A stretch of DNA of 64,000 bases from Halorientalis litorea. GTDB lineage: Archaea > Halobacteriota > Halobacteria > Halobacteriales > Haloarculaceae. The position numbers and the translations under genes are program-made. The notes below the pieces were generated by a model that saw nothing but the letters and a program-made list of their open reading frames with translations, was not told the origin of the DNA and searched no databases. Positions 1 to 64,000 of the stretch are shown here, piece by piece (positions within the stretch are counted from its first letter, which is position 1; each line of letters starts with the position of its first letter). The stretch spans positions 62,001-126,000 of the forward strand of contig NZ_CP095483.1 of NCBI RefSeq assembly GCF_023028225.1, read 5' to 3'.

Positions 1-311
1 CAGCCCCCGTGAAGTTCCGCGAGAGGAACCCGCCGGCGTTCGAGGACAACAGACCGCCGGTCAGGGGTGAGACTGCCGTCGCGTTCATCCGGCCGGTGAA
101 CGACATCTGCGAGTACTGGAGCGGGCCAGTCGTGAAGTAGAGCCTGTTCTGGGCCCCGAGCGGGTCGGCATCGAACGGGAGGCGGTCGAAGGCGAGTTTG
201 GATGCGACTCCGCGGCCGCCGATGAACGATTCCTGTTCTTCGGTGATGTCTTCCGTGTCCGTGGTCTGTGTACTGAGGTCGATGGAGACAAGTGGACCGC
301 GAGCGTGTTGC
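1..311 (-). CDS. Aldehyde ferredoxin oxidoreductase, N-terminal part (cut by window edge)
   Basis: The first 103 residues of a tungsten-pterin aldehyde ferredoxin oxidoreductase are present; the rest lies outside the window. The start reads MQHARGPLVSIDLST, and further on are GGRGVASKLAFDRLP, LYFTTGPLQYSQMSFTGRMN and SPLTGGLLSSNAGG. This is the usual order of the AOR N-terminal domain that helps bind the tungstopterin. The family oxidises aldehydes to acids and passes electrons to ferredoxin in the cytoplasm. The ATG at 311-309 is preceded by a minus-strand TATA-like box at 334-340, which fits a leaderless transcript. The substrate cannot be judged from this fragment. Confidence 0.9.
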
Positions 312-333
312 ATATGGGGTACTCAGTCCGACC

Positions 334-340
334 GGTATTA
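334..340 (-). promoter_or_regulatory. TATA-like box of the AOR gene
   Basis: Read on the minus strand the sequence is TTTAATA, centred about 26 bases before the AOR start codon at 311. That spacing puts the transcription start at or next to the ATG, as is common in haloarchaea. Confidence 0.55.
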
Positions 341-396
341 AATCTACGAGGGGGTTTCACCCCATCTCGGTTCGAATTTTGTCCGACAGCGGTTCG

Positions 397-672
397 CTAT
401 CCGGTCTGTTGGTGACGCTCACGCCACTCCCACGCGAGTTCGAGGACCATCCACGCCGACAGCCACACCACGACGGCGGCGAGTACGAGCCACGTCGACG
501 ACAGTAGATGGAACTGGCGTACCACTGCGACCAACAGTGGATACAGCACCACCACACCGAGTGCTGTGGCGGCCAATCCCGCGGCTCCACAGGAACAGTG
601 TTTAATTGGCGCGTCCGCTATGCGTCCGGAATACGCTTCTTCGTGGTCCCTGCCGGGAGCGTGCGGGGTCAT
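397..672 (-). CDS. Small two-helix membrane protein
   Basis: A 91-residue protein of unknown function lies just upstream of the AOR gene on the same strand. It has a polar N-terminus with the segment HCSCGAAGL, then two hydrophobic helices at about residues 32-50 and 58-80, and a charged end (WEWRERHQQTG). A minus-strand TTAAG box near 693-697 lies about 24 bases before the ATG. The 85-base gap to the AOR gene holds that gene's own TATA box, so the two are probably transcribed separately. I do not recognise the family. The helix pattern and strand agreement favour a real gene, but this is not certain. Confidence 0.55.
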   Translation of the reverse strand: MTPHAPGRDHEEAYSGRIADAPIKHCSCGAAGLAATALGVVVLYPLLVAVVRQFHLLSSTWLVLAAVVVWLSAWMVLELAWEWRERHQQTG

Positions 673-1183
673 ACATTCTGCCTCGTATGTCTCTTAATCA
701 CGAACATTGATAACGTTTACCGTGGTAAATTACGATAGCTACAGTGCGTATCGCTGAGCGAGTACGAAGGAGAAAAGACAACAAATATGCCATTATAGCA
801 GTAACGTAAAACAAATTATGGCAATAAAAAATTCGTGCACTTCGTTTTGACCGACAGATAATTAATCGTCCGCGCTACTGTCCCTCTCGCAAAATGCGGG
901 AGAATAACTGAAACGTCGAAAAATCACCTTCACCGGAATAGATACACTGTCCATCGAACGGAACGTGTACTGACTCCGAGGCGGACCGAACGACTAATTA
1001 CAATCTACCCGAGCAAAGTAGAAAAAGAACATGTACGAAAAAGAACGTGGCACGAGCATCCGCCTCCGACGCGCTGTCCCACCAGTGTGAACGCCCGTTC
1101 AGAAGGGCCGAATAAACGGCGAAGAAGCGGTCAGGAATTTAGGACAAGGTTATTTGATGGGCTTGCTGTAAACGTACCATAGG
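673..1183. other. AT-rich divergent promoter region
   Basis: No convincing gene is seen in these 511 bases. Base composition is much more AT-rich than the flanking genes, with runs such as CAATAAAAAATTCG near 823. The region separates the minus-strand small membrane protein from the plus-strand SMC-related gene. It includes a 13-base direct repeat at 1021-1049. A TTATTT box at 1150-1155 lies about 30 bases before the ATG at 1184 and is the likely promoter of that gene. Confidence 0.6.
1021..1049. repeat. Direct repeat, two 13-base units
   Basis: GAAAAAGAACATG at 1021-1033 and GAAAAAGAACGTG at 1037-1049 differ at one base and are separated by TAC, giving a 16-base period. They lie 135-163 bases upstream of the SMC-related gene. 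They could be a tandem protein-binding site, but no function is established. Confidence 0.6.
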
Positions 1184-3121
1184 ATGGGCGTCCAACAGCA
1201 AGAGAACCCAGCGGCGGATTTCCACGTGGAGAAGGTTGGTGGTATCGACGAGACTGACGTGACGGTTTCGGCGGGTGTAACCGTCCTCAGAGGACGGAAC
1301 GCGACGAACCGGACTTCGTTTCTACAGGCCATCATGGCCGTCTGCGGAAGTGACAAGGCTTCGATAAAAGGCGACGCCGACGAGGCACTGGTCGAACTGA
1401 CAACCGGTGACGAGCAGTACACGCGACGCCTCCACCGGCAGAACGGGACAGTCACTGCGACCGGAGAGCCCTATCTGGACGACCCGACGGTCGCCGACCT
1501 CTTTGCGTTCCTCGACGAATCGAACGCGGCACGCCGCGAGGTCGAGCGGGGTGACGACCTTCGGGAGTTACTGATGCGTCCCGTCGACACGGACGAAATA
1601 CAGGCCGAAATCAACGACCTCGTTCAGCAGCGACGACGTGTCGACGAGGAACTCGACGAGATAGACGACCTGAAGGGGGACCTCCCAGCACTCGAAGCGG
1701 AACGCACCCAACTCGAGGAACAGATAGCGGAGAAGCGGCACGAACTGTCGGAGACCGAGGCCGAACTCGATGCACACGACCGGGAAGTCGAAGAGAGCCG
1801 TGAAGAAAAAGACCGTCTCGAAGAGAAACTGGAACACCTCCGGGCAAAGCGGTCCGACTTGGACGACGTTCGGTACGACATCGAGACAGAGCAGGAGAGC
1901 CTCGAAGAACTCCGCCGAGAAGGTGCTGAACTGGAGGAGGAACTGTCCGCCCTCCCGGATACTCCGGTCGGAGACATCGGCGAGATAGAGGCCGAAATCG
2001 ACCGACTCCGAACCCAGAAACAGCAGGTCGAGTCCTCGCTCAACGAACTCCAGTCCATCATCGGCTTCAACGAGAAGATGCTCGAAGACGCCGAGGCGGA
2101 CGTGTTCGCGTCCTTCGACGATGCCGACGACGTTACCGACCGTCTCCTCCCGGACGACGAGGTTCGGTGTTGGACGTGTGGGAGCGAAGTGGAGACGGAC
2201 CAAATCGAGACGACGCTCGCAACTCTCCGGGAACTGAGCCAGGAAAAGCGCGCAGATGTGAGCTCCCTCAGAGACGATATCTCGGCACTGCAATCGGACA
2301 AGCGTGAACTGGAACAGACACAGAAACGCCGCGAGCAGAGCGAACGACGCCTCCGTCAAATCGAAGAGCAAATCGAACGCCGCGAGTCCACCGTCGAGAC
2401 GCTCAAGGAGGAACGCGAAACCCTCACCGAAGAGATAGCGTCGATAGAGGAGACCGTCGAGGAGATGGAAGACGAGTCCTACAGCGAAATCCTCGACCTA
2501 CACAAGGAGGCGAACCAACTCGAGTACGAACTCGGCCGCTTGGAGAGTGACCTCGAACGCGTCGAAGACGAGATTACAGCGGTCGAGGACCGTCTCGACG
2601 AACAGGAGACCCTCCAAGAGAAGCGTGAGACGCTCGAAGAACAAATCGAGGAACTCCGCACCCGCATCGACCGTCTCGAAGACAGCGTCGTCGCCCAGTT
2701 CAACGACCACATGGAGACCGTGCTCGACCTGTTGGACTACGAAAACATCGACCGGATTTGGCTCGAACGGGTCGAAACCGACGCCAGAGACGGCCGCAAA
2801 ACCGTCTCGAAGTCCACCTTCGAGTTGCACGTGATTCGGACGACGGACTCGGGGACTGCCTACGAGGACACTGTCGACCACCTCAGCGAGAGTGAGCGTG
2901 AGGTGACGGGACTCATCTTCGCCCTCGCCGGGTACTTGGTTCACGAGGTGTACGACTCGGTTCCGTTCATGTTGTTGGACTCGCTCGAAGCCATCGACTC
3001 GCCCCGCATCGCGTCACTGGTGGAGTACCTCGCCGGATACAGCGACTACCTCGTCGTCGCCCTTCTCCCGGAAGACGCGGCGGCACTCGACGACGAGTAC
3101 ACCTACGTCACCGAGGTGTGA
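1184..3121 (+). CDS. Archaea-specific SMC-related protein
   Basis: A 645-residue SMC/Rad50-like protein with globular ends joined by a long coiled coil (about residues 125-300 and 345-520). A zinc-hook-like C-W-T-C sits at residues 329-332 in the middle. The ATPase motifs are degenerate. The Walker A position reads GRNATNRTS (residues 37-45), with Arg in place of the usual Lys. The signature region reads HLSESERE near 566, and the Walker B region reads FMLLDSLEAID near 595, with no Asp-Glu pair. From memory, this matches the haloarchaeal family called archaea-specific SMC-related protein, whose role in chromosome maintenance is only presumed. It stands alone with its own promoter. Confidence 0.85.
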   Translation: MGVQQQENPAADFHVEKVGGIDETDVTVSAGVTVLRGRNATNRTSFLQAIMAVCGSDKASIKGDADEALVELTTGDEQYTRRLHRQNGTVTATGEPYLDDPTVADLFAFLDESNAARREVERGDDLRELLMRPVDTDEIQAEINDLVQQRRRVDEELDEIDDLKGDLPALEAERTQLEEQIAEKRHELSETEAELDAHDREVEESREEKDRLEEKLEHLRAKRSDLDDVRYDIETEQESLEELRREGAELEEELSALPDTPVGDIGEIEAEIDRLRTQKQQVESSLNELQSIIGFNEKMLEDAEADVFASFDDADDVTDRLLPDDEVRCWTCGSEVETDQIETTLATLRELSQEKRADVSSLRDDISALQSDKRELEQTQKRREQSERRLRQIEEQIERRESTVETLKEERETLTEEIASIEETVEEMEDESYSEILDLHKEANQLEYELGRLESDLERVEDEITAVEDRLDEQETLQEKRETLEEQIEELRTRIDRLEDSVVAQFNDHMETVLDLLDYENIDRIWLERVETDARDGRKTVSKSTFELHVIRTTDSGTAYEDTVDHLSESEREVTGLIFALAGYLVHEVYDSVPFMLLDSLEAIDSPRIASLVEYLAGYSDYLVVALLPEDAAALDDEYTYVTEV

Positions 3122-3361
3122 GGGCCGGTCCGCCTGCTGTTTCGACACGACCGTTCACCGGGAACACCGGGGGTGGCTTTACACCCATACACACGTAAAC
3201 CGAACTGCATCGTGTCGGTATCGCTCTCGCCACCGCCGTGTTTACTCGTCGGGTCCGCCTTCTTCCACGAACGCCAACCACAAAGTCGGATACCGGATAG
3301 TTACTCGCGACCGGGTGTGCAAACCGTAACCGACTGGGGCTGCCCTTCTGCCAGTTCTTTT

Positions 3362-3373
3362 GTTCCCGGGAAC
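3362..3373. promoter_or_regulatory. 12-bp perfect palindrome before a membrane-protein gene
   Basis: GTTCCCGGGAAC is its own reverse complement and ends 13 bases before the ATG at 3387. Its place next to the start suggests an operator or an RNA hairpin. No regulator is known. Confidence 0.45.
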
Positions 3374-3386
3374 GGTATTGGGGACG

Positions 3387-4421
3387 ATGCGCACCGACAC
3401 ACGGACGGACCGGCCGAGCGACGACATGCGGGACCGGCTCCCGGGGAGTCGAATCAAGACGTGGGTACTACTGGTCGCGAACCGGTGGGTAGTCGCCGCG
3501 ACACTGCTCGGTGGCCTGTTCGTCCTCTTCGTCGCTCTCGGTTCGCTTGACCCCACACCGCTCAGGCAGGCCATCGCGAGCAAAGACCCTCTCGAAACCG
3601 TCTTTCAGGCACTCGTCACGGCCATCGTCACAGGTGTGACGCTCGTCGTCACGATCAACCAACTCGTCCTCGCGCAGGAACTCGGGCCGGCCGGCGACCA
3701 ACGTGACCGGATGGACGGCGCGACGGCGTTCAGGCAGGACGTCGAGACGGTCATCGACGCCGATGTCAGTCCCGCCGACCCGGCATCGTTTCTCGAGGCA
3801 CTCGTCGATGCGGCGAAGACGCAGGCCACCGCGGTGAGCGATAGCGTCTCCACGTCCACCCACTCGGACCTCCGGACTGTCGTCGACGATTACGTCGAAA
3901 GTCTCGCCGAGAACGCGGATGGCGTGACGGCGCGACTCGACACCGCGCAATTCGGAACGTTCGCGGTGGTCCACGCGGCACTCTCGTTTAACTATTCGCT
4001 GAAGATACACGAGGCACGGACCATCGCTCACGAACACGACGCCGACATTCCCGACGAGACGCGAGAGGCACTCGACGACCTGGTCGACACACTGGAACTG
4101 TTCGGTGTGGCACGGGAACACATCAAGACGCTGTACTTCCAGTGGGAACTCATCGACCTTTCCCGTGCCATACTGTACGCCGCAGTTCCCGCGCTCGCTG
4201 TCTCCATCTCGATGATTCTCTTCGTCAACACACCAGAGACGCTGGCTGGCACGACGCTTGGAGTCGACAATCTCGTGTGGGCCACCAGTGCCGCGATTAC
4301 CGTCGCGCTCGTTCCATTCATCGTCCTCCTGTCGTACATTCTCCGTATCGTAACGGTGGCCAAGCGGACACTCGCCATCGGCCCCTTCGTCCTCCGAGAC
4401 CGTGGGCCAGACGACTCCTAA
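3387..4421 (+). CDS. Four-helix membrane protein of unknown function
   Basis: A 344-residue protein. I chose the ATG at 3387 (MRTDTRTDRPSDD) over an alternative start at 3360 because the upstream segment overlaps a palindrome and looks non-coding. Two hydrophobic segments lie near residues 30-55 and 75-98. A long soluble stretch rich in Asp and Glu follows, and two further helices come near the C-terminus (AAVPALAVSISMILF and AITVALVPFIVLLSYIL). The central soluble part has helical, cytoplasmic character. No catalytic motif is visible. It resembles conserved haloarchaeal membrane proteins of unknown function. Confidence 0.8.
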   Translation: MRTDTRTDRPSDDMRDRLPGSRIKTWVLLVANRWVVAATLLGGLFVLFVALGSLDPTPLRQAIASKDPLETVFQALVTAIVTGVTLVVTINQLVLAQELGPAGDQRDRMDGATAFRQDVETVIDADVSPADPASFLEALVDAAKTQATAVSDSVSTSTHSDLRTVVDDYVESLAENADGVTARLDTAQFGTFAVVHAALSFNYSLKIHEARTIAHEHDADIPDETREALDDLVDTLELFGVAREHIKTLYFQWELIDLSRAILYAAVPALAVSISMILFVNTPETLAGTTLGVDNLVWATSAAITVALVPFIVLLSYILRIVTVAKRTLAIGPFVLRDRGPDDS

Positions 4422-4592
4422 GGCTCGAATCGGACACCGGGTTTCCGGTGAAATACACACGACAGAGGTGACCGTTCGGTGCGAAGACGCTTCCTACCAG
4501 ATTCGTACGAACAATATAACTAATCTATAGCCCCGAGTCGGCCCGTCCGAATCGGAACGCACGAGTCTGAAACCCGTTCGTCGAGGACACCG

Positions 4593-4805
4593 ATGACAGA
4601 GAACCACGACACACTCGAAACCGTGTTCGACCCGGCGGACAGGCCGAGACACTCTCCCATTGCTCTCGTCTCGAAAACCGTCGACACGGACGGCGGAGCA
4701 ACCGCATGCACGGTTTACGACCGCCGGACATATAGCATCGACCGCATGTCGACGTGGATAACGGCCGTAGGAGATTCGTTCGTGGACTGTCGGGAGCAGT
4801 GCTAA
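4593..4805 (+). CDS. Small DUF7511-like haloarchaeal protein
   Basis: A 70-residue soluble protein. Its core, ALVSKTVDTDGGATACTVYD, then STWITAVGDSFVDCREQC, recalls the haloarchaeal family I know as DUF7511, in which a short Val-rich strand and a TxW(I/L)T...SFVD end are conserved. Function is unknown. It stands alone between AT-rich spacers. An AT-rich box (ATATAACTAATC) near 4513 could be its promoter, leaving a leader of about 50 bases. Confidence 0.6.
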   Translation: MTENHDTLETVFDPADRPRHSPIALVSKTVDTDGGATACTVYDRRTYSIDRMSTWITAVGDSFVDCREQC

Positions 4806-5512
4806 ATCCGGAGTACTGGGTATGTAGCACAGTAGTTTATATTGTAATTGAATGTAAACACGGATACAGCGACCGGTTTGCCACCGCCGCTTACCGCCCT
4901 GCCTGCGTGTGTTCTTCGACGGCGAGACACGCAGTAAGGACATTGTACCGCCGTCTCGTAACCGAACGACCCAAATTCAATGGCTACTGATATATATTAA
5001 TTTAATAATACTAAGGAAAATGGTGGAAGTCGCGTACTCCCTTGCACTCAGTCGGACTGTACCCGAACGTGGCAGTTCGGCCTGTCGTCCCCAACGGCGA
5101 CAGATACCCGATTCCAACCGTCCAATCCTTCGGAAACCAGAGAACTACATCTTCTTCGTGTCGTGACGCCTGACGCGGCTCGAGCCACCTAATACTACTG
5201 TGAATTCAGTCATAGGTGCAAATGACGGAGTGAGAATTGTCCCAATCGCCGATAAAAGCGATATATGAGTAGTAATCACCGCCATTTGCACTGGAATGTT
5301 TTATTTCACGCATGTCGTCTCCCCGGTGCCACTGCCATTTATATAGTAACCACAGAAAAAAGCCTACGTACTTTTTTCCATAGAAATGACGGACGCGTCG
5401 AACCACTTCGCCGCTGCTGAACGCACTGCCCCGCCGCGTCATCGGCGGGCGGCGGACAAGAGGATTTAAGCCTACGCCTTCGGTGTACGTTGCCACGTCG
5501 GTAGTCGTACCT
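4806..5512. other. Non-coding AT-rich spacer with CoA-transferase promoter
   Basis: No gene that I can support lies in these 707 bases; the open frames lack family features. AT-rich tracts occur near 4990-5020 and 5335-5385. CCGCCG at 5431-5436 and CGGCGG at 5443-5448 form a 6-bp hairpin. A TTTAAG box at 5465-5470 is the probable promoter of the CoA-transferase operon, with a leader of about 20 bases. Confidence 0.5.
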
Positions 5513-6424
5513 ATGAGCAAAACCACCACCATGAAACAGGCCGTTTCGGCGGCCGTCGACGACGGTGACAGTATTTACTTGGCCGGGTTCACGCATCTCA
5601 TCCCCTTTGCGGCCGGCCACGAGATAATCCGGCAGGGATACACGGGCCTCGAAGTCGCGCGGGCCACCCCGGACCTCATCTACGACCAACTTATCGCCGC
5701 TGGCTGTGTCAGCAAGGTCACGTTCTCGTGGGCTGGTAACCCCGGCGTCGGGAGCCTCCACGCGTTCCGACGGGCCGCCGAAGACGGGGTCCCGAACGAA
5801 ATCGAACTGGAGGAGTACACGCACTTCGGGATGACGACGCGGGTGTACGCGGGCGCAGTCGACCTTCCGTTCGTCCCGCTGAAAACCTTCGCTGGCTCCG
5901 ACCTCCCGGCACACAACGACAACATCCGACCTGTCGAGTCTCCGTTCAGCGACGAGGAAGTGTACGCCGTCCCGCCGTTGAAGCCCGACGTGGCTGTCGT
6001 GCGCGGTCAGCGTGCCGACGAGGACGGGAACGTCCATCTGTGGGGCATCCCCGGCGAACACAAAGAGGCGGCACTCGCAGCGGATACCGTCGTGTTGAGC
6101 GTCGAGGAAATCGTCGACGAGTCGGTCATCCGGTCGGACCCGAACCGGACGCTCGTGACGGCGGACGACGTGGACCACGTCGTCGAGGAGCCGTACGGCT
6201 CCCATCCCTCCTACGCACAAGGGTACTACGACCGTGACAACGACGCGTACCTGAACTGGGACGACGTTTCCCGGACCCACGAGGACACACAGGCGTGGCT
6301 CGACGAGTGGGTCTACGGCGTCGAGAACCGTGCCGAGTACATCCGCAAACTGTCTAGCGACCGCCTGCTCGATTTGCAGGCCGGCAACGCCTACTCGACT
6401 GCGGTCAACATGGGTGAGAACTGA
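5513..6424 (+). CDS. CoA-transferase subunit A (glutaconate CoA-transferase/IpdA type)
   Basis: A 303-residue family I CoA-transferase alpha subunit. The ATG at 5513 (MSKTTTMKQAVSAAVDDGD) fits the family better than an upstream in-frame start. The fold begins with a D-G-D-x-I-Y-L-A-G-F turn, and FSWAGNPGVGSLHAFRRA matches the GctA/IpdA family. The partner subunit starts directly after the stop codon. The pair would move CoA between acyl groups, or act as a C-C hydrolase as IpdAB does. The substrate is not known. Beta-oxidation and thiolase genes in the same island suggest activation of an imported organic acid. Confidence 0.85.
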   Translation: MSKTTTMKQAVSAAVDDGDSIYLAGFTHLIPFAAGHEIIRQGYTGLEVARATPDLIYDQLIAAGCVSKVTFSWAGNPGVGSLHAFRRAAEDGVPNEIELEEYTHFGMTTRVYAGAVDLPFVPLKTFAGSDLPAHNDNIRPVESPFSDEEVYAVPPLKPDVAVVRGQRADEDGNVHLWGIPGEHKEAALAADTVVLSVEEIVDESVIRSDPNRTLVTADDVDHVVEEPYGSHPSYAQGYYDRDNDAYLNWDDVSRTHEDTQAWLDEWVYGVENRAEYIRKLSSDRLLDLQAGNAYSTAVNMGEN

Positions 6425-7177
6425 ATGGACTACACCGACACCGAACTGATGGTCGTGAAGGCGGCGGAGCAACTCCAAGACGGCGATTCGGTGCTGGTCG
6501 GCATCGGCGTCCCGAACCTCGCGGCGAACCTCGCCAAACGGACGCACGCGCCGGACCTGCGGATGATATACGAGTCGGGAACCATCGACTCGAACCCCTC
6601 CTCTCTGCCGCTGTCCATCGGCGACCCCGTGCTTGCGTCGGGTGCGGCGTCGCTCGAATCCCTGCACGGCGGGTTCAACTACTACCTGCAGGCCGGCCGC
6701 ATCGACGCCGGATTCCTCGGCGGTGCCCAAATCGACAAGCACGGCAACATCAACTCGACGGTCATCGGCGACTACGACGACCCGGACGTGCGCCTCCCCG
6801 GGAGCGGCGGTGCTTGCGAAATCGCCAGCAACGTCGAGCGGACTATCATCACGACGCCACATCAGCGGCAGCGGTTCCCCGAGGAAGTCGACTTCATCAC
6901 GAGTCCCGGCTTCATCGACGGCGAGGGTGCCCGTGAACGGCACGGCCTGCGCGAGGGCGGCCCCGTGGCCGTCATCACCGACATGGCCGTGATGGGCTTC
7001 GAGGACTGTGAGATGGTCGTCGAGTCACTCCACCCCGGCGTCGAACGCGAAGACGTGCAGGAAAAAACTGGGTGGGATATCGCGTTCGCGGACGACGTGA
7101 CCGAGACCGAACCGCCGACCGAGGCGGAACTCCGGCTAATTCGGGAGGAACTGGACCCCGACGGGGTCTACCTCTAG
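6425..7177 (+). CDS. CoA-transferase subunit B (glutaconate CoA-transferase/IpdB type)
   Basis: A 250-residue beta subunit that begins immediately after the stop of the alpha subunit. It has VGIGVPNLAANLAKRTHAP, and Glu50 in MIYESGTIDS lies where the catalytic glutamate of the GctB family is expected. Further family segments are GGAQIDKHGNINSTVIG and LPGSGGACEIAS. Its end overlaps by four bases the convergent DUF35 gene. It should act only as a complex with subunit A. Confidence 0.87.
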   Translation: MDYTDTELMVVKAAEQLQDGDSVLVGIGVPNLAANLAKRTHAPDLRMIYESGTIDSNPSSLPLSIGDPVLASGAASLESLHGGFNYYLQAGRIDAGFLGGAQIDKHGNINSTVIGDYDDPDVRLPGSGGACEIASNVERTIITTPHQRQRFPEEVDFITSPGFIDGEGARERHGLREGGPVAVITDMAVMGFEDCEMVVESLHPGVEREDVQEKTGWDIAFADDVTETEPPTEAELRLIREELDPDGVYL

Positions 7178-7593
7178 TCCTCCGTCGGTCGGAACTTCGC
7201 CCCGTAGCGGACGACGCCCTCTTGCTCGTAGATACGCCGGACAGTGGCCTCCACGCGGTCGCCGCGACCGAAGTCGTGGGGGTCACAGTCCGTGAGCATC
7301 CCGGGGACGCGTGCCCCCTCGTCGAGTTCGACCAGTACCGCACCGATGGCACTCTCGGTGTCGATGAGGTCCGTGAACTCCGGCGGCGCGCCACCCTCGA
7401 TGACGGTGTGGGCGACGATTTCGCCGGTGCCCTCCGGTTCGAACTCCTCGAAGGAGTCGGGTGCGGCACACTCGACGCAGGCTCCCTCCGGCGGGAACTT
7501 CACCGCACCGCACTCCTGACACTCGCCGACGACCAACCGGTATCGGCTGTCGAGACTCCGCCACCACGTCGGGACGCTGATGTAGGCTCCCAT
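7174..7593 (-). CDS. Zn-ribbon OB-fold protein (DUF35/ChsH2-like)
   Basis: A 139-residue protein with an N-terminal rubredoxin-like zinc ribbon (C-Q-E-C-G, then C-V-E-C) and an OB-fold domain containing GTGEIVAHTVIEG and PGMLTDC. It is the last gene of a coupled triad with an HMG-CoA-synthase-like protein and a thiolase; the stop of the preceding gene overlaps its ATG (TAATG). In archaea DUF35 proteins bridge acetoacetyl-CoA thiolase and HMG-CoA synthase. In bacterial sterol breakdown they partner thiolase-fold aldolases. Its likely role here is to bind or channel a CoA thioester. Confidence 0.85.
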   Translation of the reverse strand: MGAYISVPTWWRSLDSRYRLVVGECQECGAVKFPPEGACVECAAPDSFEEFEPEGTGEIVAHTVIEGGAPPEFTDLIDTESAIGAVLVELDEGARVPGMLTDCDPHDFGRGDRVEATVRRIYEQEGVVRYGAKFRPTED

Positions 7594-8543
7594 TAGTCCT
7601 CACCCCCTTCGGGGAGCACGTGACCACGTTTCCGCAGGTACTCGGCGTACGAGATGTCCGTCGCCACCCGGTCGAGCGTCACCGGGAGCGAGCCTTCGAT
7701 GGCGATGGCGTCCGCACCGGCACCGTCGCCGAAGCCGACGACGGCGACCGAATCGACTCCGTCCTCCCACGCCGCGACCAACCCGAACAGCGGGCTCGCG
7801 GCACCCGTATCGCCGAGTTCGTCGGCGTAGTGGTACACCTCGGCCCCGTCGGCGGCACCGGCCGCGCGGCCGGGCATGCTTCCGTCGGGAGCCGTCGGAG
7901 CGATGGCCGTCGGTGTCTCGGCCAACTCGTCGACTGCCCCGCCGATGACCGTCGTGTACGCATCGCGCTCGTAGGCAGTCGCGTCGTACGTCTCGGTCGC
8001 CTCCGACCCGCGACGGCGGAACCGTGTCCCGGGGTACTCCCGGGCGTAGGTGGCTGTCTCGACGACTTCCGCGCCGTCGTCGGCGACGACGAATGCCACG
8101 GCACCCGCACCGGCCGCGTGGTCGATTGCGTCGTCGGGGTCGCCCGTCGGACAGTCCGACGCGACGACGAGGGCGGGCGATTCCCCCCGGAGTCCCGACA
8201 CCAGCGCGCGGGTTCCGGCCCGCGTCGACTGGCTGTGAACCACCACCTCGACGGAGCGGTCGAGGCCGAGAATCTCGGCCACTTGGACGCCGACGTCGCC
8301 CTCCTCGATTGGAGGCGTCGTCGTGCCGAGCGTCAGGGTCTCGATGTCGCCCCTGTCGTGGGCCGATTCGCTGAGTGCGTCTCGGGCCGCCTCCACAGCC
8401 ATCGTCACCGCGTCCTCGTCGCCGGCGGCGACGCGCTTCTCGCCGACGCCGCGGGCACGGAAGCCGTCCCACGCTTCGCCGATGGTATCGGCGGTGATGC
8501 GGTAGCGGGGGACGTACGCGCTGACGCTCTCGATAGCCGTCAT
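7593..8543 (-). CDS. HMG-CoA synthase-like protein lacking catalytic Cys and His
   Basis: A 316-residue thiolase-fold protein of the HMG-CoA synthase/KAS III type. The start SVSAYVPRYRITADTIGEAW matches archaeal HMG-CoA synthases. The active-site region reads STRAGT at residues 106-111, where archaeal enzymes have A-C-K-A-G-T, so the nucleophilic Cys is replaced by Thr. The region expected to hold the catalytic His (FHQPNG in archaeal enzymes) reads APTAPDGS. I chose the ATG at 8543 because it overlaps the thiolase stop as ATGA and has GAGGAGGG upstream; an ATG at 8549 is the alternative. It may be a scaffold or carry out other chemistry. Confidence 0.8.
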   Translation of the reverse strand: MTAIESVSAYVPRYRITADTIGEAWDGFRARGVGEKRVAAGDEDAVTMAVEAARDALSESAHDRGDIETLTLGTTTPPIEEGDVGVQVAEILGLDRSVEVVVHSQSTRAGTRALVSGLRGESPALVVASDCPTGDPDDAIDHAAGAGAVAFVVADDGAEVVETATYAREYPGTRFRRRGSEATETYDATAYERDAYTTVIGGAVDELAETPTAIAPTAPDGSMPGRAAGAADGAEVYHYADELGDTGAASPLFGLVAAWEDGVDSVAVVGFGDGAGADAIAIEGSLPVTLDRVATDISYAEYLRKRGHVLPEGGED

Positions 8544-9709
8544 GCCCATCCCTCCTCGTAGACGTGGACAGCGACAGCACCGCCGGACCCACCCACGTTG
8601 TGTGAGAGGCCGCGTTCGAGGCCGTCGACCTGTCGGTCACCCGCCTCGCCGCGCAACTGTTTGAACACCTCGACGGTCTGGCCGGTCCCCGTCGCCCCGA
8701 TGGGGTGGCCCTTCGACTTGAGACCGCCCGAGAGGTTGACCGGGCGTTCGCCGTCCGGTTCGGTCGCGCCGGAGGCGATGTACGGCCCGGCTTCGCCCTT
8801 CTCGCAGAAGCCAAGGTCTTCGTAGGCCATCAGTTCCGCGATGGAGAAACAGTCGTGGACCTCCGCGAAGTCGATGTCCGCCGGACCCACGTCGGCCTCC
8901 TCGTAGGCCTGCTCGGCCGCCTTCTCGGTGGCGGGGATACCCGTGATGGTCGGCCGGTTGAACAGGCCGACGGTGCCGCTGGCCTGACCGCTCCCGGTGA
9001 GTCGGACGGGCGTGTCGGTGAGTTCCTCGGCGGCCTCGCGACTGGCGAGGATGGCGACGCTCGCGCCGTCGGAGGTCGGACAGCAGTCGTAGAGGTTCAG
9101 CGGGTCTGCGACAGTCGTCCCCGCCATCGCGTCTTCGAGTGAACACTCGAACCCGAGGTGGGCGTACGGGTTCTTCGCGCCGTTCCCGTGGTTCTTGGCG
9201 GCGACCCGCGAGAGGTGTTCGCGGGTGGTGCCGTACTCGTCCATGTGGGCCGAGGCCATCTGTGCGTACACGCCGGCGAAGGTGGTACCGGCCATGCGCT
9301 CCCACTCCGTCTCACCGGAGACGCCGAGCCAGTAGCGGGTCTGCTCGCCGCTCATGTCGGTCATGATTTCGACGCCGCTGGCGACGGCGATGTCGGCCAC
9401 GCCTGCGCGGATGGACATGAGTGCCTGCCGGAGTGCGACGCCGCTCGCCGCACACGCGTTCTCGACGCGCGTACACGACGCCCCGTCGAGGCCGACGTGT
9501 TCGGTGACGGCCGGACCGGGGAGGCCGAGTTGGCGGCCACCGACGCCGAGCGTCCCGACGTACGCCTCGTCTACTTCTGTGCGGTCGAAGTCGCCGTCGA
9601 CGCTGTCGACGGCTCCCTCGAACGCCGAACTGAACAGCGAGCGGTAGGATTCGTCGGGGAAAGTCCCGAAGTGTGACTGGGCAGCCCCGACTACGTATGC
9701 CTCTCGCAT
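8540..9709 (-). CDS. Thiolase family protein (SCP-x/Ltp-like)
   Basis: A 389-residue thiolase. The nucleophile region is VENACAASGVAL. A second conserved segment is EVHDCFSIAELMAYEDLG, and the C-terminal part has LKSKGHPIGATGTGQ. The final Cys loop of degradative thiolases is replaced by SHNVGGSGGAV, as in the SCP-x and lipid-transfer-protein group. It probably cleaves or condenses a 3-oxoacyl-CoA, or acts as a retro-aldolase with the DUF35 protein. It is translationally coupled to the HMG-CoA-synthase-like gene by a four-base overlap and follows the TRAP permease after 82 bases. Confidence 0.88.
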   Translation of the reverse strand: MREAYVVGAAQSHFGTFPDESYRSLFSSAFEGAVDSVDGDFDRTEVDEAYVGTLGVGGRQLGLPGPAVTEHVGLDGASCTRVENACAASGVALRQALMSIRAGVADIAVASGVEIMTDMSGEQTRYWLGVSGETEWERMAGTTFAGVYAQMASAHMDEYGTTREHLSRVAAKNHGNGAKNPYAHLGFECSLEDAMAGTTVADPLNLYDCCPTSDGASVAILASREAAEELTDTPVRLTGSGQASGTVGLFNRPTITGIPATEKAAEQAYEEADVGPADIDFAEVHDCFSIAELMAYEDLGFCEKGEAGPYIASGATEPDGERPVNLSGGLKSKGHPIGATGTGQTVEVFKQLRGEAGDRQVDGLERGLSHNVGGSGGAVAVHVYEEGWA

Positions 9710-9791
9710 ACCGAAACCGTGCGACTCCCGGGGCTAAACAGTTTGCCCTTTCCGAGAAGTTGAAAACCGAGTGGGGTAGATTTCTCCGGAC

Positions 9792-11801
9792 TCAGTCGCC
9801 TTCCGGAACTGCCCGCACGGCCTGGAAGCGCGGGACTTGGGTCTGGATCAGGATGAGGGCCATCGCGAGGGCAACCACGCCGACGCGGGGCATCATCGTC
9901 GGCCAGACCATCGCCAGTGTCCCCAGAGCCACGAAGAACCCCCGCACGCCGTAACTGAACGGCGACGGAACGTTGAACGGCCGGGGCGCGCAGTTCAGCC
10001 CGTGGGTGATGGCTACCGCTCCCAGTAGGACGACTGCACCGGAGATGACTGTGTTGACGTCGAACCCGCCCGTCACGATTTCGGGATTGTAGATGAACGT
10101 GAACGGGAGGATGAACAGGGGCAGGCCCAGCTTCAGTGCTTCGAGTGCTGTCCGCCAGAAGTTCGACCCCGCGATACCCGCGGTCACGACCACCGCAATC
10201 GCGATGGGTGGCGTGATGCCCGACAGGATAGCCGCGTAGAACACGAAGAAGTGCGCGGCTAACGTTGGCACCGCGAAGTTACCGATGAGCGTCGGTGCGA
10301 TGAGCAGTGCGACGATGGTGTACGCCGCGACCGTTGGCATCCCCAGTCCGAGGATGAGACAGATGACCATCGCGAGGATAACGGTGAACAGCATCACACC
10401 ACCCGCGACGCCCACGATGGCAAGCGACAGTTTGCCGGGCATCCCCGTCGCGTTCAGCAGGTCGACGATGCCGTTGACGGCCGCGATGATGATGGCGATG
10501 GGTGCCATCGAAACTCCACCGAACTTGAACCCCCCGACAGTGTCGGTCGCGGCTTCTTTGAGTGTCTCGACGGGGTCCATTCCGTCTTTCACGAAGCTCA
10601 GGACGAGGGGCAAGCCGGCACCTGTGAGAATCATCGTACCGCAGGTGTACAGTGCCGAGGAGATGACCGTCCACTGGGCGATACCCAGCGTGTAGAGCAA
10701 CACGACGAACGGGATTCCGAAACGGAGTCCTTCGATGGCCGGATGGTACCCGTCGTCCAGTTCCTCCATGCGCTCGTCGAGGTTGATTCCACCTTCGGGG
10801 AGTTGCTTGATGGCCATGTAGTGGACACCGATGGCTACCGAGATGTAGAAGACCAGTGCCGGGATGATACCGGCGACGAGGACGTCGACGTATCCGACAC
10901 CGGTCACGAGCGAGGCCATCACGAATGCAGCAGCACCCATGACCGGCGGCATTATCTGCCCACCGGAGGATGCGACCGCTTCGATACCGCCAGCCGATTC
11001 GCCTTTCATCCCGCTCTCCTGCATCAGCGGAATCGTGAACGATCCGGTCATCGCGGCGTTCGCCGTCTGCGCGCCGTTGATGGAGCCAACGATGAGACTC
11101 GACACGACGGCCGACTGTGCGACGCCGGACCGGAGGTACTTGGCCGTCCGGAACGCGAGTTTCATGATGAGTTGGAACGCACCGAACCCTCGCATCAGTC
11201 CCGCGTACAGCAGGAACAGCGCGACCCACGCGGCGACGATCTGGGTAATCGACCCGAAGAACCCGTCGAACTCCATCGTCAGGATGTTCACTATCTGTCG
11301 TTCTCCGATGCCACTATGGCCAAACAGGCCTGGAATCGCGTACCCGAAGTACGCATAGCCGATGGCCACCACCACGACGCCGACGAAGGCGGCACCGAAC
11401 GCCCGGTAAGTGAGGTACAGGACGACCAGTGTGAACACCGCCCCGAGTGCGTACTCACGCGGGAGTGCGTATCCGATGCGGAGTGTCTCCAACACGTTGT
11501 AGTGCCACCAGACGTACCCGGGGACGACGGCACTTACCAACGCACAGAACCACAGACCGATTCGTTCGAGGCGGCTTCCGTCCGTCCCCACGTCGTGTAA
11601 CTGCTTGAAGACGTATAGCAACATCCCGCCGCCGAGGAACAGGGCGGCGAATTTCGCCCGTGGGACTTCTTGATACCACGCGTACAATACGATTCGAGCC
11701 CAAAAGAGGAGTGCCACCACTGTGACGAGGTTGTTCAGCAGGTGCTGGCGGTCGAGCCCCAGTGGTGACCATACGGGTGCTTCGTCCTGTGCTTGACTCA
11801 T
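9792..11801 (-). CDS. TRAP transporter fused permease (4TM/12TM, TAXI-associated)
   Basis: A 669-residue integral membrane protein with many hydrophobic helices. It contains the fused small and large TRAP permease units in one chain. Large-unit motifs include GSINGAQTANAAMTGSFTIP, EAVASSGGQIMPPVMGAAAF and GLGMPTVAAYTIVALL. The fused form is typical of TAXI-TRAP systems, in which a Na+ gradient drives uptake of an organic acid delivered by the receptor encoded just upstream (11834-12949). Its place inside the CoA-ester operon suggests it imports the substrate of this pathway. Confidence 0.93.
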   Translation of the reverse strand: MSQAQDEAPVWSPLGLDRQHLLNNLVTVVALLFWARIVLYAWYQEVPRAKFAALFLGGGMLLYVFKQLHDVGTDGSRLERIGLWFCALVSAVVPGYVWWHYNVLETLRIGYALPREYALGAVFTLVVLYLTYRAFGAAFVGVVVVAIGYAYFGYAIPGLFGHSGIGERQIVNILTMEFDGFFGSITQIVAAWVALFLLYAGLMRGFGAFQLIMKLAFRTAKYLRSGVAQSAVVSSLIVGSINGAQTANAAMTGSFTIPLMQESGMKGESAGGIEAVASSGGQIMPPVMGAAAFVMASLVTGVGYVDVLVAGIIPALVFYISVAIGVHYMAIKQLPEGGINLDERMEELDDGYHPAIEGLRFGIPFVVLLYTLGIAQWTVISSALYTCGTMILTGAGLPLVLSFVKDGMDPVETLKEAATDTVGGFKFGGVSMAPIAIIIAAVNGIVDLLNATGMPGKLSLAIVGVAGGVMLFTVILAMVICLILGLGMPTVAAYTIVALLIAPTLIGNFAVPTLAAHFFVFYAAILSGITPPIAIAVVVTAGIAGSNFWRTALEALKLGLPLFILPFTFIYNPEIVTGGFDVNTVISGAVVLLGAVAITHGLNCAPRPFNVPSPFSYGVRGFFVALGTLAMVWPTMMPRVGVVALAMALILIQTQVPRFQAVRAVPEGD

Positions 11802-11833
11802 TGTATAACTAATTGGGGTGGGGGATTAGGGAG

Positions 11834-12949
11834 TTAACCCTGGACTTCGCCGCGAGTGTACGCGCTCATATCGACTCCCTGCTCCTCCAGGAAGTCGTAC
11901 GGACCCGGGTGGACCGGGTGGTTCTCGAGGTACAGCGACGCCATGTTCTCGGGGTCGCTGTGGTCAAGGTAGGCTGGCTGCCCTTCCTGAATTGCGGCGG
12001 TGTGTTCGTTGCTGATTTTCGCGAGTTCGTAGCCGACATCCCGGGAGATGGACGAGCCGAGCCAGAACTGGAAGTCGGCACCGTAGACGTCGATCGTCTC
12101 GCCGTTGAAGTCCTGGTTCTCCCAGCCGTACGCTTCGATTTCGCTGTGGCCCGTCCCACGCGTGTTGTTCGCACCCTCTATCATCGAGTCGGTCCACTCC
12201 ACTGGGTGGAGGTTGGCACGGGCGTCGACCTCGGTCGCCCAGCCGGCGAGGTTGGCGAACCCGGCACCGTAGCTGAAGATTGCATCGATGCGGCCCTCTT
12301 CGATTGCACCGGCCACGTCGCCGGTTCCGGCGTTGACGATGGAGTCGGTATCCTGGAGTTCGCTCCAGTAACCCGCGTTCTCCAGCACCGTCTCGGCCTG
12401 CTGGCGGAGCCCCCACTGCGGCGGGAGCGGCCAGAGGTTGTTGCCGACGAGGTCGTCGGTCGTCTCGATGCCCGACCCCTCCACTGCGTGGACTTGCATG
12501 TGGAGCGGCGCGATGGAGAACATCTGGTGCGGAATATTCTCTACGGGCTGTTGCTCGAACGGCGGCAGTTCCTGCTTGGCCGACGCGATGATGAAGTTCC
12601 CACCGCTCATCGCCTGTACGTTCCCTTGCTGGAACTGTCGGAGGCTCGGCGGGTCGCCGCCAGTTTCCTGATTGTTCCACCGAAGTTCGCCCGCCGGTTC
12701 AGTGTCGCCCGATTCCTCGGAGACGACGCGCTGGAACGAGTTGCTCGCCGCACCGGTCGTCGTACCGGCACTCGGAATCCCGACGCTGATGGAGACACGA
12801 CCGCCGCCACCGCCGCCATCGCCACCGCCGCCATCGCCACCGCCATCTCCGTCTCCGCCACCGTCGCCGTTCCCTTGGCAACCAGCCAACGCGAACGCAG
12901 CCATACCGCTCGATGCCTTCAGCACATCCCGTCTGCTAACAGGAGCCAT
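11834..12949 (-). CDS. TAXI family TRAP solute-binding lipoprotein
   Basis: A 371-residue extracytoplasmic receptor. The ATG at 12949 gives MAPVSRRDVLKASSG, a Tat twin-arginine signal, followed by the lipobox L-A-G-C and a Gly/Asp-rich linker. The mature part has the TAXI family pattern: SISVGIPSAGTTTGAASNSFQRVV near its start, a central ligand region with QAMSGGNFIIASA, and YELAKISNEH near the end. It should be a membrane-anchored receptor for a carboxylate and hand it to the permease 32 bases downstream. A minus-strand TTTATT box near 12976-12982 lies about 28 bases upstream of the start. Confidence 0.92.
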   Translation of the reverse strand: MAPVSRRDVLKASSGMAAFALAGCQGNGDGGGDGDGGGDGGGGDGGGGGGRVSISVGIPSAGTTTGAASNSFQRVVSEESGDTEPAGELRWNNQETGGDPPSLRQFQQGNVQAMSGGNFIIASAKQELPPFEQQPVENIPHQMFSIAPLHMQVHAVEGSGIETTDDLVGNNLWPLPPQWGLRQQAETVLENAGYWSELQDTDSIVNAGTGDVAGAIEEGRIDAIFSYGAGFANLAGWATEVDARANLHPVEWTDSMIEGANNTRGTGHSEIEAYGWENQDFNGETIDVYGADFQFWLGSSISRDVGYELAKISNEHTAAIQEGQPAYLDHSDPENMASLYLENHPVHPGPYDFLEEQGVDMSAYTRGEVQG

Positions 12950-12956
12950 ACGTTCT

Positions 12957-12982
12957 ACCACCGGTGTGGTTAACAAATAAAC
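12957..12982 (-). promoter_or_regulatory. TAXI-TRAP promoter with inverted repeat
   Basis: A TATA-like TTTATT on the minus strand (about 12976-12982) lies about 28 bases from the start codon. Between it and the start, 12957-12970 reads ACCACCGGTGTGGT, with 5-bp arms ACCAC and GTGGT around CGGT. This is a plausible operator for the IclR-type regulator of the island, but that link is only inference. Confidence 0.4.
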
Positions 12983-13082
12983 CTTTGGACTATCTTCCAG
13001 CGTTTTTGGCGGTCCGCAGCCGGTAAATGTGGAGTAAAAGACAGTTCGAGTTCCGGTTACGCCCGGACGATGGTGCCGTATC

Positions 13083-14720
13083 TCACCGGGAGCGCGACAT
13101 CCACTCGCTGGCCTGTGGTTCGACTGGGTCGGTCGGGACGGCCACGAGCGTCGGGCCGTCGCTCGCAACCGCGTCGGCGACGGTCGACTCGATTTCGGCG
13201 GGCGTCTCGGCCTGCATCGCGTCGAGGCCCATCCCCTCGGCGATGGGGCCGAACGACAGCGGCGCGCCCGACCACCCGTAGGTCATCTCCTCCAACCCGT
13301 AACTCCGCTCGGCTTCCTCGCTGATGATGGCGTAGTCTTGGTTCGTGAACACGACGACGGTCACGTCGATGTCTTCGGCAGCGAGCGTGGCCAGTTCGTG
13401 GACGCACATCATCAGCCCGCCGTCGCCAGTCAGTGCCACCACGTCCGCGTCGGGGTTTGCGGCCTTCGCGCCGATGGCGGAGGGGAGGCCCGTCCCCATC
13501 GTCGCCCAGGACCCGGGGTTGACGTACGACCGCGGCCCGAGGGCGGGGAAGGAGACCAGCGTCCAGATGCGGGACCCACCGGCGTCCACGGCCACGACGG
13601 TATCCTCGGGGAGTGCCGACCGCACCGCCTGCAACGCCGTCGGTGACATCAGGGGTGGTTCGTCGCCACTCACGAGGTCATCGACACGACTCTCGTCCGC
13701 GTCGCGCGCGGCACGCGCACGCTCAATCCCGTTTCCGTCACGGTCGGGAACCTCCTCGACGAGCGCGGCGAGCGTGGCGTCCGCGTCCGCGACGAGCGCG
13801 ACGGTCGGTTCGTACCCCGTCCCGATGTCGTTCGCGTCCAGCGTGACGTGAATCAGATTTTCCGGCACGTCGAGGCTCCACTGCCCCGTCGACACGGCGT
13901 CGAAGTCGGTCCCGACAGCCAGTGCCGCGTCTGCGTCGGCCAGTACGGCTGCCACCTCGGGACTCGTCCCGCCACAGAGGACACCCGCGGAGAGCGGGTG
14001 GTCCTCCGGGAACGTTCCCTTCCCCTTGTAGGTAGTCAACACTGGCGCGTCCAGACGCTCCGCGACAGCCGTGAGGCTCTCCGTCGCCTCGGATGCCCGG
14101 ACACCGCCGCCCGCGACGATGACGGGTTCGTCCGCGCTCCCGAGTCGGTCGGCGGCCGCCGCTACGGCATCGGCGTCCGGCCGTGGTGGCTCCGCGGGGT
14201 CCGCTGCCGGGGGTGCGGCCTGGGGGACATCCATGCCGAGGAAGTTCTTCGGGATGCCCACTCGAACCGGCCCCTTCGGTGCAGTCTTCGCCGTCCGAAC
14301 CGCCTCCGCGACAGTCGCCACGGCGGCCTGCGGTTCCTCGACGAGATAGTTCTCCTTGACGACGTTGTCGTAGGTGTCCGGCGGCGTCTCGTGGATGCCG
14401 TCCCCGCCACGGACCTCCGGCTCCGTCTCGACTGCGATGTGAATCAGCGGCGTACAGTCGTTCAGCGCGTTCTTCAGCCCGTTCATCGCGTTCATGTCGC
14501 CCGGGCCGGGGATGACCACCGTTGCGGCTACCTCGCCGCTCGTCTCGGCGTAGCCCCACGCGTTGTGGCTGACAGCCGTCTCGTGGCGCGTCATCACGTA
14601 CTCGATACCGTACTCCTCCATCGCTTGGTTCAACGGGAGCGTCTGCTTGCCGGGGATGCCGAAGACTGTCTCGACGCCGTCCGCCGCGAGACGGGCGACG
14701 ACTTCGTCACCGACGGCCAT
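13083..14720 (-). CDS. Thiamine pyrophosphate-dependent enzyme (acetolactate synthase-like)
   Basis: A 545-residue TPP enzyme with three domains. The N-terminal Pyr domain has GVETVFGIPGKQTLPLN and the catalytic Glu in TRHETAVSHNA. A central domain follows. The C-terminal PP domain has the TPP motif GDGGLMMCVHEL...FTNQDY. It belongs to the broad acetolactate synthase, benzoylformate decarboxylase and oxalyl-CoA decarboxylase superfamily, so it could decarboxylate a 2-oxoacid or do carboligation; I cannot assign the substrate. No acetolactate synthase small subunit is nearby, and the TRAP neighbours suggest a catabolic role. GGAGGG lies shortly before the ATG, and a minus-strand TATA box at 14778-14786 gives a short leader. 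Confidence 0.85.
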   Translation of the reverse strand: MAVGDEVVARLAADGVETVFGIPGKQTLPLNQAMEEYGIEYVMTRHETAVSHNAWGYAETSGEVAATVVIPGPGDMNAMNGLKNALNDCTPLIHIAVETEPEVRGGDGIHETPPDTYDNVVKENYLVEEPQAAVATVAEAVRTAKTAPKGPVRVGIPKNFLGMDVPQAAPPAADPAEPPRPDADAVAAAADRLGSADEPVIVAGGGVRASEATESLTAVAERLDAPVLTTYKGKGTFPEDHPLSAGVLCGGTSPEVAAVLADADAALAVGTDFDAVSTGQWSLDVPENLIHVTLDANDIGTGYEPTVALVADADATLAALVEEVPDRDGNGIERARAARDADESRVDDLVSGDEPPLMSPTALQAVRSALPEDTVVAVDAGGSRIWTLVSFPALGPRSYVNPGSWATMGTGLPSAIGAKAANPDADVVALTGDGGLMMCVHELATLAAEDIDVTVVVFTNQDYAIISEEAERSYGLEEMTYGWSGAPLSFGPIAEGMGLDAMQAETPAEIESTVADAVASDGPTLVAVPTDPVEPQASEWMSRSR

Positions 14721-15093
14721 ACGACTCCCTCCGGTCGTGAAGATTGGACTTCATCAGTTCCACATTGTCTATTGGGGTTATAAAAGTCACTCCGCCAGAT
14801 GACGGAACCACTAAGAACAGTCGTCCACACCACCTGCGTATGCCGTCACTCGACGAGGTTGCAGCCGGCGGGACGATACGGTCAGCACCCCGACTGCACC
14901 GCACTCGATTCCTCACACGCTGTGTCGAGTATCTGACCTCGACTCCCGATACCCGGCTCGCGGAACCGATGGTCGAGCGGCCGCGCGCGCCTTCTGAGAG
15001 CCCGCTGTCACACTTCTCACTGTCGAATACTCACGGATACAATGCAAACCCCGTGGAGACAACGTATATCGGCCGCGAGCGTGTTGTTCGGGG
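14721..15093. other. Divergent promoter region between TPP enzyme and EamA gene
   Basis: No gene is supported in these 373 bases. On minus, CTTTTATAA at 14778-14786 is a good TATA box for the TPP-enzyme operon. On plus, GTATAT near 15064-15069 lies about 28 bases before the ATG at 15094. The middle has no clear repeat. Confidence 0.5.
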
Positions 15094-15999
15094 ATGCTAG
15101 GCACACCACTCGCTCTGACTGTTGGTGTGGTTCCGGGCGAAATCGTCGCCCTGTTCGCGGCACTCGTCTCCTCTGTCGGGTACGTCTCTGCCCGGCAGGG
15201 CCTCTCGGACGCGAGCCCCGAAGCGTTGGTCACGGTTACCGCCGCTGTCAGCGTCGTCATCCTCGTCCCGTACGCGGTGGCGACCGGACAGACCCAGTTG
15301 ACCCCGGCGATGGTCGGTGTATTCTTCCTGAGTGGTCTGCTGGGGACTGGTCTCGGGCGGTTTCTCCTCTCGAACTCGATAGAGCTCGTCGGTGCGGGCA
15401 TCTCACACGCCGTCAAGAGTGCCAGCCCTGTGGTCGCTGTCGTCTTCTCCGTCACGTTCCTCGGCGAAACGCTAACGCTATTGCTCGCTATCGGTGTCGC
15501 GCTCGTCGTGGTTGGGTTGGTCGTACTCGCTCGTTCGGGTAACGAGGCGAACCCGTCGGTGGACGCCCGGACGGCCGCCCTCGTCTCGCTGGTCATCGTG
15601 TTCTGGTTCGGAACCACACCCGTTATCCGGAAGTTCGGACTCTCGGAACTCGGCGCGCCGTTGGTGCCGGCACTGGCGGTGAACTTCGCCGTCGGCCTCG
15701 GCGTCGGCGTCGTCATGGCACTGTACCGGGATACCAGCCAACTCCGGGCCGTGTTCTCGGGCGACAGCCGGTGGTATCTACTGCTGACCGGTCTCTGCTG
15801 GACAGTCTCTATCAGCTCGTACTTCCTCGCGCTGTCGCTGGCCGACGCCGTCGTCGTGGTCCCGATTTTCAACTCTAGCCCGCTGTTTACCGTCGCGCTG
15901 GGCCTGCTCCTGTTCGAGGGGAGTGAATCGCCCACGCGCGCGACGCTCGCTGGCGCGGTGGTCACTGTGTGTGGCGTCGTCCTCATCACCGTCGCTTAA
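15094..15999 (+). CDS. EamA/DMT family transporter
   Basis: A 301-residue protein with ten predicted membrane helices in two repeated halves, each ending in an EamA-type segment (GETLTLLLAIGVALVVVGL and SPTRATLAGAVVTVCGVVL). Members of the drug/metabolite transporter superfamily export or import small metabolites; the substrate cannot be predicted. It sits upstream of the beta-oxidation genes but 44 bases separate it from the next start, which has its own TATA box. It could export an intermediate or product of this pathway, or be unrelated. Confidence 0.85.
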   Translation: MLGTPLALTVGVVPGEIVALFAALVSSVGYVSARQGLSDASPEALVTVTAAVSVVILVPYAVATGQTQLTPAMVGVFFLSGLLGTGLGRFLLSNSIELVGAGISHAVKSASPVVAVVFSVTFLGETLTLLLAIGVALVVVGLVVLARSGNEANPSVDARTAALVSLVIVFWFGTTPVIRKFGLSELGAPLVPALAVNFAVGLGVGVVMALYRDTSQLRAVFSGDSRWYLLLTGLCWTVSISSYFLALSLADAVVVVPIFNSSPLFTVALGLLLFEGSESPTRATLAGAVVTVCGVVLITVA

Positions 16000-16012
16000 G
16001 GAACGAACGTAA

Positions 16013-16020
16013 CGTTTATC
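16013..16020 (+). promoter_or_regulatory. TATA-like box of the 3-hydroxyacyl-CoA dehydrogenase operon
   Basis: CGTTTATC at 16013-16020 ends 23 bases before the ATG at 16044, the spacing expected for a leaderless haloarchaeal promoter. Confidence 0.5.
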
Positions 16021-16043
16021 GGCGTTCCCGAACCGTTCGATGT

Positions 16044-16925
16044 ATGCGGATTACAGTTATCGGTGCTGGCAGTATGGGGCACGGTATCGCGCAGGTATCG
16101 GCCGCTGTCGGCCACGACGTACTCCTGAACGATATCGACGACGAGCGCGTGCAGGCCGGCCTCGACGCCATCGAGGGCAACCTCCAAGAGGGCATCGAGC
16201 GCGGGAAAGTCACCGAGGGCGAACGTGACGCGACGCTCGGCAACATCGACGGAACGGCCGACTTCGACGCCGCCGTCGAAGGTGCCGACTTCGTCGTCGA
16301 GGCGGTGCCGGAGGATATGGACCTGAAGAAAGATGTTCTCACCGACGTGGAGGCTCTCGTCGCCGAGGACGCTATCGTCGGGACGAACACGTCCTCGCTG
16401 TCCGTGACGGAACTCGCGAGCGCGCTCGACACTCCCGAGCGCGTGGCCGGTGTCCACTTCTTCAACCCACCACACATCATGCCACTGGTCGAGGTTATCG
16501 TCGCTGAACAGACCAGCGAGGCCACTGAGCAGGCCGTCGTGGACTACGTCGAGGACATCGACAAAGACCCCGTTGTCGTCCGCGACACGGCCGGGTTCGC
16601 GTCCTCGCGGTTGGGCGTCGTGCTGGGACTTGAGGCGATGCGGATGGTCGAGAGCGGCGTGGCAAGCGTCGAGGACATCGACACGTCGATGCGCGAGGGG
16701 TACAACCACCCGATGGGGCCGCTGAAGCTCACCGACATGGTTGGTCTCGACGTCCGACTCGACATCGCGGAGTATCTGACCGACGAACTCGGGCAGCGGT
16801 TCCGCCCGCCGCAGATTCTCCGTCGGAAGGTCCGGGCGGGCAACCTCGGGAAGAAATCCGGCGAGGGGTTCTACATCTGGGAAGACGGTGAGGCCGTCCG
16901 GCCCGCCGGGGAGGGTGGCCGATGA
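16044..16925 (+). CDS. 3-hydroxyacyl-CoA dehydrogenase
   Basis: A 293-residue NAD-dependent enzyme. The N-terminal Rossmann fold reads MRITVIGAGSMGHGIAQVSA. FVVEAVPEDMDLKK follows, then the catalytic region NTSSLSVTELAS and HFFNPPHIMPLVEVI. The C-terminal helical domain has SGVASVEDIDTSMREGYNHP and the short end KKSGEGFYIWEDG. It oxidises 3-hydroxyacyl-CoA to 3-oxoacyl-CoA. Its TGA overlaps the start of the enoyl-CoA hydratase gene (ATGA), so the two are made together. The ATG at 16044 is set by the nucleotide-binding motif and the TATA box. Confidence 0.94.
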   Translation: MRITVIGAGSMGHGIAQVSAAVGHDVLLNDIDDERVQAGLDAIEGNLQEGIERGKVTEGERDATLGNIDGTADFDAAVEGADFVVEAVPEDMDLKKDVLTDVEALVAEDAIVGTNTSSLSVTELASALDTPERVAGVHFFNPPHIMPLVEVIVAEQTSEATEQAVVDYVEDIDKDPVVVRDTAGFASSRLGVVLGLEAMRMVESGVASVEDIDTSMREGYNHPMGPLKLTDMVGLDVRLDIAEYLTDELGQRFRPPQILRRKVRAGNLGKKSGEGFYIWEDGEAVRPAGEGGR

Positions 16926-17728
16926 GCGACTTCGGCGAGTACGAGACGGTCGCGGTCGAACTCGGCGACATCGCCGACCGTGTCGCCTCCATCACTATCA
17001 GCCGTCCGGACGCCCGGAACGCGCTGAACGGCACGGTTCGGTCCGAGATTCAGGACGCAATCGACGCCGTGGAGACGACGGACGAGGACGTGCGCGTGCT
17101 GGTCATCACGGGTGACGACGACGGTGGCGCGTTCGCCGCTGGGGCCGACATCAGCGAGTTCCGAGAGCGCGACCAGTTCGACCAACGCGAGGCGAGTGCC
17201 CGGCCGCGTATCTACGAGCGGGTCGCCGACTCACCGCTGCCCGTCATCGCGGCCATCAACGGCCACGCGCTCGGCGGTGGTTGTGAACTCTCCTTGGCCT
17301 GTGACATCCGCATCGCCAAGGAGGGGGCGAAGCTCGGCCAGCCCGAAATCAACCTCGGCATCATACCGGGCGGTGGTGGGACCCAGCGACTCCCCCGTGT
17401 CGTCGGGATGGGGCAGGCGATGAAACTCACGCTCTCGGGTGAACTCATCGACGCGACGGAAGCCGCAGACGTCGGCCTCGTGGAGGAAGCCCACCCCGAG
17501 GGCGAGTTCGAGGAACGAATCTCCGACCTCGCCGGAACTATCGCCGAGAAGAGTCCGAAAGCCCTCGAACACGGCAAGCGGGCCGTCGCCGCGAGCGCGG
17601 AGATGGGGCTGGACGCGGGACTGGACCACGAACTCGAACTGTTCACCTCGCTGTTCGCCACGGAGGACATGCGCGAGGGCGTCGAGGCGTTCTTCGAGGA
17701 CCGGGACCCCGAGTTCACCGGCGAGTAG
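16922..17728 (+). CDS. Enoyl-CoA hydratase/isomerase family protein
   Basis: A 268-residue crotonase-fold enzyme. The oxyanion-hole segments are AFAAGADISEF and INGHALGGGCELSLACD. Glu in GGGCELSLACD and Glu in GQPEINLGIIPGGGGTQRL match the two catalytic glutamates of true hydratases. It hydrates 2-enoyl-CoA to 3-hydroxyacyl-CoA, the step before the dehydrogenase encoded just upstream (16044-16925), with which it overlaps by four bases. Confidence 0.93.
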   Translation: MSDFGEYETVAVELGDIADRVASITISRPDARNALNGTVRSEIQDAIDAVETTDEDVRVLVITGDDDGGAFAAGADISEFRERDQFDQREASARPRIYERVADSPLPVIAAINGHALGGGCELSLACDIRIAKEGAKLGQPEINLGIIPGGGGTQRLPRVVGMGQAMKLTLSGELIDATEAADVGLVEEAHPEGEFEERISDLAGTIAEKSPKALEHGKRAVAASAEMGLDAGLDHELELFTSLFATEDMREGVEAFFEDRDPEFTGE

Positions 17729-17774
17729 CCAGCGACTCCGGGGACTTTAACTCCCGACGGTCGGATACTGTGGT

Positions 17775-18911
17775 ATGCTCTCGCTGACCGACGAGCAGCG
17801 GATGGTACTGGAGACGTTGGAGGACCTCGCTCACTCGGAGTTCGAGGAGAACGCGTTCACCTGGGAGGGCGAGACACCGTGGGAGAACATCGAACTCCTC
17901 GCAGACCAAGGTTTCCTCGGCATCAACATCGGAGAGGAGTACGGCGGCGGCGGGATGGACGAGTTGGCCGCGATGCTCACCATCGAGGCTGTCGGTGAGG
18001 TGTGCCCCGACACCGCGCAGTACCTCTACGAACAGCAGATGGTCGCGCCCCGCGCCATCGAGATGTTCGGGTCCGAGGCAGTCAAAGAGGAGTACCTCCC
18101 GAAGGTGACGGCGGGCGAGACGTGCATCGCCGTCGCCATCTCGGAACCCGAATCCGGGTCCGACGTGGCGTCGATGAACACCGAGGTCACGGAGGAGAAC
18201 GGCGAGTTAGTACTCAACGGCGAGAAGACGTGGGTCAGTAGCGTCGAAGAGTCGAGTGCCGCCGTCGTCTGGACGAAGTTCCCCGAGGGGATGGGAACGG
18301 TCGTGATGGACTTCGACGCGGCTGGTGTCGACGTGGCCCAGCACTTCACCAACATGGCCGACCACCGGCAGACGCAGTTCTACATGGAGGATGTCCACAT
18401 CCCCGAGGAGAACGTCCTCACCCGTGGTCCGGACGGGTTCAAGAACCAACTGAAGGCCCTCAACTGGGAGCGACTCGGGAGTTCCACGTTCGCGAACTCG
18501 ATGGCTCGGAACGCCCTCGGGAAGGCACTGGATTACGCCGAGGACCGCGAACAGTTCGGCCAACCTATCGGGGACTTCCAAGGTATCGAGTGGAAACTCG
18601 CGGACATGACCAAGCAACTGGAGGCGTCCCGCGCGCTGACGTACCGCGCGGCGACGACGGCCGTCGAACAGGGCCGTATCCCCGACCGGATGGGGACCAG
18701 CATCGCCAAACTCTTCTCCTCGGAGATAGCCGAGAGCGTCGTCAGCGAGGCACTCCAGATACACGGCGCGAACGGCTACCAGCAGGGCCATCCCCTCGAA
18801 TACCTCTACCGGCTGGCCCGTGCCCGCCGCATCGCGGCCGGAACCGACGAGATTCAGAAAAACCAGATTGCGTCGGTCCTTCGCGACGACGGTCTCCCGT
18901 CGCTCACGTGA
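17775..18911 (+). CDS. Acyl-CoA dehydrogenase
   Basis: A 378-residue FAD flavoprotein. It shows the family order: N-terminal helices, then CIAVAISEPESGSDVASMNT and LNGEKTWVSSVEESSA in the middle beta domain, then the C-terminal domain with EDREQFGQPIGDFQGIEWKLADM and ALQIHGANGYQQGHPLEYLYR. The base of classic enzymes, near the IYEG segment, is not obvious here: the end reads ARRIAAGTDEIQKNQIA. It introduces the 2,3 double bond into an acyl-CoA. It lies 46 bases after the hydratase, with CTTTAA at 17745-17750 as a possible own promoter. Confidence 0.92.
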   Translation: MLSLTDEQRMVLETLEDLAHSEFEENAFTWEGETPWENIELLADQGFLGINIGEEYGGGGMDELAAMLTIEAVGEVCPDTAQYLYEQQMVAPRAIEMFGSEAVKEEYLPKVTAGETCIAVAISEPESGSDVASMNTEVTEENGELVLNGEKTWVSSVEESSAAVVWTKFPEGMGTVVMDFDAAGVDVAQHFTNMADHRQTQFYMEDVHIPEENVLTRGPDGFKNQLKALNWERLGSSTFANSMARNALGKALDYAEDREQFGQPIGDFQGIEWKLADMTKQLEASRALTYRAATTAVEQGRIPDRMGTSIAKLFSSEIAESVVSEALQIHGANGYQQGHPLEYLYRLARARRIAAGTDEIQKNQIASVLRDDGLPSLT

Positions 18912-19021
18912 GTGGCAGTGGCGTGGTAACGAGCAGCAAGACAGTTTCTCTTCGGGACCGACTCTTCCGTTTCGTTTCTATATGGGAAAAATTCACGTAC
19001 CCTCCGTCCGACGTGTCGGGT

Positions 19022-19813
19022 ATGACCGACGACGCGACACCCCGCGCGGACGGGAACGACGTGGACGCCCCGATAAAGAGTCTCGGGACGACATTCCGGG
19101 TCGTCGATGAGTTGAAGCGAAACGACGGCGGGCGCGTCACCGAGATAGCCGAAGAGACGGGACTCTCGAAGAGTGCCGTCCACAAGCACCTCGCGACGCT
19201 CGTCGCGCACGGGTACGTCGTCAAAGACGGCGATAGATACAGTCTGAGCTTCCGGTTTCTGGACATCGGCGGGTACGTCAGAGCGCAGTTCCCGCGCGCG
19301 AACGTCATCAAGACCAAGGTTCAGGAACTCGCGACGGAGACCGGTGAGGTGGCACAGTGTATGACCGAACAGAGCGGCAAGTCCGTCGTTCTCTACCGCG
19401 AGACGGGGACCAACGGCGTTCCGACGCGCACCCGCCCCGGCAAACGGATGTTCCTCCACCAGACTGCTTCGGGGAAGGCGATTCTCTCGCAACTTCCCCG
19501 CGAGCGCGTCGAGGAGATTCTCGACCAGCACGGCCTCCCGCGGGCGACGGACGCGACCATCACCGACCGTGAGGAACTGTTCGAGGAACTCGAAACGACG
19601 CGGGACCGCGGTATCGCGTACAGCCTCGGAGAGAGCACACGCGGCCTCTACGCCGTCGCCGCGCCGATGACGAAACCCGACGGGACGGTACTCGGCGCGT
19701 TCGTCGTCTCGGGGCCGACACATCGGATGCGCGGGCAACCGATGGACGAGGAGTATCCCGACCTCCTGTTGAGCCTCGTCAACGAAGTCGAACTCAACAT
19801 AGCGCACTCCTGA
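19022..19813 (+). CDS. IclR family transcriptional regulator
   Basis: A 263-residue regulator. The N-terminal winged helix reads IKSLGTTFRVVDELKRN, then VTEIAEETGLSKSAVHKHLATL, a clear helix-turn-helix. The C-terminal effector domain has TRPGKRMFLHQTASGKAILSQL and DRGIAYSLGESTRGLYAVAAPM, as in IclR proteins. The ATG at 19022 was chosen because upstream in-frame codons belong to the acyl-CoA dehydrogenase end and a spacer. A TATATGG sequence lies about 40 bases upstream. It probably senses an aromatic or short organic acid and controls the surrounding catabolic genes. Confidence 0.93.
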   Translation: MTDDATPRADGNDVDAPIKSLGTTFRVVDELKRNDGGRVTEIAEETGLSKSAVHKHLATLVAHGYVVKDGDRYSLSFRFLDIGGYVRAQFPRANVIKTKVQELATETGEVAQCMTEQSGKSVVLYRETGTNGVPTRTRPGKRMFLHQTASGKAILSQLPRERVEEILDQHGLPRATDATITDREELFEELETTRDRGIAYSLGESTRGLYAVAAPMTKPDGTVLGAFVVSGPTHRMRGQPMDEEYPDLLLSLVNEVELNIAHS

Positions 19814-20563
19814 GGGTCCACCGTAATCCCTCCACACCTCACTACCGTTTCCGAATAGGAAATAGAGACTCTCACCGCTCAACGTGATATATATGGTAGA
19901 GCAACGAATATAGCGAAAATAGCACAACGGTATCAAAAATATAGCCACAAAAATAAAATAGTCGTGCAACTCTGGTCGGGGTGCCGCTGTTTCTTCGTAC
20001 TGCGACTGCTCCGAGGTTGGCACTGTGGTTGTACCGCGTTGGCGACCGGTCGCTCGAAATTACAACTATAGTTATGTAATGGGTAGGCGTCAGGACCAGT
20101 CATTTCGGCAAGACGACTTCCAAAACTGTTTTGAAATTCTTCGAAAGATATGAAACGATATTACTAACAAAAAATCTGCATTTTTACTGTCTCGAGCCGC
20201 ATCGCGTTTGCTCGCGTGTCGTCTTAGAAAGCAGCGAGCAAACACCCTCTCTCTCGATTTTTCTCCGTGATATGCGTGTCGAACGTGGATAGGCCCCTCA
20301 TGCTCGTCCTTCGCCGGATACCCGTGACGAGCCTACGTATACTTTAGCTTTTAATTACTAGTACTATAACTGTAGCAGCAACGATAGAAATAATGCCACT
20401 ATTAGCCCGACTGTTAATCTCACGAACCATTGCAAAATATACCCATGATACAGTCTGTCTACCGCACTCGCGACATTTCCCTCGCGGTGTCACTTCGTTC
20501 GAACCGGCTCCGAGACAGTGACTCGCCGAAAGAGCATTGTCGTCGGGTAGACTGGGTCTGACT
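19814..20563. other. Long AT-rich spacer
   Basis: I see no gene in these 750 bases. The sequence is AT-rich (for example near 19900-19955 and 20140-20175). It has a palindrome AACTATAGTT near 20069, and the strong 10-bp inverted repeat listed separately at 20206-20243. TATACTTTAGCTTTTAATT near 20337 could be a promoter for a long leader. Confidence 0.55.
20206..20243. repeat. Perfect 10-bp inverted repeat (hairpin)
   Basis: GTTTGCTCGC at 20206-20215 pairs perfectly with GCGAGCAAAC at 20234-20243 across an 18-base loop. It stands in an AT-rich spacer, so it stands out against its surroundings. It could be a small RNA stem, a terminator-like element or a protein-binding site. Confidence 0.6.
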
Positions 20564-21574
20564 ATGCCGGATGTCCTCGTCGTCACGAGTGAGTCGCACC
20601 CCATCGATATCGAGACGTTTGCCGACGAACTCGGCGACCCGTACACGATTTCCCAACTGGAACTACCGCCCGGAACGTTACACGTCCACGCTGACGATGA
20701 ACTGACAGCCGCCCTCGAAGGCAAAGACGCTGTGTTCCTTCGCGCTGGCGAGATGACCGAGACAGTCATCGACGCCGCCCACGACTTGCAGGTCATCGCT
20801 GTCCACGGGTCCGGGTACGACCACATCGACGTGACGGCCGCCACCCGGAACGGCGTTGTCGTCACGCACAACCCCGAGGGACCCGGCCCCGCGGTGGTCG
20901 AACACACCGTCGCGATGCTGACCGTCTTGTTGCGTGAGTTCCCGGAGCGGTTCGAGCGAACGGCGCGGGGCGAGTGGTCACGTGACCCGGCACCCGAACT
21001 GAGCCAGCAAACCGTCGGCGTAGTCGGACTCGGGTTCGTCGGCTCTCGCGTGGCGCGGACCGTCTCCGAGGCGTACGGGGCCGACGTCATCGGGTACGAC
21101 CCCTACGTCGCCGGGACGCTCGACTCGGATATTTGGCCCCGGGTGAGCCGCGACGAGATGGAAGCCGCCGGCGTGGAACTGGTCGGGAAAGACGAACTGT
21201 TCCGGCGGTCGGACCTCGTTACGCTCCACACGCCGCTGACCGACCGCACCGAGAATATGGTGGGCGAGGTCGAACTCGACGCGCTTGCGGGCGGCTACCT
21301 CGTCAACACCGGCCGCGGCGGATGTGTCGACGAGGACGCGCTCGTCGCCGCTCTCGATTCGGGGCAGTTGGAACGCGCCGCACTCGACGTGCTCGCCGAG
21401 GAACCGCCGGCGTCGGACCACCCGCTCGTCGGTCACCCTCGTGTCTATCTCACACCGCACGTGGCCAGTGCGACCGACGGGTACCCGCCCCGCGCCGCGA
21501 ACGCGGCGGCCGAGAAAATCGACACTGTCCTCTCCGGTGGTCGCCCGGATACAGTCGTCAACCCGGACGTGTAG
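20564..21574 (+). CDS. D-2-hydroxyacid dehydrogenase (phosphoglycerate dehydrogenase-like)
   Basis: A 336-residue NAD(P)-dependent oxidoreductase. The Rossmann motif is TVGVVGLGFVGSRVA. The catalytic Arg is in GGYLVNTGRGGCVDEDAL, the Glu in ALDVLAEEPPASDHPL and the His in YLTPHVAS. It interconverts a 2-oxoacid and a D-2-hydroxyacid. I chose the ATG at 20564 (MPDVLVVTSES), where the substrate domain begins. It lies after the IclR gene and a 750-base spacer, so a link to the upstream pathway is possible but not proven. With the TPP enzyme it could supply or use a 2-oxoacid. Confidence 0.88.
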   Translation: MPDVLVVTSESHPIDIETFADELGDPYTISQLELPPGTLHVHADDELTAALEGKDAVFLRAGEMTETVIDAAHDLQVIAVHGSGYDHIDVTAATRNGVVVTHNPEGPGPAVVEHTVAMLTVLLREFPERFERTARGEWSRDPAPELSQQTVGVVGLGFVGSRVARTVSEAYGADVIGYDPYVAGTLDSDIWPRVSRDEMEAAGVELVGKDELFRRSDLVTLHTPLTDRTENMVGEVELDALAGGYLVNTGRGGCVDEDALVAALDSGQLERAALDVLAEEPPASDHPLVGHPRVYLTPHVASATDGYPPRAANAAAEKIDTVLSGGRPDTVVNPDV

Positions 21575-21592
21575 TCAGCCCTGCCTGCCGAT

Positions 21593-22267
21593 TCAGTGGT
21601 CGTCCTGCACGAGGCCGTTCGTGTCACACCGGACGTTCGTGTAGTGGGACATGAACTGCTCCACGAAGTCGTCGTCCGGGTCGAAGGCGTGTCGTTGGAC
21701 ACACCCCACGTCCGCGCCGAGCAGGTGGATGCTCACGCTCGGTTCGTCGGAACTGGTCTTCACCTTGTGAATGTCGTCCTCGGGCGGGACGAGTTCGTAG
21801 AAGTCGCCACGGCCCTGCTCCTGTACGCGGTCCAGTTCTAGCTCTGCCGGGCCGATGTCGTTGTCCATCTCGTCTACACGGCGGTAGAACGACTCTTCCT
21901 GCTGGCCACCGTAGAGACCGACCAGTCCCCACGCGAGATGGTCGTGAACCGGCGTCTCCACCTCCGGCGGGATGACGAGGCTGAACAACACGAGGTCGTC
22001 GCTCCGGTAGAGCAACCACTGTGCGATGTCGCGCCCCATCTCGCCGTGGTCGTCGTAGTCCTCCGGTGGCGAGTTGGCGTACAGTTCCGGGAGCCACTCG
22101 TCGTCCACGAGCAGTGCCTCGAACGGGTCGTGCATCTCCGACAACAGGTCGTGTATCTCGTCTCTGTCGTCCACGTCGTCGTGTCGGTCGGTGATGTCTC
22201 GAACCGTGTCGATGAACTCGTGTGTGCGGTCGTTGTCGAGGAAGAACTCTTGGTCTGTCGTCGCCAT
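21593..22267 (-). CDS. Cupin-fold dioxygenase-like protein (cysteine dioxygenase type)
   Basis: A 224-residue double-stranded beta-helix protein. The metal-binding histidines expected of the thiol-dioxygenase-like group are in TPVHDHLAWGLVGLYGGQ and later in PPEDDIHKVKTS, with SIHLLGADVG near the end. Such proteins are annotated as predicted metal-dependent enzymes related to cysteine or 3-mercaptopropionate dioxygenase. I start at the ATG at 22267 (MATTDQEFF) rather than a GTG at 22282. It is convergent with the D-2-hydroxyacid dehydrogenase and lies 86 bases downstream of the HAD gene that ends the phosphonate operon. The substrate is unknown. Confidence 0.75.
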   Translation of the reverse strand: MATTDQEFFLDNDRTHEFIDTVRDITDRHDDVDDRDEIHDLLSEMHDPFEALLVDDEWLPELYANSPPEDYDDHGEMGRDIAQWLLYRSDDLVLFSLVIPPEVETPVHDHLAWGLVGLYGGQQEESFYRRVDEMDNDIGPAELELDRVQEQGRGDFYELVPPEDDIHKVKTSSDEPSVSIHLLGADVGCVQRHAFDPDDDFVEQFMSHYTNVRCDTNGLVQDDH

Positions 22268-22353
22268 GAACCACGGGTTCACTCGGCGGTCACATAAGTC
22301 GTTCCGTGCCTCTGAGAATTAAAACCTACGTAGGCAGGAACAACGGTACCGTC

Positions 22354-23055
22354 TCAGTCCGACTCGGTTCTCGACTGCCCGGAGAGTGTCCCCACGAGTG
22401 CATCGAGGTCAGGTACTTCGTACGTCGGTGAGACGGACAGGTCGACCTCGGCGACGTGGTCGCGCCGCAGGAATGCGGCGTCGATACCGGCCCGCTGAGC
22501 GGCGACGATATCTTTCTCGGAGTCCCCGACGTAGAGCGCGTCCGTCGTCCCGATGTCGTCGAGTGCCGTCTCGATGTAGTGAGGGTCGGGCTTTCGCCGC
22601 TCCGCACCCGTGACTGTGGGGTGACGGCCGTAGGCAGTCTCGAACCGGCCGTCGAGACCGTGGTAATCGAGGAGGAACTCGACCGTCGCGTGCTGGTTGT
22701 TACTGACGAGGCCGAGCGGCGTGTCGAACGCGTCGAGCGCGTTCACGTCGTCGTACACCTGCTTCCCTCCAGCCCGGACCGCGGCACACTGTGCGTCCGC
22801 GGCTTTCGCTTCCCGCCGTCGCCAGAACGCTGCGGCGTCGATGTCGTGGTCCTCGTGGACCGCCTCCGTCGGGCCAGCAGCCGACGCGACAGTCCACTCC
22901 GCGTGTGAGCGGTCCACGTCCACGTCGAACTCCCGGAACGTCTCGACGACTGCATCCACTATCACGTCCCTATCGGTCGGTTCCACGATGACGCCGTCGT
23001 TGTCGAAGACGATTGCGTCGTATGGACATTCGATTCGTTCTCGGCGTTCAGACAT
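22354..23055 (-). CDS. HAD family phosphatase at the end of the C-P lyase operon
   Basis: A 233-residue haloacid dehalogenase-like hydrolase. The nucleophile motif is IVFDNDGVIVEPTD, motif II is GLVSNNQ, motif III Lys is in ERRKPDPHYIETA, and motif IV is ALYVGDSEKDIVAAQRAG. A helical cap follows motif I. It should remove phosphate from a small phosphorylated metabolite. The ATG at 23055 overlaps the preceding isomerase-like gene by eight bases, so it is part of the phnGHIJKLM operon. I infer a role in clearing the ribosyl phosphate left by C-P lyase. Confidence 0.85.
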   Translation of the reverse strand: MSERRERIECPYDAIVFDNDGVIVEPTDRDVIVDAVVETFREFDVDVDRSHAEWTVASAAGPTEAVHEDHDIDAAAFWRRREAKAADAQCAAVRAGGKQVYDDVNALDAFDTPLGLVSNNQHATVEFLLDYHGLDGRFETAYGRHPTVTGAERRKPDPHYIETALDDIGTTDALYVGDSEKDIVAAQRAGIDAAFLRRDHVAEVDLSVSPTYEVPDLDALVGTLSGQSRTESD

Positions 23056-23857
23056 CTGTCGGAAGTTCCGTTGCGATAGGTGTTGTTTCCGCACCGATGC
23101 TCGCCGCCACGTCGGTAACCGACTTGGTCTCGAAGACGAAATTATCCGCGGGAACGGACTCGACGACGCCCTCGTAGTCGGTCAGCGGTTCGTGCTGGTC
23201 GCTCGTCCCGTCGTTGTCGTGCAGGTGACACACGCGGATTCGGTCGCCGAACCGCTCCACGAACGCGTCCCAGTCGTGCCCGTTGACCTTCGCGTGGCCC
23301 ACGTCGAGCGTCACGCCGAGGATATCGGGCGTCACGTCGACGGCGTCCAACGCCGCTCCGAGGTCGGTGGGTGAGGTGGTGTATCGCCGTTTCGAGCCGT
23401 CCCGCGGTTGGTTCTCCAGACAGAGGGGCACGCCGACCAGCTGGGCGTACTGTGCCGCCTCCGCGAGCGACCGCATCGCGTTCTCTCTGGCCGTCTCTTT
23501 CACCCACTCGGGGTAGCGGTGTGGAACCGACCCGCCGTGGACGACGACGGCGTCGGCACCCGCCTCGTGGGCGTCGTCCAACGTCCGCTTGACCTGCTGG
23601 ACTGACGCCTCCCGCACGGCGTCGTTGAAACTCGCCGGGTTCCAGTCCCGAAACGGCGCGTGGTAGGTGACCGACACGTCGTAACTCTCGGCCAGTTCCC
23701 GAACCGTCGACGGGTCCGGCGTGTCCGGGTGGCCACAGAGGTACTCGTGTTTGAACTCGACGTGGTTGAGGCCGAGGTCCGTGATGTACGTCAGGAACTC
23801 CTCGACAGTCGCGCCGAAGCGGACGTCCATCGCCGCCCCGAGTGACGCTTCGGTCAT
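23048..23857 (-). CDS. Sugar phosphate isomerase/epimerase (TIM barrel, AP-endonuclease-2 fold)
   Basis: A 269-residue TIM barrel of the xylose-isomerase-like superfamily. Likely metal ligands are in GLNHVEFKHEYLCG, ADAVVVHGGSVPHRYPEW, VPLCLENQPRDG, GVTLDVGHAKVNG, RVCHLHDNDGTSDQHEPL and NFVFETKS. Family members isomerise or epimerise sugars with one or two divalent metals. The ATG at 23857 overlaps the phnM stop as ATGA. It is therefore translated with the C-P lyase genes and may process the ribose phosphate product, together with the HAD phosphatase that follows. Confidence 0.83.
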   Translation of the reverse strand: MTEASLGAAMDVRFGATVEEFLTYITDLGLNHVEFKHEYLCGHPDTPDPSTVRELAESYDVSVTYHAPFRDWNPASFNDAVREASVQQVKRTLDDAHEAGADAVVVHGGSVPHRYPEWVKETARENAMRSLAEAAQYAQLVGVPLCLENQPRDGSKRRYTTSPTDLGAALDAVDVTPDILGVTLDVGHAKVNGHDWDAFVERFGDRIRVCHLHDNDGTSDQHEPLTDYEGVVESVPADNFVFETKSVTDVAASIGAETTPIATELPTDV

Positions 23858-25026
23858 CGGCTCACCCCGTCGATGTCCGTCGCACGGTATACCGGTCGCC
23901 CGCCGACGAGTGCCCGTGTGACCGTCGGCGTCGGTGCCTCGTCCACGACGACGAGGTCCGCCCGGTTCCCGGGTTCGAGACGCCCCCGGTCCTCGAGTCC
24001 GACGGCGTCTGCGGGTCCAGCAGTCACGCGGTGGACTCTGGCCGGGAGCGGTTCGCCGGTGTCGACGAACGCCGCGGCGAGCAAGGACGGCGGGTGGTAG
24101 TCCGCGACCAAGGCGTCCACTACGCCGGCGTCGATTGCGTCCGCCGTTCGGAGGTTCCCCCACTGGCTCTCGCCGCGGACGAGGTTCGGCGCGCCCATCG
24201 CCACGGCCATCCCGAGGTCGGCCGCCCGTTCGGCAGTGTCGAGCGTGATGGGATACTCACTGATGCCGACGCCGACGCTGTCGAGACGCGTGACTTCCGC
24301 CGGGTCTTCGTCGTCGTGGGAGGCTATCGGAATGTCTCGGTCGGCCGCGGCACCGGCTATCCGGTCGACTCGCTCCCGGATGGTGTCGTGTGCGATGTCG
24401 CCGCGTTCGTCTATCATCTCCTCCGCTTCCTCGACGGTGTGTTGCTGTGAGTTGCGGTAGTAGTCGATGAAGGCGTCTCGGTCACGGAACTGCCCCTTCC
24501 CGGGGATGTGACTCATCACCGAGACGAGCGCGGCGTCGCCGGCCGTGATGACCGCCTCCACGGCGTCGACACACTCCGGTTGTGTGACCTCACACCGGGC
24601 GTGAATGCGGTGGTCGGCCAGCAAGTCGTCGGCCGTCTCGACGGCGTCGGTAATCTCGGCACCGAGTTCGGGCGAGCGGTTCTCGTCCGGGTCGACCTCG
24701 AAGGAGATAGCGTGGAACTTCGTAGTGATACCGGCGGCGAGGTTCGCCCGGTCTGCGGTGGCGAGTGCCATGTGCGTGTCCATCCGTGCCCCGGAGCGGG
24801 GGTGGAGGTGGGACTCGATGTCGTCGCCGTGCAGGTCGACCAAGCCCGGCAGGACGAGGCGACCCGCAGCGTCGATGGTCTCGTCCGCGTCTTCGGACAC
24901 GTCCCCGACGGCGACGATGCGGTCGCCCTCGACGCGGACGCCACCCTCGACAACCGCGTCGGGTGTGACGATTCGACCGTTCCGCACGACTGTCGTGGTC
25001 TCGCCGACGGCACGCTGGGGCGTCAC
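23854..25026 (-). CDS. phnM: RPnTP diphosphatase PhnM
   Basis: A 390-residue amidohydrolase that splits diphosphate from alpha-D-ribose 1-methylphosphonate 5-triphosphate, the step that readies the substrate for C-P bond cleavage. The binuclear metal motif reads GLVDLHGDDIESHLHPRSG near residues 62-80. The later segments VSVMSHIPGKGQF, IASHDDEDPAEV and GAPNLVRGESQWGN are characteristic of PhnM. The GTG at 25026 is the start because it overlaps the phnL stop as GTGA and gives the right N-terminus (VTPQRAVGE). Confidence 0.94.
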   Translation of the reverse strand: MTPQRAVGETTTVVRNGRIVTPDAVVEGGVRVEGDRIVAVGDVSEDADETIDAAGRLVLPGLVDLHGDDIESHLHPRSGARMDTHMALATADRANLAAGITTKFHAISFEVDPDENRSPELGAEITDAVETADDLLADHRIHARCEVTQPECVDAVEAVITAGDAALVSVMSHIPGKGQFRDRDAFIDYYRNSQQHTVEEAEEMIDERGDIAHDTIRERVDRIAGAAADRDIPIASHDDEDPAEVTRLDSVGVGISEYPITLDTAERAADLGMAVAMGAPNLVRGESQWGNLRTADAIDAGVVDALVADYHPPSLLAAAFVDTGEPLPARVHRVTAGPADAVGLEDRGRLEPGNRADLVVVDEAPTPTVTRALVGGRPVYRATDIDGVSR

Positions 25027-25757
25027 GCGACCACCTCCCCCTCGTACTCCGCGATGGGGACGACACGCTCGACCTGTGCGTCGTCGAGGACGACCACCCG
25101 GTCGGCGACTGCCTCGACCACGTCGCGGTTGTGGAAGACACCGAGAACCGTCGTCCCGTCGTCGAGGTACTCGCCGAGCAGGTCGATGGCCGCCGCCCGC
25201 GTCTCCGGGTCGAGCGCGCTGGTCGGTTCGTCCAACAGGAGGAGGTCCGGTTTCGGCGCGATTGCCTGTGCGAGGTTGACCCGCTGGCGCTCGCCGCCCG
25301 AGAACGTCGCCGGATACGCCGCCCACAGTTCCTCGGGGAGGCCGAGCCGTGACAACAGCATTTCGGCACGCTCACGGGCTGTTTCGCCCTCACATCCGCG
25401 CTCTCTGAGCGGCCGGGCGACGACATCGACCGCAGGGACCCGCGGAATCTCGTCGAGGAACTGCGACGTGTACCCGATGGCGTCCCCGCGGAGGCCGAGT
25501 ACCGTGCGGTCGTCACACGACGCCAAATCGACCGTCCCGTCCGCACCGTGGTAGACGACTCGCCCACCGGACGGTTCGTAGGTCCGGTAGATACATTTCA
25601 GCAGCGACGACTTGCCGCTGCCGGACTCGCCGACGACGGCGACGAATTCGCCGGCGTCGACGGAGAACGTCACGTCGTCCAGTCCGACGACTTGCTTGTC
25701 GCCGAGGACGTGCATGTCGAACGTCTTGTCGAGACTCTCGACTGTCAGTACTGTCAT
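25023..25757 (-). CDS. phnL: C-P lyase ABC-type protein PhnL
   Basis: A 244-residue ABC ATPase-fold protein. Walker A is GESGSGKSS, the signature is FSGGERQRVNLAQAI, and Walker B is LLLLDEPTSALD. The Q-loop region GYTSQFLDEIPRVPAVDVVARPL is specific for PhnL. It is needed with PhnG, H and I to couple ATP and phosphonate, and it is not a transporter subunit. The ATG at 25757 overlaps the phnK stop (TAATG), and its own stop overlaps phnM. Confidence 0.94.
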   Translation of the reverse strand: MTVLTVESLDKTFDMHVLGDKQVVGLDDVTFSVDAGEFVAVVGESGSGKSSLLKCIYRTYEPSGGRVVYHGADGTVDLASCDDRTVLGLRGDAIGYTSQFLDEIPRVPAVDVVARPLRERGCEGETARERAEMLLSRLGLPEELWAAYPATFSGGERQRVNLAQAIAPKPDLLLLDEPTSALDPETRAAAIDLLGEYLDDGTTVLGVFHNRDVVEAVADRVVVLDDAQVERVVPIAEYEGEVVA

Positions 25758-26587
25758 TATATCACTGAATTGATTAGTGTCTGCGTGTACTCGTGGTGTG
25801 GGTCCTCCATGACCCGGTCCGTGAGGCCCGATTCGACCACCCGTCCGTGACGCATCACCAGCGTCCGGTCGGCGAGCAGTCTGACCACGCCCAAGTCGTG
25901 AGAGACGACGACGGCCGCGACGCCCTCTTCGCGCTGGACGCGTCGGAACATGTCCAACACGCGGGCTTGGACGCTTACGTCCAACCCCGTCGTCGGTTCG
26001 TCGAGGACGACCACTTCGGGGTCGTTGGCGAGTGCCCGAGCGATTTGCACCCGGCGTTGCATCCCACCGGAGTAGGTGTGTGTCTGGTCGTCCATCCGTG
26101 AGACGGGCACTTCCGTCTCCTCGAACAGCGACGCGACGCGTTCGCGGACTGCCTCGTAGTCGCGCCACCCGGCCGAGAGCAGTTTCTCGGCAACGTTCCC
26201 GCCGCCGGAGAAATCGAGTTCGAGGCCGTCGCGGATGTGCTGGTGGACGAGACTGATGTCGCTGTTTCTGAGTCTGTGACGTGTCTCGTAGTCCACGTCG
26301 AGCAGGTTCCCGTCGTGGTGTGCGTATCGCACCGCACCGTCGCTGTGTCCGTCCTCGTCGGGGGCCAGTGCCAGCAGCTCCGCGAGGCTGGACTTTCCGG
26401 ACCCCGACTCGCCCACGATGCCGAGGACCTCGCCCTCCTCGACGCCGAGGTCGACGTCCGCACAGGCGACGACGCTCCCACACTCGGGACACTGGTTCGT
26501 CCCCGCCGCGTCGCCGGTCCGCTCCCGGCAGGCGGGACATCCCTCGCCGTACACTTTCGTCAAGCCCTCCGCAGAGAGGAGGGTCAC
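25757..26587 (-). CDS. phnK: C-P lyase ABC-type protein PhnK with four-Cys insertion
   Basis: A 276-residue ABC ATPase that binds the C-P lyase core. Walker A is GESGSGKSS (residues 59-67), the signature YSGGMQRRVQIARAL, Walker B VVVLDEPTTGLDVSVQARVLD. The end, ESGLTDRVMEDPHHEYTQTLI, is typical of PhnK. Between the first strand and Walker A there is an extra loop with C17-x2-C20 and C33-x2-C36, probably a zinc ribbon, which E. coli PhnK lacks. The GTG start at 26587 overlaps the phnJ stop as GTGA. Confidence 0.93.
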   Translation of the reverse strand: MTLLSAEGLTKVYGEGCPACRERTGDAAGTNQCPECGSVVACADVDLGVEEGEVLGIVGESGSGKSSLAELLALAPDEDGHSDGAVRYAHHDGNLLDVDYETRHRLRNSDISLVHQHIRDGLELDFSGGGNVAEKLLSAGWRDYEAVRERVASLFEETEVPVSRMDDQTHTYSGGMQRRVQIARALANDPEVVVLDEPTTGLDVSVQARVLDMFRRVQREEGVAAVVVSHDLGVVRLLADRTLVMRHGRVVESGLTDRVMEDPHHEYTQTLINSVI

Positions 26588-27591
26588 TGGCCGTCACCTC
26601 CGGTCTTGTCCGTTGTGTCGCCGTTTGGTGTCCCCGGTCCCCAGTCCACGCCGTCCGCGTCGCAGTGGTGGTCCTTCGGGAGGTCGGGGTCCTCCTGTCG
26701 CTTGAGACAGAACGACGTGTCGTTGCAGGCGTAGACCCGCGTCCCGTCGTCCGTCTCGACTTCCGTGAGGTAGGTGTCCGTCGAGCCACAGGCGCGACAT
26801 GCCTGCTCGGGGAACCGCTCGACCTGAAACTCCTTGTCCTCGAAGGCGAGCGGTTCGACCGAGGTGTGCGGCGGCACGGCGTAGATGCGTGCCTCGCGTC
26901 CCGCCGCGAACACGAACAGGTTGTCCGCGTCGTCGAGTTTCGGTACGTCCCACCGCGGGATGGGTGACGGGTCCATCAGGTAGCGGTCCCCGACCATCGT
27001 CGGGTACCGGGACGCGATGTTGATTTCGCCCCACTCCACGACGTTCTCGTAGAGGTGGACCCACATCTTTCCGTAGTTTCGGTGGGCGTGACGCCGACGG
27101 TTCGCCGCGTCGCTCGAATCCACCTTCCGAAGCGGGTCGGTGATGGGGACTTGGAGGACGAGAATCTGGTCCTCGGTCAGGACTTCCTCGGGAATCCGGT
27201 GGCGAGTCTGAATCACGTCGGCGTCGGTGATGTCCGTCGTCGTCTCGACCTCGGCCGTGTTCTCCGCGAGGCGGCGGATGTTGGCCGCGTTCACCGATTC
27301 GTCGGAGCCTTGGTCGACGACTTTGAACGTGTCGTCCGGCCCCAACAGGGAGAGGGAGGTTTGGATACCGCCAGTCCCCCACCCACGCGCCAGCGGCATC
27401 GGGCGCGAGGCGTACGGAACCTGATGACCGGGCAGTGCGATGGCTTTCAGCACCGACCGCCTGACCTCTCGCTTCGTGTGCTCGTCGAGGTACGCGTAGT
27501 TGTAGCCGTCCAGTCCTTCGCTGTCGAGGGAGTCGAGTGCCGCGTCGACGGACTCCGTGTCGACGGCGGCGTCAGCGTCGATATCAGTCAT
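26584..27591 (-). CDS. phnJ: C-P lyase radical SAM enzyme PhnJ
   Basis: A 335-residue catalytic subunit that breaks the carbon-phosphorus bond using a [4Fe-4S] cluster and SAM. C265-x2-C268 and C289 with C295 six residues later (CNDTSFC) match the E. coli arrangement C241, C244, C266 and C272. Conserved N-terminal segments are FDGYNYAY-like LDGYNYAYLDEHTKREVRR and ALPGHQVPYASRPMPLARGWG. The ATG at 27591 overlaps phnI by eight bases; a GTG at 27597 is an alternative. The C-terminal tail is rich in Asp and Gly. Confidence 0.95.
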   Translation of the reverse strand: MTDIDADAAVDTESVDAALDSLDSEGLDGYNYAYLDEHTKREVRRSVLKAIALPGHQVPYASRPMPLARGWGTGGIQTSLSLLGPDDTFKVVDQGSDESVNAANIRRLAENTAEVETTTDITDADVIQTRHRIPEEVLTEDQILVLQVPITDPLRKVDSSDAANRRRHAHRNYGKMWVHLYENVVEWGEINIASRYPTMVGDRYLMDPSPIPRWDVPKLDDADNLFVFAAGREARIYAVPPHTSVEPLAFEDKEFQVERFPEQACRACGSTDTYLTEVETDDGTRVYACNDTSFCLKRQEDPDLPKDHHCDADGVDWGPGTPNGDTTDKTGGDGQ

Positions 27592-28735
27592 CGTCACTCA
27601 CCTCCGGGGCCGCGGGTTCGTCATCGCGCTTTGTCTCGCCGGTGTCGCCGATGTCGCCGTCCGGCCCTGCAACGCCCTTGCGCTCCCGGATGGACCGGAT
27701 ACGGTCGAGGATGGACTGGAACGTCACGTAGTGCGGGAGTTTGAGGTGTTCGATGAAGCCGAAGGCGTCCATCCCGTCGACCACGTCGAGGACGAACTCG
27801 GCGTCCTCGGCCGGGTCCGACCCGTCGAGTTGTATCGACGCGTCCAGTATCGTGGCGGCGATGGCTTTCCGCTCGTTCCGGCCGAAGGTGAGACCGTACC
27901 CGAAGGCGAACTGCGGGTCGTCCCGTTTCGCGTACACCGGGACGACAGCCTCGCTCTCGCTGACCTCGATGTCGGTAACGGTCACCGTCTCGCCCGTGTA
28001 CGGGTGTTCGATTTTCACCGGTAACCGCCCGACGCGGACCTCCGCGAGCGTCGGGTGGACCTGTCCGTACCCCCGGAGTGCGGAGTAGCCGAGCGCGGTG
28101 ATTGCACCGGTCTCCCCGCGGGCGAGTTCCTGTAACACCTCGTCCCGACTCGCCGGATGGGTCACGGCGTCGCGCGTCGTGTCCGCTGGGTCGCCCTCGT
28201 GGTCTGTCTGCGGTTCGTGGACGAGGCCCTCCTGACGGAGCACTTCGAGGACGTTCGTGAGCGTCTCCGGCGTCTCGTCGCCGGTGTCCCACTCGGCGGT
28301 GGGGTCTTCGGGGGCCGTCTCGTCGCCCTCCGATTCGAGCGCGAAGTCGAGGAGTCGTTGAGTGTAGTCTTTCGTCGGTCCGAGTATCTGCCCGCCGGGC
28401 ACGTCCTTGTAGGCGGGTGAGACCCGCCGCGTCGCGAACATCTCGCTCGGGTCCGCCGGGACCGTCTCGTCCCACCGCTCCAACGTCGAGCGGTACGCCC
28501 GCAGGAGGAAGGCGGCCTCGGCGGTGTCACCCTGTGCTTGCTTGACCGCGAGCGCGGCCAGCCGCGGGGCGTAGAGACCGCCCTCGCTCATAGCCTGCCC
28601 CGCGACTCGTTCGAGTTGCCCCTCGATTTGGGCGACGGAGATGGTGTCGGTGTCGTCGTCGAGTCGCTGTTTCTCGAACAAGTCCTCGGCGCGCTCGATG
28701 ATTTCTTCGCCGGCCGTCACCGCGATGTAGCCCAT
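27584..28735 (-). CDS. phnI: C-P lyase core subunit PhnI
   Basis: A 383-residue subunit that displaces adenine from ATP in favour of phosphonate, with PhnG, H and L. Recognisable segments are MGYIAVTAGEEIIERAEDLFE, MSEGGLYAPRLAALAVKQAQGD, EAAFLLRAYRSTLERW, ALGYSALRGYGQVHPTLAEVR and LPHYVTFQSILDRI. The C-terminal tail is acidic. The ATG at 28735 overlaps the phnH stop (TGATG), and its end overlaps phnJ. Confidence 0.95.
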   Translation of the reverse strand: MGYIAVTAGEEIIERAEDLFEKQRLDDDTDTISVAQIEGQLERVAGQAMSEGGLYAPRLAALAVKQAQGDTAEAAFLLRAYRSTLERWDETVPADPSEMFATRRVSPAYKDVPGGQILGPTKDYTQRLLDFALESEGDETAPEDPTAEWDTGDETPETLTNVLEVLRQEGLVHEPQTDHEGDPADTTRDAVTHPASRDEVLQELARGETGAITALGYSALRGYGQVHPTLAEVRVGRLPVKIEHPYTGETVTVTDIEVSESEAVVPVYAKRDDPQFAFGYGLTFGRNERKAIAATILDASIQLDGSDPAEDAEFVLDVVDGMDAFGFIEHLKLPHYVTFQSILDRIRSIRERKGVAGPDGDIGDTGETKRDDEPAAPEVSDDD

Positions 28736-29286
28736 CAGGCCACCTCCAGCGTGACCGACCGCGGCAGTGCGACGACGCGGTTCCCGGCAGTGAGTATCGC
28801 GTCGACTCCGCGCGGGTACGTCGACTGGGCGTCGGCCACCGCCTCGATTTCCTCGGCCGGAAGCCCCACGCTCACGGCCCGTGTGCCGGGGACACCCGGC
28901 CCGGAGAGGTGTAGCCGTGTCGTTCCGCCTCCCGGCTTTGGGGACACCTGCTCGACGCGGTAGACGACCGTCGAGCCGTCGCTGGGTTCGACCAGCGACC
29001 CACGGTCGAGGTCACGAACGTCCCACGACGGGACGCCGTCAGCGTGAACGACGTCCGCGTCCGTCGGGTCGGCCGCCGCGAGCCGGCCACTGGCCGCCAG
29101 TGCCGCCCGGAGGCTCTCGTCCGGGGTGTGGACTGTCACTTCGTGGTCGACAAGCGTCGCGGCGACGGCGTGGTCGCCGCGTTCGCCCGGCACGTGCTGA
29201 ACTGTACCCGGCCGACTCATCGCGTCACAGAGTGCTCGGAACGTCGCCCGCGTGTCGTGAACGGTGTCGAGGCCGAGTGCCCTCAC
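28735..29286 (-). CDS. phnH: C-P lyase core subunit PhnH
   Basis: A 183-residue core subunit. I place the start at the GTG at 29286 (VRALGLDTVHDTRATFRALC), which overlaps the phnG stop as GTGA; a longer in-frame start at 29340 would overlap phnG by 58 bases. Family segments are FRALCDAMSRPG, HGDHAVA-like GDHAVAATLVDHEVTV and YPRGVDAILTAGNRVVALPRSV. It pairs with PhnJ and PhnI in the core complex. Confidence 0.93.
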   Translation of the reverse strand: MRALGLDTVHDTRATFRALCDAMSRPGTVQHVPGERGDHAVAATLVDHEVTVHTPDESLRAALAASGRLAAADPTDADVVHADGVPSWDVRDLDRGSLVEPSDGSTVVYRVEQVSPKPGGGTTRLHLSGPGVPGTRAVSVGLPAEEIEAVADAQSTYPRGVDAILTAGNRVVALPRSVTLEVA

Positions 29287-29726
29287 AGGTCGTCCTCCAT
29301 CGTCTCGAACTCGACTGCCGTGTGTTTGCTCTCGTTCCACTCCTCCCTGCGTTCGGTCTGATGGCGGTCGGCAACCCGTTCGAGTTCGGCGGTCAGTTCC
29401 GACTGCTTCGGGTGGTCACCGGCGACGGCGGCGTCGACGATAGCCCCGGAGAGCGCGGCACGTTCTGCTTTCCCCGGAACCATCGAGAACCCGCGCGCGC
29501 CGCCCAGTTCCACCTCCGCCGGCGTGACGACGACTTCCCCGAGGTTGAACAGTCGGCGTTCGACCGGTTCACGGACCTGTTGCATCAGCAACTGCGGCTT
29601 CGGCTCCTGTACCACCGCCAACTGCGGGTCGGATTCGAGTACGCCGTTGGCCATCCGCGCGAGGGCGTCGTCCTCGCACGCGGCGAGTAACTCGAACCTG
29701 TCCGCCCTGTCTGCTGGGTCGTCCAT
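29283..29726 (-). CDS. phnG: C-P lyase core subunit PhnG
   Basis: A 147-residue subunit and first gene of the minus-strand C-P lyase operon. It has the segments RFELLAACEDDALARMA, PKPQLLMQQVREPVERRLFNLGEVVVTPAEVEL and GFSMVPGKAERAALSGAIVDAA, typical of PhnG. Its stop overlaps the GTG of phnH. The 226-base gap to phnD contains the divergent promoters. Confidence 0.94.
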   Translation of the reverse strand: MDDPADRADRFELLAACEDDALARMANGVLESDPQLAVVQEPKPQLLMQQVREPVERRLFNLGEVVVTPAEVELGGARGFSMVPGKAERAALSGAIVDAAVAGDHPKQSELTAELERVADRHQTERREEWNESKHTAVEFETMEDDL

Positions 29727-29952
29727 GGAATCGGATAAACGAATCCCGGATTACGACTTAACACTACGCTGGGTACTCTCTATTCCCGTGAGCCGGTCGC
29801 GTACCGACACCCGTCCCAAGTCAGATAGTACAGACGAGTATAGACTAGAGACTGCACGAGGATGCCAGAACCCGAACTCGTCTCCGGGGTTCCCGACCCT
29901 TTGGACTCTACGCAGACAACGACTATCGGGGTACTGTTGTTTGTCCCCGTCG
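29727..29952. other. Divergent phnG/phnD promoter region
   Basis: No gene is seen. A TTAAG on the minus strand near 29757 lies about 30 bases before phnG. On the plus side GTATAG near 29839 is far from the phnD ATG. A shared control region for uptake and cleavage genes is likely. I found no strong palindrome in it. Confidence 0.45.
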
Positions 29953-30978
29953 ATGGCAGACACCACACGGACGCGAGCGGCGGATGGCACGGAACGAACG
30001 GACACGAGTTCGACACGGCGGAAGTTCCTCGGTGGGGCGAGTGCGGCCGCCATCGCTGGCCTCGCTGGCTGTACCGGCGTCCTCGGCGGGGGCAGTTCCA
30101 GCGACGTCGAGGAAGTCACGATGCTGCTGACACCGGGCACACCGGCGGACGCCCGACGACGGTACAAACCCGTCCAGAACCTCATCAACGGCGAGGTAGA
30201 CGGCGTCGACGTCGAGATGCAGGTCCCGCAGGACTACTCGGCAATCCGACCGGCTCTGAACAGTGAGCAGGCGGAAATCGGGATGGACGACATCACGCTC
30301 ATCTCGAACCCCGACCTCATGGACGTGTACGGCACGACGGTCACCGGTGGGTCGGCGTTCTACTTCTCGATTATGCTCACGAACGAGGACTCGGACATCG
30401 AGGAACTGTCCGACGTCGAGGGGAAGACCCACGCGTTCGCCGACCGGCTCTCGACCAGTGGCTCCATTTTCGCGCTGTATGCCCTTCAAGAAGAGGGCGG
30501 CCTCGACATCGGGGACGCGCCCGACGGCGACCCGGTCGACTTCGAGGGGTCGTGGTCCAACCACGACATCGCGCTGGAGAAACTCGGCAACGGCGAAGCC
30601 GACTCCGCCACGACGTGGGGCGGGAACGGCCTCCCGCACATCCCCGAGTCGTACCGCTCTGAGTTCCCCGACCGAGTTCTGGACAAGAGTTCGTTCCTCG
30701 ACACGCTCGACACGGAGAGTCCCAAGTTCCGACCGTTCTGGTTCTCCTTCCCCATCCCGAAACAGCCGATGTACGCCCGCGCAACGTGGGAATCGGACAA
30801 GAAAGAAGAAATCAGGGACGTTCTCGTGAACTCGGACCAGTCGCTCATCGAGGAGTACTATCCCGAGGACTACAACGAGGAAGAACTGCCGTTCACGACG
30901 CTGCAAGACACCTCGATGGACGCGTACCAGCCGGTCATCGAGCGACTCAACACCGTCGGCGTCGAGCTCGGCGAGTAA
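29953..30978 (+). CDS. phnD: Phosphonate-binding lipoprotein PhnD
   Basis: A 341-residue substrate-binding protein of the PhnD group. The ATG at 29953 leads into a Tat signal (STRRKFLGGASAAAIAGLAGC) with a lipobox Cys and a Gly/Ser linker. The mature part shows TMLLTPGTPADARRRYKPVQNLI near its start, then GKTHAFADRLSTSGSIFALYALQ and PIPKQPMYARATW. It should be anchored outside the membrane and deliver phosphonates to PhnE. phnC follows after 23 bases. Confidence 0.93.
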   Translation: MADTTRTRAADGTERTDTSSTRRKFLGGASAAAIAGLAGCTGVLGGGSSSDVEEVTMLLTPGTPADARRRYKPVQNLINGEVDGVDVEMQVPQDYSAIRPALNSEQAEIGMDDITLISNPDLMDVYGTTVTGGSAFYFSIMLTNEDSDIEELSDVEGKTHAFADRLSTSGSIFALYALQEEGGLDIGDAPDGDPVDFEGSWSNHDIALEKLGNGEADSATTWGGNGLPHIPESYRSEFPDRVLDKSSFLDTLDTESPKFRPFWFSFPIPKQPMYARATWESDKKEEIRDVLVNSDQSLIEEYYPEDYNEEELPFTTLQDTSMDAYQPVIERLNTVGVELGE

Positions 30979-31001
30979 CTACCACCCGCCTTTTCAGTAC
31001 T

Positions 31002-31787
31002 ATGAGTACACTGACAATCGAGAATCTGACAAAGGAGTACGGTAACGTCACCGCTGTGGAGGACGTATCCTTCGAGATAGAGGACGAGTTCGTCGTCCTG
31101 CTGGGCGAATCCGGTGCGGGTAAGTCTACCCTGCTTCGGTGTATCAACGGCTTGACCGAGCCGACGAGTGGCGACATCTATCTCGACGGCGAGCCACTGA
31201 GTGGTTCGAACTCGGATGTCGGGATGATTTTTCAGCAGCACAACCTCGTCGAAGGTGTCTCGGCGTTCACGAACGCGCTGACTGGCTCGCTCGACGACAC
31301 CAGCACTCTCGAAAGCATCTTCCAGTGGCAGGACCGCTCGACCAAAGAGCGGGCACTGGAGGCACTCGACACCGTCGGCCTGCTCGACGAGGCTGACCAG
31401 CAGACATCCCAGATGAGTGGTGGCCAGCAACAGCGGGTCGGCATCGCGCGGGCACTGGTACAGGAGCCCCGACTCCTGTTGGCCGACGAACCCGTGGCCA
31501 GTCTCGACCCGTCGAGTGCCGAGACGGTGATGGAGTACCTCAATGAGGCCGCGGACTCGGCGGACGTGACGACGCTCGTGAGCCTCCATCAGGTGAACAT
31601 CGCGGCGCACTTCGGCGAGCGATTCATCGGCCTCCGGGACGGGAAACTCCTGTTCGATGTCGAGGACGACGAACTCACTCCTGACCTCATCGACGACCTG
31701 TACGGGAGCGTCGAAACGGTCGGCCTCGCGGACCACGACGACACGACGGACACCGACAGAGACAGGGACAAGCGGGTGGAGGCATGA
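31002..31787 (+). CDS. phnC: Phosphonate ABC transporter ATPase PhnC
   Basis: A 261-residue ATPase. Walker A is GESGAGKST, the signature [17 protein letters not shown], Walker [16 protein letters not shown], and [26 protein letters not shown] is typical of PhnC. The C-terminal tail is Asp/Arg-rich. It overlaps phnE by four bases (ATGA). It energises phosphonate uptake with PhnD and PhnE. Confidence 0.94.
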
Positions 31788-32785
31788 GTGCGGACCGGTC
31801 ACGGCTGGGCGCGCTCCAGCGGTACCTCGGACTCGGGGGCGGAGGCGACTCTGCCGTCGAACAGAAACTGACGGACATGAAGCGGAGCAAGACGCTCCGC
31901 CGACTGTACACGGGGCTCGGCATCGTCGTCGTGGCCGTCATATTCAACGCCAGTCTCGAAGCCGTCGGCTTCTCGCTCACGGAGCTGTTCAACCAGATTC
32001 CGCAGTTCATCCAGGCACTCGGGGAGTACTTCCCGCCCACGACGTACTTCGGCTTCATCCCGTTCGTCGACGTGATGCAGTACTGGAACTTCATGCTCGC
32101 AGAGGACCTGTTCGGTGCGTCGCAGGTGACGCTCGCCATCGCCATCGCCGGGACCATCCTCGGACTGCCGCTCGCGCTCTTTTTCGGGGTACTCGCCAGC
32201 GAGCGCGTCATCCCGTACCCGCTCAACCTCCTGTTCCGCGCGACGATGAGCCTCATCCGTGCCATCCCGGCACTGGTGTGGGTACTCATCCTCATCCCGC
32301 TGGGCGGTGTCTCGCCGTTCACCGCGACGCTCGCGGTGATGATAGACACCACCGGCTACCTCGGACGACTGTTCACCGACGAACTCGAAGAAATCGCCGA
32401 CGGCCCCATCGAAGGCATCCAGTCGACCGGTGCTGGCCGGACTCAGATAATCTCCTTCGGGATGCTGAGTCAGGTGTTCCGACAGTTCATCGCGTGGACG
32501 GCGTTCGACCTCGAACACAACGTCAGGGTCGCCGTCGGCCTCGGTCTCATCGGGGCTGGCGGTCTCGGACTGGAACTCGACATCCAGCGCAAGACGTTCC
32601 ACTACACGGAGATGATGGCGTGTATCATCCTCATCCTCATGCTGACGGGGACGGTGGAACTCCTCAGCCAGCGCGTGCGCTCGTCCCTCCGTGAGGACGA
32701 CGACGTGGAGACGAAGGGCGTCATCGAGACGCTCCTCTCCCAGCCGGTGAAAATCGTCAAGTCGATGGCCGGACGGCGAGAGTGA
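31784..32785 (+). CDS. phnE: Phosphonate ABC transporter permease PhnE
   Basis: A 333-residue permease. Hydrophobic helices begin near residue 45. The transmembrane core has [28 protein letters not shown], and the coupling region reads [33 protein letters not shown], the EAA loop of PhnE proteins. [14 protein letters not shown] lies near the end. It is a membrane subunit of the PhnCDE importer. Confidence 0.93.
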
Positions 32786-32787
32786 CG

Positions 32788-33453
32788 ATGCAGTACATCG
32801 ACGCTCACGGTCCGAATCGGACGGTCGAACTCAGCCCCGAACCGACGTTCCACGAACCGGTTCACATCTCCGAGAGCGAACTCGGCGAATGGACGGAACT
32901 GCGGGCCGGAGTCCGGGTTCATCACTCGACCGTCGACGACTACACGTACCTGATGGAGCGCGCCCAGTGTGACCACACGACTATCGGAAAGTTCGGCAAC
33001 ATCGCTTCGGACGCGCGCCTCGGCCCCACGAACCACCCGATTCACCGCCCGACGGCCCACCACTTCACGTACCGGGCGGAGATGTACGGCCTCGGGGCCG
33101 ACGACGAGTGGGTGTTCGACTGGCGGGCGGACCAACCGGTCGAAGTCGGTCACGACGTGTGGGTCGGCCACGGCGCGACAGTCCTGCCGGGTGTGTCCGT
33201 CGGGAACGGTGCCGTCGTCGCGGCCGGCGCGGTAGTGACCGACGATGTGGCACCGTACACCGTCGTCGGCGGCGTTCCCGCGGAGCAAATCGGCCGTCGG
33301 TTCCCCACCGAAACCGCCGCCCGTATCGACGCCACGGAGTGGTGGCACTGGGACCACGACACGCTCGCCGAGCGACTCGACGCGTTTCGCGACCTCGATA
33401 CATTCCTCGAACGGTACGCTCCCGCGACGGCCGACGCACCGGCCCTCGACTGA
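32788..33453 (+). CDS. Phosphonate-operon hexapeptide-repeat acyltransferase
   Basis: A 221-residue left-handed beta-helix acyltransferase. Imperfect hexapeptide repeats are visible around [28 protein letters not shown] and later [31 protein letters not shown], followed by [17 protein letters not shown]. This matches the phosphonate-metabolism transferase family often found in C-P lyase clusters (PhnO-like in role, different fold). It may acetylate aminophosphonates before cleavage. A GTG at 32782 overlaps the phnE stop as GTGA and is a good alternative start. Confidence 0.85.
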
Positions 33454-33577
33454 TGCTCTCCTCTCGCCGACGCGCTTCCGCCGCCGCCACACTGACCGGG
33501 CGATGGAACACCTCGAAACCGAACGGCGGCAGCGAATTTGGAGAAAGGCCAACAGTGAGTACCTTCCGCTGACGGTA

Positions 33578-34522
33578 TCAAATCATGACGTGGTCCGGCC
33601 GAACCCCGGAGTGGAGGCGGACGGCGATTTCGGCCGCGTGGACCCAGTAGTAAATCGCCCGCTCCAGTGCCCGGGTGACGGTCACGAGATACCCGTACAC
33701 CCCCGGGTCGTAGGCAGTGATGAGTTCGAAGAGTTCGTCCAAGTCTCGGTGTACCGTCTCCTCGTGGGTCACGAGTTCGTCGTACGCGCCGAGGTCACCG
33801 TCGAACAGGATGGCACGGAAGGACTCGTTTATTTCCGCGCCCGCGGCGAAGATGTCGCGGACGCTCCGTTCGACCACACCGGTCGCGTCGACTTCCTGGG
33901 TCTCGATAACGTCGGTGATGAAACACGCGCGGTCGCCGACGATTTCGAGGTTCGTCGCGACGGTGGCGAGGTCCGAGGCGACCCGGTTGCCGGGCCAGTC
34001 GGTGGTCAGCGTGTAGGATTTCAGTTCCGAGAGGACCGCCGAGTACCGCTCGTTGGTCAACGACTCCAGTGCCGTCGCAGAGCGGTCCGGGTCCTCGCCG
34101 ACGAACACTGTCCGCGCCGCGTCGTACTGCGTCGCAGTCACGTCGTCGAGTCGTTCGAGCAACGACAGGACGGCCTCACCTCTGTCGGTGGGCCTCGTCA
34201 TCGACGTGTCTGAGGCGTCGTCTCGCTCCGAGTCGATACTCGGCGAGTCGTCACCCTCACCGACCGGTTCGAGCCGCGATATCACGTCCGCGTTGTCGTA
34301 CACGGCGGCGTCGTCGACGACGTACGCCTTCCGAACGATATCGTCCTGTTTCAACTCCTGCAGCAGTTCAGAGAGGTACTGCTCGGAGATGCCGACTTGC
34401 TCCGCGAGGTCGGCCTTCGTCTCCGGTGCGGTCCGCTCGATGGCCTCGATAATCTGTGCGAGTGTCGCGTCACGGCCCTGTGGCGCGACATCCCGGGGAC
34501 TCCGCCACGTTCGTTGGGACAT
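33578..34522 (-). CDS. HTH-PhoU domain regulator
   Basis: A 314-residue protein with an N-terminal winged helix (ATLAQIIEAIERT, then TKADLAEQVGISEQYLSELLQELKQDDIV). An acidic linker follows near residues 90-110. A PhoU-like helical bundle covers about 120-310, with METAL-type residues in DLATVATNLEIVGDRACFITDVIE and YLVTVTRALERAIYYWVHAAEIAVRL. Such proteins link DNA binding to phosphate signalling in haloarchaea. It is divergent from a second PhoU gene and convergent with the phnCDE operon. Confidence 0.82.
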   Translation of the reverse strand: MSQRTWRSPRDVAPQGRDATLAQIIEAIERTAPETKADLAEQVGISEQYLSELLQELKQDDIVRKAYVVDDAAVYDNADVISRLEPVGEGDDSPSIDSERDDASDTSMTRPTDRGEAVLSLLERLDDVTATQYDAARTVFVGEDPDRSATALESLTNERYSAVLSELKSYTLTTDWPGNRVASDLATVATNLEIVGDRACFITDVIETQEVDATGVVERSVRDIFAAGAEINESFRAILFDGDLGAYDELVTHEETVHRDLDELFELITAYDPGVYGYLVTVTRALERAIYYWVHAAEIAVRLHSGVRPDHVMI

Positions 34523-34717
34523 ACTCGCAGGACCATGCGGGCGGGAATAGGGCTGTTCACCCTACTGTTCGGACTGCTATATACTCCATAGACCCGCCTG
34601 CCTGCACGGTGGTTCGACCCGCTCACGTGGACTGTCCGTACTGATATAAACCAATCAATATCGAACAAGTCCCCTCATATCAACAATAAGGGTAGCCCAC
34701 TCCCGAACGGTTTCTAT
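34523..34717. other. Divergent promoter region of the two PhoU-type genes
   Basis: A minus-strand TATATA at 34578-34583 lies about 55 bases before the HTH-PhoU start. On plus, GATATAAA at 34643-34650 lies about 70 bases before the second start at 34718. The centre is AT-rich. No palindrome was found. Confidence 0.45.
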
Positions 34718-35731
34718 ATGGAGACCCGAAAAGTTCAGCTCTCGGGCGGGACTACGTACACCATCTCGCTACCAAAGTCGTGGGCCACGGAACACGGCAT
34801 CGAATCCGGGTCGGCCCTGACGCTCCACCCGAACGGTGACGGGACGCTCCTCGTCGAACCGACCGGTGGACGCGATGCCGCCGAGCGCACGCTCTCCGTC
34901 GACGTCTCAACGGACGGTGAGACGGCGATTCGACAGCAGGTCCACGCCGCACACACCGTCGGCGTCGACTCCATGACGCTCGTCGATACGACGGGACATC
35001 CCGCCGACCGACGCACACTCGTCGAGCAGACGCTCGCCGGCCTCTCCGGGTTCGAGGTGTTACAGGTCTCTGACACGCGCATCAAACTGACCAACCTCAT
35101 CGACGCCGAGAACGTCAACATCAGGAAGAGTACGCTCCGACTCCGGTTGGTCGTGCTGGCGATGCACCGCGACGCCGTGACTGCAGTCGTCGAGGGCGAC
35201 GAGGAACTGGCGCGGCGCGTCGTCGAGCGTGACAACGAGGCCGACAAACTGTTCGCGATGGTCACGCGGCACTTCCGGCGGTCCCTGACCGACCTCCACG
35301 AGGTAGAGAAACTGGACCGGAGTCGCGACGAACTCTTCGAGTTCTACTACACTGCCCGGCAGTTCGAGCGCGTCGCCGACCACGCGGAGAAAATCGCGCG
35401 GTTCGCCATCGAACCCGGTGCCGCCATCTCCGAGGAGTACGCGACACTCCTCTCTGACCTCGGTGCGACCGCTCGGGATGTCGTCGACGATGCGGCCGAC
35501 ATCATCCTCACAGACGCCGGTATCGACGCGGCCGTCGATGTCTTCGACAGACAGGACCGGTTCACCGACCGACTGGACGACATCGACCGTGACCTCTACG
35601 AACACGACGTGCCCGGCGAAGCGTACGTGCTCGGGTTGGTCATCGACAGCCTCCGGCGGACAGCCGAGTACGGGGTCAACGTCGCGGAAATCGGCCTCCA
35701 GCAGGCGACGCGAGAACAGGTCGACAGTTGA
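34718..35731 (+). CDS. phoU: Phosphate uptake regulator PhoU with AbrB-type N-terminus
   Basis: A 337-residue protein. The N-terminal METRKVQLSGGTTYTISLPKSWATEHGIESGSALTLHPNGDGTLLVEP is a SpoVT/AbrB-like swapped-hairpin DNA-binding domain. Two PhoU-type helical repeats follow, with ERDNEADKLFAMVTRHFRRSL, ARQFERVADHAEKIARFAI and LRRTAEYGVNVAEIGL as the metal-binding positions. In haloarchaea this architecture is linked to phosphate transport control. Its position beside phn genes suggests it reports phosphate status to them. Confidence 0.87.
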   Translation: METRKVQLSGGTTYTISLPKSWATEHGIESGSALTLHPNGDGTLLVEPTGGRDAAERTLSVDVSTDGETAIRQQVHAAHTVGVDSMTLVDTTGHPADRRTLVEQTLAGLSGFEVLQVSDTRIKLTNLIDAENVNIRKSTLRLRLVVLAMHRDAVTAVVEGDEELARRVVERDNEADKLFAMVTRHFRRSLTDLHEVEKLDRSRDELFEFYYTARQFERVADHAEKIARFAIEPGAAISEEYATLLSDLGATARDVVDDAADIILTDAGIDAAVDVFDRQDRFTDRLDDIDRDLYEHDVPGEAYVLGLVIDSLRRTAEYGVNVAEIGLQQATREQVDS

Positions 35732-36125
35732 CTGCACGGCCCGGGTCGCGTTGTCCTCGGAGTCCGCCGTCCGCCCGCAGTATATAGGGATACGTTCTGT
35801 TATAGACTGCTCGGACGTGTACGTCCTATCACGTACCGGTAATATAAACGAGTTTACTGTGTAGGGTCGCCGTCTCACGTGGTGACGCACTTTCAGACCG
35901 CTGGCCCGAACGGGGGGCACCCACCTTGATGACAGTCCCTCCTAGTACCGGTTGCCGTCGGTCTGTCCGCCCTACCAGTCAGGTGTGCGTTCTGTCTCAG
36001 AGCGGTACACACTCGATTGGAGCCATACACTCACGTCGAGTCCCGCTGACTGCCCGCCACCGTGTTCGACCGAACGAGACAGACCGCTGGGGCTGACGGT
36101 GGACGGCGTGTGTCACCCCGTCCGT

Positions 36126-36163
36126 CCGTTCTCGGCACAGTGTCCACACCCCGTCGAGAACGG
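36126..36163. repeat. Perfect 9-bp inverted repeat upstream of ars operon
   Basis: CCGTTCTCG at 36126-36134 pairs with CGAGAACGG at 36155-36163 over a 20-base loop. It ends 45 bases before the ars TATA box. It may be a terminator for an upstream transcript or a distant regulatory site. Confidence 0.5.
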
Positions 36164-36208
36164 CGTCTCCCGCACGAAACTGGTCTGCCCGCTCCGTCCG
36201 ACCGAAGG

Positions 36209-36228
36209 TTTAATTGAACAGCTGTTCA
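36209..36228 (+). promoter_or_regulatory. ars promoter with ArsR operator palindrome
   Basis: A TATA-like TTTAATT at 36209-36215 is followed immediately by the perfect 14-bp palindrome TGAACAGCTGTTCA at 36215-36228. The ATG of arsR lies at 36240, so transcription is probably leaderless. A dimeric repressor bound here would cover the space between TATA box and start site. Confidence 0.75.
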
Positions 36229-36239
36229 GACAGTAAATC

Positions 36240-36632
36240 ATGAGTGAAACGGGCCGCCTCCGTAACTTGCTCGCCGAGCAACTCGGGGAGTGCTGTGACG
36301 CCGACGTACAGGAGCGACTAGACAGTCTGGCCGCACTCGACGAGGCAGTCGACGGGCCTCGTTCCGCGGACCTCGCGGCGTTGAAGACGCTCGGTGACGA
36401 GACGCGTCACCGCGTCGTCCGCCTGCTCGTCGCCGCGGACCGGGACCTGTGTGTCTGTGAACTCGACCCGTTGCTGGACGTGAGCGAGAGCGCGGTCAGT
36501 CACGCGCTCTCCGACCTCGCGGACGCGGGCCTCGTCACGCGCCGGAAGGAGGGAACGTGGCACTACTACCGGCCGACCGACCGGGCCACCGACCTCGTCG
36601 CCGCGCTGGACGGGACACGGGGGAACCGATGA
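36240..36632 (+). CDS. arsR: ArsR family arsenic-responsive repressor
   Basis: A 130-residue winged-helix protein. The metalloid site is in RDLCVCELDPLLDVSESAVSHALSDL, where the C-V-C-E-L motif on the DNA-binding helix matches ArsR/SmtB sensors. The wing reads DAGLVTRRKEGTWHYYRP. A second Cys pair (GECCDAD) lies near residue 20. It should release the operator when arsenite binds. Its stop overlaps arsC as ATGA. Confidence 0.93.
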   Translation: MSETGRLRNLLAEQLGECCDADVQERLDSLAALDEAVDGPRSADLAALKTLGDETRHRVVRLLVAADRDLCVCELDPLLDVSESAVSHALSDLADAGLVTRRKEGTWHYYRPTDRATDLVAALDGTRGNR

Positions 36633-37072
36633 CCGACGATGCAGTTCGTGTCGCGTTCGTGTGCGTCCAGAACGCCGGGCGGTCACAGATGGCGACGGCG
36701 TTCGCGGAACGGGAGCGCGCGGCTCGAAACCTCGAGGACCGCGTCGAGGTTCTGACCGGTGGGACCGACCCAGCCGACTCCGTCCACGACGTGGTCGTGG
36801 AGGCGATGGCCGAGGCGGGAGTCGACATCACGGACCGAGTGCCCCGGTCCATCTCGACGACGGACCTCGAAGCCTGTGACATCGTCGCCACGATGGGCTG
36901 TTCGACGCTCGAACTGGGCGTCGATGGCACGACTGTCGACGTTCGTGACTGGGCGTTGGACGACCCACACGGGCAAGCCATCGAGACGGTGCGGGCCATC
37001 CGCGCCGAGGTCAGGGAACGGGTCGCCGACGTGTTCGACGACATCGAGGAGGAGGTGTCCGCGGATGTCTGA
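36629..37072 (+). CDS. arsC: Arsenate reductase (low-molecular-weight phosphatase type)
   Basis: A 147-residue enzyme. The active-site loop CVQNAGRS (Cys12, C-x5-R) opens the protein, and the general acid lies in VRDWALDDPHGQAIETVRAIRAEV. It reduces arsenate to arsenite with a thiol donor such as thioredoxin. A second Cys at MGCSTLEL and one in LEACDIVATMGC may form the disulfide relay. The ATG at 36629 overlaps arsR, and its end overlaps arsM by eight bases. Confidence 0.9.
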   Translation: MTDDAVRVAFVCVQNAGRSQMATAFAERERAARNLEDRVEVLTGGTDPADSVHDVVVEAMAEAGVDITDRVPRSISTTDLEACDIVATMGCSTLELGVDGTTVDVRDWALDDPHGQAIETVRAIRAEVRERVADVFDDIEEEVSADV

Positions 37073-37907
37073 GGACGCCGACGGTACCACGTTAGATGCC
37101 GAGACTCAGCGACGCGTCGTCCGGGAGCGGTACGCACGGATTGCGACCGAAGAGTCGGGCGACGAGGGGTGCCGTTCGACCGACGGCCAGTGTTGTGATG
37201 GCACCACGGCAGCGGCCGATGCCGACCGTACCGCCCAGTCGATGGGCTACTCGGAGGCCGACACCGAGAGTGTCGACGGCGACGCGAACCTCGGACTCGG
37301 CTGTGGCAACCCCAACGCCCTCGCGTCGTTGTCGGCGGGTGAGACAGTTCTCGACCTCGGGTCCGGTGCCGGGTTCGACTGCTTCCTCGCGGCACAGGAA
37401 GTCGGCGAGTCGGGCCGTGTCGTCGGCGTCGACATGACGCCCGAGATGGTCGAGACGGCACGTGAGAACGCTCGGGAGAACGGGACCGAGCACGTCGAGT
37501 TCCGCCTCGGCGAAATCGAACACCTCCCCGTTGCGGACGAGTGTGTGGACGTGGTCATCTCGAATTGCGTCGTGAACCTCTCACCCGACAAGCCACAGGT
37601 CTTCCGCGAGGCGTTCCGCGTCTTGCGGCCGGGTGGACGGCTCGCGATTTCGGACGTGGTACTGACCGCGGAGGTCCCGACCGAGGTCCGCGCCGACCCC
37701 GACTCCGTGGCCTCCTGCGTGGCAGGTGCGTCCAGCATCGAGCAACTGTCGGCGATGCTCGCCGACGCCGGATTCGAGCACGTCGACATCTCCCCGAAAG
37801 ACGACAGCGACCGCTTCATCCGCGAGTGGGACGACGACCACGATGTCAGCGAGTTCCTCGTCTCTGCGGACATCACCGGCCGAAAACCGGAGTCGGACGA
37901 TGAGTGA
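37065..37907 (+). CDS. arsM: Arsenite methyltransferase ArsM
   Basis: A 280-residue SAM-dependent methyltransferase. The SAM motif reads TVLDLGSGAGFDCFLAAQEVG. The arsenite-binding cysteines are seen in GCRSTDGQCC near residues 36-45, GLGCGNP, NCVVNLSPDK and SVASCVAGAS. These match the ArsM pattern. It methylates arsenite and follows arsC with an eight-base overlap. ATG at 37065. Confidence 0.94.
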   Translation: MSEDADGTTLDAETQRRVVRERYARIATEESGDEGCRSTDGQCCDGTTAAADADRTAQSMGYSEADTESVDGDANLGLGCGNPNALASLSAGETVLDLGSGAGFDCFLAAQEVGESGRVVGVDMTPEMVETARENARENGTEHVEFRLGEIEHLPVADECVDVVISNCVVNLSPDKPQVFREAFRVLRPGGRLAISDVVLTAEVPTEVRADPDSVASCVAGASSIEQLSAMLADAGFEHVDISPKDDSDRFIREWDDDHDVSEFLVSADITGRKPESDDE

Positions 37908-39066
37908 GGCCGACGCACACGCCCACGGGCCCGACTGTGACTGCGAGAGCTGTGGCGACCCGCGGTCGATGGACTTTCTCGACAGGTATCTCACGGTCTG
38001 GATTGTGGCCGCGATGGCGGCCGGCGTCGGCCTCGGGTACGTCGCCCCGTCGGTGACACGACCGATTCAGGACCTCCATCTCGTCGAAATCGGCCTCATC
38101 CTGATGATGTATCCGCCGCTCGCGAAAGCCGACTACTCGAAACTCCCGACCGTCTTCTCGAACTGGCGAGTCCTCGGGCTGAGCCTCGTGCAGAACTGGC
38201 TCATCGGCCCGACGCTGATGTTTGGCCTCGCAGTCGTGTTCTTCAGCGGTCTCGTTCCCGGCCTCCCCGCACGGCCGGAGTACTTCCTCGGGTTGGTGTT
38301 CATCGGGATGGCGCGCTGTATCGCCATGGTGTTGGTCTGGAACGAGTTGGCCGAGGGGTCGACGGAGTACGTGACCGGTCTCGTCGCGTTCAACAGTCTG
38401 TTTCAAATCGTTACCTACGGCGTGTACGTGTGGTTCTTCGCGCTCTTTCTCCCTCCGCTGCTCGGGATGGACGCGCTCGTGGCCGGAATCACGACGTTCG
38501 ACGTGACGCCGATGCAGGTGTTCGAGGCCATCGTGGTCTTCCTCGGTATTCCGTTCGCCGGTGGCTTCCTCACTCGTGCGGTCGGTACGCGAGTGAAAAG
38601 CGAGACGTGGTACGACGAGACCCTCGTCCCCAAGATAGACCCGGTGACGTTGGTCGCGTTACTGTTTACCATCGTCGTGATGTTCGCGACGCAGGGTGGC
38701 AACATCGTCGCCGCGCCCGCGGACGTGTTGCTCATCGCGGTGCCGCTCACGGTGTACTTCGTCGTGATGTTCCTCGTGAGTTTCGGCATGGGTCGTGGTA
38801 TCGGTGCGGACTACTCCACGACGACAGCCATCGGGTTCACGGCCGCGAGCAACAACTTCGAACTCGCAATCGCCGTCGCCGTCGCCGTCTTCGGTGTCGG
38901 GTCGAGCGTGGCCTTCGCGACTGTCGTCGGCCCGCTCATCGAAGTCCCGGTGCTGCTGGCCTTGGTCAACGTCGCGCTCTACTTCCAGCGACGGTTCGAC
39001 TGGGGCGGCTTCGATACCGGGCAGCTGGACGGGACCGCGGGCGACCCCACGACTGACGATGACTGA
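37900..39066 (+). CDS. acr3: Arsenite efflux permease ACR3 with Cys-rich N-terminus
   Basis: A 388-residue transporter with about ten helices. ACR3 segments include EIGLILMMYPPLAKADYSKL, FIGMARCIAMVLVWNELA, and NNFELAIAVAVAVFGV. The conserved Cys of ACR3 is in GMARCIAMV. It pumps arsenite out of the cell. The N-terminal 20 residues carry a cluster C13-x-C15-x2-C18 with His residues (HAHGPDCDCESC), which could bind metalloid. It overlaps arsM by eight bases and ends the operon. Confidence 0.94.
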   Translation: MSEADAHAHGPDCDCESCGDPRSMDFLDRYLTVWIVAAMAAGVGLGYVAPSVTRPIQDLHLVEIGLILMMYPPLAKADYSKLPTVFSNWRVLGLSLVQNWLIGPTLMFGLAVVFFSGLVPGLPARPEYFLGLVFIGMARCIAMVLVWNELAEGSTEYVTGLVAFNSLFQIVTYGVYVWFFALFLPPLLGMDALVAGITTFDVTPMQVFEAIVVFLGIPFAGGFLTRAVGTRVKSETWYDETLVPKIDPVTLVALLFTIVVMFATQGGNIVAAPADVLLIAVPLTVYFVVMFLVSFGMGRGIGADYSTTTAIGFTAASNNFELAIAVAVAVFGVGSSVAFATVVGPLIEVPVLLALVNVALYFQRRFDWGGFDTGQLDGTAGDPTTDDD

Positions 39067-39249
39067 GACGGGGACCGCCACGCGGGACTCGTCCGTCGGT
39101 GTTGCCCAACGGACACCGGTCACACGCCGTGGGCCAGCAACTCCGTCTTCTCCCGCCTCCGGCAGACGAGCGAGCGGACCGGGTGCGGTTTTCTGACGAT
39201 GAAACGCCGGTAGCGGGTTTATAATCGGGCCACTCCACCGCCCGTGCAA

Positions 39250-40215
39250 ATGGAACTGTCCGTGCGTGGAACCCCGATTACGGTCACCCCGCTGCTGCTC
39301 GCCGCGCTCCTCCTCTCGCTCGGTGCTGTCGGGTACGGGGGGTACGACTACGTCCAGCAGTCGAACGCCGTCGAGGACGCCGTCACCGTCGAAACCACGG
39401 TCACCGACACGGACATCAGCGTGTCGGCCGGCCGCGGCCTCGTTTACCGCATTAGTGTCGAGCATACCTACCAGTATCGTGGGACGGAGTACACGAGCAA
39501 GCAGGTGTTCCCCGGAAGTCTCGGTCCGATGTACACCGCCCGGAGCGACGCAGCGGCCGCGCTCGCACCGTACGAGCCGAACACGACAGCAACTGCCTAC
39601 GTCGACCCCGAGTCCCCGGGCAGGGCGTTTCTCGAACGCCAGACGACGTGGGGGCCGTTCCGGCTCCTGGGTCTCGGTGGCCTCGTCGCCGTTTTGACCG
39701 TCCTTCGTATCGTCGGGGCACGCAACCCCGGCCAAGGCACGGAGTTGCGACCGGCGAGCGACCACGAGCCGACGCGATACGAGACACTGTTCGGTCTCGA
39801 CCGTGACAGGGTCAACCGCCTCAGCAAGCATCTCATGGTGGTTGCACCGGTCGTCTTCCTGGCCGCGCTCGCCGCGACGGTACTCCTCGTGTACAACGCC
39901 GACTCGTCGTCGCTGCAAGTCGGGCTGACAGACCCCGTCGGACTCGCGTTGCTGACGGCCTTCCTCGCCGCGCTCGGACTGATAGCCGCACTCGTGGGCT
40001 ACGGTGTCTGGTCGTTCACGGAGTATCGGCGACTTCGGGCGCGTATCCCGGAACCGCGGCCGCCGAGTCCGTTCAGACACCCCACGCGGCTCGTGACTAT
40101 CCTCTCGACCAACGACGGTCTCGACGAGTACGGGAGACGGGTGAAGCTGACCGGCTTCGCGTTCACTGTCGCCGCATTCTTTGCGGGGATTCTCGTGTCA
40201 GTCATCCTGTTCTGA
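39250..40215 (+). CDS. DUF3592-like membrane protein
   Basis: A 321-residue protein with an N-terminal helix (LLLAALLLSLGAVGYGGYDYV). A beta-rich extracytoplasmic part follows, with ISVEHTYQYRGTEYTSKQVFPG and TTATAYVDPESPGRAFL, as in DUF3592 proteins. Four further helices lie in the second half. The start at 39250 (ATG) was preferred to a GTG at 39244, and TTTATAAT at 39218-39225 is a good TATA box. The role is unknown. Confidence 0.78.
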   Translation: MELSVRGTPITVTPLLLAALLLSLGAVGYGGYDYVQQSNAVEDAVTVETTVTDTDISVSAGRGLVYRISVEHTYQYRGTEYTSKQVFPGSLGPMYTARSDAAAALAPYEPNTTATAYVDPESPGRAFLERQTTWGPFRLLGLGGLVAVLTVLRIVGARNPGQGTELRPASDHEPTRYETLFGLDRDRVNRLSKHLMVVAPVVFLAALAATVLLVYNADSSSLQVGLTDPVGLALLTAFLAALGLIAALVGYGVWSFTEYRRLRARIPEPRPPSPFRHPTRLVTILSTNDGLDEYGRRVKLTGFAFTVAAFFAGILVSVILF

Positions 40216-40348
40216 GAACCGACTGGACTGGGACGCCGTGTGCCGTTCTCACGCCCTCACCGTACCTGCACCCCGAAGTCGAGGATTACTGCCCCGCTGG
40301 CGCGATAAGCATTGTAGAACCATAGTATGGTGTGTGGTACCTGGTGCC

Positions 40349-40687
40349 ATGGACAAATCCGCGTCGTGGCACCAGTCAGACGAACTCGACACCGTAGAGA
40401 GTCGATTGTGGCTCGCCGCTGTCCTGTTTTTCGGCGTCGGAGACGTGGTGACGACGGGTATCGGCCTCGACCTCACTGGTGTCAGCGAAATCGGTCCCCT
40501 TCGGTCGGTCGTCCTCCGCCACGGCGTGTTCGCCGTCGTCGGGTTGAAACTGGTGACTTTCGCCGCCTGTTACGTACTCTGGCGCGCCGTGCCGCGGCCT
40601 CACGCGGTCGGTGTCCCGTTGGGTCTGGCACTACTCGGCGTTCCCGTCACCGGCTGGAACGTGGCCGTTCTCGTCCTCGCGACCTGA
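40349..40687 (+). CDS. Small DUF5658-like membrane protein
   Basis: A 112-residue protein with three or four hydrophobic helices: RLWLAAVLFFGVGDVVTTGIGL, HGVFAVVGLKLVTFAACYVLW and GVPLGLALLGVPVTGWNVAVLVL. The D-x-V-T-T-x-I-G-L pattern followed by a segment like GVSEIGPL recalls haloarchaeal proteins of the DUF5658 kind. Function unknown. The ATG at 40349 was chosen because the helices begin soon after it. Confidence 0.7.
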   Translation: MDKSASWHQSDELDTVESRLWLAAVLFFGVGDVVTTGIGLDLTGVSEIGPLRSVVLRHGVFAVVGLKLVTFAACYVLWRAVPRPHAVGVPLGLALLGVPVTGWNVAVLVLAT

Positions 40688-40814
40688 CGCCGGTGCCGGG
40701 GTACGCTTCGGCCATCTGTGTGGTGACAGCGACACACCACAATTCGCGCGGGATGGCGGCACTATAACCACAGCTCGAACGCGTAGAGAGTTCGTTCTCA
40801 CGGACAAGGAGGCT

Positions 40815-40825
40815 ATAACAATGCC
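40815..40825 (+). promoter_or_regulatory. Shared extended promoter-like box at GT2 gene
   Basis: ATAACAATGCC at 40815-40825 contains the ATG proposed as start of the GT2 gene. The identical 11-mer occurs on minus at 56291-56301 upstream of an oxidoreductase gene. It might be a promoter box, in which case the true start is the ATG at 40911. Confidence 0.4.
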
Positions 40826-41957
40826 CACGGCAGCGGACGACCAGACAGGTGCCGGTTACGGGGTCGCTCGTCGGAACTGCGGGACCGCGCTCGCCGTCAC
40901 GCCAGCAAGTATGTACAAGGATAACTCCGTCGCCGTCGTGATTCCCGCGTACAACGAGGAGGGCTTCGTCGGCGATGTCGTCAGGTCGCTGCCGGTGTTC
41001 GTGGACCGTGCGTACGTGGTCGACGACTGTTCGACTGACGAAACGTGGCAGGAGATACAACTCGCAGTGACACACGTGAACGCTACCCGGGAGGGTCTCG
41101 TAGACGACCAGTTTGCGGAGGCGATACAGCACGAGGAGAACACCGGCGTCGGAGGTGCCATCAAGACCGGATACAACCGGGCACGGCAAGACGGAATGGA
41201 CATCACAGCGGTGATGAACGGTGACGGGCAGATGGACCCCGAAATCCTCCACCGAATCATCGACCCCGTAGCCGAGGGGCGCGCCGACTACGCGAAGGGC
41301 AACCGACTCCTGAGTCGCGACCACATGGACGGAATGAGTCGCTGGCGGCAGTTCGGAAACGGCCTCCTCACGTTTCTGACGAAGGTGTCGAGCGGGTACT
41401 GGAAGACAATGGACCCTCAGAACGGGTACACGGCCATCTCCGAGCGCGCGCTCAACCGACTCGATGTGGACGAACTGTACGACGACTACGGGTTCTGCAA
41501 CGACATCCTCGTCAGGCTCAACGCCCGGTCGATGCGCGTCGCGGACGTCGAGATGGAGGCCGTCTACGGCGAGGAAACGAGCGACATCACGTACAGGCAC
41601 TTCATCCCGGCCGTGTTTACTCTGTTACTCCGTGGCTTCCTCTGGCGGCTGAAGACGCGGTACCTCGTGTTCGACTTCCACCCGCTCGTTCTCTTGTACG
41701 CCCTCGGCACCGTCGGCGTCACCGGTTCGGTGGCACACGCGGGCTTCACACTGGTGCGTGCCGTTCCCGGAGCGCGGTTGCTCCTCGCGTTCGTCGCCTT
41801 CCTCGTGAGTTCGTTCTCTCTCGTCCTCGCCATGACGTTCGACCTCTCCAACAGCGAACACCTCGAAGTGCAGGTGTTCGCCGACGAGACACCGGAGTAC
41901 CGCGAGCACGAACCCGACCGTGAGGGCGTCCCCGCCCGTCCGATGCGGACGGACTGA
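40821..41957 (+). CDS. GT2 family glycosyltransferase with C-terminal membrane helices
   Basis: A 378-residue enzyme. The catalytic GT-A domain reads SVAVVIPAYNEEGFVGDVV, YVVDDCSTDETW, NTGVGGAIKTGYNRA and the metal-binding-type MNGDGQMDPEIL. QNGYTAISERALNRL follows, and two helices lie near residues 275-340. It probably transfers a sugar to a lipid carrier such as dolichyl phosphate. AAGGAGG lies eight bases before the ATG at 40821 and supports that start. A shorter start at 40911 (MYKDNSVAVVIP) fits the family too. It opens the glycan island. Confidence 0.9.
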   Translation: MPTAADDQTGAGYGVARRNCGTALAVTPASMYKDNSVAVVIPAYNEEGFVGDVVRSLPVFVDRAYVVDDCSTDETWQEIQLAVTHVNATREGLVDDQFAEAIQHEENTGVGGAIKTGYNRARQDGMDITAVMNGDGQMDPEILHRIIDPVAEGRADYAKGNRLLSRDHMDGMSRWRQFGNGLLTFLTKVSSGYWKTMDPQNGYTAISERALNRLDVDELYDDYGFCNDILVRLNARSMRVADVEMEAVYGEETSDITYRHFIPAVFTLLLRGFLWRLKTRYLVFDFHPLVLLYALGTVGVTGSVAHAGFTLVRAVPGARLLLAFVAFLVSSFSLVLAMTFDLSNSEHLEVQVFADETPEYREHEPDREGVPARPMRTD

Positions 41958-41968
41958 ATAGCGAGTCC

Positions 41969-41979
41969 ATAACAAAACC
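41969..41979 (+). promoter_or_regulatory. Promoter-like box before DUF354 gene
   Basis: ATAACAAAACC at 41969-41979 ends 23 bases before the ATG at 42003 and resembles the boxes found before other genes in this island. Confidence 0.4.
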
Positions 41980-42002
41980 CGATTCGGGCCTGCTGTCTGG
42001 TG

Positions 42003-43073
42003 ATGCGGTTCCTGATTCTCGTCAACACACCGGCTCACGTTCACCTGTATCGCAACCTCGTGCCGCGGCTTCAGAACCGAGGTCACGACGTGTTGGTGCT
42101 CGCCCGTGACTACGGCTGTACCGTCGACTTACTGGACTACTACGACCTCCCATCCGAACTGTACGGCCGACAAGCACCCTCGTTCCGCTCGCTTGTTGCC
42201 AACGTCCCCGGACAGTTCGGTCGTATCGCCCGCCGCGCCCGTTCGTTCGCCCCCGACGTGGTGTTCGGCCGCGGTGCCTACGCCGTCGTGGCTGGAACGG
42301 CGACGCGCACGCCAATCGTCCTCGTCATCGACTCCGAGCCCTCGCAGGTCAGCCACAGGGTGTCGAGTCGGTTCGCCCGCACCGTCGTCTCCCCGAATGC
42401 GTTCGAGGGGTCGCTCGGCGACCACCACGTTCGGTTCGACGGCCTCCAAGAGTGCGCTTATCTCCACCCGGAGGTGTTCACCCCGGACCCGTCGGTCCGT
42501 GACGCGCTCGGAGTCGGTTCGGACGAGGCGTACGCACTCGTCCGTCTCAACGCCTTCGACGCGCTCCACGACGTGGGAAGCGGGTCACGAAACGACGAGC
42601 GGCGCGAACTGATACGAAATCTCGCGGAACGGGCCACCGTCTTCGTCTCGGACGAGGCTGGAACGCTCGACCTGTCCGCCCTCCCGGCGGAGCGGTACGA
42701 CATCCATCCCGGGCGGATGCACGACGCACTCGCCGAGGCCCGCCTGTTCGTCACCGACACGGGGACGATGGCGACGGAGGCCGGACTGCTCGGGACACCG
42801 ACCGTCCGGTACGCAGACCCCGACGAGCCGACGATGGGCGAGTTCGAGGAACTCCGCGAGAACGACCTGCTGGAACAGCACAATACGATGTCGGACGTTG
42901 TAAACGCGGCAGAACGATTGCTCGATAACGACGAGGTGGTCACACGCTGGGCGACAGCACGGGACCGCTACCTCACTGGAACGGCTGACTTGACGGCTCT
43001 CCTCGTGAACATCGCCGAGCACGTGGGGGACGGTGTGGCGGTGCCGGCCGACGTGTCGGCGCACGTCGCGTAA
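42003..43073 (+). CDS. DUF354 (UDP-GlcNAc 2-epimerase-like) glycan protein
   Basis: A 356-residue GT-B-fold protein. It starts MRFLILVNTPAHVHLYRNLVPRLQNRGHDVLVLARD and later has VFGRGAYAVVAGTATRTP, then MHDALAEARLFVTDTGTMATEAGLLGTPTVRY, the conserved region of DUF354 proteins. Members are related to UDP-GlcNAc 2-epimerases and lie in archaeal polysaccharide loci. A GTG at 42000 precedes the ATG. The gene ends directly against the convergent beta-helix gene. Confidence 0.83.
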   Translation: MRFLILVNTPAHVHLYRNLVPRLQNRGHDVLVLARDYGCTVDLLDYYDLPSELYGRQAPSFRSLVANVPGQFGRIARRARSFAPDVVFGRGAYAVVAGTATRTPIVLVIDSEPSQVSHRVSSRFARTVVSPNAFEGSLGDHHVRFDGLQECAYLHPEVFTPDPSVRDALGVGSDEAYALVRLNAFDALHDVGSGSRNDERRELIRNLAERATVFVSDEAGTLDLSALPAERYDIHPGRMHDALAEARLFVTDTGTMATEAGLLGTPTVRYADPDEPTMGEFEELRENDLLEQHNTMSDVVNAAERLLDNDEVVTRWATARDRYLTGTADLTALLVNIAEHVGDGVAVPADVSAHVA

Positions 43074-44765
43074 TCACGAGTCCGAGACCCAGCGGCCGTA
43101 CAGCGTTTGCTCGTCGCTCTCTTGGTCGACGAGGTTCCGGACCGGCCGTGGATTCACGGTCGACACCGGCACGACGTCGCTCTGGTCTGACTGGGCTGAG
43201 GGGGCTCCTGTCCGCGTGAGTACGAGGGTCGAGCGGTCGGTGGCGGTAGTGTCACCACCCAGTGCCGCCGCATCGATACAGAACTCGCCGTCGGTAGTAC
43301 TGATCAATTCCCGGCCGCCTCGGTCCAAGTCAGTCGCGTCGAGTGACGTGCCTGCGAGCCGACAGACACACCCTGAAGCACCCGTCTCGAAGTCGACGAC
43401 GAGCGGGAAGCGGCTCACGGTGACGGACGACGTCTCGATACGACAGTCCGCAGTTTCGTGCAACTGTACGCCGTCGCTTGCCTGCCCGGTTTTCTCGACA
43501 CTGATGTCGCTGAGGGTACACCCGTCCCGCCGTCGGATGGCCACTGCTGGCGTGTGTGGGCTCTCCCCATCTATCGTGACGTTCTCACAGGTAATGTTCC
43601 AGTCTTCAGGAAGCCGGTTCATCGACGGCATCGGTCCCGGTCTGAACTCCTCGACCGGTTCGTCAGCTACGATTGCGGGTCGCTGGACGTTCGTCGTCAG
43701 GTCGCAGTTGCGTATCGTCGCCCGGCCGAACTGGTTGTTGACGACGACGGCACCCTGTGTCTGGTTCGGACCGACACCACTGATTTCGACGGTACAGTCC
43801 TCGACGAGGCACCCGTCGCCCTCCTTGAGCCAAATACCCCGGAAGATACGGTTCCCGCTCGGGGTATAGTCCGGTATTTCGGTCACTCTGACAGTCACGT
43901 CGCGAACGATTGCTTCCGTGTCTGCGTTTCCGCCACCGACCCGGACCTGCACGATGGCGTTGTTCGCGTACTCACCGCCGATGATCCGGAGCGGGCCGCC
44001 GTGGGCGGACGCGTACAGCCCTTCCTTCCCCCACCCTTTCATCACACAGTTGCGGAATTCGAGCGACCCCGGTTCGTGGTCCGGGTCGTAGAACTCCCGC
44101 TGCGGGAAAACGAACGCGCCGGCACCGTTGCGGGCACCGTGCCGCAAGTCGACGTTCTGGAGTGTGAGGTCAGTCTCCGCTCCTTCGGCCATCAGTGTGA
44201 ACCCGTTGGTCCGCTCGTCGACATCCACGAACTCGGCGACGCTGTAGTTTCTGATGACGTTCGAGCCGCCGACGCACTTAAAATCACACCAGGCTGCAGT
44301 GTTCGACGCCGTATTGTCGAGTGTAAACCCCTCGATGTGGACGTCGGAGACGTGCTGGAAACCGAGTGAGACGGAACGCCCCCGGGTGCCGATGCGGAAC
44401 GTAGCACCGTCACCGAGCAAGCCGAAATTAGAGAGGTCACGGAACCGGAGTCCACCGATACGGTACGTCCCTGAGGGAAAGTACAGGAGCGTGTCGTCGC
44501 CGGCGAGTTCGTGAATCCGGTCGTCGACGTACCGTTCACCGGTGTCGTCGACGCCTTCCTCGACGACGTTGTGGACGGTTCCGAATCGCTCTTCTATGCT
44601 AGAGCGGTCGCTCGGTGTCGCCGTCTCGCCGGTATCCGTTCCCCTCCCATCCGGGCCACTCGTCTCTGTGGGTGTCTCCGTCTGAGGGCGGGTTTGTGTG
44701 TAACAGCCACCGAGACCAGTGAGTGCGACACCGAGATGTTTGAGAACCTGCCGTCGCCGTGTCAT
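43074..44765 (-). CDS. Exported beta-helix lipoprotein
   Basis: A 563-residue secreted protein. The N-terminus has MTRRRQVLKHLGVALTGLGGC, a Tat-like signal with lipobox, then a Thr/Gly/Asp-rich linker. The rest is built from short repeated strands (IEGFTLDNTAS, LQNVDLRHGARNG, VEDCTVEISGVG, IRNCDLTTNVQ, CENVTIDGES) typical of a right-handed parallel beta-helix, as in pectate-lyase-like proteins. It starts LYFPSGTYRIGGLRFRD. It probably binds or cuts extracellular polysaccharide; no catalytic set can be assigned. Confidence 0.82.
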   Translation of the reverse strand: MTRRRQVLKHLGVALTGLGGCYTQTRPQTETPTETSGPDGRGTDTGETATPSDRSSIEERFGTVHNVVEEGVDDTGERYVDDRIHELAGDDTLLYFPSGTYRIGGLRFRDLSNFGLLGDGATFRIGTRGRSVSLGFQHVSDVHIEGFTLDNTASNTAAWCDFKCVGGSNVIRNYSVAEFVDVDERTNGFTLMAEGAETDLTLQNVDLRHGARNGAGAFVFPQREFYDPDHEPGSLEFRNCVMKGWGKEGLYASAHGGPLRIIGGEYANNAIVQVRVGGGNADTEAIVRDVTVRVTEIPDYTPSGNRIFRGIWLKEGDGCLVEDCTVEISGVGPNQTQGAVVVNNQFGRATIRNCDLTTNVQRPAIVADEPVEEFRPGPMPSMNRLPEDWNITCENVTIDGESPHTPAVAIRRRDGCTLSDISVEKTGQASDGVQLHETADCRIETSSVTVSRFPLVVDFETGASGCVCRLAGTSLDATDLDRGGRELISTTDGEFCIDAAALGGDTTATDRSTLVLTRTGAPSAQSDQSDVVPVSTVNPRPVRNLVDQESDEQTLYGRWVSDS

Positions 44766-45190
44766 CCTGAGTGCTAGTCAGCGAACGGCCTGCGGCAATT
44801 GTTATGTCGCACTTAGTTCGTGCGTATTCGTAACACACCCGGAGTTTGCGTTGCCACCCCACGCTTCCGGCACCGATGTCGGTATGTATCCCTACCGTGC
44901 TCGCTGGCTTGGTAGCCGAAAACGGCCGATAAGAGGTCCTTACTGTGGTTAACAGTATAGTATGACTACCATTCTAACTGGTGTCGAGTGTTTGGAGATA
45001 CATACTGAACCGTAGGTAGGTACTACGCGCCACCATCCGGACGGATAAACCCCCGAACACAGGTGACATTGTTGCTGCTAGTATTCTGCACGTATTCGGT
45101 ATGCAATCTTTTCGAACTGGGGACGATGCTCGAGGATGCGGTAACGAGCGCGCCATATTGCTTTTACGGGTAATCTTCTCCTACCTGAGC
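44766..45190. other. Divergent region between the two beta-helix genes
   Basis: No gene is supported in these 425 bases. The minus side has the motif at 44794-44805. TACTGT and ACAGTA at 44941-44946 and 44952-44957 form a short hairpin. CTTTTACGGG near 45160 may be the promoter of the plus-strand gene. Confidence 0.5.
44794..44805 (-). promoter_or_regulatory. Promoter-like box before beta-helix lipoprotein gene
   Basis: Minus strand ATAACAATTGCC ends 28 bases upstream of the ATG at 44765. It matches the island motif with one extra T. Confidence 0.4.
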
Positions 45191-47098
45191 ATGGCAGACG
45201 AGTCAGATGAGAAAGACGCTCCTACCGAGAGTTTGTCGGGCGAGTCGGACCGAGTCGATGAAACAGTCGAGCGGACCGCAGCGATATCCCGCCGGTCGTA
45301 CATCGCGGCCGCCGTCGCCGCGGTCGGCATCGGCGGTGCCGCGACGGCAGTCCAAGGGGCAACGAGCGGGCAGGACATTGTCGAAGCTGGGGCCGACCCT
45401 ACCGGGAACGAACCGGTCAACGACGTTCTCCAGCGAGCCCTGAGCAACAACAAAGAAGTCCACTTCCCGGAGGGTGAGTACCTCGTCTCCGGTGACCTGA
45501 GCATCGCCGGTGACAACTGGACGGTGACCGGCAACAACGCGACGCTCTTGTTCCCCGGCGGCGGCCTCGACCTCTCCGGGAGTGGATGGACGTTCGACGG
45601 GTTCGAGGTCGATTTCCGCCAGCAGTCCGGGTTCTCCATCTGTTGGCTCGGAGATAGCGACTGGACCTTCGGGAACGTCGTGTTCCGTGGAACGCGGATG
45701 GTCGACAACAAGGCCCCTCTCCTCGTCCCGACCGTCCCGCAGGGGTCCACCGGACACATGCACGACATCTACGTCCACGAGGGGAACGCGGACGGCGACG
45801 AGGACGGGAAAGCCAAGCTTATGTGGCACGACGGTGACATGGCGGGGACGCTCACCATCGAGCGCATGTGGGCGGAGCACTGGTCCGAGAACACCATCTA
45901 CGCCTCCGACATGGCCGGGAAACTCGTGGTTCGTGACTCGTACTTCCGGAACACGAACACTGGGTGTATCCGCGGCTCCGAACACATCGAGGCTCACGGC
46001 TGTACCTTCGTCGTGGATGGGCAGACGCCGGGCCAGTGGAACGAAGAGCGCAAGGGTGCGACGGAGTTCAAGGGAATGTGGTGTAACTTCAACCGTGGCT
46101 CCGGCAACGGTGTCGGCGTCGTCCGGGACTGTGACTTCTACTACACCTACAGTGGCGGCGTCGGGTCCGCCGTCGAACTCGACGGCCCCGGTGACTCCAT
46201 CACCATCGACGACTCGCGGTTCCACGCGTCGTTCGACGTGGACATGATAGACGGCGCGGGCGAGAGCATGTCGAAACTCGGAGCCGGGAACGTCGTTTCG
46301 GGCGGGTTCAACGCCAACGTCGGGAGCATCGATGCCACGCGGTCCTCGACACGAGCCACCAGCGGGTCGCCACCGCTCCCCCAGCCGCCGGAACTCGGGA
46401 CGACGCCGAACGGAAGCACCGAGTCGACGGAGACGGCGACGAGCACCACCGATTTTAGCGACGACTGGAACAGCCTCCGAATCGACGGCGACGGCGACGA
46501 CTCGACGAGTGCCGTGTTCACCTTCACCGTCTCCGGTGACCTGGAACACCTCACGCCGGAGGATGCTGTCCTTCAGTCCGACCACGGCGTCGATGGCGGT
46601 ACCGCCACGGAGGACGTGTGGTCCGAATCCGAGGAGTACCGCTACACCGGTGACATCACCGACTTCCAAATCGACGGCCCGGCGACGGTGTACGTCGACG
46701 GCGAGCAGACGAGCATCGACGCCATCACCCAGACAGCGACTCAGACGGACACGGCAACCGAGACCTCCACATCCACGGAGACAGCCACGTCAACGGCAAC
46801 ACCGACGGAGACCGACACGACAACCGAAACCACGACCGAGACTGACACGTCCACGACGCTCCCGAACACCATCGTCATCGAGGGGACGCCCAACGACGTG
46901 AGTAAGTACAGTTTCTCCGTGAGCGACACGCTGGAGAAACACGAATCACTCGGAACGCAGAATGCGTCCGATGTCATCGACGGCACCAGCGTCTCGGGGT
47001 ACGTCAACGACGACGTGGACGCCTATCGGTTCGCCGGCGAACTCCAGAGTTTCGAGTTGACCGGGTCCGCAGCCGTGCAGTTCACCGACGGAAACTGA
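45191..47098 (+). CDS. Exported beta-helix protein with C-terminal repeat modules
   Basis: A 635-residue secreted protein. Residues about 34-55 (ISRRSYIAAAVAAVGIGGAATA) are a Tat signal. The central part, from HFPEGEYLVSGDLSIAGD to about residue 400, is a right-handed beta-helix. Then come two copies of a roughly 80-residue beta-rich module separated by a long Thr/Glu linker: TFTVSGDLEHLTPEDAV...YRYTGDITDFQIDGPATVYVDG and SFSVSDTLEKHESL...YRFAGELQSFELTGSAAVQFTDG. Such modules end many haloarchaeal secreted proteins. ATG at 45191 is set by the signal. Confidence 0.82.
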   Translation: MADESDEKDAPTESLSGESDRVDETVERTAAISRRSYIAAAVAAVGIGGAATAVQGATSGQDIVEAGADPTGNEPVNDVLQRALSNNKEVHFPEGEYLVSGDLSIAGDNWTVTGNNATLLFPGGGLDLSGSGWTFDGFEVDFRQQSGFSICWLGDSDWTFGNVVFRGTRMVDNKAPLLVPTVPQGSTGHMHDIYVHEGNADGDEDGKAKLMWHDGDMAGTLTIERMWAEHWSENTIYASDMAGKLVVRDSYFRNTNTGCIRGSEHIEAHGCTFVVDGQTPGQWNEERKGATEFKGMWCNFNRGSGNGVGVVRDCDFYYTYSGGVGSAVELDGPGDSITIDDSRFHASFDVDMIDGAGESMSKLGAGNVVSGGFNANVGSIDATRSSTRATSGSPPLPQPPELGTTPNGSTESTETATSTTDFSDDWNSLRIDGDGDDSTSAVFTFTVSGDLEHLTPEDAVLQSDHGVDGGTATEDVWSESEEYRYTGDITDFQIDGPATVYVDGEQTSIDAITQTATQTDTATETSTSTETATSTATPTETDTTTETTTETDTSTTLPNTIVIEGTPNDVSKYSFSVSDTLEKHESLGTQNASDVIDGTSVSGYVNDDVDAYRFAGELQSFELTGSAAVQFTDGN

Positions 47099-47199
47099 AA
47101 CCGGGCCGCTAGAGTCGGGCAGTAAGAAGACCTTACTCCGCGTCCGGTGTCCCGGTACGAGTTCTATACTAAAGAGACCCGCCTCGAAACGGGCTGACA

Positions 47200-48192
47200 A
47201 TGGAATCCAGTCCGCGGGCGGCCGCACGTTCGGCCGAGTACGACCAATTGCGTGTGTTGAACCTCGTCCCCAGTCCGGACTCGGGCTTTTATCGGACACA
47301 GGTCGAGACGCTCTCGGAGCTGAACGTCGACGGCGAGACGATGCCCGTACCGGGTCGGACCGACGGGACAGACCCGGAGGAGAACCGCTCACCGCTCGAC
47401 TATCTCCGGTTTTTTCCGCAGACGGTACGGGCTGTCGAAGCCGACCACGACGTCGTTCACGCGAACTACGGACTGACTGCACCGCACGCGCTCGCACAGC
47501 GGCGTGCCCCCGTCGTTCTCTCGCTGTGGGGGACCGACGTGTACGGTCCCTTCGGGTGGGTGAGCAAACTCTGCGCACCGCTGTGTGACGCCGTCGTCGT
47601 CATGTCCGAGGAGATGGGCGAACAGTTGCCCTGCGACTACACCGTCATTCCCCACGGCGTCGACCTCGACCTCTTCCAACCGGAGCCACAAGAATTTGCA
47701 CAGTCCGCCTTGGGGTGGGACCACGACGCCCACCACGTCCTCTTCCCCGCACCGACCACCCGGGACGAGAAGGACTTCCCGCGGGCAGAGCAGGTCGTCG
47801 ATGCTGCCCGCACACGAGTCGACGCACCGATTCGTCTCGAAACCCCGAACGGGACTGTCTCGCACGACCAGATGCCGGTACTGATGAACGCCGCCGACGC
47901 ACTCCTCCTGACCTCTCGCTACGAGGGGTCACCGAACGTCGTCAAGGAGGCGTTGGCGTGCAATCTCCCGGTCGTCTCGACGGACGTTGGTGACGTGGCC
48001 GAACGGGTCAGCGACGTCTCGCCGTCGGCAGTCGGGTCGAGTGATGCGGAACTGGTCGACGCGTTGGTCACAGTGCTGGACCGCGGCGAGCGGTCGAACG
48101 GGCGCGAAACCGTCGAGGACCTGCATCTCGAACGCGTCGCCGAGCGGCTCCGGAGTGTCTACGACGATGTCGTTGCCGAGGCCGATGACTGA
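47200..48192 (+). CDS. GT4-type glycosyltransferase
   Basis: A 330-residue GT-B-fold enzyme. It has LVPSPDSGFYRTQVETL, VVLSLWGTDVYGPFGWVSKLCAPLCDAVVVMSEEMGEQL, then VIPHGVDLDLFQPEP and finally ADALLLTSRYEGSPNVVKEALACNLPVVSTDVGDVAERV, where the E-x7-E donor-binding motif of family 4 is clear. It adds a sugar from a nucleotide donor in glycan assembly. TATACTAAAG lies about 32 bases upstream. Confidence 0.92.
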   Translation: MESSPRAAARSAEYDQLRVLNLVPSPDSGFYRTQVETLSELNVDGETMPVPGRTDGTDPEENRSPLDYLRFFPQTVRAVEADHDVVHANYGLTAPHALAQRRAPVVLSLWGTDVYGPFGWVSKLCAPLCDAVVVMSEEMGEQLPCDYTVIPHGVDLDLFQPEPQEFAQSALGWDHDAHHVLFPAPTTRDEKDFPRAEQVVDAARTRVDAPIRLETPNGTVSHDQMPVLMNAADALLLTSRYEGSPNVVKEALACNLPVVSTDVGDVAERVSDVSPSAVGSSDAELVDALVTVLDRGERSNGRETVEDLHLERVAERLRSVYDDVVAEADD

Positions 48193-48230
48193 CTGCCGAA
48201 GACAGACCATACTGACAGCACAGAAGTCAC

Positions 48231-48241
48231 ATAACAAAGAG
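48231..48241 (+). promoter_or_regulatory. Promoter-like box before OST-like gene
   Basis: ATAACAAAGAG at 48231-48241 ends 32 bases before the ATG at 48274 and resembles the shared island motif. Confidence 0.4.
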
Positions 48242-48273
48242 ACAGTTTGCCGTACCTCGGAGAGAGTGTCACC

Positions 48274-50088
48274 ATGAGTACACACTGGTTCGGCCAGCGG
48301 TCTCCACGAGCGAACGGGTGGCGGTACGCCGCGTGGCGCGTTCTCTTGTCGGTCGGATTTCTCGCCGTCGCGGCCGCCGCCGTCGTGGCTCACACGTCGC
48401 CAGCGACCGAGTACGAACTGTCCGTCTACAGCAGTACGCCCGTCGCGTTCTGGGTTGGGGTGGCCTTGGCACTCGGTAGTTCGCTTCTTATCGCCTTCTA
48501 CAGCCCGAAGCGAAGCGAACGCCGTCTGGCCCTCTTTCTCGCGGGCCTGAGTGTTCTGAGTGTCACCGCACTACCGCTTTTGAGGGGGTACGTATTCTAC
48601 GGCGGCGGCGACCCGCTGACACACTTGGGGTGGACTCGAAACGTGCTGTGGGGCGACCTCGAACTGTCGACGCTGCTCTATCCCGGCCTTCACGGCGTGT
48701 CGATTCTCGCCCACCGCGTGCTGGGTGTCGGACTGAAACAAGCCATGATGCTTACCACCTCGCTGTTCGTACTCGTCTTCGTCGTCTTCCTCCCGCTGTT
48801 CGTCCACACCGCCACCGACGACCTGACCGTGACGGCAGTAGGCGTGTTCGCCACGCTGATGTTGTTGCCGATAAACAACATCAGCACGCACTTGACGGCG
48901 TTTCCCAGCACGCTCGCGATATTTTTCACCCCGCTCGTACTGGTGTTGGCTCTCGTGTACCTGACGGAGCGGGGCCACCGTTCGTGGGTCCACCCCATCG
49001 GAGTGGTGCTGGCACTCGCGTCTGTGACGACGATACTGGTCCACCCACAGCAGGCGAGCAACCTCCTCTTCGTCGTCGCTACCGTCACTGTCGTCGTCGC
49101 AGTCAAACGACGGGTGTTCGGGTCGTCTCCGGACCTCCGCCCCCTATACGGTCAGACACTCTTCTTCGCGCTCGTCCTGGTCCTCTGGGGCATGACCCAC
49201 GAACGCGTCACCGAAGCCGCCACTGCCTACTCCGACTCCGTCTTCGAGACGCTGGCCGGCGCGTCCGAGGGTGCGGACACACTCGCCCAGCGTACGGGGT
49301 CGCTGGCCGACATCGGTGCCTCACCCGAAGAGATAGGAGTGAAACTGTTCCTCGTCAGCGGCATCTTCCTCCTCCTGACGGCGTATCTCCTCGGGCGTGA
49401 CCTGACCGGGCGGATGGAACAGTTCGCCCCGCGGGTACGCACACTCTCGTCGTTCGGGTTGGCACTCGTTCCCATCGGGGCCATCATGGTGCTGTACATG
49501 ATGGGGAATCTACAGACGATTTACTTCCGTCACTTCGGGTTCATCATGCTGATTGCGACGGTGTTCGGTGCGGTCGCTCTCGGTAGACTCTTCACTGCGG
49601 CTCGGGACGCGAACCACCGGCCAGTGGTTGCCGGAATCGTCGTTGTCTGTATCGCCGTGATGCTCACGCTCTCGCTGCTGACGGTGTTCCCGTCGCCGTT
49701 CATCTACAAAGCGAACGGGCACGTCACCGACGCGGAACTCGCTGGCCACGAGATGGCGTTCGAGAACGAATCCCCCGCTGTCGGCTATGTCGGTATTCGG
49801 ACGGGACCGGACCGCTACCGCGACGCGACAGAGGGTGTCCTCACGCTCGGCCCACGGAGCGAACGCCGCGAGAGCCGCGTTCCATACGGGCGTCTCGGTA
49901 GCGACCTGACGATCGAGTTCGAGGGGCCACGCTACGTCGTCGTCTCGCGGTCGGACGTCCAGCGTGAGACGGTGGCATTCCGTGGCCTCCGGTACTCTGA
50001 CGACGGGTTCCGTGCTCTTGGGACCGGCGATGGGGTCGACAGGGTACTCTCGAACGGTGACTTCCGACTCTACTACGTCCAAGACTGA
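48274..50088 (+). CDS. Large multi-spanning membrane protein (oligosaccharyltransferase- or polymerase-like)
   Basis: A 604-residue membrane protein with roughly 13 helices, followed by a beta-rich C-terminal domain (FEGPRYVVVSRSDV...RVLSNGDFRLYYVQD). An early lumenal loop has RGYVFYGGGDPLTHLGWTRNVLWGDLE, where acidic and His residues could form a catalytic site. This is typical of GT-C-fold or polymerase proteins of haloarchaeal glycan loci. I cannot tell polymerase from glycosyltransferase. One base separates it from the flippase gene, so they form one operon. The ATG at 48274 is preferred to an upstream start. Confidence 0.75.
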   Translation: MSTHWFGQRSPRANGWRYAAWRVLLSVGFLAVAAAAVVAHTSPATEYELSVYSSTPVAFWVGVALALGSSLLIAFYSPKRSERRLALFLAGLSVLSVTALPLLRGYVFYGGGDPLTHLGWTRNVLWGDLELSTLLYPGLHGVSILAHRVLGVGLKQAMMLTTSLFVLVFVVFLPLFVHTATDDLTVTAVGVFATLMLLPINNISTHLTAFPSTLAIFFTPLVLVLALVYLTERGHRSWVHPIGVVLALASVTTILVHPQQASNLLFVVATVTVVVAVKRRVFGSSPDLRPLYGQTLFFALVLVLWGMTHERVTEAATAYSDSVFETLAGASEGADTLAQRTGSLADIGASPEEIGVKLFLVSGIFLLLTAYLLGRDLTGRMEQFAPRVRTLSSFGLALVPIGAIMVLYMMGNLQTIYFRHFGFIMLIATVFGAVALGRLFTAARDANHRPVVAGIVVVCIAVMLTLSLLTVFPSPFIYKANGHVTDAELAGHEMAFENESPAVGYVGIRTGPDRYRDATEGVLTLGPRSERRESRVPYGRLGSDLTIEFEGPRYVVVSRSDVQRETVAFRGLRYSDDGFRALGTGDGVDRVLSNGDFRLYYVQD

Positions 50089-50089
50089 G

Positions 50090-51559
50090 ATGCCGGACAG
50101 GCACCCCGTGCTGGCCGGATTTCGTGCGATGCTGGCGGCAGATATCGCCCGATTGCTGGCGAAGGGTGGCATCCTCCTGTTGCTGACGCGGTTCCTGCTG
50201 ACACCTGCGGAGTACGGGCTACTCTTTCTCGCACTGTCGGTTCTCGGCATCACGTTTCTGTTCAGTAATTTCGGCTTACCGGGGTCTGTCGCCCGCTACG
50301 TCACCGAGTACGCCGAGACACGGCCCGGCCAAGTGCCGCACATCGTTCGCTTCGGCCTGTCGGTCAATCTCGTCAGTGTCACCGTCGTCTGCCTCGCTGT
50401 CGCTCTCTTTCGTGGCCACATCGCAGCGGCCATCGGCGAACCGGCACTCGCACCGCTGTTGCTCGTCGGCGTCGGGTTCATCGCCACGCGGTCGTTCGAG
50501 AAACACCTCTACGCACTGTTCCAGGCGTTCAACGACGTACGGTACACGGCGATAGTCAAAACCGTCGACAGCGTTTCCCAGCCGATACTCGTCGCGGCCG
50601 GCGTCCTCGCTGGCCTCGGCGTCGCGGGCGCGCTGGCTGGGTTCGTCGTCGCCGCCGCTCTCGGAACCGCTCTCGGCGTCGTCGTCCTCTACCGCCAGTT
50701 CTACCGGAACTGGGAGCCCGATGCCGAGATGGTCGCTGGCCTCCGAACGCGACTGCTCCGATACAGCGTCCCGCTGACTGCCAGTGGTGTCGCTGGCGTC
50801 CTCGACAAGCGCGTCGACACGGTGTTGGTGGGCTACTTCATGAACCCGACTGCAGTCGCGTACTACACGCTGGCAAAGCAGATCTCGGAGTTCGTGATGA
50901 CACCGGCGTCCTCACTCGGCTTCACCGTTTCTCCGCAGTTCGGCACGCACAAGGCCAACGGCGAACTCGACAAGGCCGCCGCGCTCTACGAGTCGGCGTT
51001 CGCACATACCGTCGCTATCTACGTCCCCGCGGCGGCCGGAATGATAGTCGTCGCCGACCCCGCCGTGACGTTCGTCTTCGGAGCCGAGTACAGCGGTGCA
51101 GTCACCGCAGTTCAAATCTTCGGCGTGTACGCCCTGTTGCTCGCGCTGGACAAGATAACAAACGACGGCCTCGATTACCTCGGACGAGCGAACGCCCGTG
51201 CGACGGCCAAGGGCATCACCTCGGCGGCGAACGTGGCACTCAACGTCGCGCTCATCCCGGTTTTCGGCGTCGCGGGCGCGGCTGGTGCCACCGTGATTAC
51301 TGTCTCGGGTCTCGTCGCCGTCGAGTTGTACGTCATCGCCAGCGAACTCCCGCTTGCCGTCGGCCGTCTCGTCCGGATGGCTGGACTCGTGTTCGGGATT
51401 ACCGGCGGGATGACTGTAGCCGTCGTGGCCTTGCTGCCCTACGTCTCCGGTCTCCTCTCGTTGGCGGGTGTCGTCCTCGTCGGTGTCGCAGTGTGGGCGG
51501 TACTCGCCACCGCAAGCGGCCTCGTCGACGTTCGGAAAGTCGGGATGTTGCTTCAGTGA
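50090..51559 (+). CDS. Polysaccharide flippase (oligosaccharide translocase family)
   Basis: A 489-residue membrane protein with 12-14 helices. It starts MPDRHPVLAGFRAMLAADIARLLAKGGILLLLTRFLLTP, and YGLLFLALSVLGITFLFSNFGL, then LDKRVDTVLVGYFMNPTAVAYYTLAKQISEF, are typical of the Wzx/RfbX family. It should flip a lipid-linked glycan across the membrane. It starts one base after the upstream gene's stop. The next downstream gene is a pseudogene. Confidence 0.9.
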   Translation: MPDRHPVLAGFRAMLAADIARLLAKGGILLLLTRFLLTPAEYGLLFLALSVLGITFLFSNFGLPGSVARYVTEYAETRPGQVPHIVRFGLSVNLVSVTVVCLAVALFRGHIAAAIGEPALAPLLLVGVGFIATRSFEKHLYALFQAFNDVRYTAIVKTVDSVSQPILVAAGVLAGLGVAGALAGFVVAAALGTALGVVVLYRQFYRNWEPDAEMVAGLRTRLLRYSVPLTASGVAGVLDKRVDTVLVGYFMNPTAVAYYTLAKQISEFVMTPASSLGFTVSPQFGTHKANGELDKAAALYESAFAHTVAIYVPAAAGMIVVADPAVTFVFGAEYSGAVTAVQIFGVYALLLALDKITNDGLDYLGRANARATAKGITSAANVALNVALIPVFGVAGAAGATVITVSGLVAVELYVIASELPLAVGRLVRMAGLVFGITGGMTVAVVALLPYVSGLLSLAGVVLVGVAVWAVLATASGLVDVRKVGMLLQ

Positions 51560-51562
51560 CCC

Positions 51563-52697
51563 CGATATTACTTCTTGCGGGGGTCGGACGGTCGCGTCGT
51601 CGTCACGGACCAATTCCGAAACGCGCTGTCGCGCCTCGACACAGCCGACCGAACAGTCCCCGATACCGCAGTCGTCGACCACATTCTCTACCGGGCTACA
51701 CCGGTCGGGACGTACGTTGCGGAGGTCGGACGCCTCGGCCACGGCGAGTCGCTCCGCTAGGACCCCGCGGTTGGGACACCCACGACGCGACTCGTCGAGA
51801 CGCTCCCGGACCCCGAACCGCGCGACGTCGAAACGGCGATATCGGCGCACTCGGGATGCCCCTCCAGCAGATACAGATTCCTATGCAGGACCTCGTGTTC
51901 CGGAACGGGAAGCCGACACGTACGTCAACGGTTTCCTCGCGGACTCGCTGTTCGGCATGGGTGCCGCCGCGGCCCGGTTGATGTGGCTGACCCGGCCGCT
52001 TCGTCACCTCTCGCCCGTCATCGGGAAACTCCGCTCGCATCGGGAGTACGCACGCGAACTCCTCCGCCCGCCGACTCACCCGCGTGGCTTCGCGCTCCAG
52101 TCCGTCCAGTACCAGTCGCTCGGCCTCGTGGAACGCATCGTTTCTCCCGAGACGGTGACTGACCGCCAGCGAGAACGGTTCCGGTACGTCCGTGACCGGG
52201 TGCCGAGCACGTCGTTTCCCGCTGATTTTGACACGCACATCGAAGTCGGACAGTGGGTCGAATACTTCTGTGAGAATACCGTCGACACGACTCGACAGGT
52301 GGCACAAGCCCGCGGGGTGTCGATGTCCACCCCCTACGCCGGGAAAGCCGTCGCGGAAACGGCACTGTCGATTCCGACCCCGGAGCGATTCCTCGACCGA
52401 CTTTCGGAGAAACACGTCCCGAAGAAACTGCTGGCACGCCGGCTCCTGGACTACCGGACTGGCAAACCCAAGGGCAACGGACATCTCCCCGAAGGACGGT
52501 ACTTCCGTGAGGGACCACTCGCCGACGTGTTCGAGAAGTACCCGATGCCCGAATTCGTCCCGGACGGCCTTCGGGCGGACCTCCCCGACGAACACCCGGG
52601 GCTGGCGTGGATTCTGGCGAGTTACGCCATCTGGCGCGACCGGGTTCTCACCGAACCGGTAGACCCGGTACCGGCGACCAGAACCGTAGAGGGATAG
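51563..52697 (+). pseudogene. Decayed asparagine-synthase-like gene
   Basis: The remnant of an asparagine-synthetase-related amidotransferase, a type common in glycan loci. Frame one (from 51563) reads RGSDGRVVVTDQFRNALSR, then VVDHILYRATP...RLGHGESLR followed by an in-frame TAG at 51758-51760, then WDP-like DPAVGTPTTRLVETLPDP. The sequence then shifts frame to MPLQQIQIPMQDLVFRNGKP near 51856, and shifts again to DTYVNGFLADSLFGMG near 51917. The last frame runs to 52697, with YFCENTVDTTRQVAQARGVSMSTPY and an intact C-terminus. The ATP-binding segment expected between the first parts is missing. At least one stop and two frameshifts are visible. Confidence 0.7.
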
Positions 52698-52718
52698 CGC
52701 GCGGCCGAGACCGACCGC

Positions 52719-53156
52719 TCACTCCTCGTCGTCCTCGCCGAGCGGTACCGTGAGAACCGGCACGTCCGACATGCGGACGACCTTCTCCGTGACGCTCCCG
52801 AGCAGGTAGCGGTCGAGCCCTGTCCGACCGTGTGTCCCCATCACGACGAGGTCGATATCGTTCTCCTCGGTGTAGTCCAGAATCGCTCGGAACGGGATGC
52901 CGTTGGCCACCGCACCTTCGACGGTGGACACGTCCGCCTCCGACGCCTGTTCGACGCCGCGGTCGATTGCCTCCCGGCCGGCAGCCTCGAGTCCGTCGAG
53001 CAGCGACCCGGCTCCGCCGTCGATACCGATACGCGTGTCGACGACGTGGACGACGTGCAGGTCGGCGTTGTAGTGCTTCGCAATGTCGATAGCGCGGTCG
53101 ATAGCTTTCTCCGAGCCGACGCTCCCGTCGGTCGGAACCAGAATGCTGTCGTACAT
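52719..53156 (-). CDS. Universal stress protein (single domain)
   Basis: A 145-residue UspA protein. It starts MYDSILVPTDGSVGSEKAI and has the ATP-binding loop VVMGTHGRTGLDRYLLGSVTEKVVR, with the G-x2-G-x9-G-S pattern. It probably binds ATP and takes part in stress survival. It is the first of four genes of the stress block that interrupts the glycan island, and lies opposite to the pseudogene. Confidence 0.9.
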   Translation of the reverse strand: MYDSILVPTDGSVGSEKAIDRAIDIAKHYNADLHVVHVVDTRIGIDGGAGSLLDGLEAAGREAIDRGVEQASEADVSTVEGAVANGIPFRAILDYTEENDIDLVVMGTHGRTGLDRYLLGSVTEKVVRMSDVPVLTVPLGEDDEE

Positions 53157-53285
53157 ACAGTCCCGTTCGACGCCCGTCCCCTAAACATCCGATGGTTGGT
53201 GTCACGTCCCGGGATTGGTCGCCGGCGGAGACCGGCCACCGGTTTATGTGTGAGTACATTGAAACGAGGGGTGGAGGCACACAAC

Positions 53286-53687
53286 GTGGACTTCGACAGT
53301 TTCACCGGGCAGGTCCAGCATCGACTCGAACTCGCCGACACAGGCGAAGCACTCAGAGCAATACGTGCGACGCTCACGACGCTCGGCGAGCGGATTCAGG
53401 CGGGCGAAGCGAGTGACCTCGCCAGTTCGCTCCCGATGGAGATAGACCGATACCTTCACGACGCCGAGTCTGGCCAACGGTTCGGTTACGACGAGTTCGT
53501 CGAACGCGTTTGGTCACGGGAGGAGCTGTCCGACCACAGCGACCAAGCGGATGCCGCGTACCACGCACAAGTCGTGTTGGCTGTCGTGGCCGAGACAGTC
53601 CCGGAGACGGAGATGGAACAGGTACGCGGGCAGTTGCCTGCGGAGTTCGATTCGCTCTTCGAACTCGTCGATAGCGACGCCCAGTAG
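53286..53687 (+). CDS. DUF2267 family protein
   Basis: A 133-residue helical protein. The start is a GTG at 53286, with GGTGGAGG eight bases upstream. It reads VDFDSFTGQVQHRLELADTGEALRAIRATLTTLGERI, then LASSLPMEIDRYL and QRFGYDEFVERV, as in DUF2267 proteins. The family often lies beside universal stress proteins in haloarchaea, as here. Function is unknown. Confidence 0.85.
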   Translation: MDFDSFTGQVQHRLELADTGEALRAIRATLTTLGERIQAGEASDLASSLPMEIDRYLHDAESGQRFGYDEFVERVWSREELSDHSDQADAAYHAQVVLAVVAETVPETEMEQVRGQLPAEFDSLFELVDSDAQ

Positions 53688-53725
53688 GTGACGTGTACAC
53701 TGTCGGCCAGTTCGCCGCACGTCGC

Positions 53726-54142
53726 TCACGCCAACAGGACGGCACGGTCGGTCCCACGGACGACGCGGGACGCGACGCTTCCGATGTGATGTACGGTTTC
53801 GGAGGCACCCTGTGAGCCGATGATAGTCAGGTCGGCGTCGATATCGTGGGCGTAGTCGATGATTTCCGAGTGCGGGTCGCCGTGGCACGTCCGCGTGGTG
53901 ACGTCGACGCTGCGGTTGTCTGCCCGCTCGGCGATGTCGTGGAGGAGTTCGTTCGAGCGGTCCTCGAGTTCCTCCAACACCAGTTCCGCGCTGCTCAACG
54001 CCGGTTCACCGTACCGACTGGTGTCGACGACGGCGATGGCGTGGACGGTAGCGTCGTACTTCTCGGCCAGCAGCAGTGCGTGTTCGACCGCACGGTTCGC
54101 GGGGTCGCTCCCGTCCGTCCCGACGAGGATGGTGTCGTACAT
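53726..54142 (-). CDS. Universal stress protein (single domain, second copy)
   Basis: A 138-residue UspA protein, MYDTILVGTDGSDPANRAVEHALLLAEKYDATV near its start and IIGSQGASETVHHIGSVASRVVR near the end, again with the G-x2-G-x8-G-S loop. Cys is present in TTRTCHGDPHSEIIDYA. It is convergent with the DUF2267 gene and divergent from the tandem USP gene. Confidence 0.88.
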   Translation of the reverse strand: MYDTILVGTDGSDPANRAVEHALLLAEKYDATVHAIAVVDTSRYGEPALSSAELVLEELEDRSNELLHDIAERADNRSVDVTTRTCHGDPHSEIIDYAHDIDADLTIIGSQGASETVHHIGSVASRVVRGTDRAVLLA

Positions 54143-54286
54143 AGTATGCCTATCATCCACGTGAGCGGTCAAATAGGGAGCGGGTATCTCCAACGAAGCG
54201 AGAACTTCCGCCGCACTTATATGTTGCAACCGACCCCTCCTGCGGCAGCCCACGTATATATATGGCAGGTACCCGATGTCACAGAT

Positions 54287-55171
54287 ATGTACGACCGCAT
54301 CCTCTTTCCCACAGACGGCAGCGATGCCGTTACGGACGTGTTCGAGACAGCCCTCGATATCGCCACGGAACACGGCGCGACGGTCGCTGTTCTCAACGTC
54401 GCGGACACCGCGCGCGACAGTGTCACCCAAATCCAAGGTAACGTCGTCGACGCGCTCGAACAAGAAGGCGAGGAACGAGTCGCGGAGCTAGCCGAAAAGG
54501 CCCGGGCACGGGGTGTGCCCGTCGAGACAGACGTGCTGCAGGGCGACCCCGCCGAGACGATAGCGGACTACACGCGGGAGTACGACATCGACCTCGTCGT
54601 GATGCCCACGCACGGGCGGACCGGGCTCGACCGCCTCTTGCTCGGGAGCGTCACCGAGGCGGTCGTCAACACCGCCGCAGTCCCGGTACTCGTCGTCAAT
54701 CCCGACACGGTCGGTGCGTTCGAGTACCCGCCGCAGTCGGTCCTCCTCCCGACGGACGGCAGTCGTGGCTCCGACCTCGCGCTGTCCGAAGCCGTCGGCG
54801 TGGCGACGGAGACTGCGGCGGCCCTCCACCTCTTCCACGTCGTCGAGACGGCGAACCTCGGGTTCGACGTGCGGTCCGTCCTCACCGACGCGGAACTGGC
54901 CGAACGGGGAGAAACTGTCCTCGACGACCCAGTTGCGGCCGCGGAGTCGGCCGGCGTCGAGTCGGTCACGAGTTCGGTCGCCCTCGGCAAGCCGTACCGG
55001 GAAATCCTCGACTACATCGAGGAACAGGACATCGACCTCGTGACGGTGGGAACGCAGGGGAAGACGGATTTCAGTCGGTACGTCCTCGGGAGCGTGACGA
55101 CGAAACTCCTCAGAACCTCGCCAGTCCCGGTCCTGCTGGTTCGCGATGCCGACGAAGCGGCGTCCAATTGA
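54287..55171 (+). CDS. Tandem universal stress protein (two domains)
   Basis: A 294-residue protein with two UspA domains. Domain one (about 1-140) has ILFPTDGSDAVTDVFETALD and VMPTHGRTGLDRLLLGSVTEAVV. Domain two (about 145-290) has SVLLPTDGSRGSDLALSEA and TVGTQGKTDFSRYVLGSVTTKLL. Both keep the nucleotide-binding loop. TATATATATGG lies about 30 bases upstream of the ATG at 54287, giving a leaderless start. Confidence 0.9.
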   Translation: MYDRILFPTDGSDAVTDVFETALDIATEHGATVAVLNVADTARDSVTQIQGNVVDALEQEGEERVAELAEKARARGVPVETDVLQGDPAETIADYTREYDIDLVVMPTHGRTGLDRLLLGSVTEAVVNTAAVPVLVVNPDTVGAFEYPPQSVLLPTDGSRGSDLALSEAVGVATETAAALHLFHVVETANLGFDVRSVLTDAELAERGETVLDDPVAAAESAGVESVTSSVALGKPYREILDYIEEQDIDLVTVGTQGKTDFSRYVLGSVTTKLLRTSPVPVLLVRDADEAASN

Positions 55172-55173
55172 GG

Positions 55174-56265
55174 CTACGCGTCCGCGACGGCCGTCTCCAC
55201 CTCGCGACTCGCCTCGCGGACACACTCCATGAGCGTGATTGTCCACACTCCTTCCGTGAGGGGGACCGGCATCTCTCTCCCAGAGAGGAGGGCCGCGGCT
55301 TCGGCGTCTATCTGGTAGTAGTGTGAGTCGAGTTGCTTCGCGGACTCCCAGTCCCCGTCGAGTCGGTCCCGTCCGACCGCGAGCACATTGCGTGCGGTGC
55401 CGACGAATCGGTCCGTGGCCCGCGAGAGGTTGTTCCGCACCTTGGCGATGGCGGACCCGTTGAAGTTCTTCCCCACGTCGACGACGGTCTGTGACACCAT
55501 ATCGACAGTCAGCGAGTGGTCTTCCCCGTGGACGACCAGCAACTTCTGCGGTGCCGACCCCGCCAAACACTCGATGCTACAGAGTGCCCCGTCCTCGGTG
55601 GGATAGCTCACCTGCACCCCGTCGTAGGCGAAGCCACGGTCGTACTCGCCGTGCTTGCTCGTCTGGACGGAAACCTGCTCTCTACTCGCCGGATAGCCGA
55701 CGACACCGAGCATGGTGTAGAACGGGTGTGGCAGCCCCTCCTCGAACTCGCCGCCGACGAGTTCGAAGGCCCACTCGCCACGGTTCGCCATGTTGGGCCA
55801 CGTCTCGCCTGTGTAGATGAGGTCAGCACCACGAATCTCACCGAGGGCTCCCTGTTCGACGCGCTCACGGGCCGTCCGCACTGCCGGGTCGAACAGATGT
55901 TGATGCGTGACAGACACCGGAACGCCGTGTTGCTCACTGAGTCGTTGCAGTTGCTCGGCTTCAGCGACAGTCTCGGTGATGGGTTTCTCGATGTGGACGG
56001 GAACACCGGCCTCGATGAACTGCGCCGCGAGGTCACGGTGTGTTTGGACGGGGGTACAGAGGTGTACCCAGTCGAGTACACGGTCGTCGAGGAGGGCCGA
56101 AACGTCTGTGTAGGCGTCGATACCGTAGCGGTCAGCCACGTCTCGCGCGCGGTCCCTGTCTACGTCGCAGATACCGACGAGGGTCGTCCGTGGACACGCA
56201 TCGAGTGCAGAGAGGTGGTGGTCAGAAACAACCCCCGCACCGACGACTGCTGTTTCCAGAGGCAT
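55174..56265 (-). CDS. Gfo/Idh/MocA family oxidoreductase (first copy)
   Basis: A 363-residue NAD(P)-dependent sugar oxidoreductase. The Rossmann start is LETAVVGAGVVSDHHLSAL, and the family motif E-K-P is in VPVHIEKPITETVAEAEQL. The catalytic His region is near LPHPFYTMLGVVGYPASREQ. It converts a nucleotide sugar or free sugar by oxidation or reduction. The ATG at 56265 (MPLETAVV) was chosen over one at 56295. The gene lies 88 bases downstream of the sulfatase gene on the same strand, with its own box. Confidence 0.87.
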   Translation of the reverse strand: MPLETAVVGAGVVSDHHLSALDACPRTTLVGICDVDRDRARDVADRYGIDAYTDVSALLDDRVLDWVHLCTPVQTHRDLAAQFIEAGVPVHIEKPITETVAEAEQLQRLSEQHGVPVSVTHQHLFDPAVRTARERVEQGALGEIRGADLIYTGETWPNMANRGEWAFELVGGEFEEGLPHPFYTMLGVVGYPASREQVSVQTSKHGEYDRGFAYDGVQVSYPTEDGALCSIECLAGSAPQKLLVVHGEDHSLTVDMVSQTVVDVGKNFNGSAIAKVRNNLSRATDRFVGTARNVLAVGRDRLDGDWESAKQLDSHYYQIDAEAAALLSGREMPVPLTEGVWTITLMECVREASREVETAVADA

Positions 56266-56290
56266 GCTGGGCGGTCGTAGTCCCGACCGA

Positions 56291-56301
56291 GGCATTGTTA
56301 T
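56291..56301 (-). promoter_or_regulatory. Promoter-like box before first Gfo/Idh gene
   Basis: Minus strand ATAACAATGCC ends 25 bases before the ATG at 56265 and is identical to the box at 40815-40825. Confidence 0.5.
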
Positions 56302-56353
56302 ACAGTCCTTGACTCGGAGGCGGCGACCGGACGGAAGCGGCCCGACGCTTCGT

Positions 56354-57571
56354 TCACAGCATGTGTTCGGCGGCCAACGTCCGGGACGCAGCGCGAATCG
56401 TCTCACGGTCCTGCTCTCCCCGGCACCACGTATCGACTACCGACGACGCGAGCGATTCGAGAGCAGGATTCGACAGGGGCCGCGTCCCGTCGTCGTCCAC
56501 GACGGTGAGGCGGTCACCGTCCGGTGTCTCGACGTACTTCCACTCGCACCCCCGGACCGTGTACCGGGGGTTCCGGTTGCGCGCGGTGGCGACCGGCCCA
56601 GTCAGCGAACTCGGGTCGCCGTCGTCGGCGAGCGTCGTGAGCAGGTCCGGAAGTCGCCGCAACGAGAGCGGTTCCGAAACCCGGCCACTGGGGCCGTTCG
56701 CCACGAACAGCGGCACGTGTATCTGCTCCGTCGAGAGCGTCGGGCCGTGGCCGTACACGCCACGCTCTCCGAACGCCTCCCCGTGGTCCGCGTGGACGAC
56801 CACCGTCGTCTCCTCTCCCACGTCCTCGACGAACTGGCCGAGTCGGTCGTCGGTGTACCGAATCGTATCCTCGTAGGCACTGCGGAGACGGTCGCTGGCC
56901 ACGCCCTCGAACACGTCCGGGTCGTGGCCGGTGAGGTACAGCCACAGGTTACTCGCGTACGTCCCGAGCCGCGACTGTGACCGGAACTCCGGGACCGGCA
57001 GGTACGGCATGTGCACGTCGACGAGGAACACCCAGCAGAAGTACGGTTCGCCGGCCGACTCTGTCCACTCGACCACCTCGTCGTAGAAGGAGTCCCACGA
57101 CGCGACCATCCCGGCCTCGCGCGACCAGTTCTTCAACAGCCGGAGGCCGTAGGCGAGTCGTGACCCATCGCCGGTATCGCCCTCGCCGTCTGCTTCGGCC
57201 ATGAAGTCCTCGAAGTGGTCGAACCCCCGGTCGAATCCGAAGTACCGCGAGGTCCACGGGTTCGCGGTGAAACCCCCCGTTTCGTAGCCCAATCGCGAGA
57301 GCCGTTCCGGTATCGGGTCGGTCGCGCGGAGGTGGTGGCGACACAGGTCACGCGTGTCGGCCTCGCTGGCGGCGAGGTCGACTCCGGTGAACGTGCCCGG
57401 CAAAGCGTCGAGTGTCGAGGGGCCCGGCGATATCGCCCGCTCGAAGACGAGGCCGTCCTCGGCGAGGCGGTCCATGTTCGGGGTCAGTCCCCTGTCGTCG
57501 CCCATGAACCCGCAGTGGTCTGCGCGCAAGCTATCTATCGTCAGGAGAACGAGGTTCGGTTTATCAGTCAT
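56354..57571 (-). CDS. Sulfatase-fold hydrolase with non-canonical active site
   Basis: A 405-residue alkaline-phosphatase-superfamily protein. It starts NLVLLTIDSLRADHCGF with the metal-binding Asp, and has VVVHADHGEAFGERGVYGHG, the C-terminal metal-binding stretch. At the position of the formylglycine motif C/S-x-P-x-R it has GPSTLDALPGTFTG instead, so the Cys, Pro and Arg are not present. It may use Ser or Thr and act as a phosphodiesterase or phosphotransferase on glycans. The ATG at 57571 is preceded by its own box at 57612. Confidence 0.82.
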   Translation of the reverse strand: MTDKPNLVLLTIDSLRADHCGFMGDDRGLTPNMDRLAEDGLVFERAISPGPSTLDALPGTFTGVDLAASEADTRDLCRHHLRATDPIPERLSRLGYETGGFTANPWTSRYFGFDRGFDHFEDFMAEADGEGDTGDGSRLAYGLRLLKNWSREAGMVASWDSFYDEVVEWTESAGEPYFCWVFLVDVHMPYLPVPEFRSQSRLGTYASNLWLYLTGHDPDVFEGVASDRLRSAYEDTIRYTDDRLGQFVEDVGEETTVVVHADHGEAFGERGVYGHGPTLSTEQIHVPLFVANGPSGRVSEPLSLRRLPDLLTTLADDGDPSSLTGPVATARNRNPRYTVRGCEWKYVETPDGDRLTVVDDDGTRPLSNPALESLASSVVDTWCRGEQDRETIRAASRTLAAEHML

Positions 57572-57611
57572 CGTCGGAGAGCAACCGCTACGAGCGCGTT
57601 TCCACGGTCGA

Positions 57612-57622
57612 GACATTGTTAT
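57612..57622 (-). promoter_or_regulatory. Promoter-like box before sulfatase-fold gene
   Basis: Minus strand ATAACAATGTC ends 40 bases upstream of the ATG at 57571. It differs by one base from the box at 56291-56301. Confidence 0.45.
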
Positions 57623-57755
57623 CCTGCCCCTACCGAGGCGCGGCGGCGGGCTACTCCAAGGGGGTCCCCAGACTGCACCTGTGACTGTTCGACCTGCGCG
57701 AACGCGAGTGGCCAGCGACGTGAGACAGAAACAGTCGCTCGACCAAAGCCGGCGT

Positions 57756-57766
57756 ATAACTAACCC
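57756..57766 (+). promoter_or_regulatory. Promoter-like box before ATP-grasp gene
   Basis: ATAACTAACCC at 57756-57766 ends 25 bases before the ATG at 57792. It is a looser match to the shared island box. Confidence 0.4.
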
Positions 57767-57791
57767 GTCACTCCGGATTGCATCGTAGTAG

Positions 57792-59000
57792 ATGGGCTTC
57801 GAGACACACGCCACTGGGGACGGTGTCGTCGTTCCGGCATTGGAGAGTGCCGCCAGCAGCGTCGCCGTCCTCCGTTCGCTCGGGCGTAAGGGCATCCCGA
57901 CCATCGCCGTCTCCGAACACGAGCACCCACCGGGGTTCAGTTCGAAGTACGCCGACGAGACCTATCGGGTCCCGGACCCGGACGACGGCCTCACCGCGTA
58001 CGGTGACGCGCTCCTCTCGCTCGCGCGCCGGGACGACGTAAGTGCTATCGTGCCCATGCGGGAGACTGACGTGTACGTCCTCGCGAAGCGTCGCGGGGAG
58101 TTCGGTGAACACGTCAGCCCGCTGTGGCCGCCGCTGGAGACGCTCAGACGCGTACAGGACCGGGTCGAACTGTTCGACGCGGCGGAGACGGCAGGTGTTT
58201 CGACCCCGGAGACGACGACGCTCGACGAGTTCGAGGATTGGGACCGACCGGTCATCGTCAAGCCGCGCTTCACGCTCCACGCGGCCGAGTATCACCGCGC
58301 CTTCGCGGAGAGCCACCGCCACGACAACTCCACCGACTACGTCGCACGCGGCGAGCGGCCCTCGATACAGTCGTACCGCGAGGAGATGGGGCACGTCCCG
58401 CTCGTCCAAGAGTACATTCCCGACTCCGACGAGTATGCCTTCTTCGCGCTGTACGACGAGGGGGACCCGGTCGCGACGTTCCAGCATCGCCAGCGGCGAG
58501 GGTACAAGTACAGCGGCGGACCGAGTTCCTTCCGGCAGTCCGTGGACATCCCCGAACTGGCCTCGTCGGGGCGGCGACTACTCGACGAACTCGACTGGCA
58601 CGGGCTGGCGATGGTCGAGTTCTTACGTGACCCGGAGACGGACGAGTTCAAACTGATGGAGATAAACCCGCGCTTCTGGACGTCGCTCCCGTTCACGATT
58701 CAAGCCGGCGTCGACTTTCCGTACTACTACTGGCTCCTCGCCACCGGCCGTGGCGACGAGATAGACGCCGACTTCGACGTGGGCGTCGCCGGACACCTGC
58801 TCCGTGGGGAACTGCTCTATCTCCACAGCGTCCTCAGCGAGGAGTACCCGCTCGTAGAACGGCCGTCACTCGGTGAATCGGTCGCCGACATCGGGACATC
58901 CCTCGTCCGGCACCCACGCTTCGACTACCTCTCCGTCGACGACCCACGGCCGTTCGTCCGGGATATGCGAAACACCGTCGGCGAAGTACTGGACGTCTGA
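57792..59000 (+). CDS. ATP-grasp carboxylate-amine ligase-like protein
   Basis: A 402-residue ATP-grasp enzyme. The N-terminal part reads ALESAASSVAVLRSLGRKGIPTIAVSEHEH. VIVKPRFTLHAAEY and VPLVQEYIPDSDEYAFFAL are in the ATP-binding domain, and LMEINPRFWTSLPFTIQAGVDFPYYYW contains the Mg-binding Glu-x-Asn. It probably joins a carboxylate to an amine with ATP, such as an amino acid to a glycan or sugar. It is convergent with the PP-loop gene, six bases from its end. Confidence 0.87.
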   Translation: MGFETHATGDGVVVPALESAASSVAVLRSLGRKGIPTIAVSEHEHPPGFSSKYADETYRVPDPDDGLTAYGDALLSLARRDDVSAIVPMRETDVYVLAKRRGEFGEHVSPLWPPLETLRRVQDRVELFDAAETAGVSTPETTTLDEFEDWDRPVIVKPRFTLHAAEYHRAFAESHRHDNSTDYVARGERPSIQSYREEMGHVPLVQEYIPDSDEYAFFALYDEGDPVATFQHRQRRGYKYSGGPSSFRQSVDIPELASSGRRLLDELDWHGLAMVEFLRDPETDEFKLMEINPRFWTSLPFTIQAGVDFPYYYWLLATGRGDEIDADFDVGVAGHLLRGELLYLHSVLSEEYPLVERPSLGESVADIGTSLVRHPRFDYLSVDDPRPFVRDMRNTVGEVLDV

Positions 59001-59006
59001 CCTTCT

Positions 59007-60386
59007 TCACGCACTGCCGCCCGAAAGCCTGTCCATCACACCGTCGTAGAGTCGGTACAGCGGCGCGTACAGGCGGTACGGTGTGTGCCGTGCGGCGAGG
59101 CGGACCGCGCGGTGTTTCAGTGGCGAGGTTGCCGCTTCGGTGAACTCGTCGAAGTCAGCGTCCCGGAGCCACTCGTAGAACGCACGCACTTCCGGCGGTT
59201 CGTCGCTGTCGTCGTCGGGGACCCGGGACCGTATCTCCCGCCAGTAGAACGGCTTGTCCTCTATCAGAATCCACTCGTTGTTCTCGAACCCGTCGACGAC
59301 ATCGCTGAGGACGTCGTGTGAGTAGTCGTACCCGAACTCGTTGGGGTCCAGTCCCGCCAAGCGCAGTCCGAGCATCGTTCGGTAACACTTCTCACAGGCG
59401 TTGCAGTTGCCGCCGTTTTCGTCGTACAGGCAGGTCCGGATGGTGAAGTCGTCGTCGCCCGTCTCGTGGACGTACTCGGCGATTCGCTCGACTTTCGCCT
59501 GCCGGCAGAGGTCGTAGCCGTCGTGGGCAACCCGCGTCCCGGACCAGTTGATCTCGTCGTCGATAGTCGGGTGTGAGCCCCACGGGATGCCCTCGTATTT
59601 TTCGGTGTGGGAAGAGGCGATACGGAGCATCCCAATCCCCGTGGCGTACGCGAGCGGTGCACAGAGGCTCAACAGCCCCAGTCCGTGCCCGACGTGGCTG
59701 TACCAACTCCCGCCGTGGTACTGCCGGTAGTGGGCGTCGAGCATCGGTACGTTCAGGAACGACAGCATGTTCGAGCGAACTGTCCGGTGAGTGAGTCCAC
59801 GCTGTGCCGCGAACTCCTCGAAGTACGATTGCGTCTCGTCCCACCGCTGGGCATTGTCGTCGTCGATGACCCACCCGTGAATACTAATCAGCGTCGGGTT
59901 CTCCTCGCGGTGCCGAACGTACGTCGTGAGAGAGTCGACACCACCGCTGAACAGTTGTGCCGTCTCTCCGAACGGGCGATCAGGTCGCTCGTCGACGACT
60001 TCTGTCGGTCGCACCTCACCCTCCGTCGTCACGAATTCGGGGTACATCTCGTGGAGTGCGGCCCTGACAGTGGGGAGTGAGTCCGCGAACTCGCGGTCGA
60101 TGGCTCCTACTGTCACGTCGGTGCCGGTTGCCCATGCGACGGGACAGACGTGGCCCACCACCGGTATCGTCAGGACGTGTTCGGGAACGGTCGAAACGTC
60201 GACATCGTAACTGACAGAAAATGTGTCGTCGCGGAAGAACCGCTGTAGTCGGCCGGGAACGTCGACTGTACAGACGACATCGCTGCCATCGACCTGGACG
60301 TCGGCGACGGTGATAGCGGTGGCGTCCGCTCGGACCGGCGTCGACGGGACCGTCCGGTCCCGTTCGACCGCTCGGTGTTGACTCAT
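59007..60386 (-). CDS. PP-loop ATPase, QueC/ExsB-like, in glycan island
   Basis: A 459-residue protein. The N-terminal 135 residues are beta-rich. The PP-loop SGGVDS is at residues 147-152. The C-terminal part has CLYDENGGNCNACEKCYRTMLGL, four Cys in a spacing close to the zinc site of QueC. It should adenylate a substrate and add an amide, nitrile or sulfur group; the usual tRNA-modification neighbours are missing here. Possibly it modifies a sugar with the ATP-grasp protein. Start ATG at 60386. Confidence 0.8.
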   Translation of the reverse strand: MSQHRAVERDRTVPSTPVRADATAITVADVQVDGSDVVCTVDVPGRLQRFFRDDTFSVSYDVDVSTVPEHVLTIPVVGHVCPVAWATGTDVTVGAIDREFADSLPTVRAALHEMYPEFVTTEGEVRPTEVVDERPDRPFGETAQLFSGGVDSLTTYVRHREENPTLISIHGWVIDDDNAQRWDETQSYFEEFAAQRGLTHRTVRSNMLSFLNVPMLDAHYRQYHGGSWYSHVGHGLGLLSLCAPLAYATGIGMLRIASSHTEKYEGIPWGSHPTIDDEINWSGTRVAHDGYDLCRQAKVERIAEYVHETGDDDFTIRTCLYDENGGNCNACEKCYRTMLGLRLAGLDPNEFGYDYSHDVLSDVVDGFENNEWILIEDKPFYWREIRSRVPDDDSDEPPEVRAFYEWLRDADFDEFTEAATSPLKHRAVRLAARHTPYRLYAPLYRLYDGVMDRLSGGSA

Positions 60387-60410
60387 GTACCGCTTGTCTG
60401 TCCGGTTCGG

Positions 60411-60421
60411 ACCAAAGTTAT
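60411..60421 (-). promoter_or_regulatory. Promoter-like box before PP-loop gene
   Basis: Minus strand ATAACTTTGGT ends 24 bases before the ATG at 60386, in line with the shared island box. Confidence 0.42.
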
Positions 60422-60571
60422 GTACTGCTTCAATGCAGGAAGCAACCGACCGAACGCGGCGGCATGGGCAAGTTTGAATATGAGGTTCAGTTCGGTCGTG
60501 TCGCCAGCATTGGAATGTGTGTCGGTAACACGGCGCAAAATTCTTTCGGGATGTACCACAGTAGCCGCGGT

Positions 60572-60582
60572 ATAACTTTGCC
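60572..60582 (+). promoter_or_regulatory. Promoter-like box before small RHH-like gene
   Basis: ATAACTTTGCC ends 22 bases before the ATG at 60605. It is divergent from the box at 60411-60421. Confidence 0.45.
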
Positions 60583-60604
60583 TGTGGCCCGACCCTCGAC
60601 AACG

Positions 60605-60874
60605 ATGTCAGACCTGCAGTCCGATGGCCCGACGGGCGAACCCAGTCGAGACACTGAAGACCGGCAAGCGGTCGAACTCCCGTCACGTGTCGTGGCCCGT
60701 GTGGACGAGCGGGTACGCGTGACCGACTTCGAGTCGTCGGCCGACTACGTGACTTTCGTACTCCGTGAGACGCTCGCGCGAGTGGAAAGCGAGGCTGACG
60801 ACGAGACAGCGACCGATGGCGTCAGCGAGGCCGACGTACAGTCACGGCTAGAGTCACTCGGGTATCTCGAATGA
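60605..60874 (+). CDS. Small ribbon-helix-helix-like protein
   Basis: An 89-residue acidic protein. The core, VELPSRVVARVDERV followed by DFESSADYVTFVLRETLARVE, looks like a ribbon-helix-helix pattern. It ends EADVQSRLESLGYLE, a tail I also know from sulfatase-family and related proteins. It could be a small regulator of the island or a helper of the sulfatase-fold enzyme. It is convergent with the epimerase gene, one base apart. Confidence in the function is low. Confidence 0.72.
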   Translation: MSDLQSDGPTGEPSRDTEDRQAVELPSRVVARVDERVRVTDFESSADYVTFVLRETLARVESEADDETATDGVSEADVQSRLESLGYLE

Positions 60875-60875
60875 G

Positions 60876-61844
60876 TCAGTCGTTCGTGTCCCGGTACCAC
60901 GCCATGGCCGCCGGAACGTGGTCGGTGAGCGGGCGGTAGTCGTAGCCGAGTTCACACGCCGCCTTCTCCGAGGAGTAGAACAGTTCCGTCGTGGCGAGTC
61001 GAGCCATATCGGCTGTAAAGGGGAAGAAACGGACGCCGAGGTACTCGTCGCTCGCCTCGGCGACGTGGCCCAGTGTATGGACTACTGGGGCAGGGACTTC
61101 GAGGAGTGGGCTCGAACCGTCCACCGTCTCGGCGATGCGGTCGAGTGCTGCCGGGAAAGTGAGGTTCTGCCCGCCGAGGATGTAGTGTTCTCCGGGGTCG
61201 CCACGTTCGAGCGCGGCCAGCATCCCTCTAGCCACGTCCGTGACGCCCACGAAACTGACGCCGCCGGGGAGCGACGCGAACAGTTTCGGGTCGGTCACCG
61301 TCCGCAACAGTCGCCCGGTGAACTCGGTGTCACCCGGCCCGAACACCGACGTGGGGTGAACTGTCACCACGTCCAACCCGTCGTCGTAGTACTCCTGTAC
61401 GAGTCCTTCGGCAGACAGCTTCGCCTCTTGATACGGTCCGATTGGCGGTGCGAGGTCCGTCTCGTCGGCCACCCCCTCGCTCCGGCGTGTGCCGGCGGTA
61501 CTGGCGAAGAGAACGCGCGCTACACCGGCATCGTCCGCTGCCGCCAACACGTTACGCGTCCCGGCGACGTTCACCTCGCGGACTCGTTCGGGCGGCCCTG
61601 ACGCCAAACCGATACCTGCCAAGTGAACGACCGACCGACAGCCGGAGACGGCGTCGCGGACCGTCGCCGCGTCGAGTACGTCGGCAGTCACCCACTTCAC
61701 GTCGGTGTCGGAGAGAGCGGATGTATCCGAGGTCGGCCGCCGAGTCGCACGAACGTCCCACCCCCTCTCGTCGAGTTCGCGGACGAGGTGTGTCCCGATG
61801 AACCCCGTCGCACCCGTCACCAACACCGGCTGCATCCCGGTCAT
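60876..61844 (-). CDS. NAD-dependent epimerase/dehydratase
   Basis: A 322-residue extended SDR protein. The nucleotide motif reads VLVTGATGFIGTHLVREL. SVVHLAGIGLASGP follows, then FASTAGTRRSEG and the active-site pair Y-x3-K in IGPYQEAKLSAE. VHPTSVFGPGDTEF matches sugar-nucleotide epimerases and related reductases. It probably makes a modified sugar for the glycan. The start codon overlaps the DUF362 stop as ATGA, making it the last gene of a three-gene operon. Confidence 0.88.
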   Translation of the reverse strand: MTGMQPVLVTGATGFIGTHLVRELDERGWDVRATRRPTSDTSALSDTDVKWVTADVLDAATVRDAVSGCRSVVHLAGIGLASGPPERVREVNVAGTRNVLAAADDAGVARVLFASTAGTRRSEGVADETDLAPPIGPYQEAKLSAEGLVQEYYDDGLDVVTVHPTSVFGPGDTEFTGRLLRTVTDPKLFASLPGGVSFVGVTDVARGMLAALERGDPGEHYILGGQNLTFPAALDRIAETVDGSSPLLEVPAPVVHTLGHVAEASDEYLGVRFFPFTADMARLATTELFYSSEKAACELGYDYRPLTDHVPAAMAWYRDTND

Positions 61845-62698
61845 CGCTCCCCCCTGAGGTGTGGCGGGTAGATGTCGCCGCTGACCGCCGTGTAGAGGCG
61901 GTACCCTGCTCGAACGAGGGGGCTCGGGCCGTCAGGGTTTGGGGGTTCGCCGTCGGGGAGTTTCTGTCGGAGAGTGTCGAGGTCGATGCCGCGGACCGAC
62001 GGCATTTCAGTACCTTCGAGGGAATTGCCGGAGGATACCTCGTCGGGGTCGACAGACAAGAGCGAGGTGAGAATCCGGTCGATGGCCTCGACATCGGGGC
62101 CAGCGAGGAGTGCCGACGCGCGGTAGGGGTCACCGGTGAAGGTGTACGTCGCATCGACCACTGCGGCGACCGGGTCGACTGTTCGAGCGACGGTCCGAAC
62201 GTCCCCAGTCCGGGACGGGTCGCCCCCAGCGGCACGGGTGAGTGTCGTCAGCGCGCCAGCGATGCCCGTCTCGTGGTCCACGCGGCCACTCGGGACGACG
62301 ACGACGGGCGCGTCAAGGAGCGCGTCGGGGACTCGGGCGGCACCGAGCGTGCCGGGGCTGTCGGCGTGGACACCATCGAGCGATACGTCCGGGGTTGCGA
62401 CGGTACGCCGGTCGTACCCGAGCATCCGACCGACACGGGCCGGGTCCACCTCCCCGCCATCGGCGAGACACACCGTCACGTCCCCACCGTCCGCGTGTTC
62501 GGACAGCACCGTCGCTAGTGCCGAAACCACCACGGGATTCGTGACCATGCCCGTCGTCGGGTGGTACGGGTAGTGGGCATCGGCCACGATGGTCACGCCC
62601 TCGGTGCCGTCGATACCGACGCGCTCGACGAGCGTGTCGGCGGCACTGCGACAGGTGGCCTCTTCGAGGTCCGAGAGTCGGAGTCCGTGGACCGTCAT
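61841..62698 (-). CDS. DUF362 family protein
   Basis: A 285-residue protein. It reads GVTIVADAHYPYHPTTGMVTNPVVVSALATVLSEH, then VTVCLADGGEVDPARVGRMLGYD and APVVVVPSGRVDHETGIAGALTTLTR, close to DUF362 proteins of unknown function. No Cys cluster for an iron-sulfur centre is visible. The start at 62698 overlaps the Gfo/Idh stop, and its stop overlaps the epimerase. These three genes are clearly one operon and may work on one sugar. Confidence 0.8.
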   Translation of the reverse strand: MTVHGLRLSDLEEATCRSAADTLVERVGIDGTEGVTIVADAHYPYHPTTGMVTNPVVVSALATVLSEHADGGDVTVCLADGGEVDPARVGRMLGYDRRTVATPDVSLDGVHADSPGTLGAARVPDALLDAPVVVVPSGRVDHETGIAGALTTLTRAAGGDPSRTGDVRTVARTVDPVAAVVDATYTFTGDPYRASALLAGPDVEAIDRILTSLLSVDPDEVSSGNSLEGTEMPSVRGIDLDTLRQKLPDGEPPNPDGPSPLVRAGYRLYTAVSGDIYPPHLRGER

Positions 62699-63768
62699 GC
62701 AACCTCCAGCGGAACAGCGTCCGTCTCCGCCGCGTCGTAGGCTGCGGCGACGAGTTCGAGCGTCCGGCGGCCCTCGTCTCCGCTCACCGGCGGTTCCTCT
62801 CCGGCGTCGACGGCCTCTATGAACGCCTGCAGTGCCCGGTAGTGTGCTTGCAGGTAGTACGTCGGTGCGTAGTAGTCCGGTCGCTCCCCGAGTATCCGCT
62901 TGGCAACGTTCCGAAGCCCGCTCCGCGCCGCGTTCGCGTAGAAGTTCGACGGCGCGAATTCGTCGTAGTCCAGCGTGCCGGTCACGCCCTCCAACCGGAG
63001 GGACATGTTGAACTCGTCCAAATCTTCCCACTGGTAGGCCCCACAGTGGAGCGTGACGTGGGTCCCGGTCGACTCGGAGCGGCACAGGACCGTCGCGGTG
63101 TCCTCGACGTCGAGTGCGAGTTGGCTATCAGTCTCGGCCGCGACGACGCGCACGTCCCCGAACAGCCAGTCCACCACGTCGAACAGGTGGATGCCGAGTT
63201 CGACGAGGACGCCACCGCCGGCCGCGTTCGGGTCGAGATGCCAGTCGGGGAAGTCCCGTGTTGCTGGCGGCCGCTGAAACGGGCCGTAGTTGACACGGGA
63301 GACGGCCCCGAACGGGACGTGGCCGACGCGTCCCTCGCGGTAGGCCTCCTTGACAGCCTCGACGCCGGGCAGGTACCGAAGCGTGTGGTCGACGCCGACG
63401 TAGATGCCAGCACGCTCCGCAGTATCGAGCATCTGGTCTACCTCCGAGACGGACCGGCCGAGTGGCTTCTCGACGAAGGCGTCGCACCCCTGCTCGGCCG
63501 CCGCCGCGACGGCGTCGGCGTGGAGGAACGGCGGGAGTGCGACGACGACGGCGTCGAGTGACTCCGCGGCGAGCAACCGGTCGTAGTCCTCGTACACGGA
63601 CTCGACACCCCGGCGTCGCGCGTACTGCCGGTTCGCCGCGACGGTGTCGGCGGCCGCGACGACGCTGACCCCGCGCATCGCTCGGGCGGATTCGAGGTGA
63701 ACTTTCCCGATGTTTCCGACACCGAGGATACCCACCGAACAGTCACTCGCGGTTCGGCGGCCGAACAT
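62695..63768 (-). CDS. Gfo/Idh/MocA family oxidoreductase (second copy)
   Basis: A 357-residue sugar oxidoreductase. The Rossmann start is SVGILGVGNIGKVHLESARAM, the family motif is in CDAFVEKPLGRSVSEVDQML, and GGGVLVELGIHLFDVVDWLFG carries the conserved catalytic His segment of the family. The ATG at 63768 (MFGRRTAS) was preferred to a GTG at 63771. It is the first gene of the operon with DUF362 and the epimerase. Confidence 0.87.
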   Translation of the reverse strand: MFGRRTASDCSVGILGVGNIGKVHLESARAMRGVSVVAAADTVAANRQYARRRGVESVYEDYDRLLAAESLDAVVVALPPFLHADAVAAAAEQGCDAFVEKPLGRSVSEVDQMLDTAERAGIYVGVDHTLRYLPGVEAVKEAYREGRVGHVPFGAVSRVNYGPFQRPPATRDFPDWHLDPNAAGGGVLVELGIHLFDVVDWLFGDVRVVAAETDSQLALDVEDTATVLCRSESTGTHVTLHCGAYQWEDLDEFNMSLRLEGVTGTLDYDEFAPSNFYANAARSGLRNVAKRILGERPDYYAPTYYLQAHYRALQAFIEAVDAGEEPPVSGDEGRRTLELVAAAYDAAETDAVPLEVA

Positions 63769-64000
63769 CACGGCGGTTCACCCCACTGTCCGCCCCGTCG
63801 GCGACGGGGTAGCGTCCGAGTTACACTTTCCGGGCGACGCGTTGGCTGGTCGACGAACGGGTACGACTCCATCTCGTCGATGAATCAGCGTGAAACAGTC
63901 TTTGTAATGGCGACCCTACGGCCCGACACCGCGGGGGTAACCGGCCATCCACGTCGAACAGACCGGTCAGGCCGGTGTGTCAGACACGTCTATCCACACG
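63769..64000. other. Spacer at window end with hairpin
   Basis: No gene is certain here. CCCCGTC at 63793-63799 and GACGGGG at 63803-63809 make a 7-bp hairpin with a three-base loop. On minus, GTCTTTGTAAT at 63898-63908 reads ATTACAAAGAC, a weak relative of the island box. On minus a frame ending at 63967 reads WIDVSDTPA, which might be the C-terminus of a gene outside the window. Confidence 0.35.

Follow-up and report, generated by a model that had tools for sequence, protein, structure and literature searches.

Enzymes built on the QueC fold have so far been connected to the modification of a tRNA base and, more recently, to the modification of proteins in phage defence. QueC is reported to use ATP to activate a carboxylate, to which it then attaches ammonia, and Cap9 to attach a protein amine (PMC13279940); ArtA performs the amide-to-nitrile step only (PMC13060819). 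QatC, whose structure is available (PDB 9y01/9y02), belongs to the qatABCD anti-phage defence system, and WbpG, an N-acetyl sugar amidotransferase, is likewise a PP-loop enzyme found in surface-glycan loci. Here, we compare these systems with a PP-loop protein from a 3.2 Mb haloarchaeal genome. Its gene lies on replicon C2 (157 kb), from which the window, i.e., the entire stretch of 64,000 nucleotides that we analyzed, is derived.

The PP-loop gene and its neighbours in the window

Open reading frame listing and translation revealed a gene for a PP-loop ligase of 459 aa (59007-60386, minus strand) and a gene for an ATP-grasp carboxylate-amine ligase of 402 aa (57792-59000, plus strand) that are separated by only 6 bp and convergently oriented, the orientation being as the original prediction of an ATP-grasp ligase facing a QueC-like PP-loop protein had it. 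All the neighbours named in that prediction are present as well: a sulfatase-fold enzyme (56354-57571, minus strand; PF00884, 117 bits), two Gfo/Idh/MocA sugar oxidoreductases (55174-56265 and 62695-63768, both on the minus strand; PF01408), an HpnA-like NAD-dependent epimerase/dehydratase of the SDR type (60876-61844, minus strand; PF01370), and a small RHH-like protein (60608-60874, plus strand). Its gene list lacked a DUF362 protein (61841-62698, minus strand), which is recognized by a weak match to PF04015 slightly under the cut-off. This protein, the epimerase and the oxidoreductase encoded at 62695-63768 make up a trio to which the second oxidoreductase does not belong. On the plus strand, the window furthermore carries genes for a family 4 glycosyltransferase (47200-48192; PF13692/PF00534), a multi-pass membrane protein (48247-50088) that is conserved in PP-loop loci (cluster 2) and annotated as DUF6541 in one relative, and a polysaccharide flippase (50090-51559; PF01943, PF13440). 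The glycosyltransferase, the flippase and the membrane protein, along with the conserved haloarchaeal contexts described below, support the proposal that this is a glycan locus. We found no described pathway with such a gene set, again in line with the original prediction.

Several further features of the window were noted in passing. A short asparagine-synthase-like reading frame (51957-52697, 246 aa; PF00733, 23 bits) adjoins the flippase gene and may be the remnant of a glycan-locus amidotransferase. The region 43074-47098 encodes a beta-helix protein together with a large unnamed one, and close to the PP-loop gene, clusters 1 and 5 (in loci L035-L074) are conserved unnamed proteins whose N-termini are export-like; all of these could possibly be polysaccharide lyases or surface proteins. 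The segment 22354-33453 carries C-P lyase genes, namely those of PhnI, PhnJ, an ABC ATPase and an amidohydrolase, as well as an ABC importer of the phosphonate type.

The PP-loop protein is related to QueC and QatC

The PP-loop protein carries the motif FSGGVDS at residues 146-152 and four cysteines, C319-x8-C328-x2-C331-x2-C334, in the zinc spacing of QueC. Among 21 homologues from many phyla, Cys319, Cys331 and Cys334 are invariant and Cys328 is found in 20; Arg295 and Trp382 are conserved in this diverse set, and Trp228 and Pro273 are nearly so. The PP-loop itself, [ST]GG[VLI]DS, is kept in nearly all family members, and the spacing C(x)8CxxCxxC, exact in the window protein, varies from x7 to x9 in most relatives. 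The family can be described by the signature F[ST]GG[VL]DS, W228, GSxPxID, H288, R295xxK, C-x7/9-NC-x2-C-x-KC and W382. No Pfam, NCBIfam or PADLOC family matches the protein above its cut-off; PF06508 scores 15.5 bits, short of its cut-off of 22, and membership in DUF6395 (PF19932) was rejected since the weak shared signal stays below the cut-off.

The core and the four-Cys zinc site are shared with QueC (PF06508), but the PP-loop protein has about 230 extra residues and is not the tRNA QueC of the organism. A canonical QueC is encoded elsewhere in the genome (C4:129828-130457; PF06508, 255 bits), complete with SGGMDS, VPFRN, YPDC and a CxxC zinc motif, and this identity was consequently discarded for the window protein. 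Pattern tests with the motifs of QueC and QatC taken from the literature (PMC13329287) found the QueC substrate motifs YxQxHxxE, VPxRN and YPDC in none of 20 and none of 34 family members, and the nucleobase-recognizing YPDC region of QueC aligns to W-G-S-H-P in the PP-loop protein. With the residues for deazaguanine recognition lost, a cyano-deazaguanine product appears unlikely.

An AlphaFold2 model built from 34 homologues (pLDDT 88.7, pTM 0.87) was compared with known folds by Foldseek and VIA-align. Its best match is QatC (9y02; Z 13.6 over 299 residues), with residues 22-407 of the model aligning to residues 3-454 of QatC, followed by QueC (Z 11.6 and 11.5), Cap9 (Z 10.1) and ArtA, a nitrile synthetase (Z 9.7). 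Profile comparisons gave E-values of 9e-7 to haloarchaeal QatC-like proteins and of 1e-4 to the genome's own QueC. The label 'QueC-like' is thus apt for the PP-loop and the four-Cys site, but the nearest fold is that of QatC. Both proteins possess an N-terminal alpha/beta extension, a QueC-like core, a helical C-terminal extension, the PP-loop, and an HP motif near the substrate site. They differ, however, in the zinc spacing, which is C-x7/9-C-x2-C-x2-C in the PP-loop family and C(x)19CGxCxxRR in QatC. Of the five motifs of QatC, four, including D(x)4R(x)7WxR, DxW/YxxxF and P(x)4TK, occur in no family member; the fifth, RxRxxxF/Y, is a loose pattern that occurs in part of the members. The QatC model NF041925 has no match anywhere in the genome, and the PADLOC qat models have none among the homologues and window neighbours tested, so that an assignment to QatC and defence by sequence was rejected. 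The genomic neighbours differ as well: they are glycan genes here, and the qatA, qatB and qatD genes that accompany QatC were not seen. Cap9, from type IV CBASS, and ArtA share the PP-loop core fold but occur in other contexts, and Cap9 is a minimal protein that retains the deazaguanine pocket, unlike the PP-loop protein. WbpG differs in its cysteine pattern and gives no sequence match. On these grounds, the family is a relative of both QueC and QatC and a member of neither.

Several haloarchaea encode QatC-like proteins of about 488 aa (L208-L212) that score below the QatC cut-off and have the QatC-type cysteine spacing.

Distribution of the PP-loop family

The PP-loop family is large and uncharacterized. 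Among 391 Halobacteria genomes, 103 encode a homologue; most of these belong to one family, which the named records identify as Natrialbaceae, and the five further sampled genomes of the window's genus yielded no homologue. In a scan of genome contigs, a single-sequence query gave no match, and an alignment query recovered homologues. Outside the haloarchaea, the gene was found in Dehalococcoidia, Thermofilaceae, Alphaproteobacteria, Dependentiae and Bathyarchaeota, on plasmids of Priestia, Pseudobutyrivibrio, Gloeothece, Azospirillum and Gemmobacter, and on prophage-like contigs; the carriers include Chloroflexota, Bacillota and cyanobacteria. Every annotated plasmid record that we found labels the homologue 'hypothetical protein'. 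Two or three tandem copies of the gene are present in Halosimplex-type, Chloroflexota and Priestia loci (L037, L177, L178 and L198).

Gene context in haloarchaea

To judge which neighbours are conserved, we tallied up to 10 kb per side of 69 named haloarchaeal PP-loop loci. A homologue of the membrane protein encoded at 48247-50088 is present in 53 of them, an alkaline-phosphatase-superfamily protein in 51, a polysaccharide deacetylase in 42, and the Gfo/Idh-DUF362-SDR trio in 31-32; homologues of the family 4 glycosyltransferase (28/69), GNAT proteins (12/69) and the ATP-grasp protein (10/69) are less common, and the sulfatase homologue is found in none. Most PP-loop loci, those of bacteria and of prophage-like contigs included, are devoted to surface polysaccharides; some homologues (L035, L054 and L071) lie outside glycan loci. 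The trio oxidoreductase of the window (62695-63768) is 55-63% identical to its homologues in Natrialbaceae PP-loop loci. Of the 57 genomes positive for the DUF362 family, 50 also possess the PP-loop gene (Fisher p 2.6e-29, a value that overstates independence given the shared ancestry of the genomes), and 40 of the 57 hits are located within 9 kb of it. The window genome stands outside the main carrier family, yet it has kept the linkage to the trio. The tallies thereby rule out a conserved six-gene operon, and they remove the sulfatase from the pathway. The co-occurrence of the whole set that was originally envisaged for haloarchaea holds for the PP-loop gene and the trio; the ATP-grasp gene is optional, and the sulfatase and RHH-like genes are a separate matter. 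Collectively, the link of the PP-loop gene to surface glycans is well supported.

The sulfatase (56354-57571) and the RHH-like protein (60608-60874) form a conserved haloarchaeal pair of their own (compare L233-L243): RHH-like homologues adjoin sulfatase homologues in eight of 11 other loci, in several of them as a divergent pair, and a ninth shows a short sulfatase match at its edge. Since the ATP-grasp/PP-loop pair sits between these two genes in the window, the locus is best seen as a mosaic of modules. The RHH-like protein matches no Pfam or NCBIfam family. Two observations make 60608 a more likely start than 60464: some 30 bp ahead of it there is a TATA-like box (60569-60579), and homologues align to the C-terminal part only. 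The promoter-like box GTATAACT, which the original prediction took to be shared by the genes of the locus, does precede the ATP-grasp gene (57753) and the RHH-like gene (60569), but in its exact form it was not found before the oxidoreductase and epimerase genes; we regard it as a TATA box of the usual archaeal kind.

The ATP-grasp protein is an optional partner

The ATP-grasp protein matches PF02655 with 28.2 bits (cut-off 23.2), and its AlphaFold model shows the full ATP-grasp architecture, with 2pn1, PurK, biotin carboxylase, PylC and an L-amino-acid ligase as the best fold matches. The full-length fold is the one of the PRK12767/PylC-type ligases (2pn1, Z 26.6; PylC, Z 23.3), but the protein scores far under every NCBIfam equivalog cut-off. 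Its ATP/Mg residues Lys157, Glu290 and Asn292 are invariant in 21 homologues. Of 381 haloarchaea, 206 carry the gene, mostly unlinked to the PP-loop gene, and it stands alone in eight sampled loci. Nevertheless, 11 genomes from three to four lineages have the two genes at most 1.4 kb apart, where about 0.14 would be expected, and those pairs that we checked are convergent. In two loci (L050 and L051), a GNAT gene fills its slot. The ATP-grasp gene is hence an optional partner of the PP-loop gene.

Gene context outside haloarchaea

A polysaccharide pyruvyl transferase gene (PF04230) lies next to the PP-loop homologue, or at most two genes away, in Thermofilaceae and in an alphaproteobacterial MAG, and the same proximity is seen on plasmids, in the PP-loop loci of Azospirillum, Gemmobacter, two Gloeothece, Priestia and Pseudobutyrivibrio. 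By simple count, such genes are frequent near the bacterial PP-loop homologues examined here. The Priestia locus additionally contains a UDP-glucose/GDP-mannose dehydrogenase gene, galU and a YheC/YheD gene; we take YheC and YheD to be ATP-grasp proteins. On prophage-like contigs, relatives of the PP-loop gene lie among tail and lysis genes, one of them with an O-antigen ligase (Wzy_C) gene as its neighbour, another with a flippase gene; two PP-loop relatives had no match in the INPHARED phage records. The window's genome has no PF04230 gene, and haloarchaeal PF04230 genes show no clear association with the PP-loop gene (14/33, p 0.058, none nearer than 36 kb). A pyruvyl ketal as the substrate in the window organism was rejected on these two grounds.

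Discussion

We tentatively propose, as a reading that is quite possible though short of probable, that the PP-loop protein is an ATP-dependent ligase that amidates a carboxylate of a surface glycan, with the trio preparing the sugar and the ATP-grasp protein acting as an optional second decorating enzyme. The protein would work in the cytoplasm, as part of an unclassified branch of the QueC superfamily, on precursors of surface glycans. It would adenylate a sugar carboxylate, in the window organism most likely that of an aminouronic acid residue, and pass the activated group on to ammonia, yielding a uronamide, or to another amine. Assembly and export of the chain would fall to the glycosyltransferases, the flippase and the large membrane protein; the ATP-grasp enzyme, where present, would form another amide bond, and in related loci its slot is taken by a GNAT acyltransferase. 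We infer the adenylation chemistry and the carboxylate amidation from the modelled fold and the conserved residues; the exact sugar and amine are guesses on our part. Because the deazaguanine pocket has been lost and glycan genes surround the PP-loop gene, the most parsimonious explanation is that a glycan carboxylate is amidated.

A second sugar-nucleotide gene set on the same replicon (L079, 8547-16196; C2 10547-18196) encodes an NDP-sugar dehydrogenase, a UDP-GlcNAc 3-dehydrogenase-like protein, a PseC-like aminotransferase and a hexapeptide acetyltransferase, and to judge from these predicted functions it could provide a diacetamido-uronate. Its distance of about 100 kb from the PP-loop gene counts against a link, but four other loci have an equivalent set close to their PP-loop gene. 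In the Priestia locus, the UDP-glucose/GDP-mannose dehydrogenase is another candidate source of a carboxylate. Against amidation speaks that no glutaminase partner was seen in the loci and that the WbpG family shows PP-loop enzymes to be capable of other sugar chemistry, from N-acetyl to acetamidino; against a glycan substrate speaks that QatC, the nearest structure, is proposed to modify a protein, and that some PP-loop homologues lie outside glycan loci.

These objections lead to the alternatives. The PP-loop protein might act as QatC and Cap9 do, possibly in defence: it would modify a partner protein, such as one of glycan synthesis or of the surface, by coupling an activated carboxylate to its N-terminus. 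The fold match including the N-terminal extension, the stronger profile match to QatC-like proteins than to QueC, and the relatives in prophage-like contigs argue for this view, but we consider it improbable: four QatC signature motifs are missing, the homologues tested match no qat model and the genome holds no match to the QatC model, no conserved small partner protein was seen in the loci, and the surroundings are glycan rather than defence genes. Still less probable is a WbpG-like enzyme that turns the N-acyl group of an amino sugar into an amidine. WbpG has been placed in the same superfamily, as cluster 5 (PMC13329287), four loci contain WbpA/B/E/D-type genes close to the PP-loop gene, genes of a kind that the window's replicon carries as well, and a formyltransferase-family gene adjoins the homologue in Gemmobacter. 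However, there is no match to the NCBIfam N-acetyl sugar amidotransferase family, the cysteines are QueC-like with CxxC(x)6CxC missing from all members, and no HisH/HisF-like ammonia partner was seen.

A second, divergent 7-deazaguanine enzyme, either a QueC or a nitrile/amide synthetase acting on CDG that came into the locus by happenstance, would account for the QueC-like zinc spacing and fold; it is very hard to reconcile with the loss of all three substrate motifs in 20 of 20 members, with the canonical QueC that the genome has retained, and with the lack of queD and queE neighbours, and we regard it as extremely improbable. The adjacency of the PP-loop and ATP-grasp genes, finally, might be due to chance, with unrelated roles and only the PP-loop protein in the glycan pathway. 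This notion, compatible with our preferred explanation, draws on the wide and mostly unlinked occurrence of the ATP-grasp gene; the excess of close pairs over expectation in three to four lineages and the convergent orientation of the pairs checked render it unlikely, though far from negligible.

In a broader sense, it is conceivable, and we say so with more reserve than for the window protein, that this branch next to QueC and QatC acts on glycans in both archaea and bacteria by amidating (or nitrilating) the carboxylates of surface sugars, and that it includes a prophage-borne gene for surface conversion. If true, a large unnamed sister branch working on surface glycans, prophage-like conversion loci included, would add a third role to the QueC fold. 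A gene that is carried by about a quarter of the sampled haloarchaea and annotated as 'hypothetical protein' in all the plasmid records found would thereby gain a function, and its products would become testable enzymes. Such a finding would also hint at the type of reaction from which the structurally similar QatC might have evolved.
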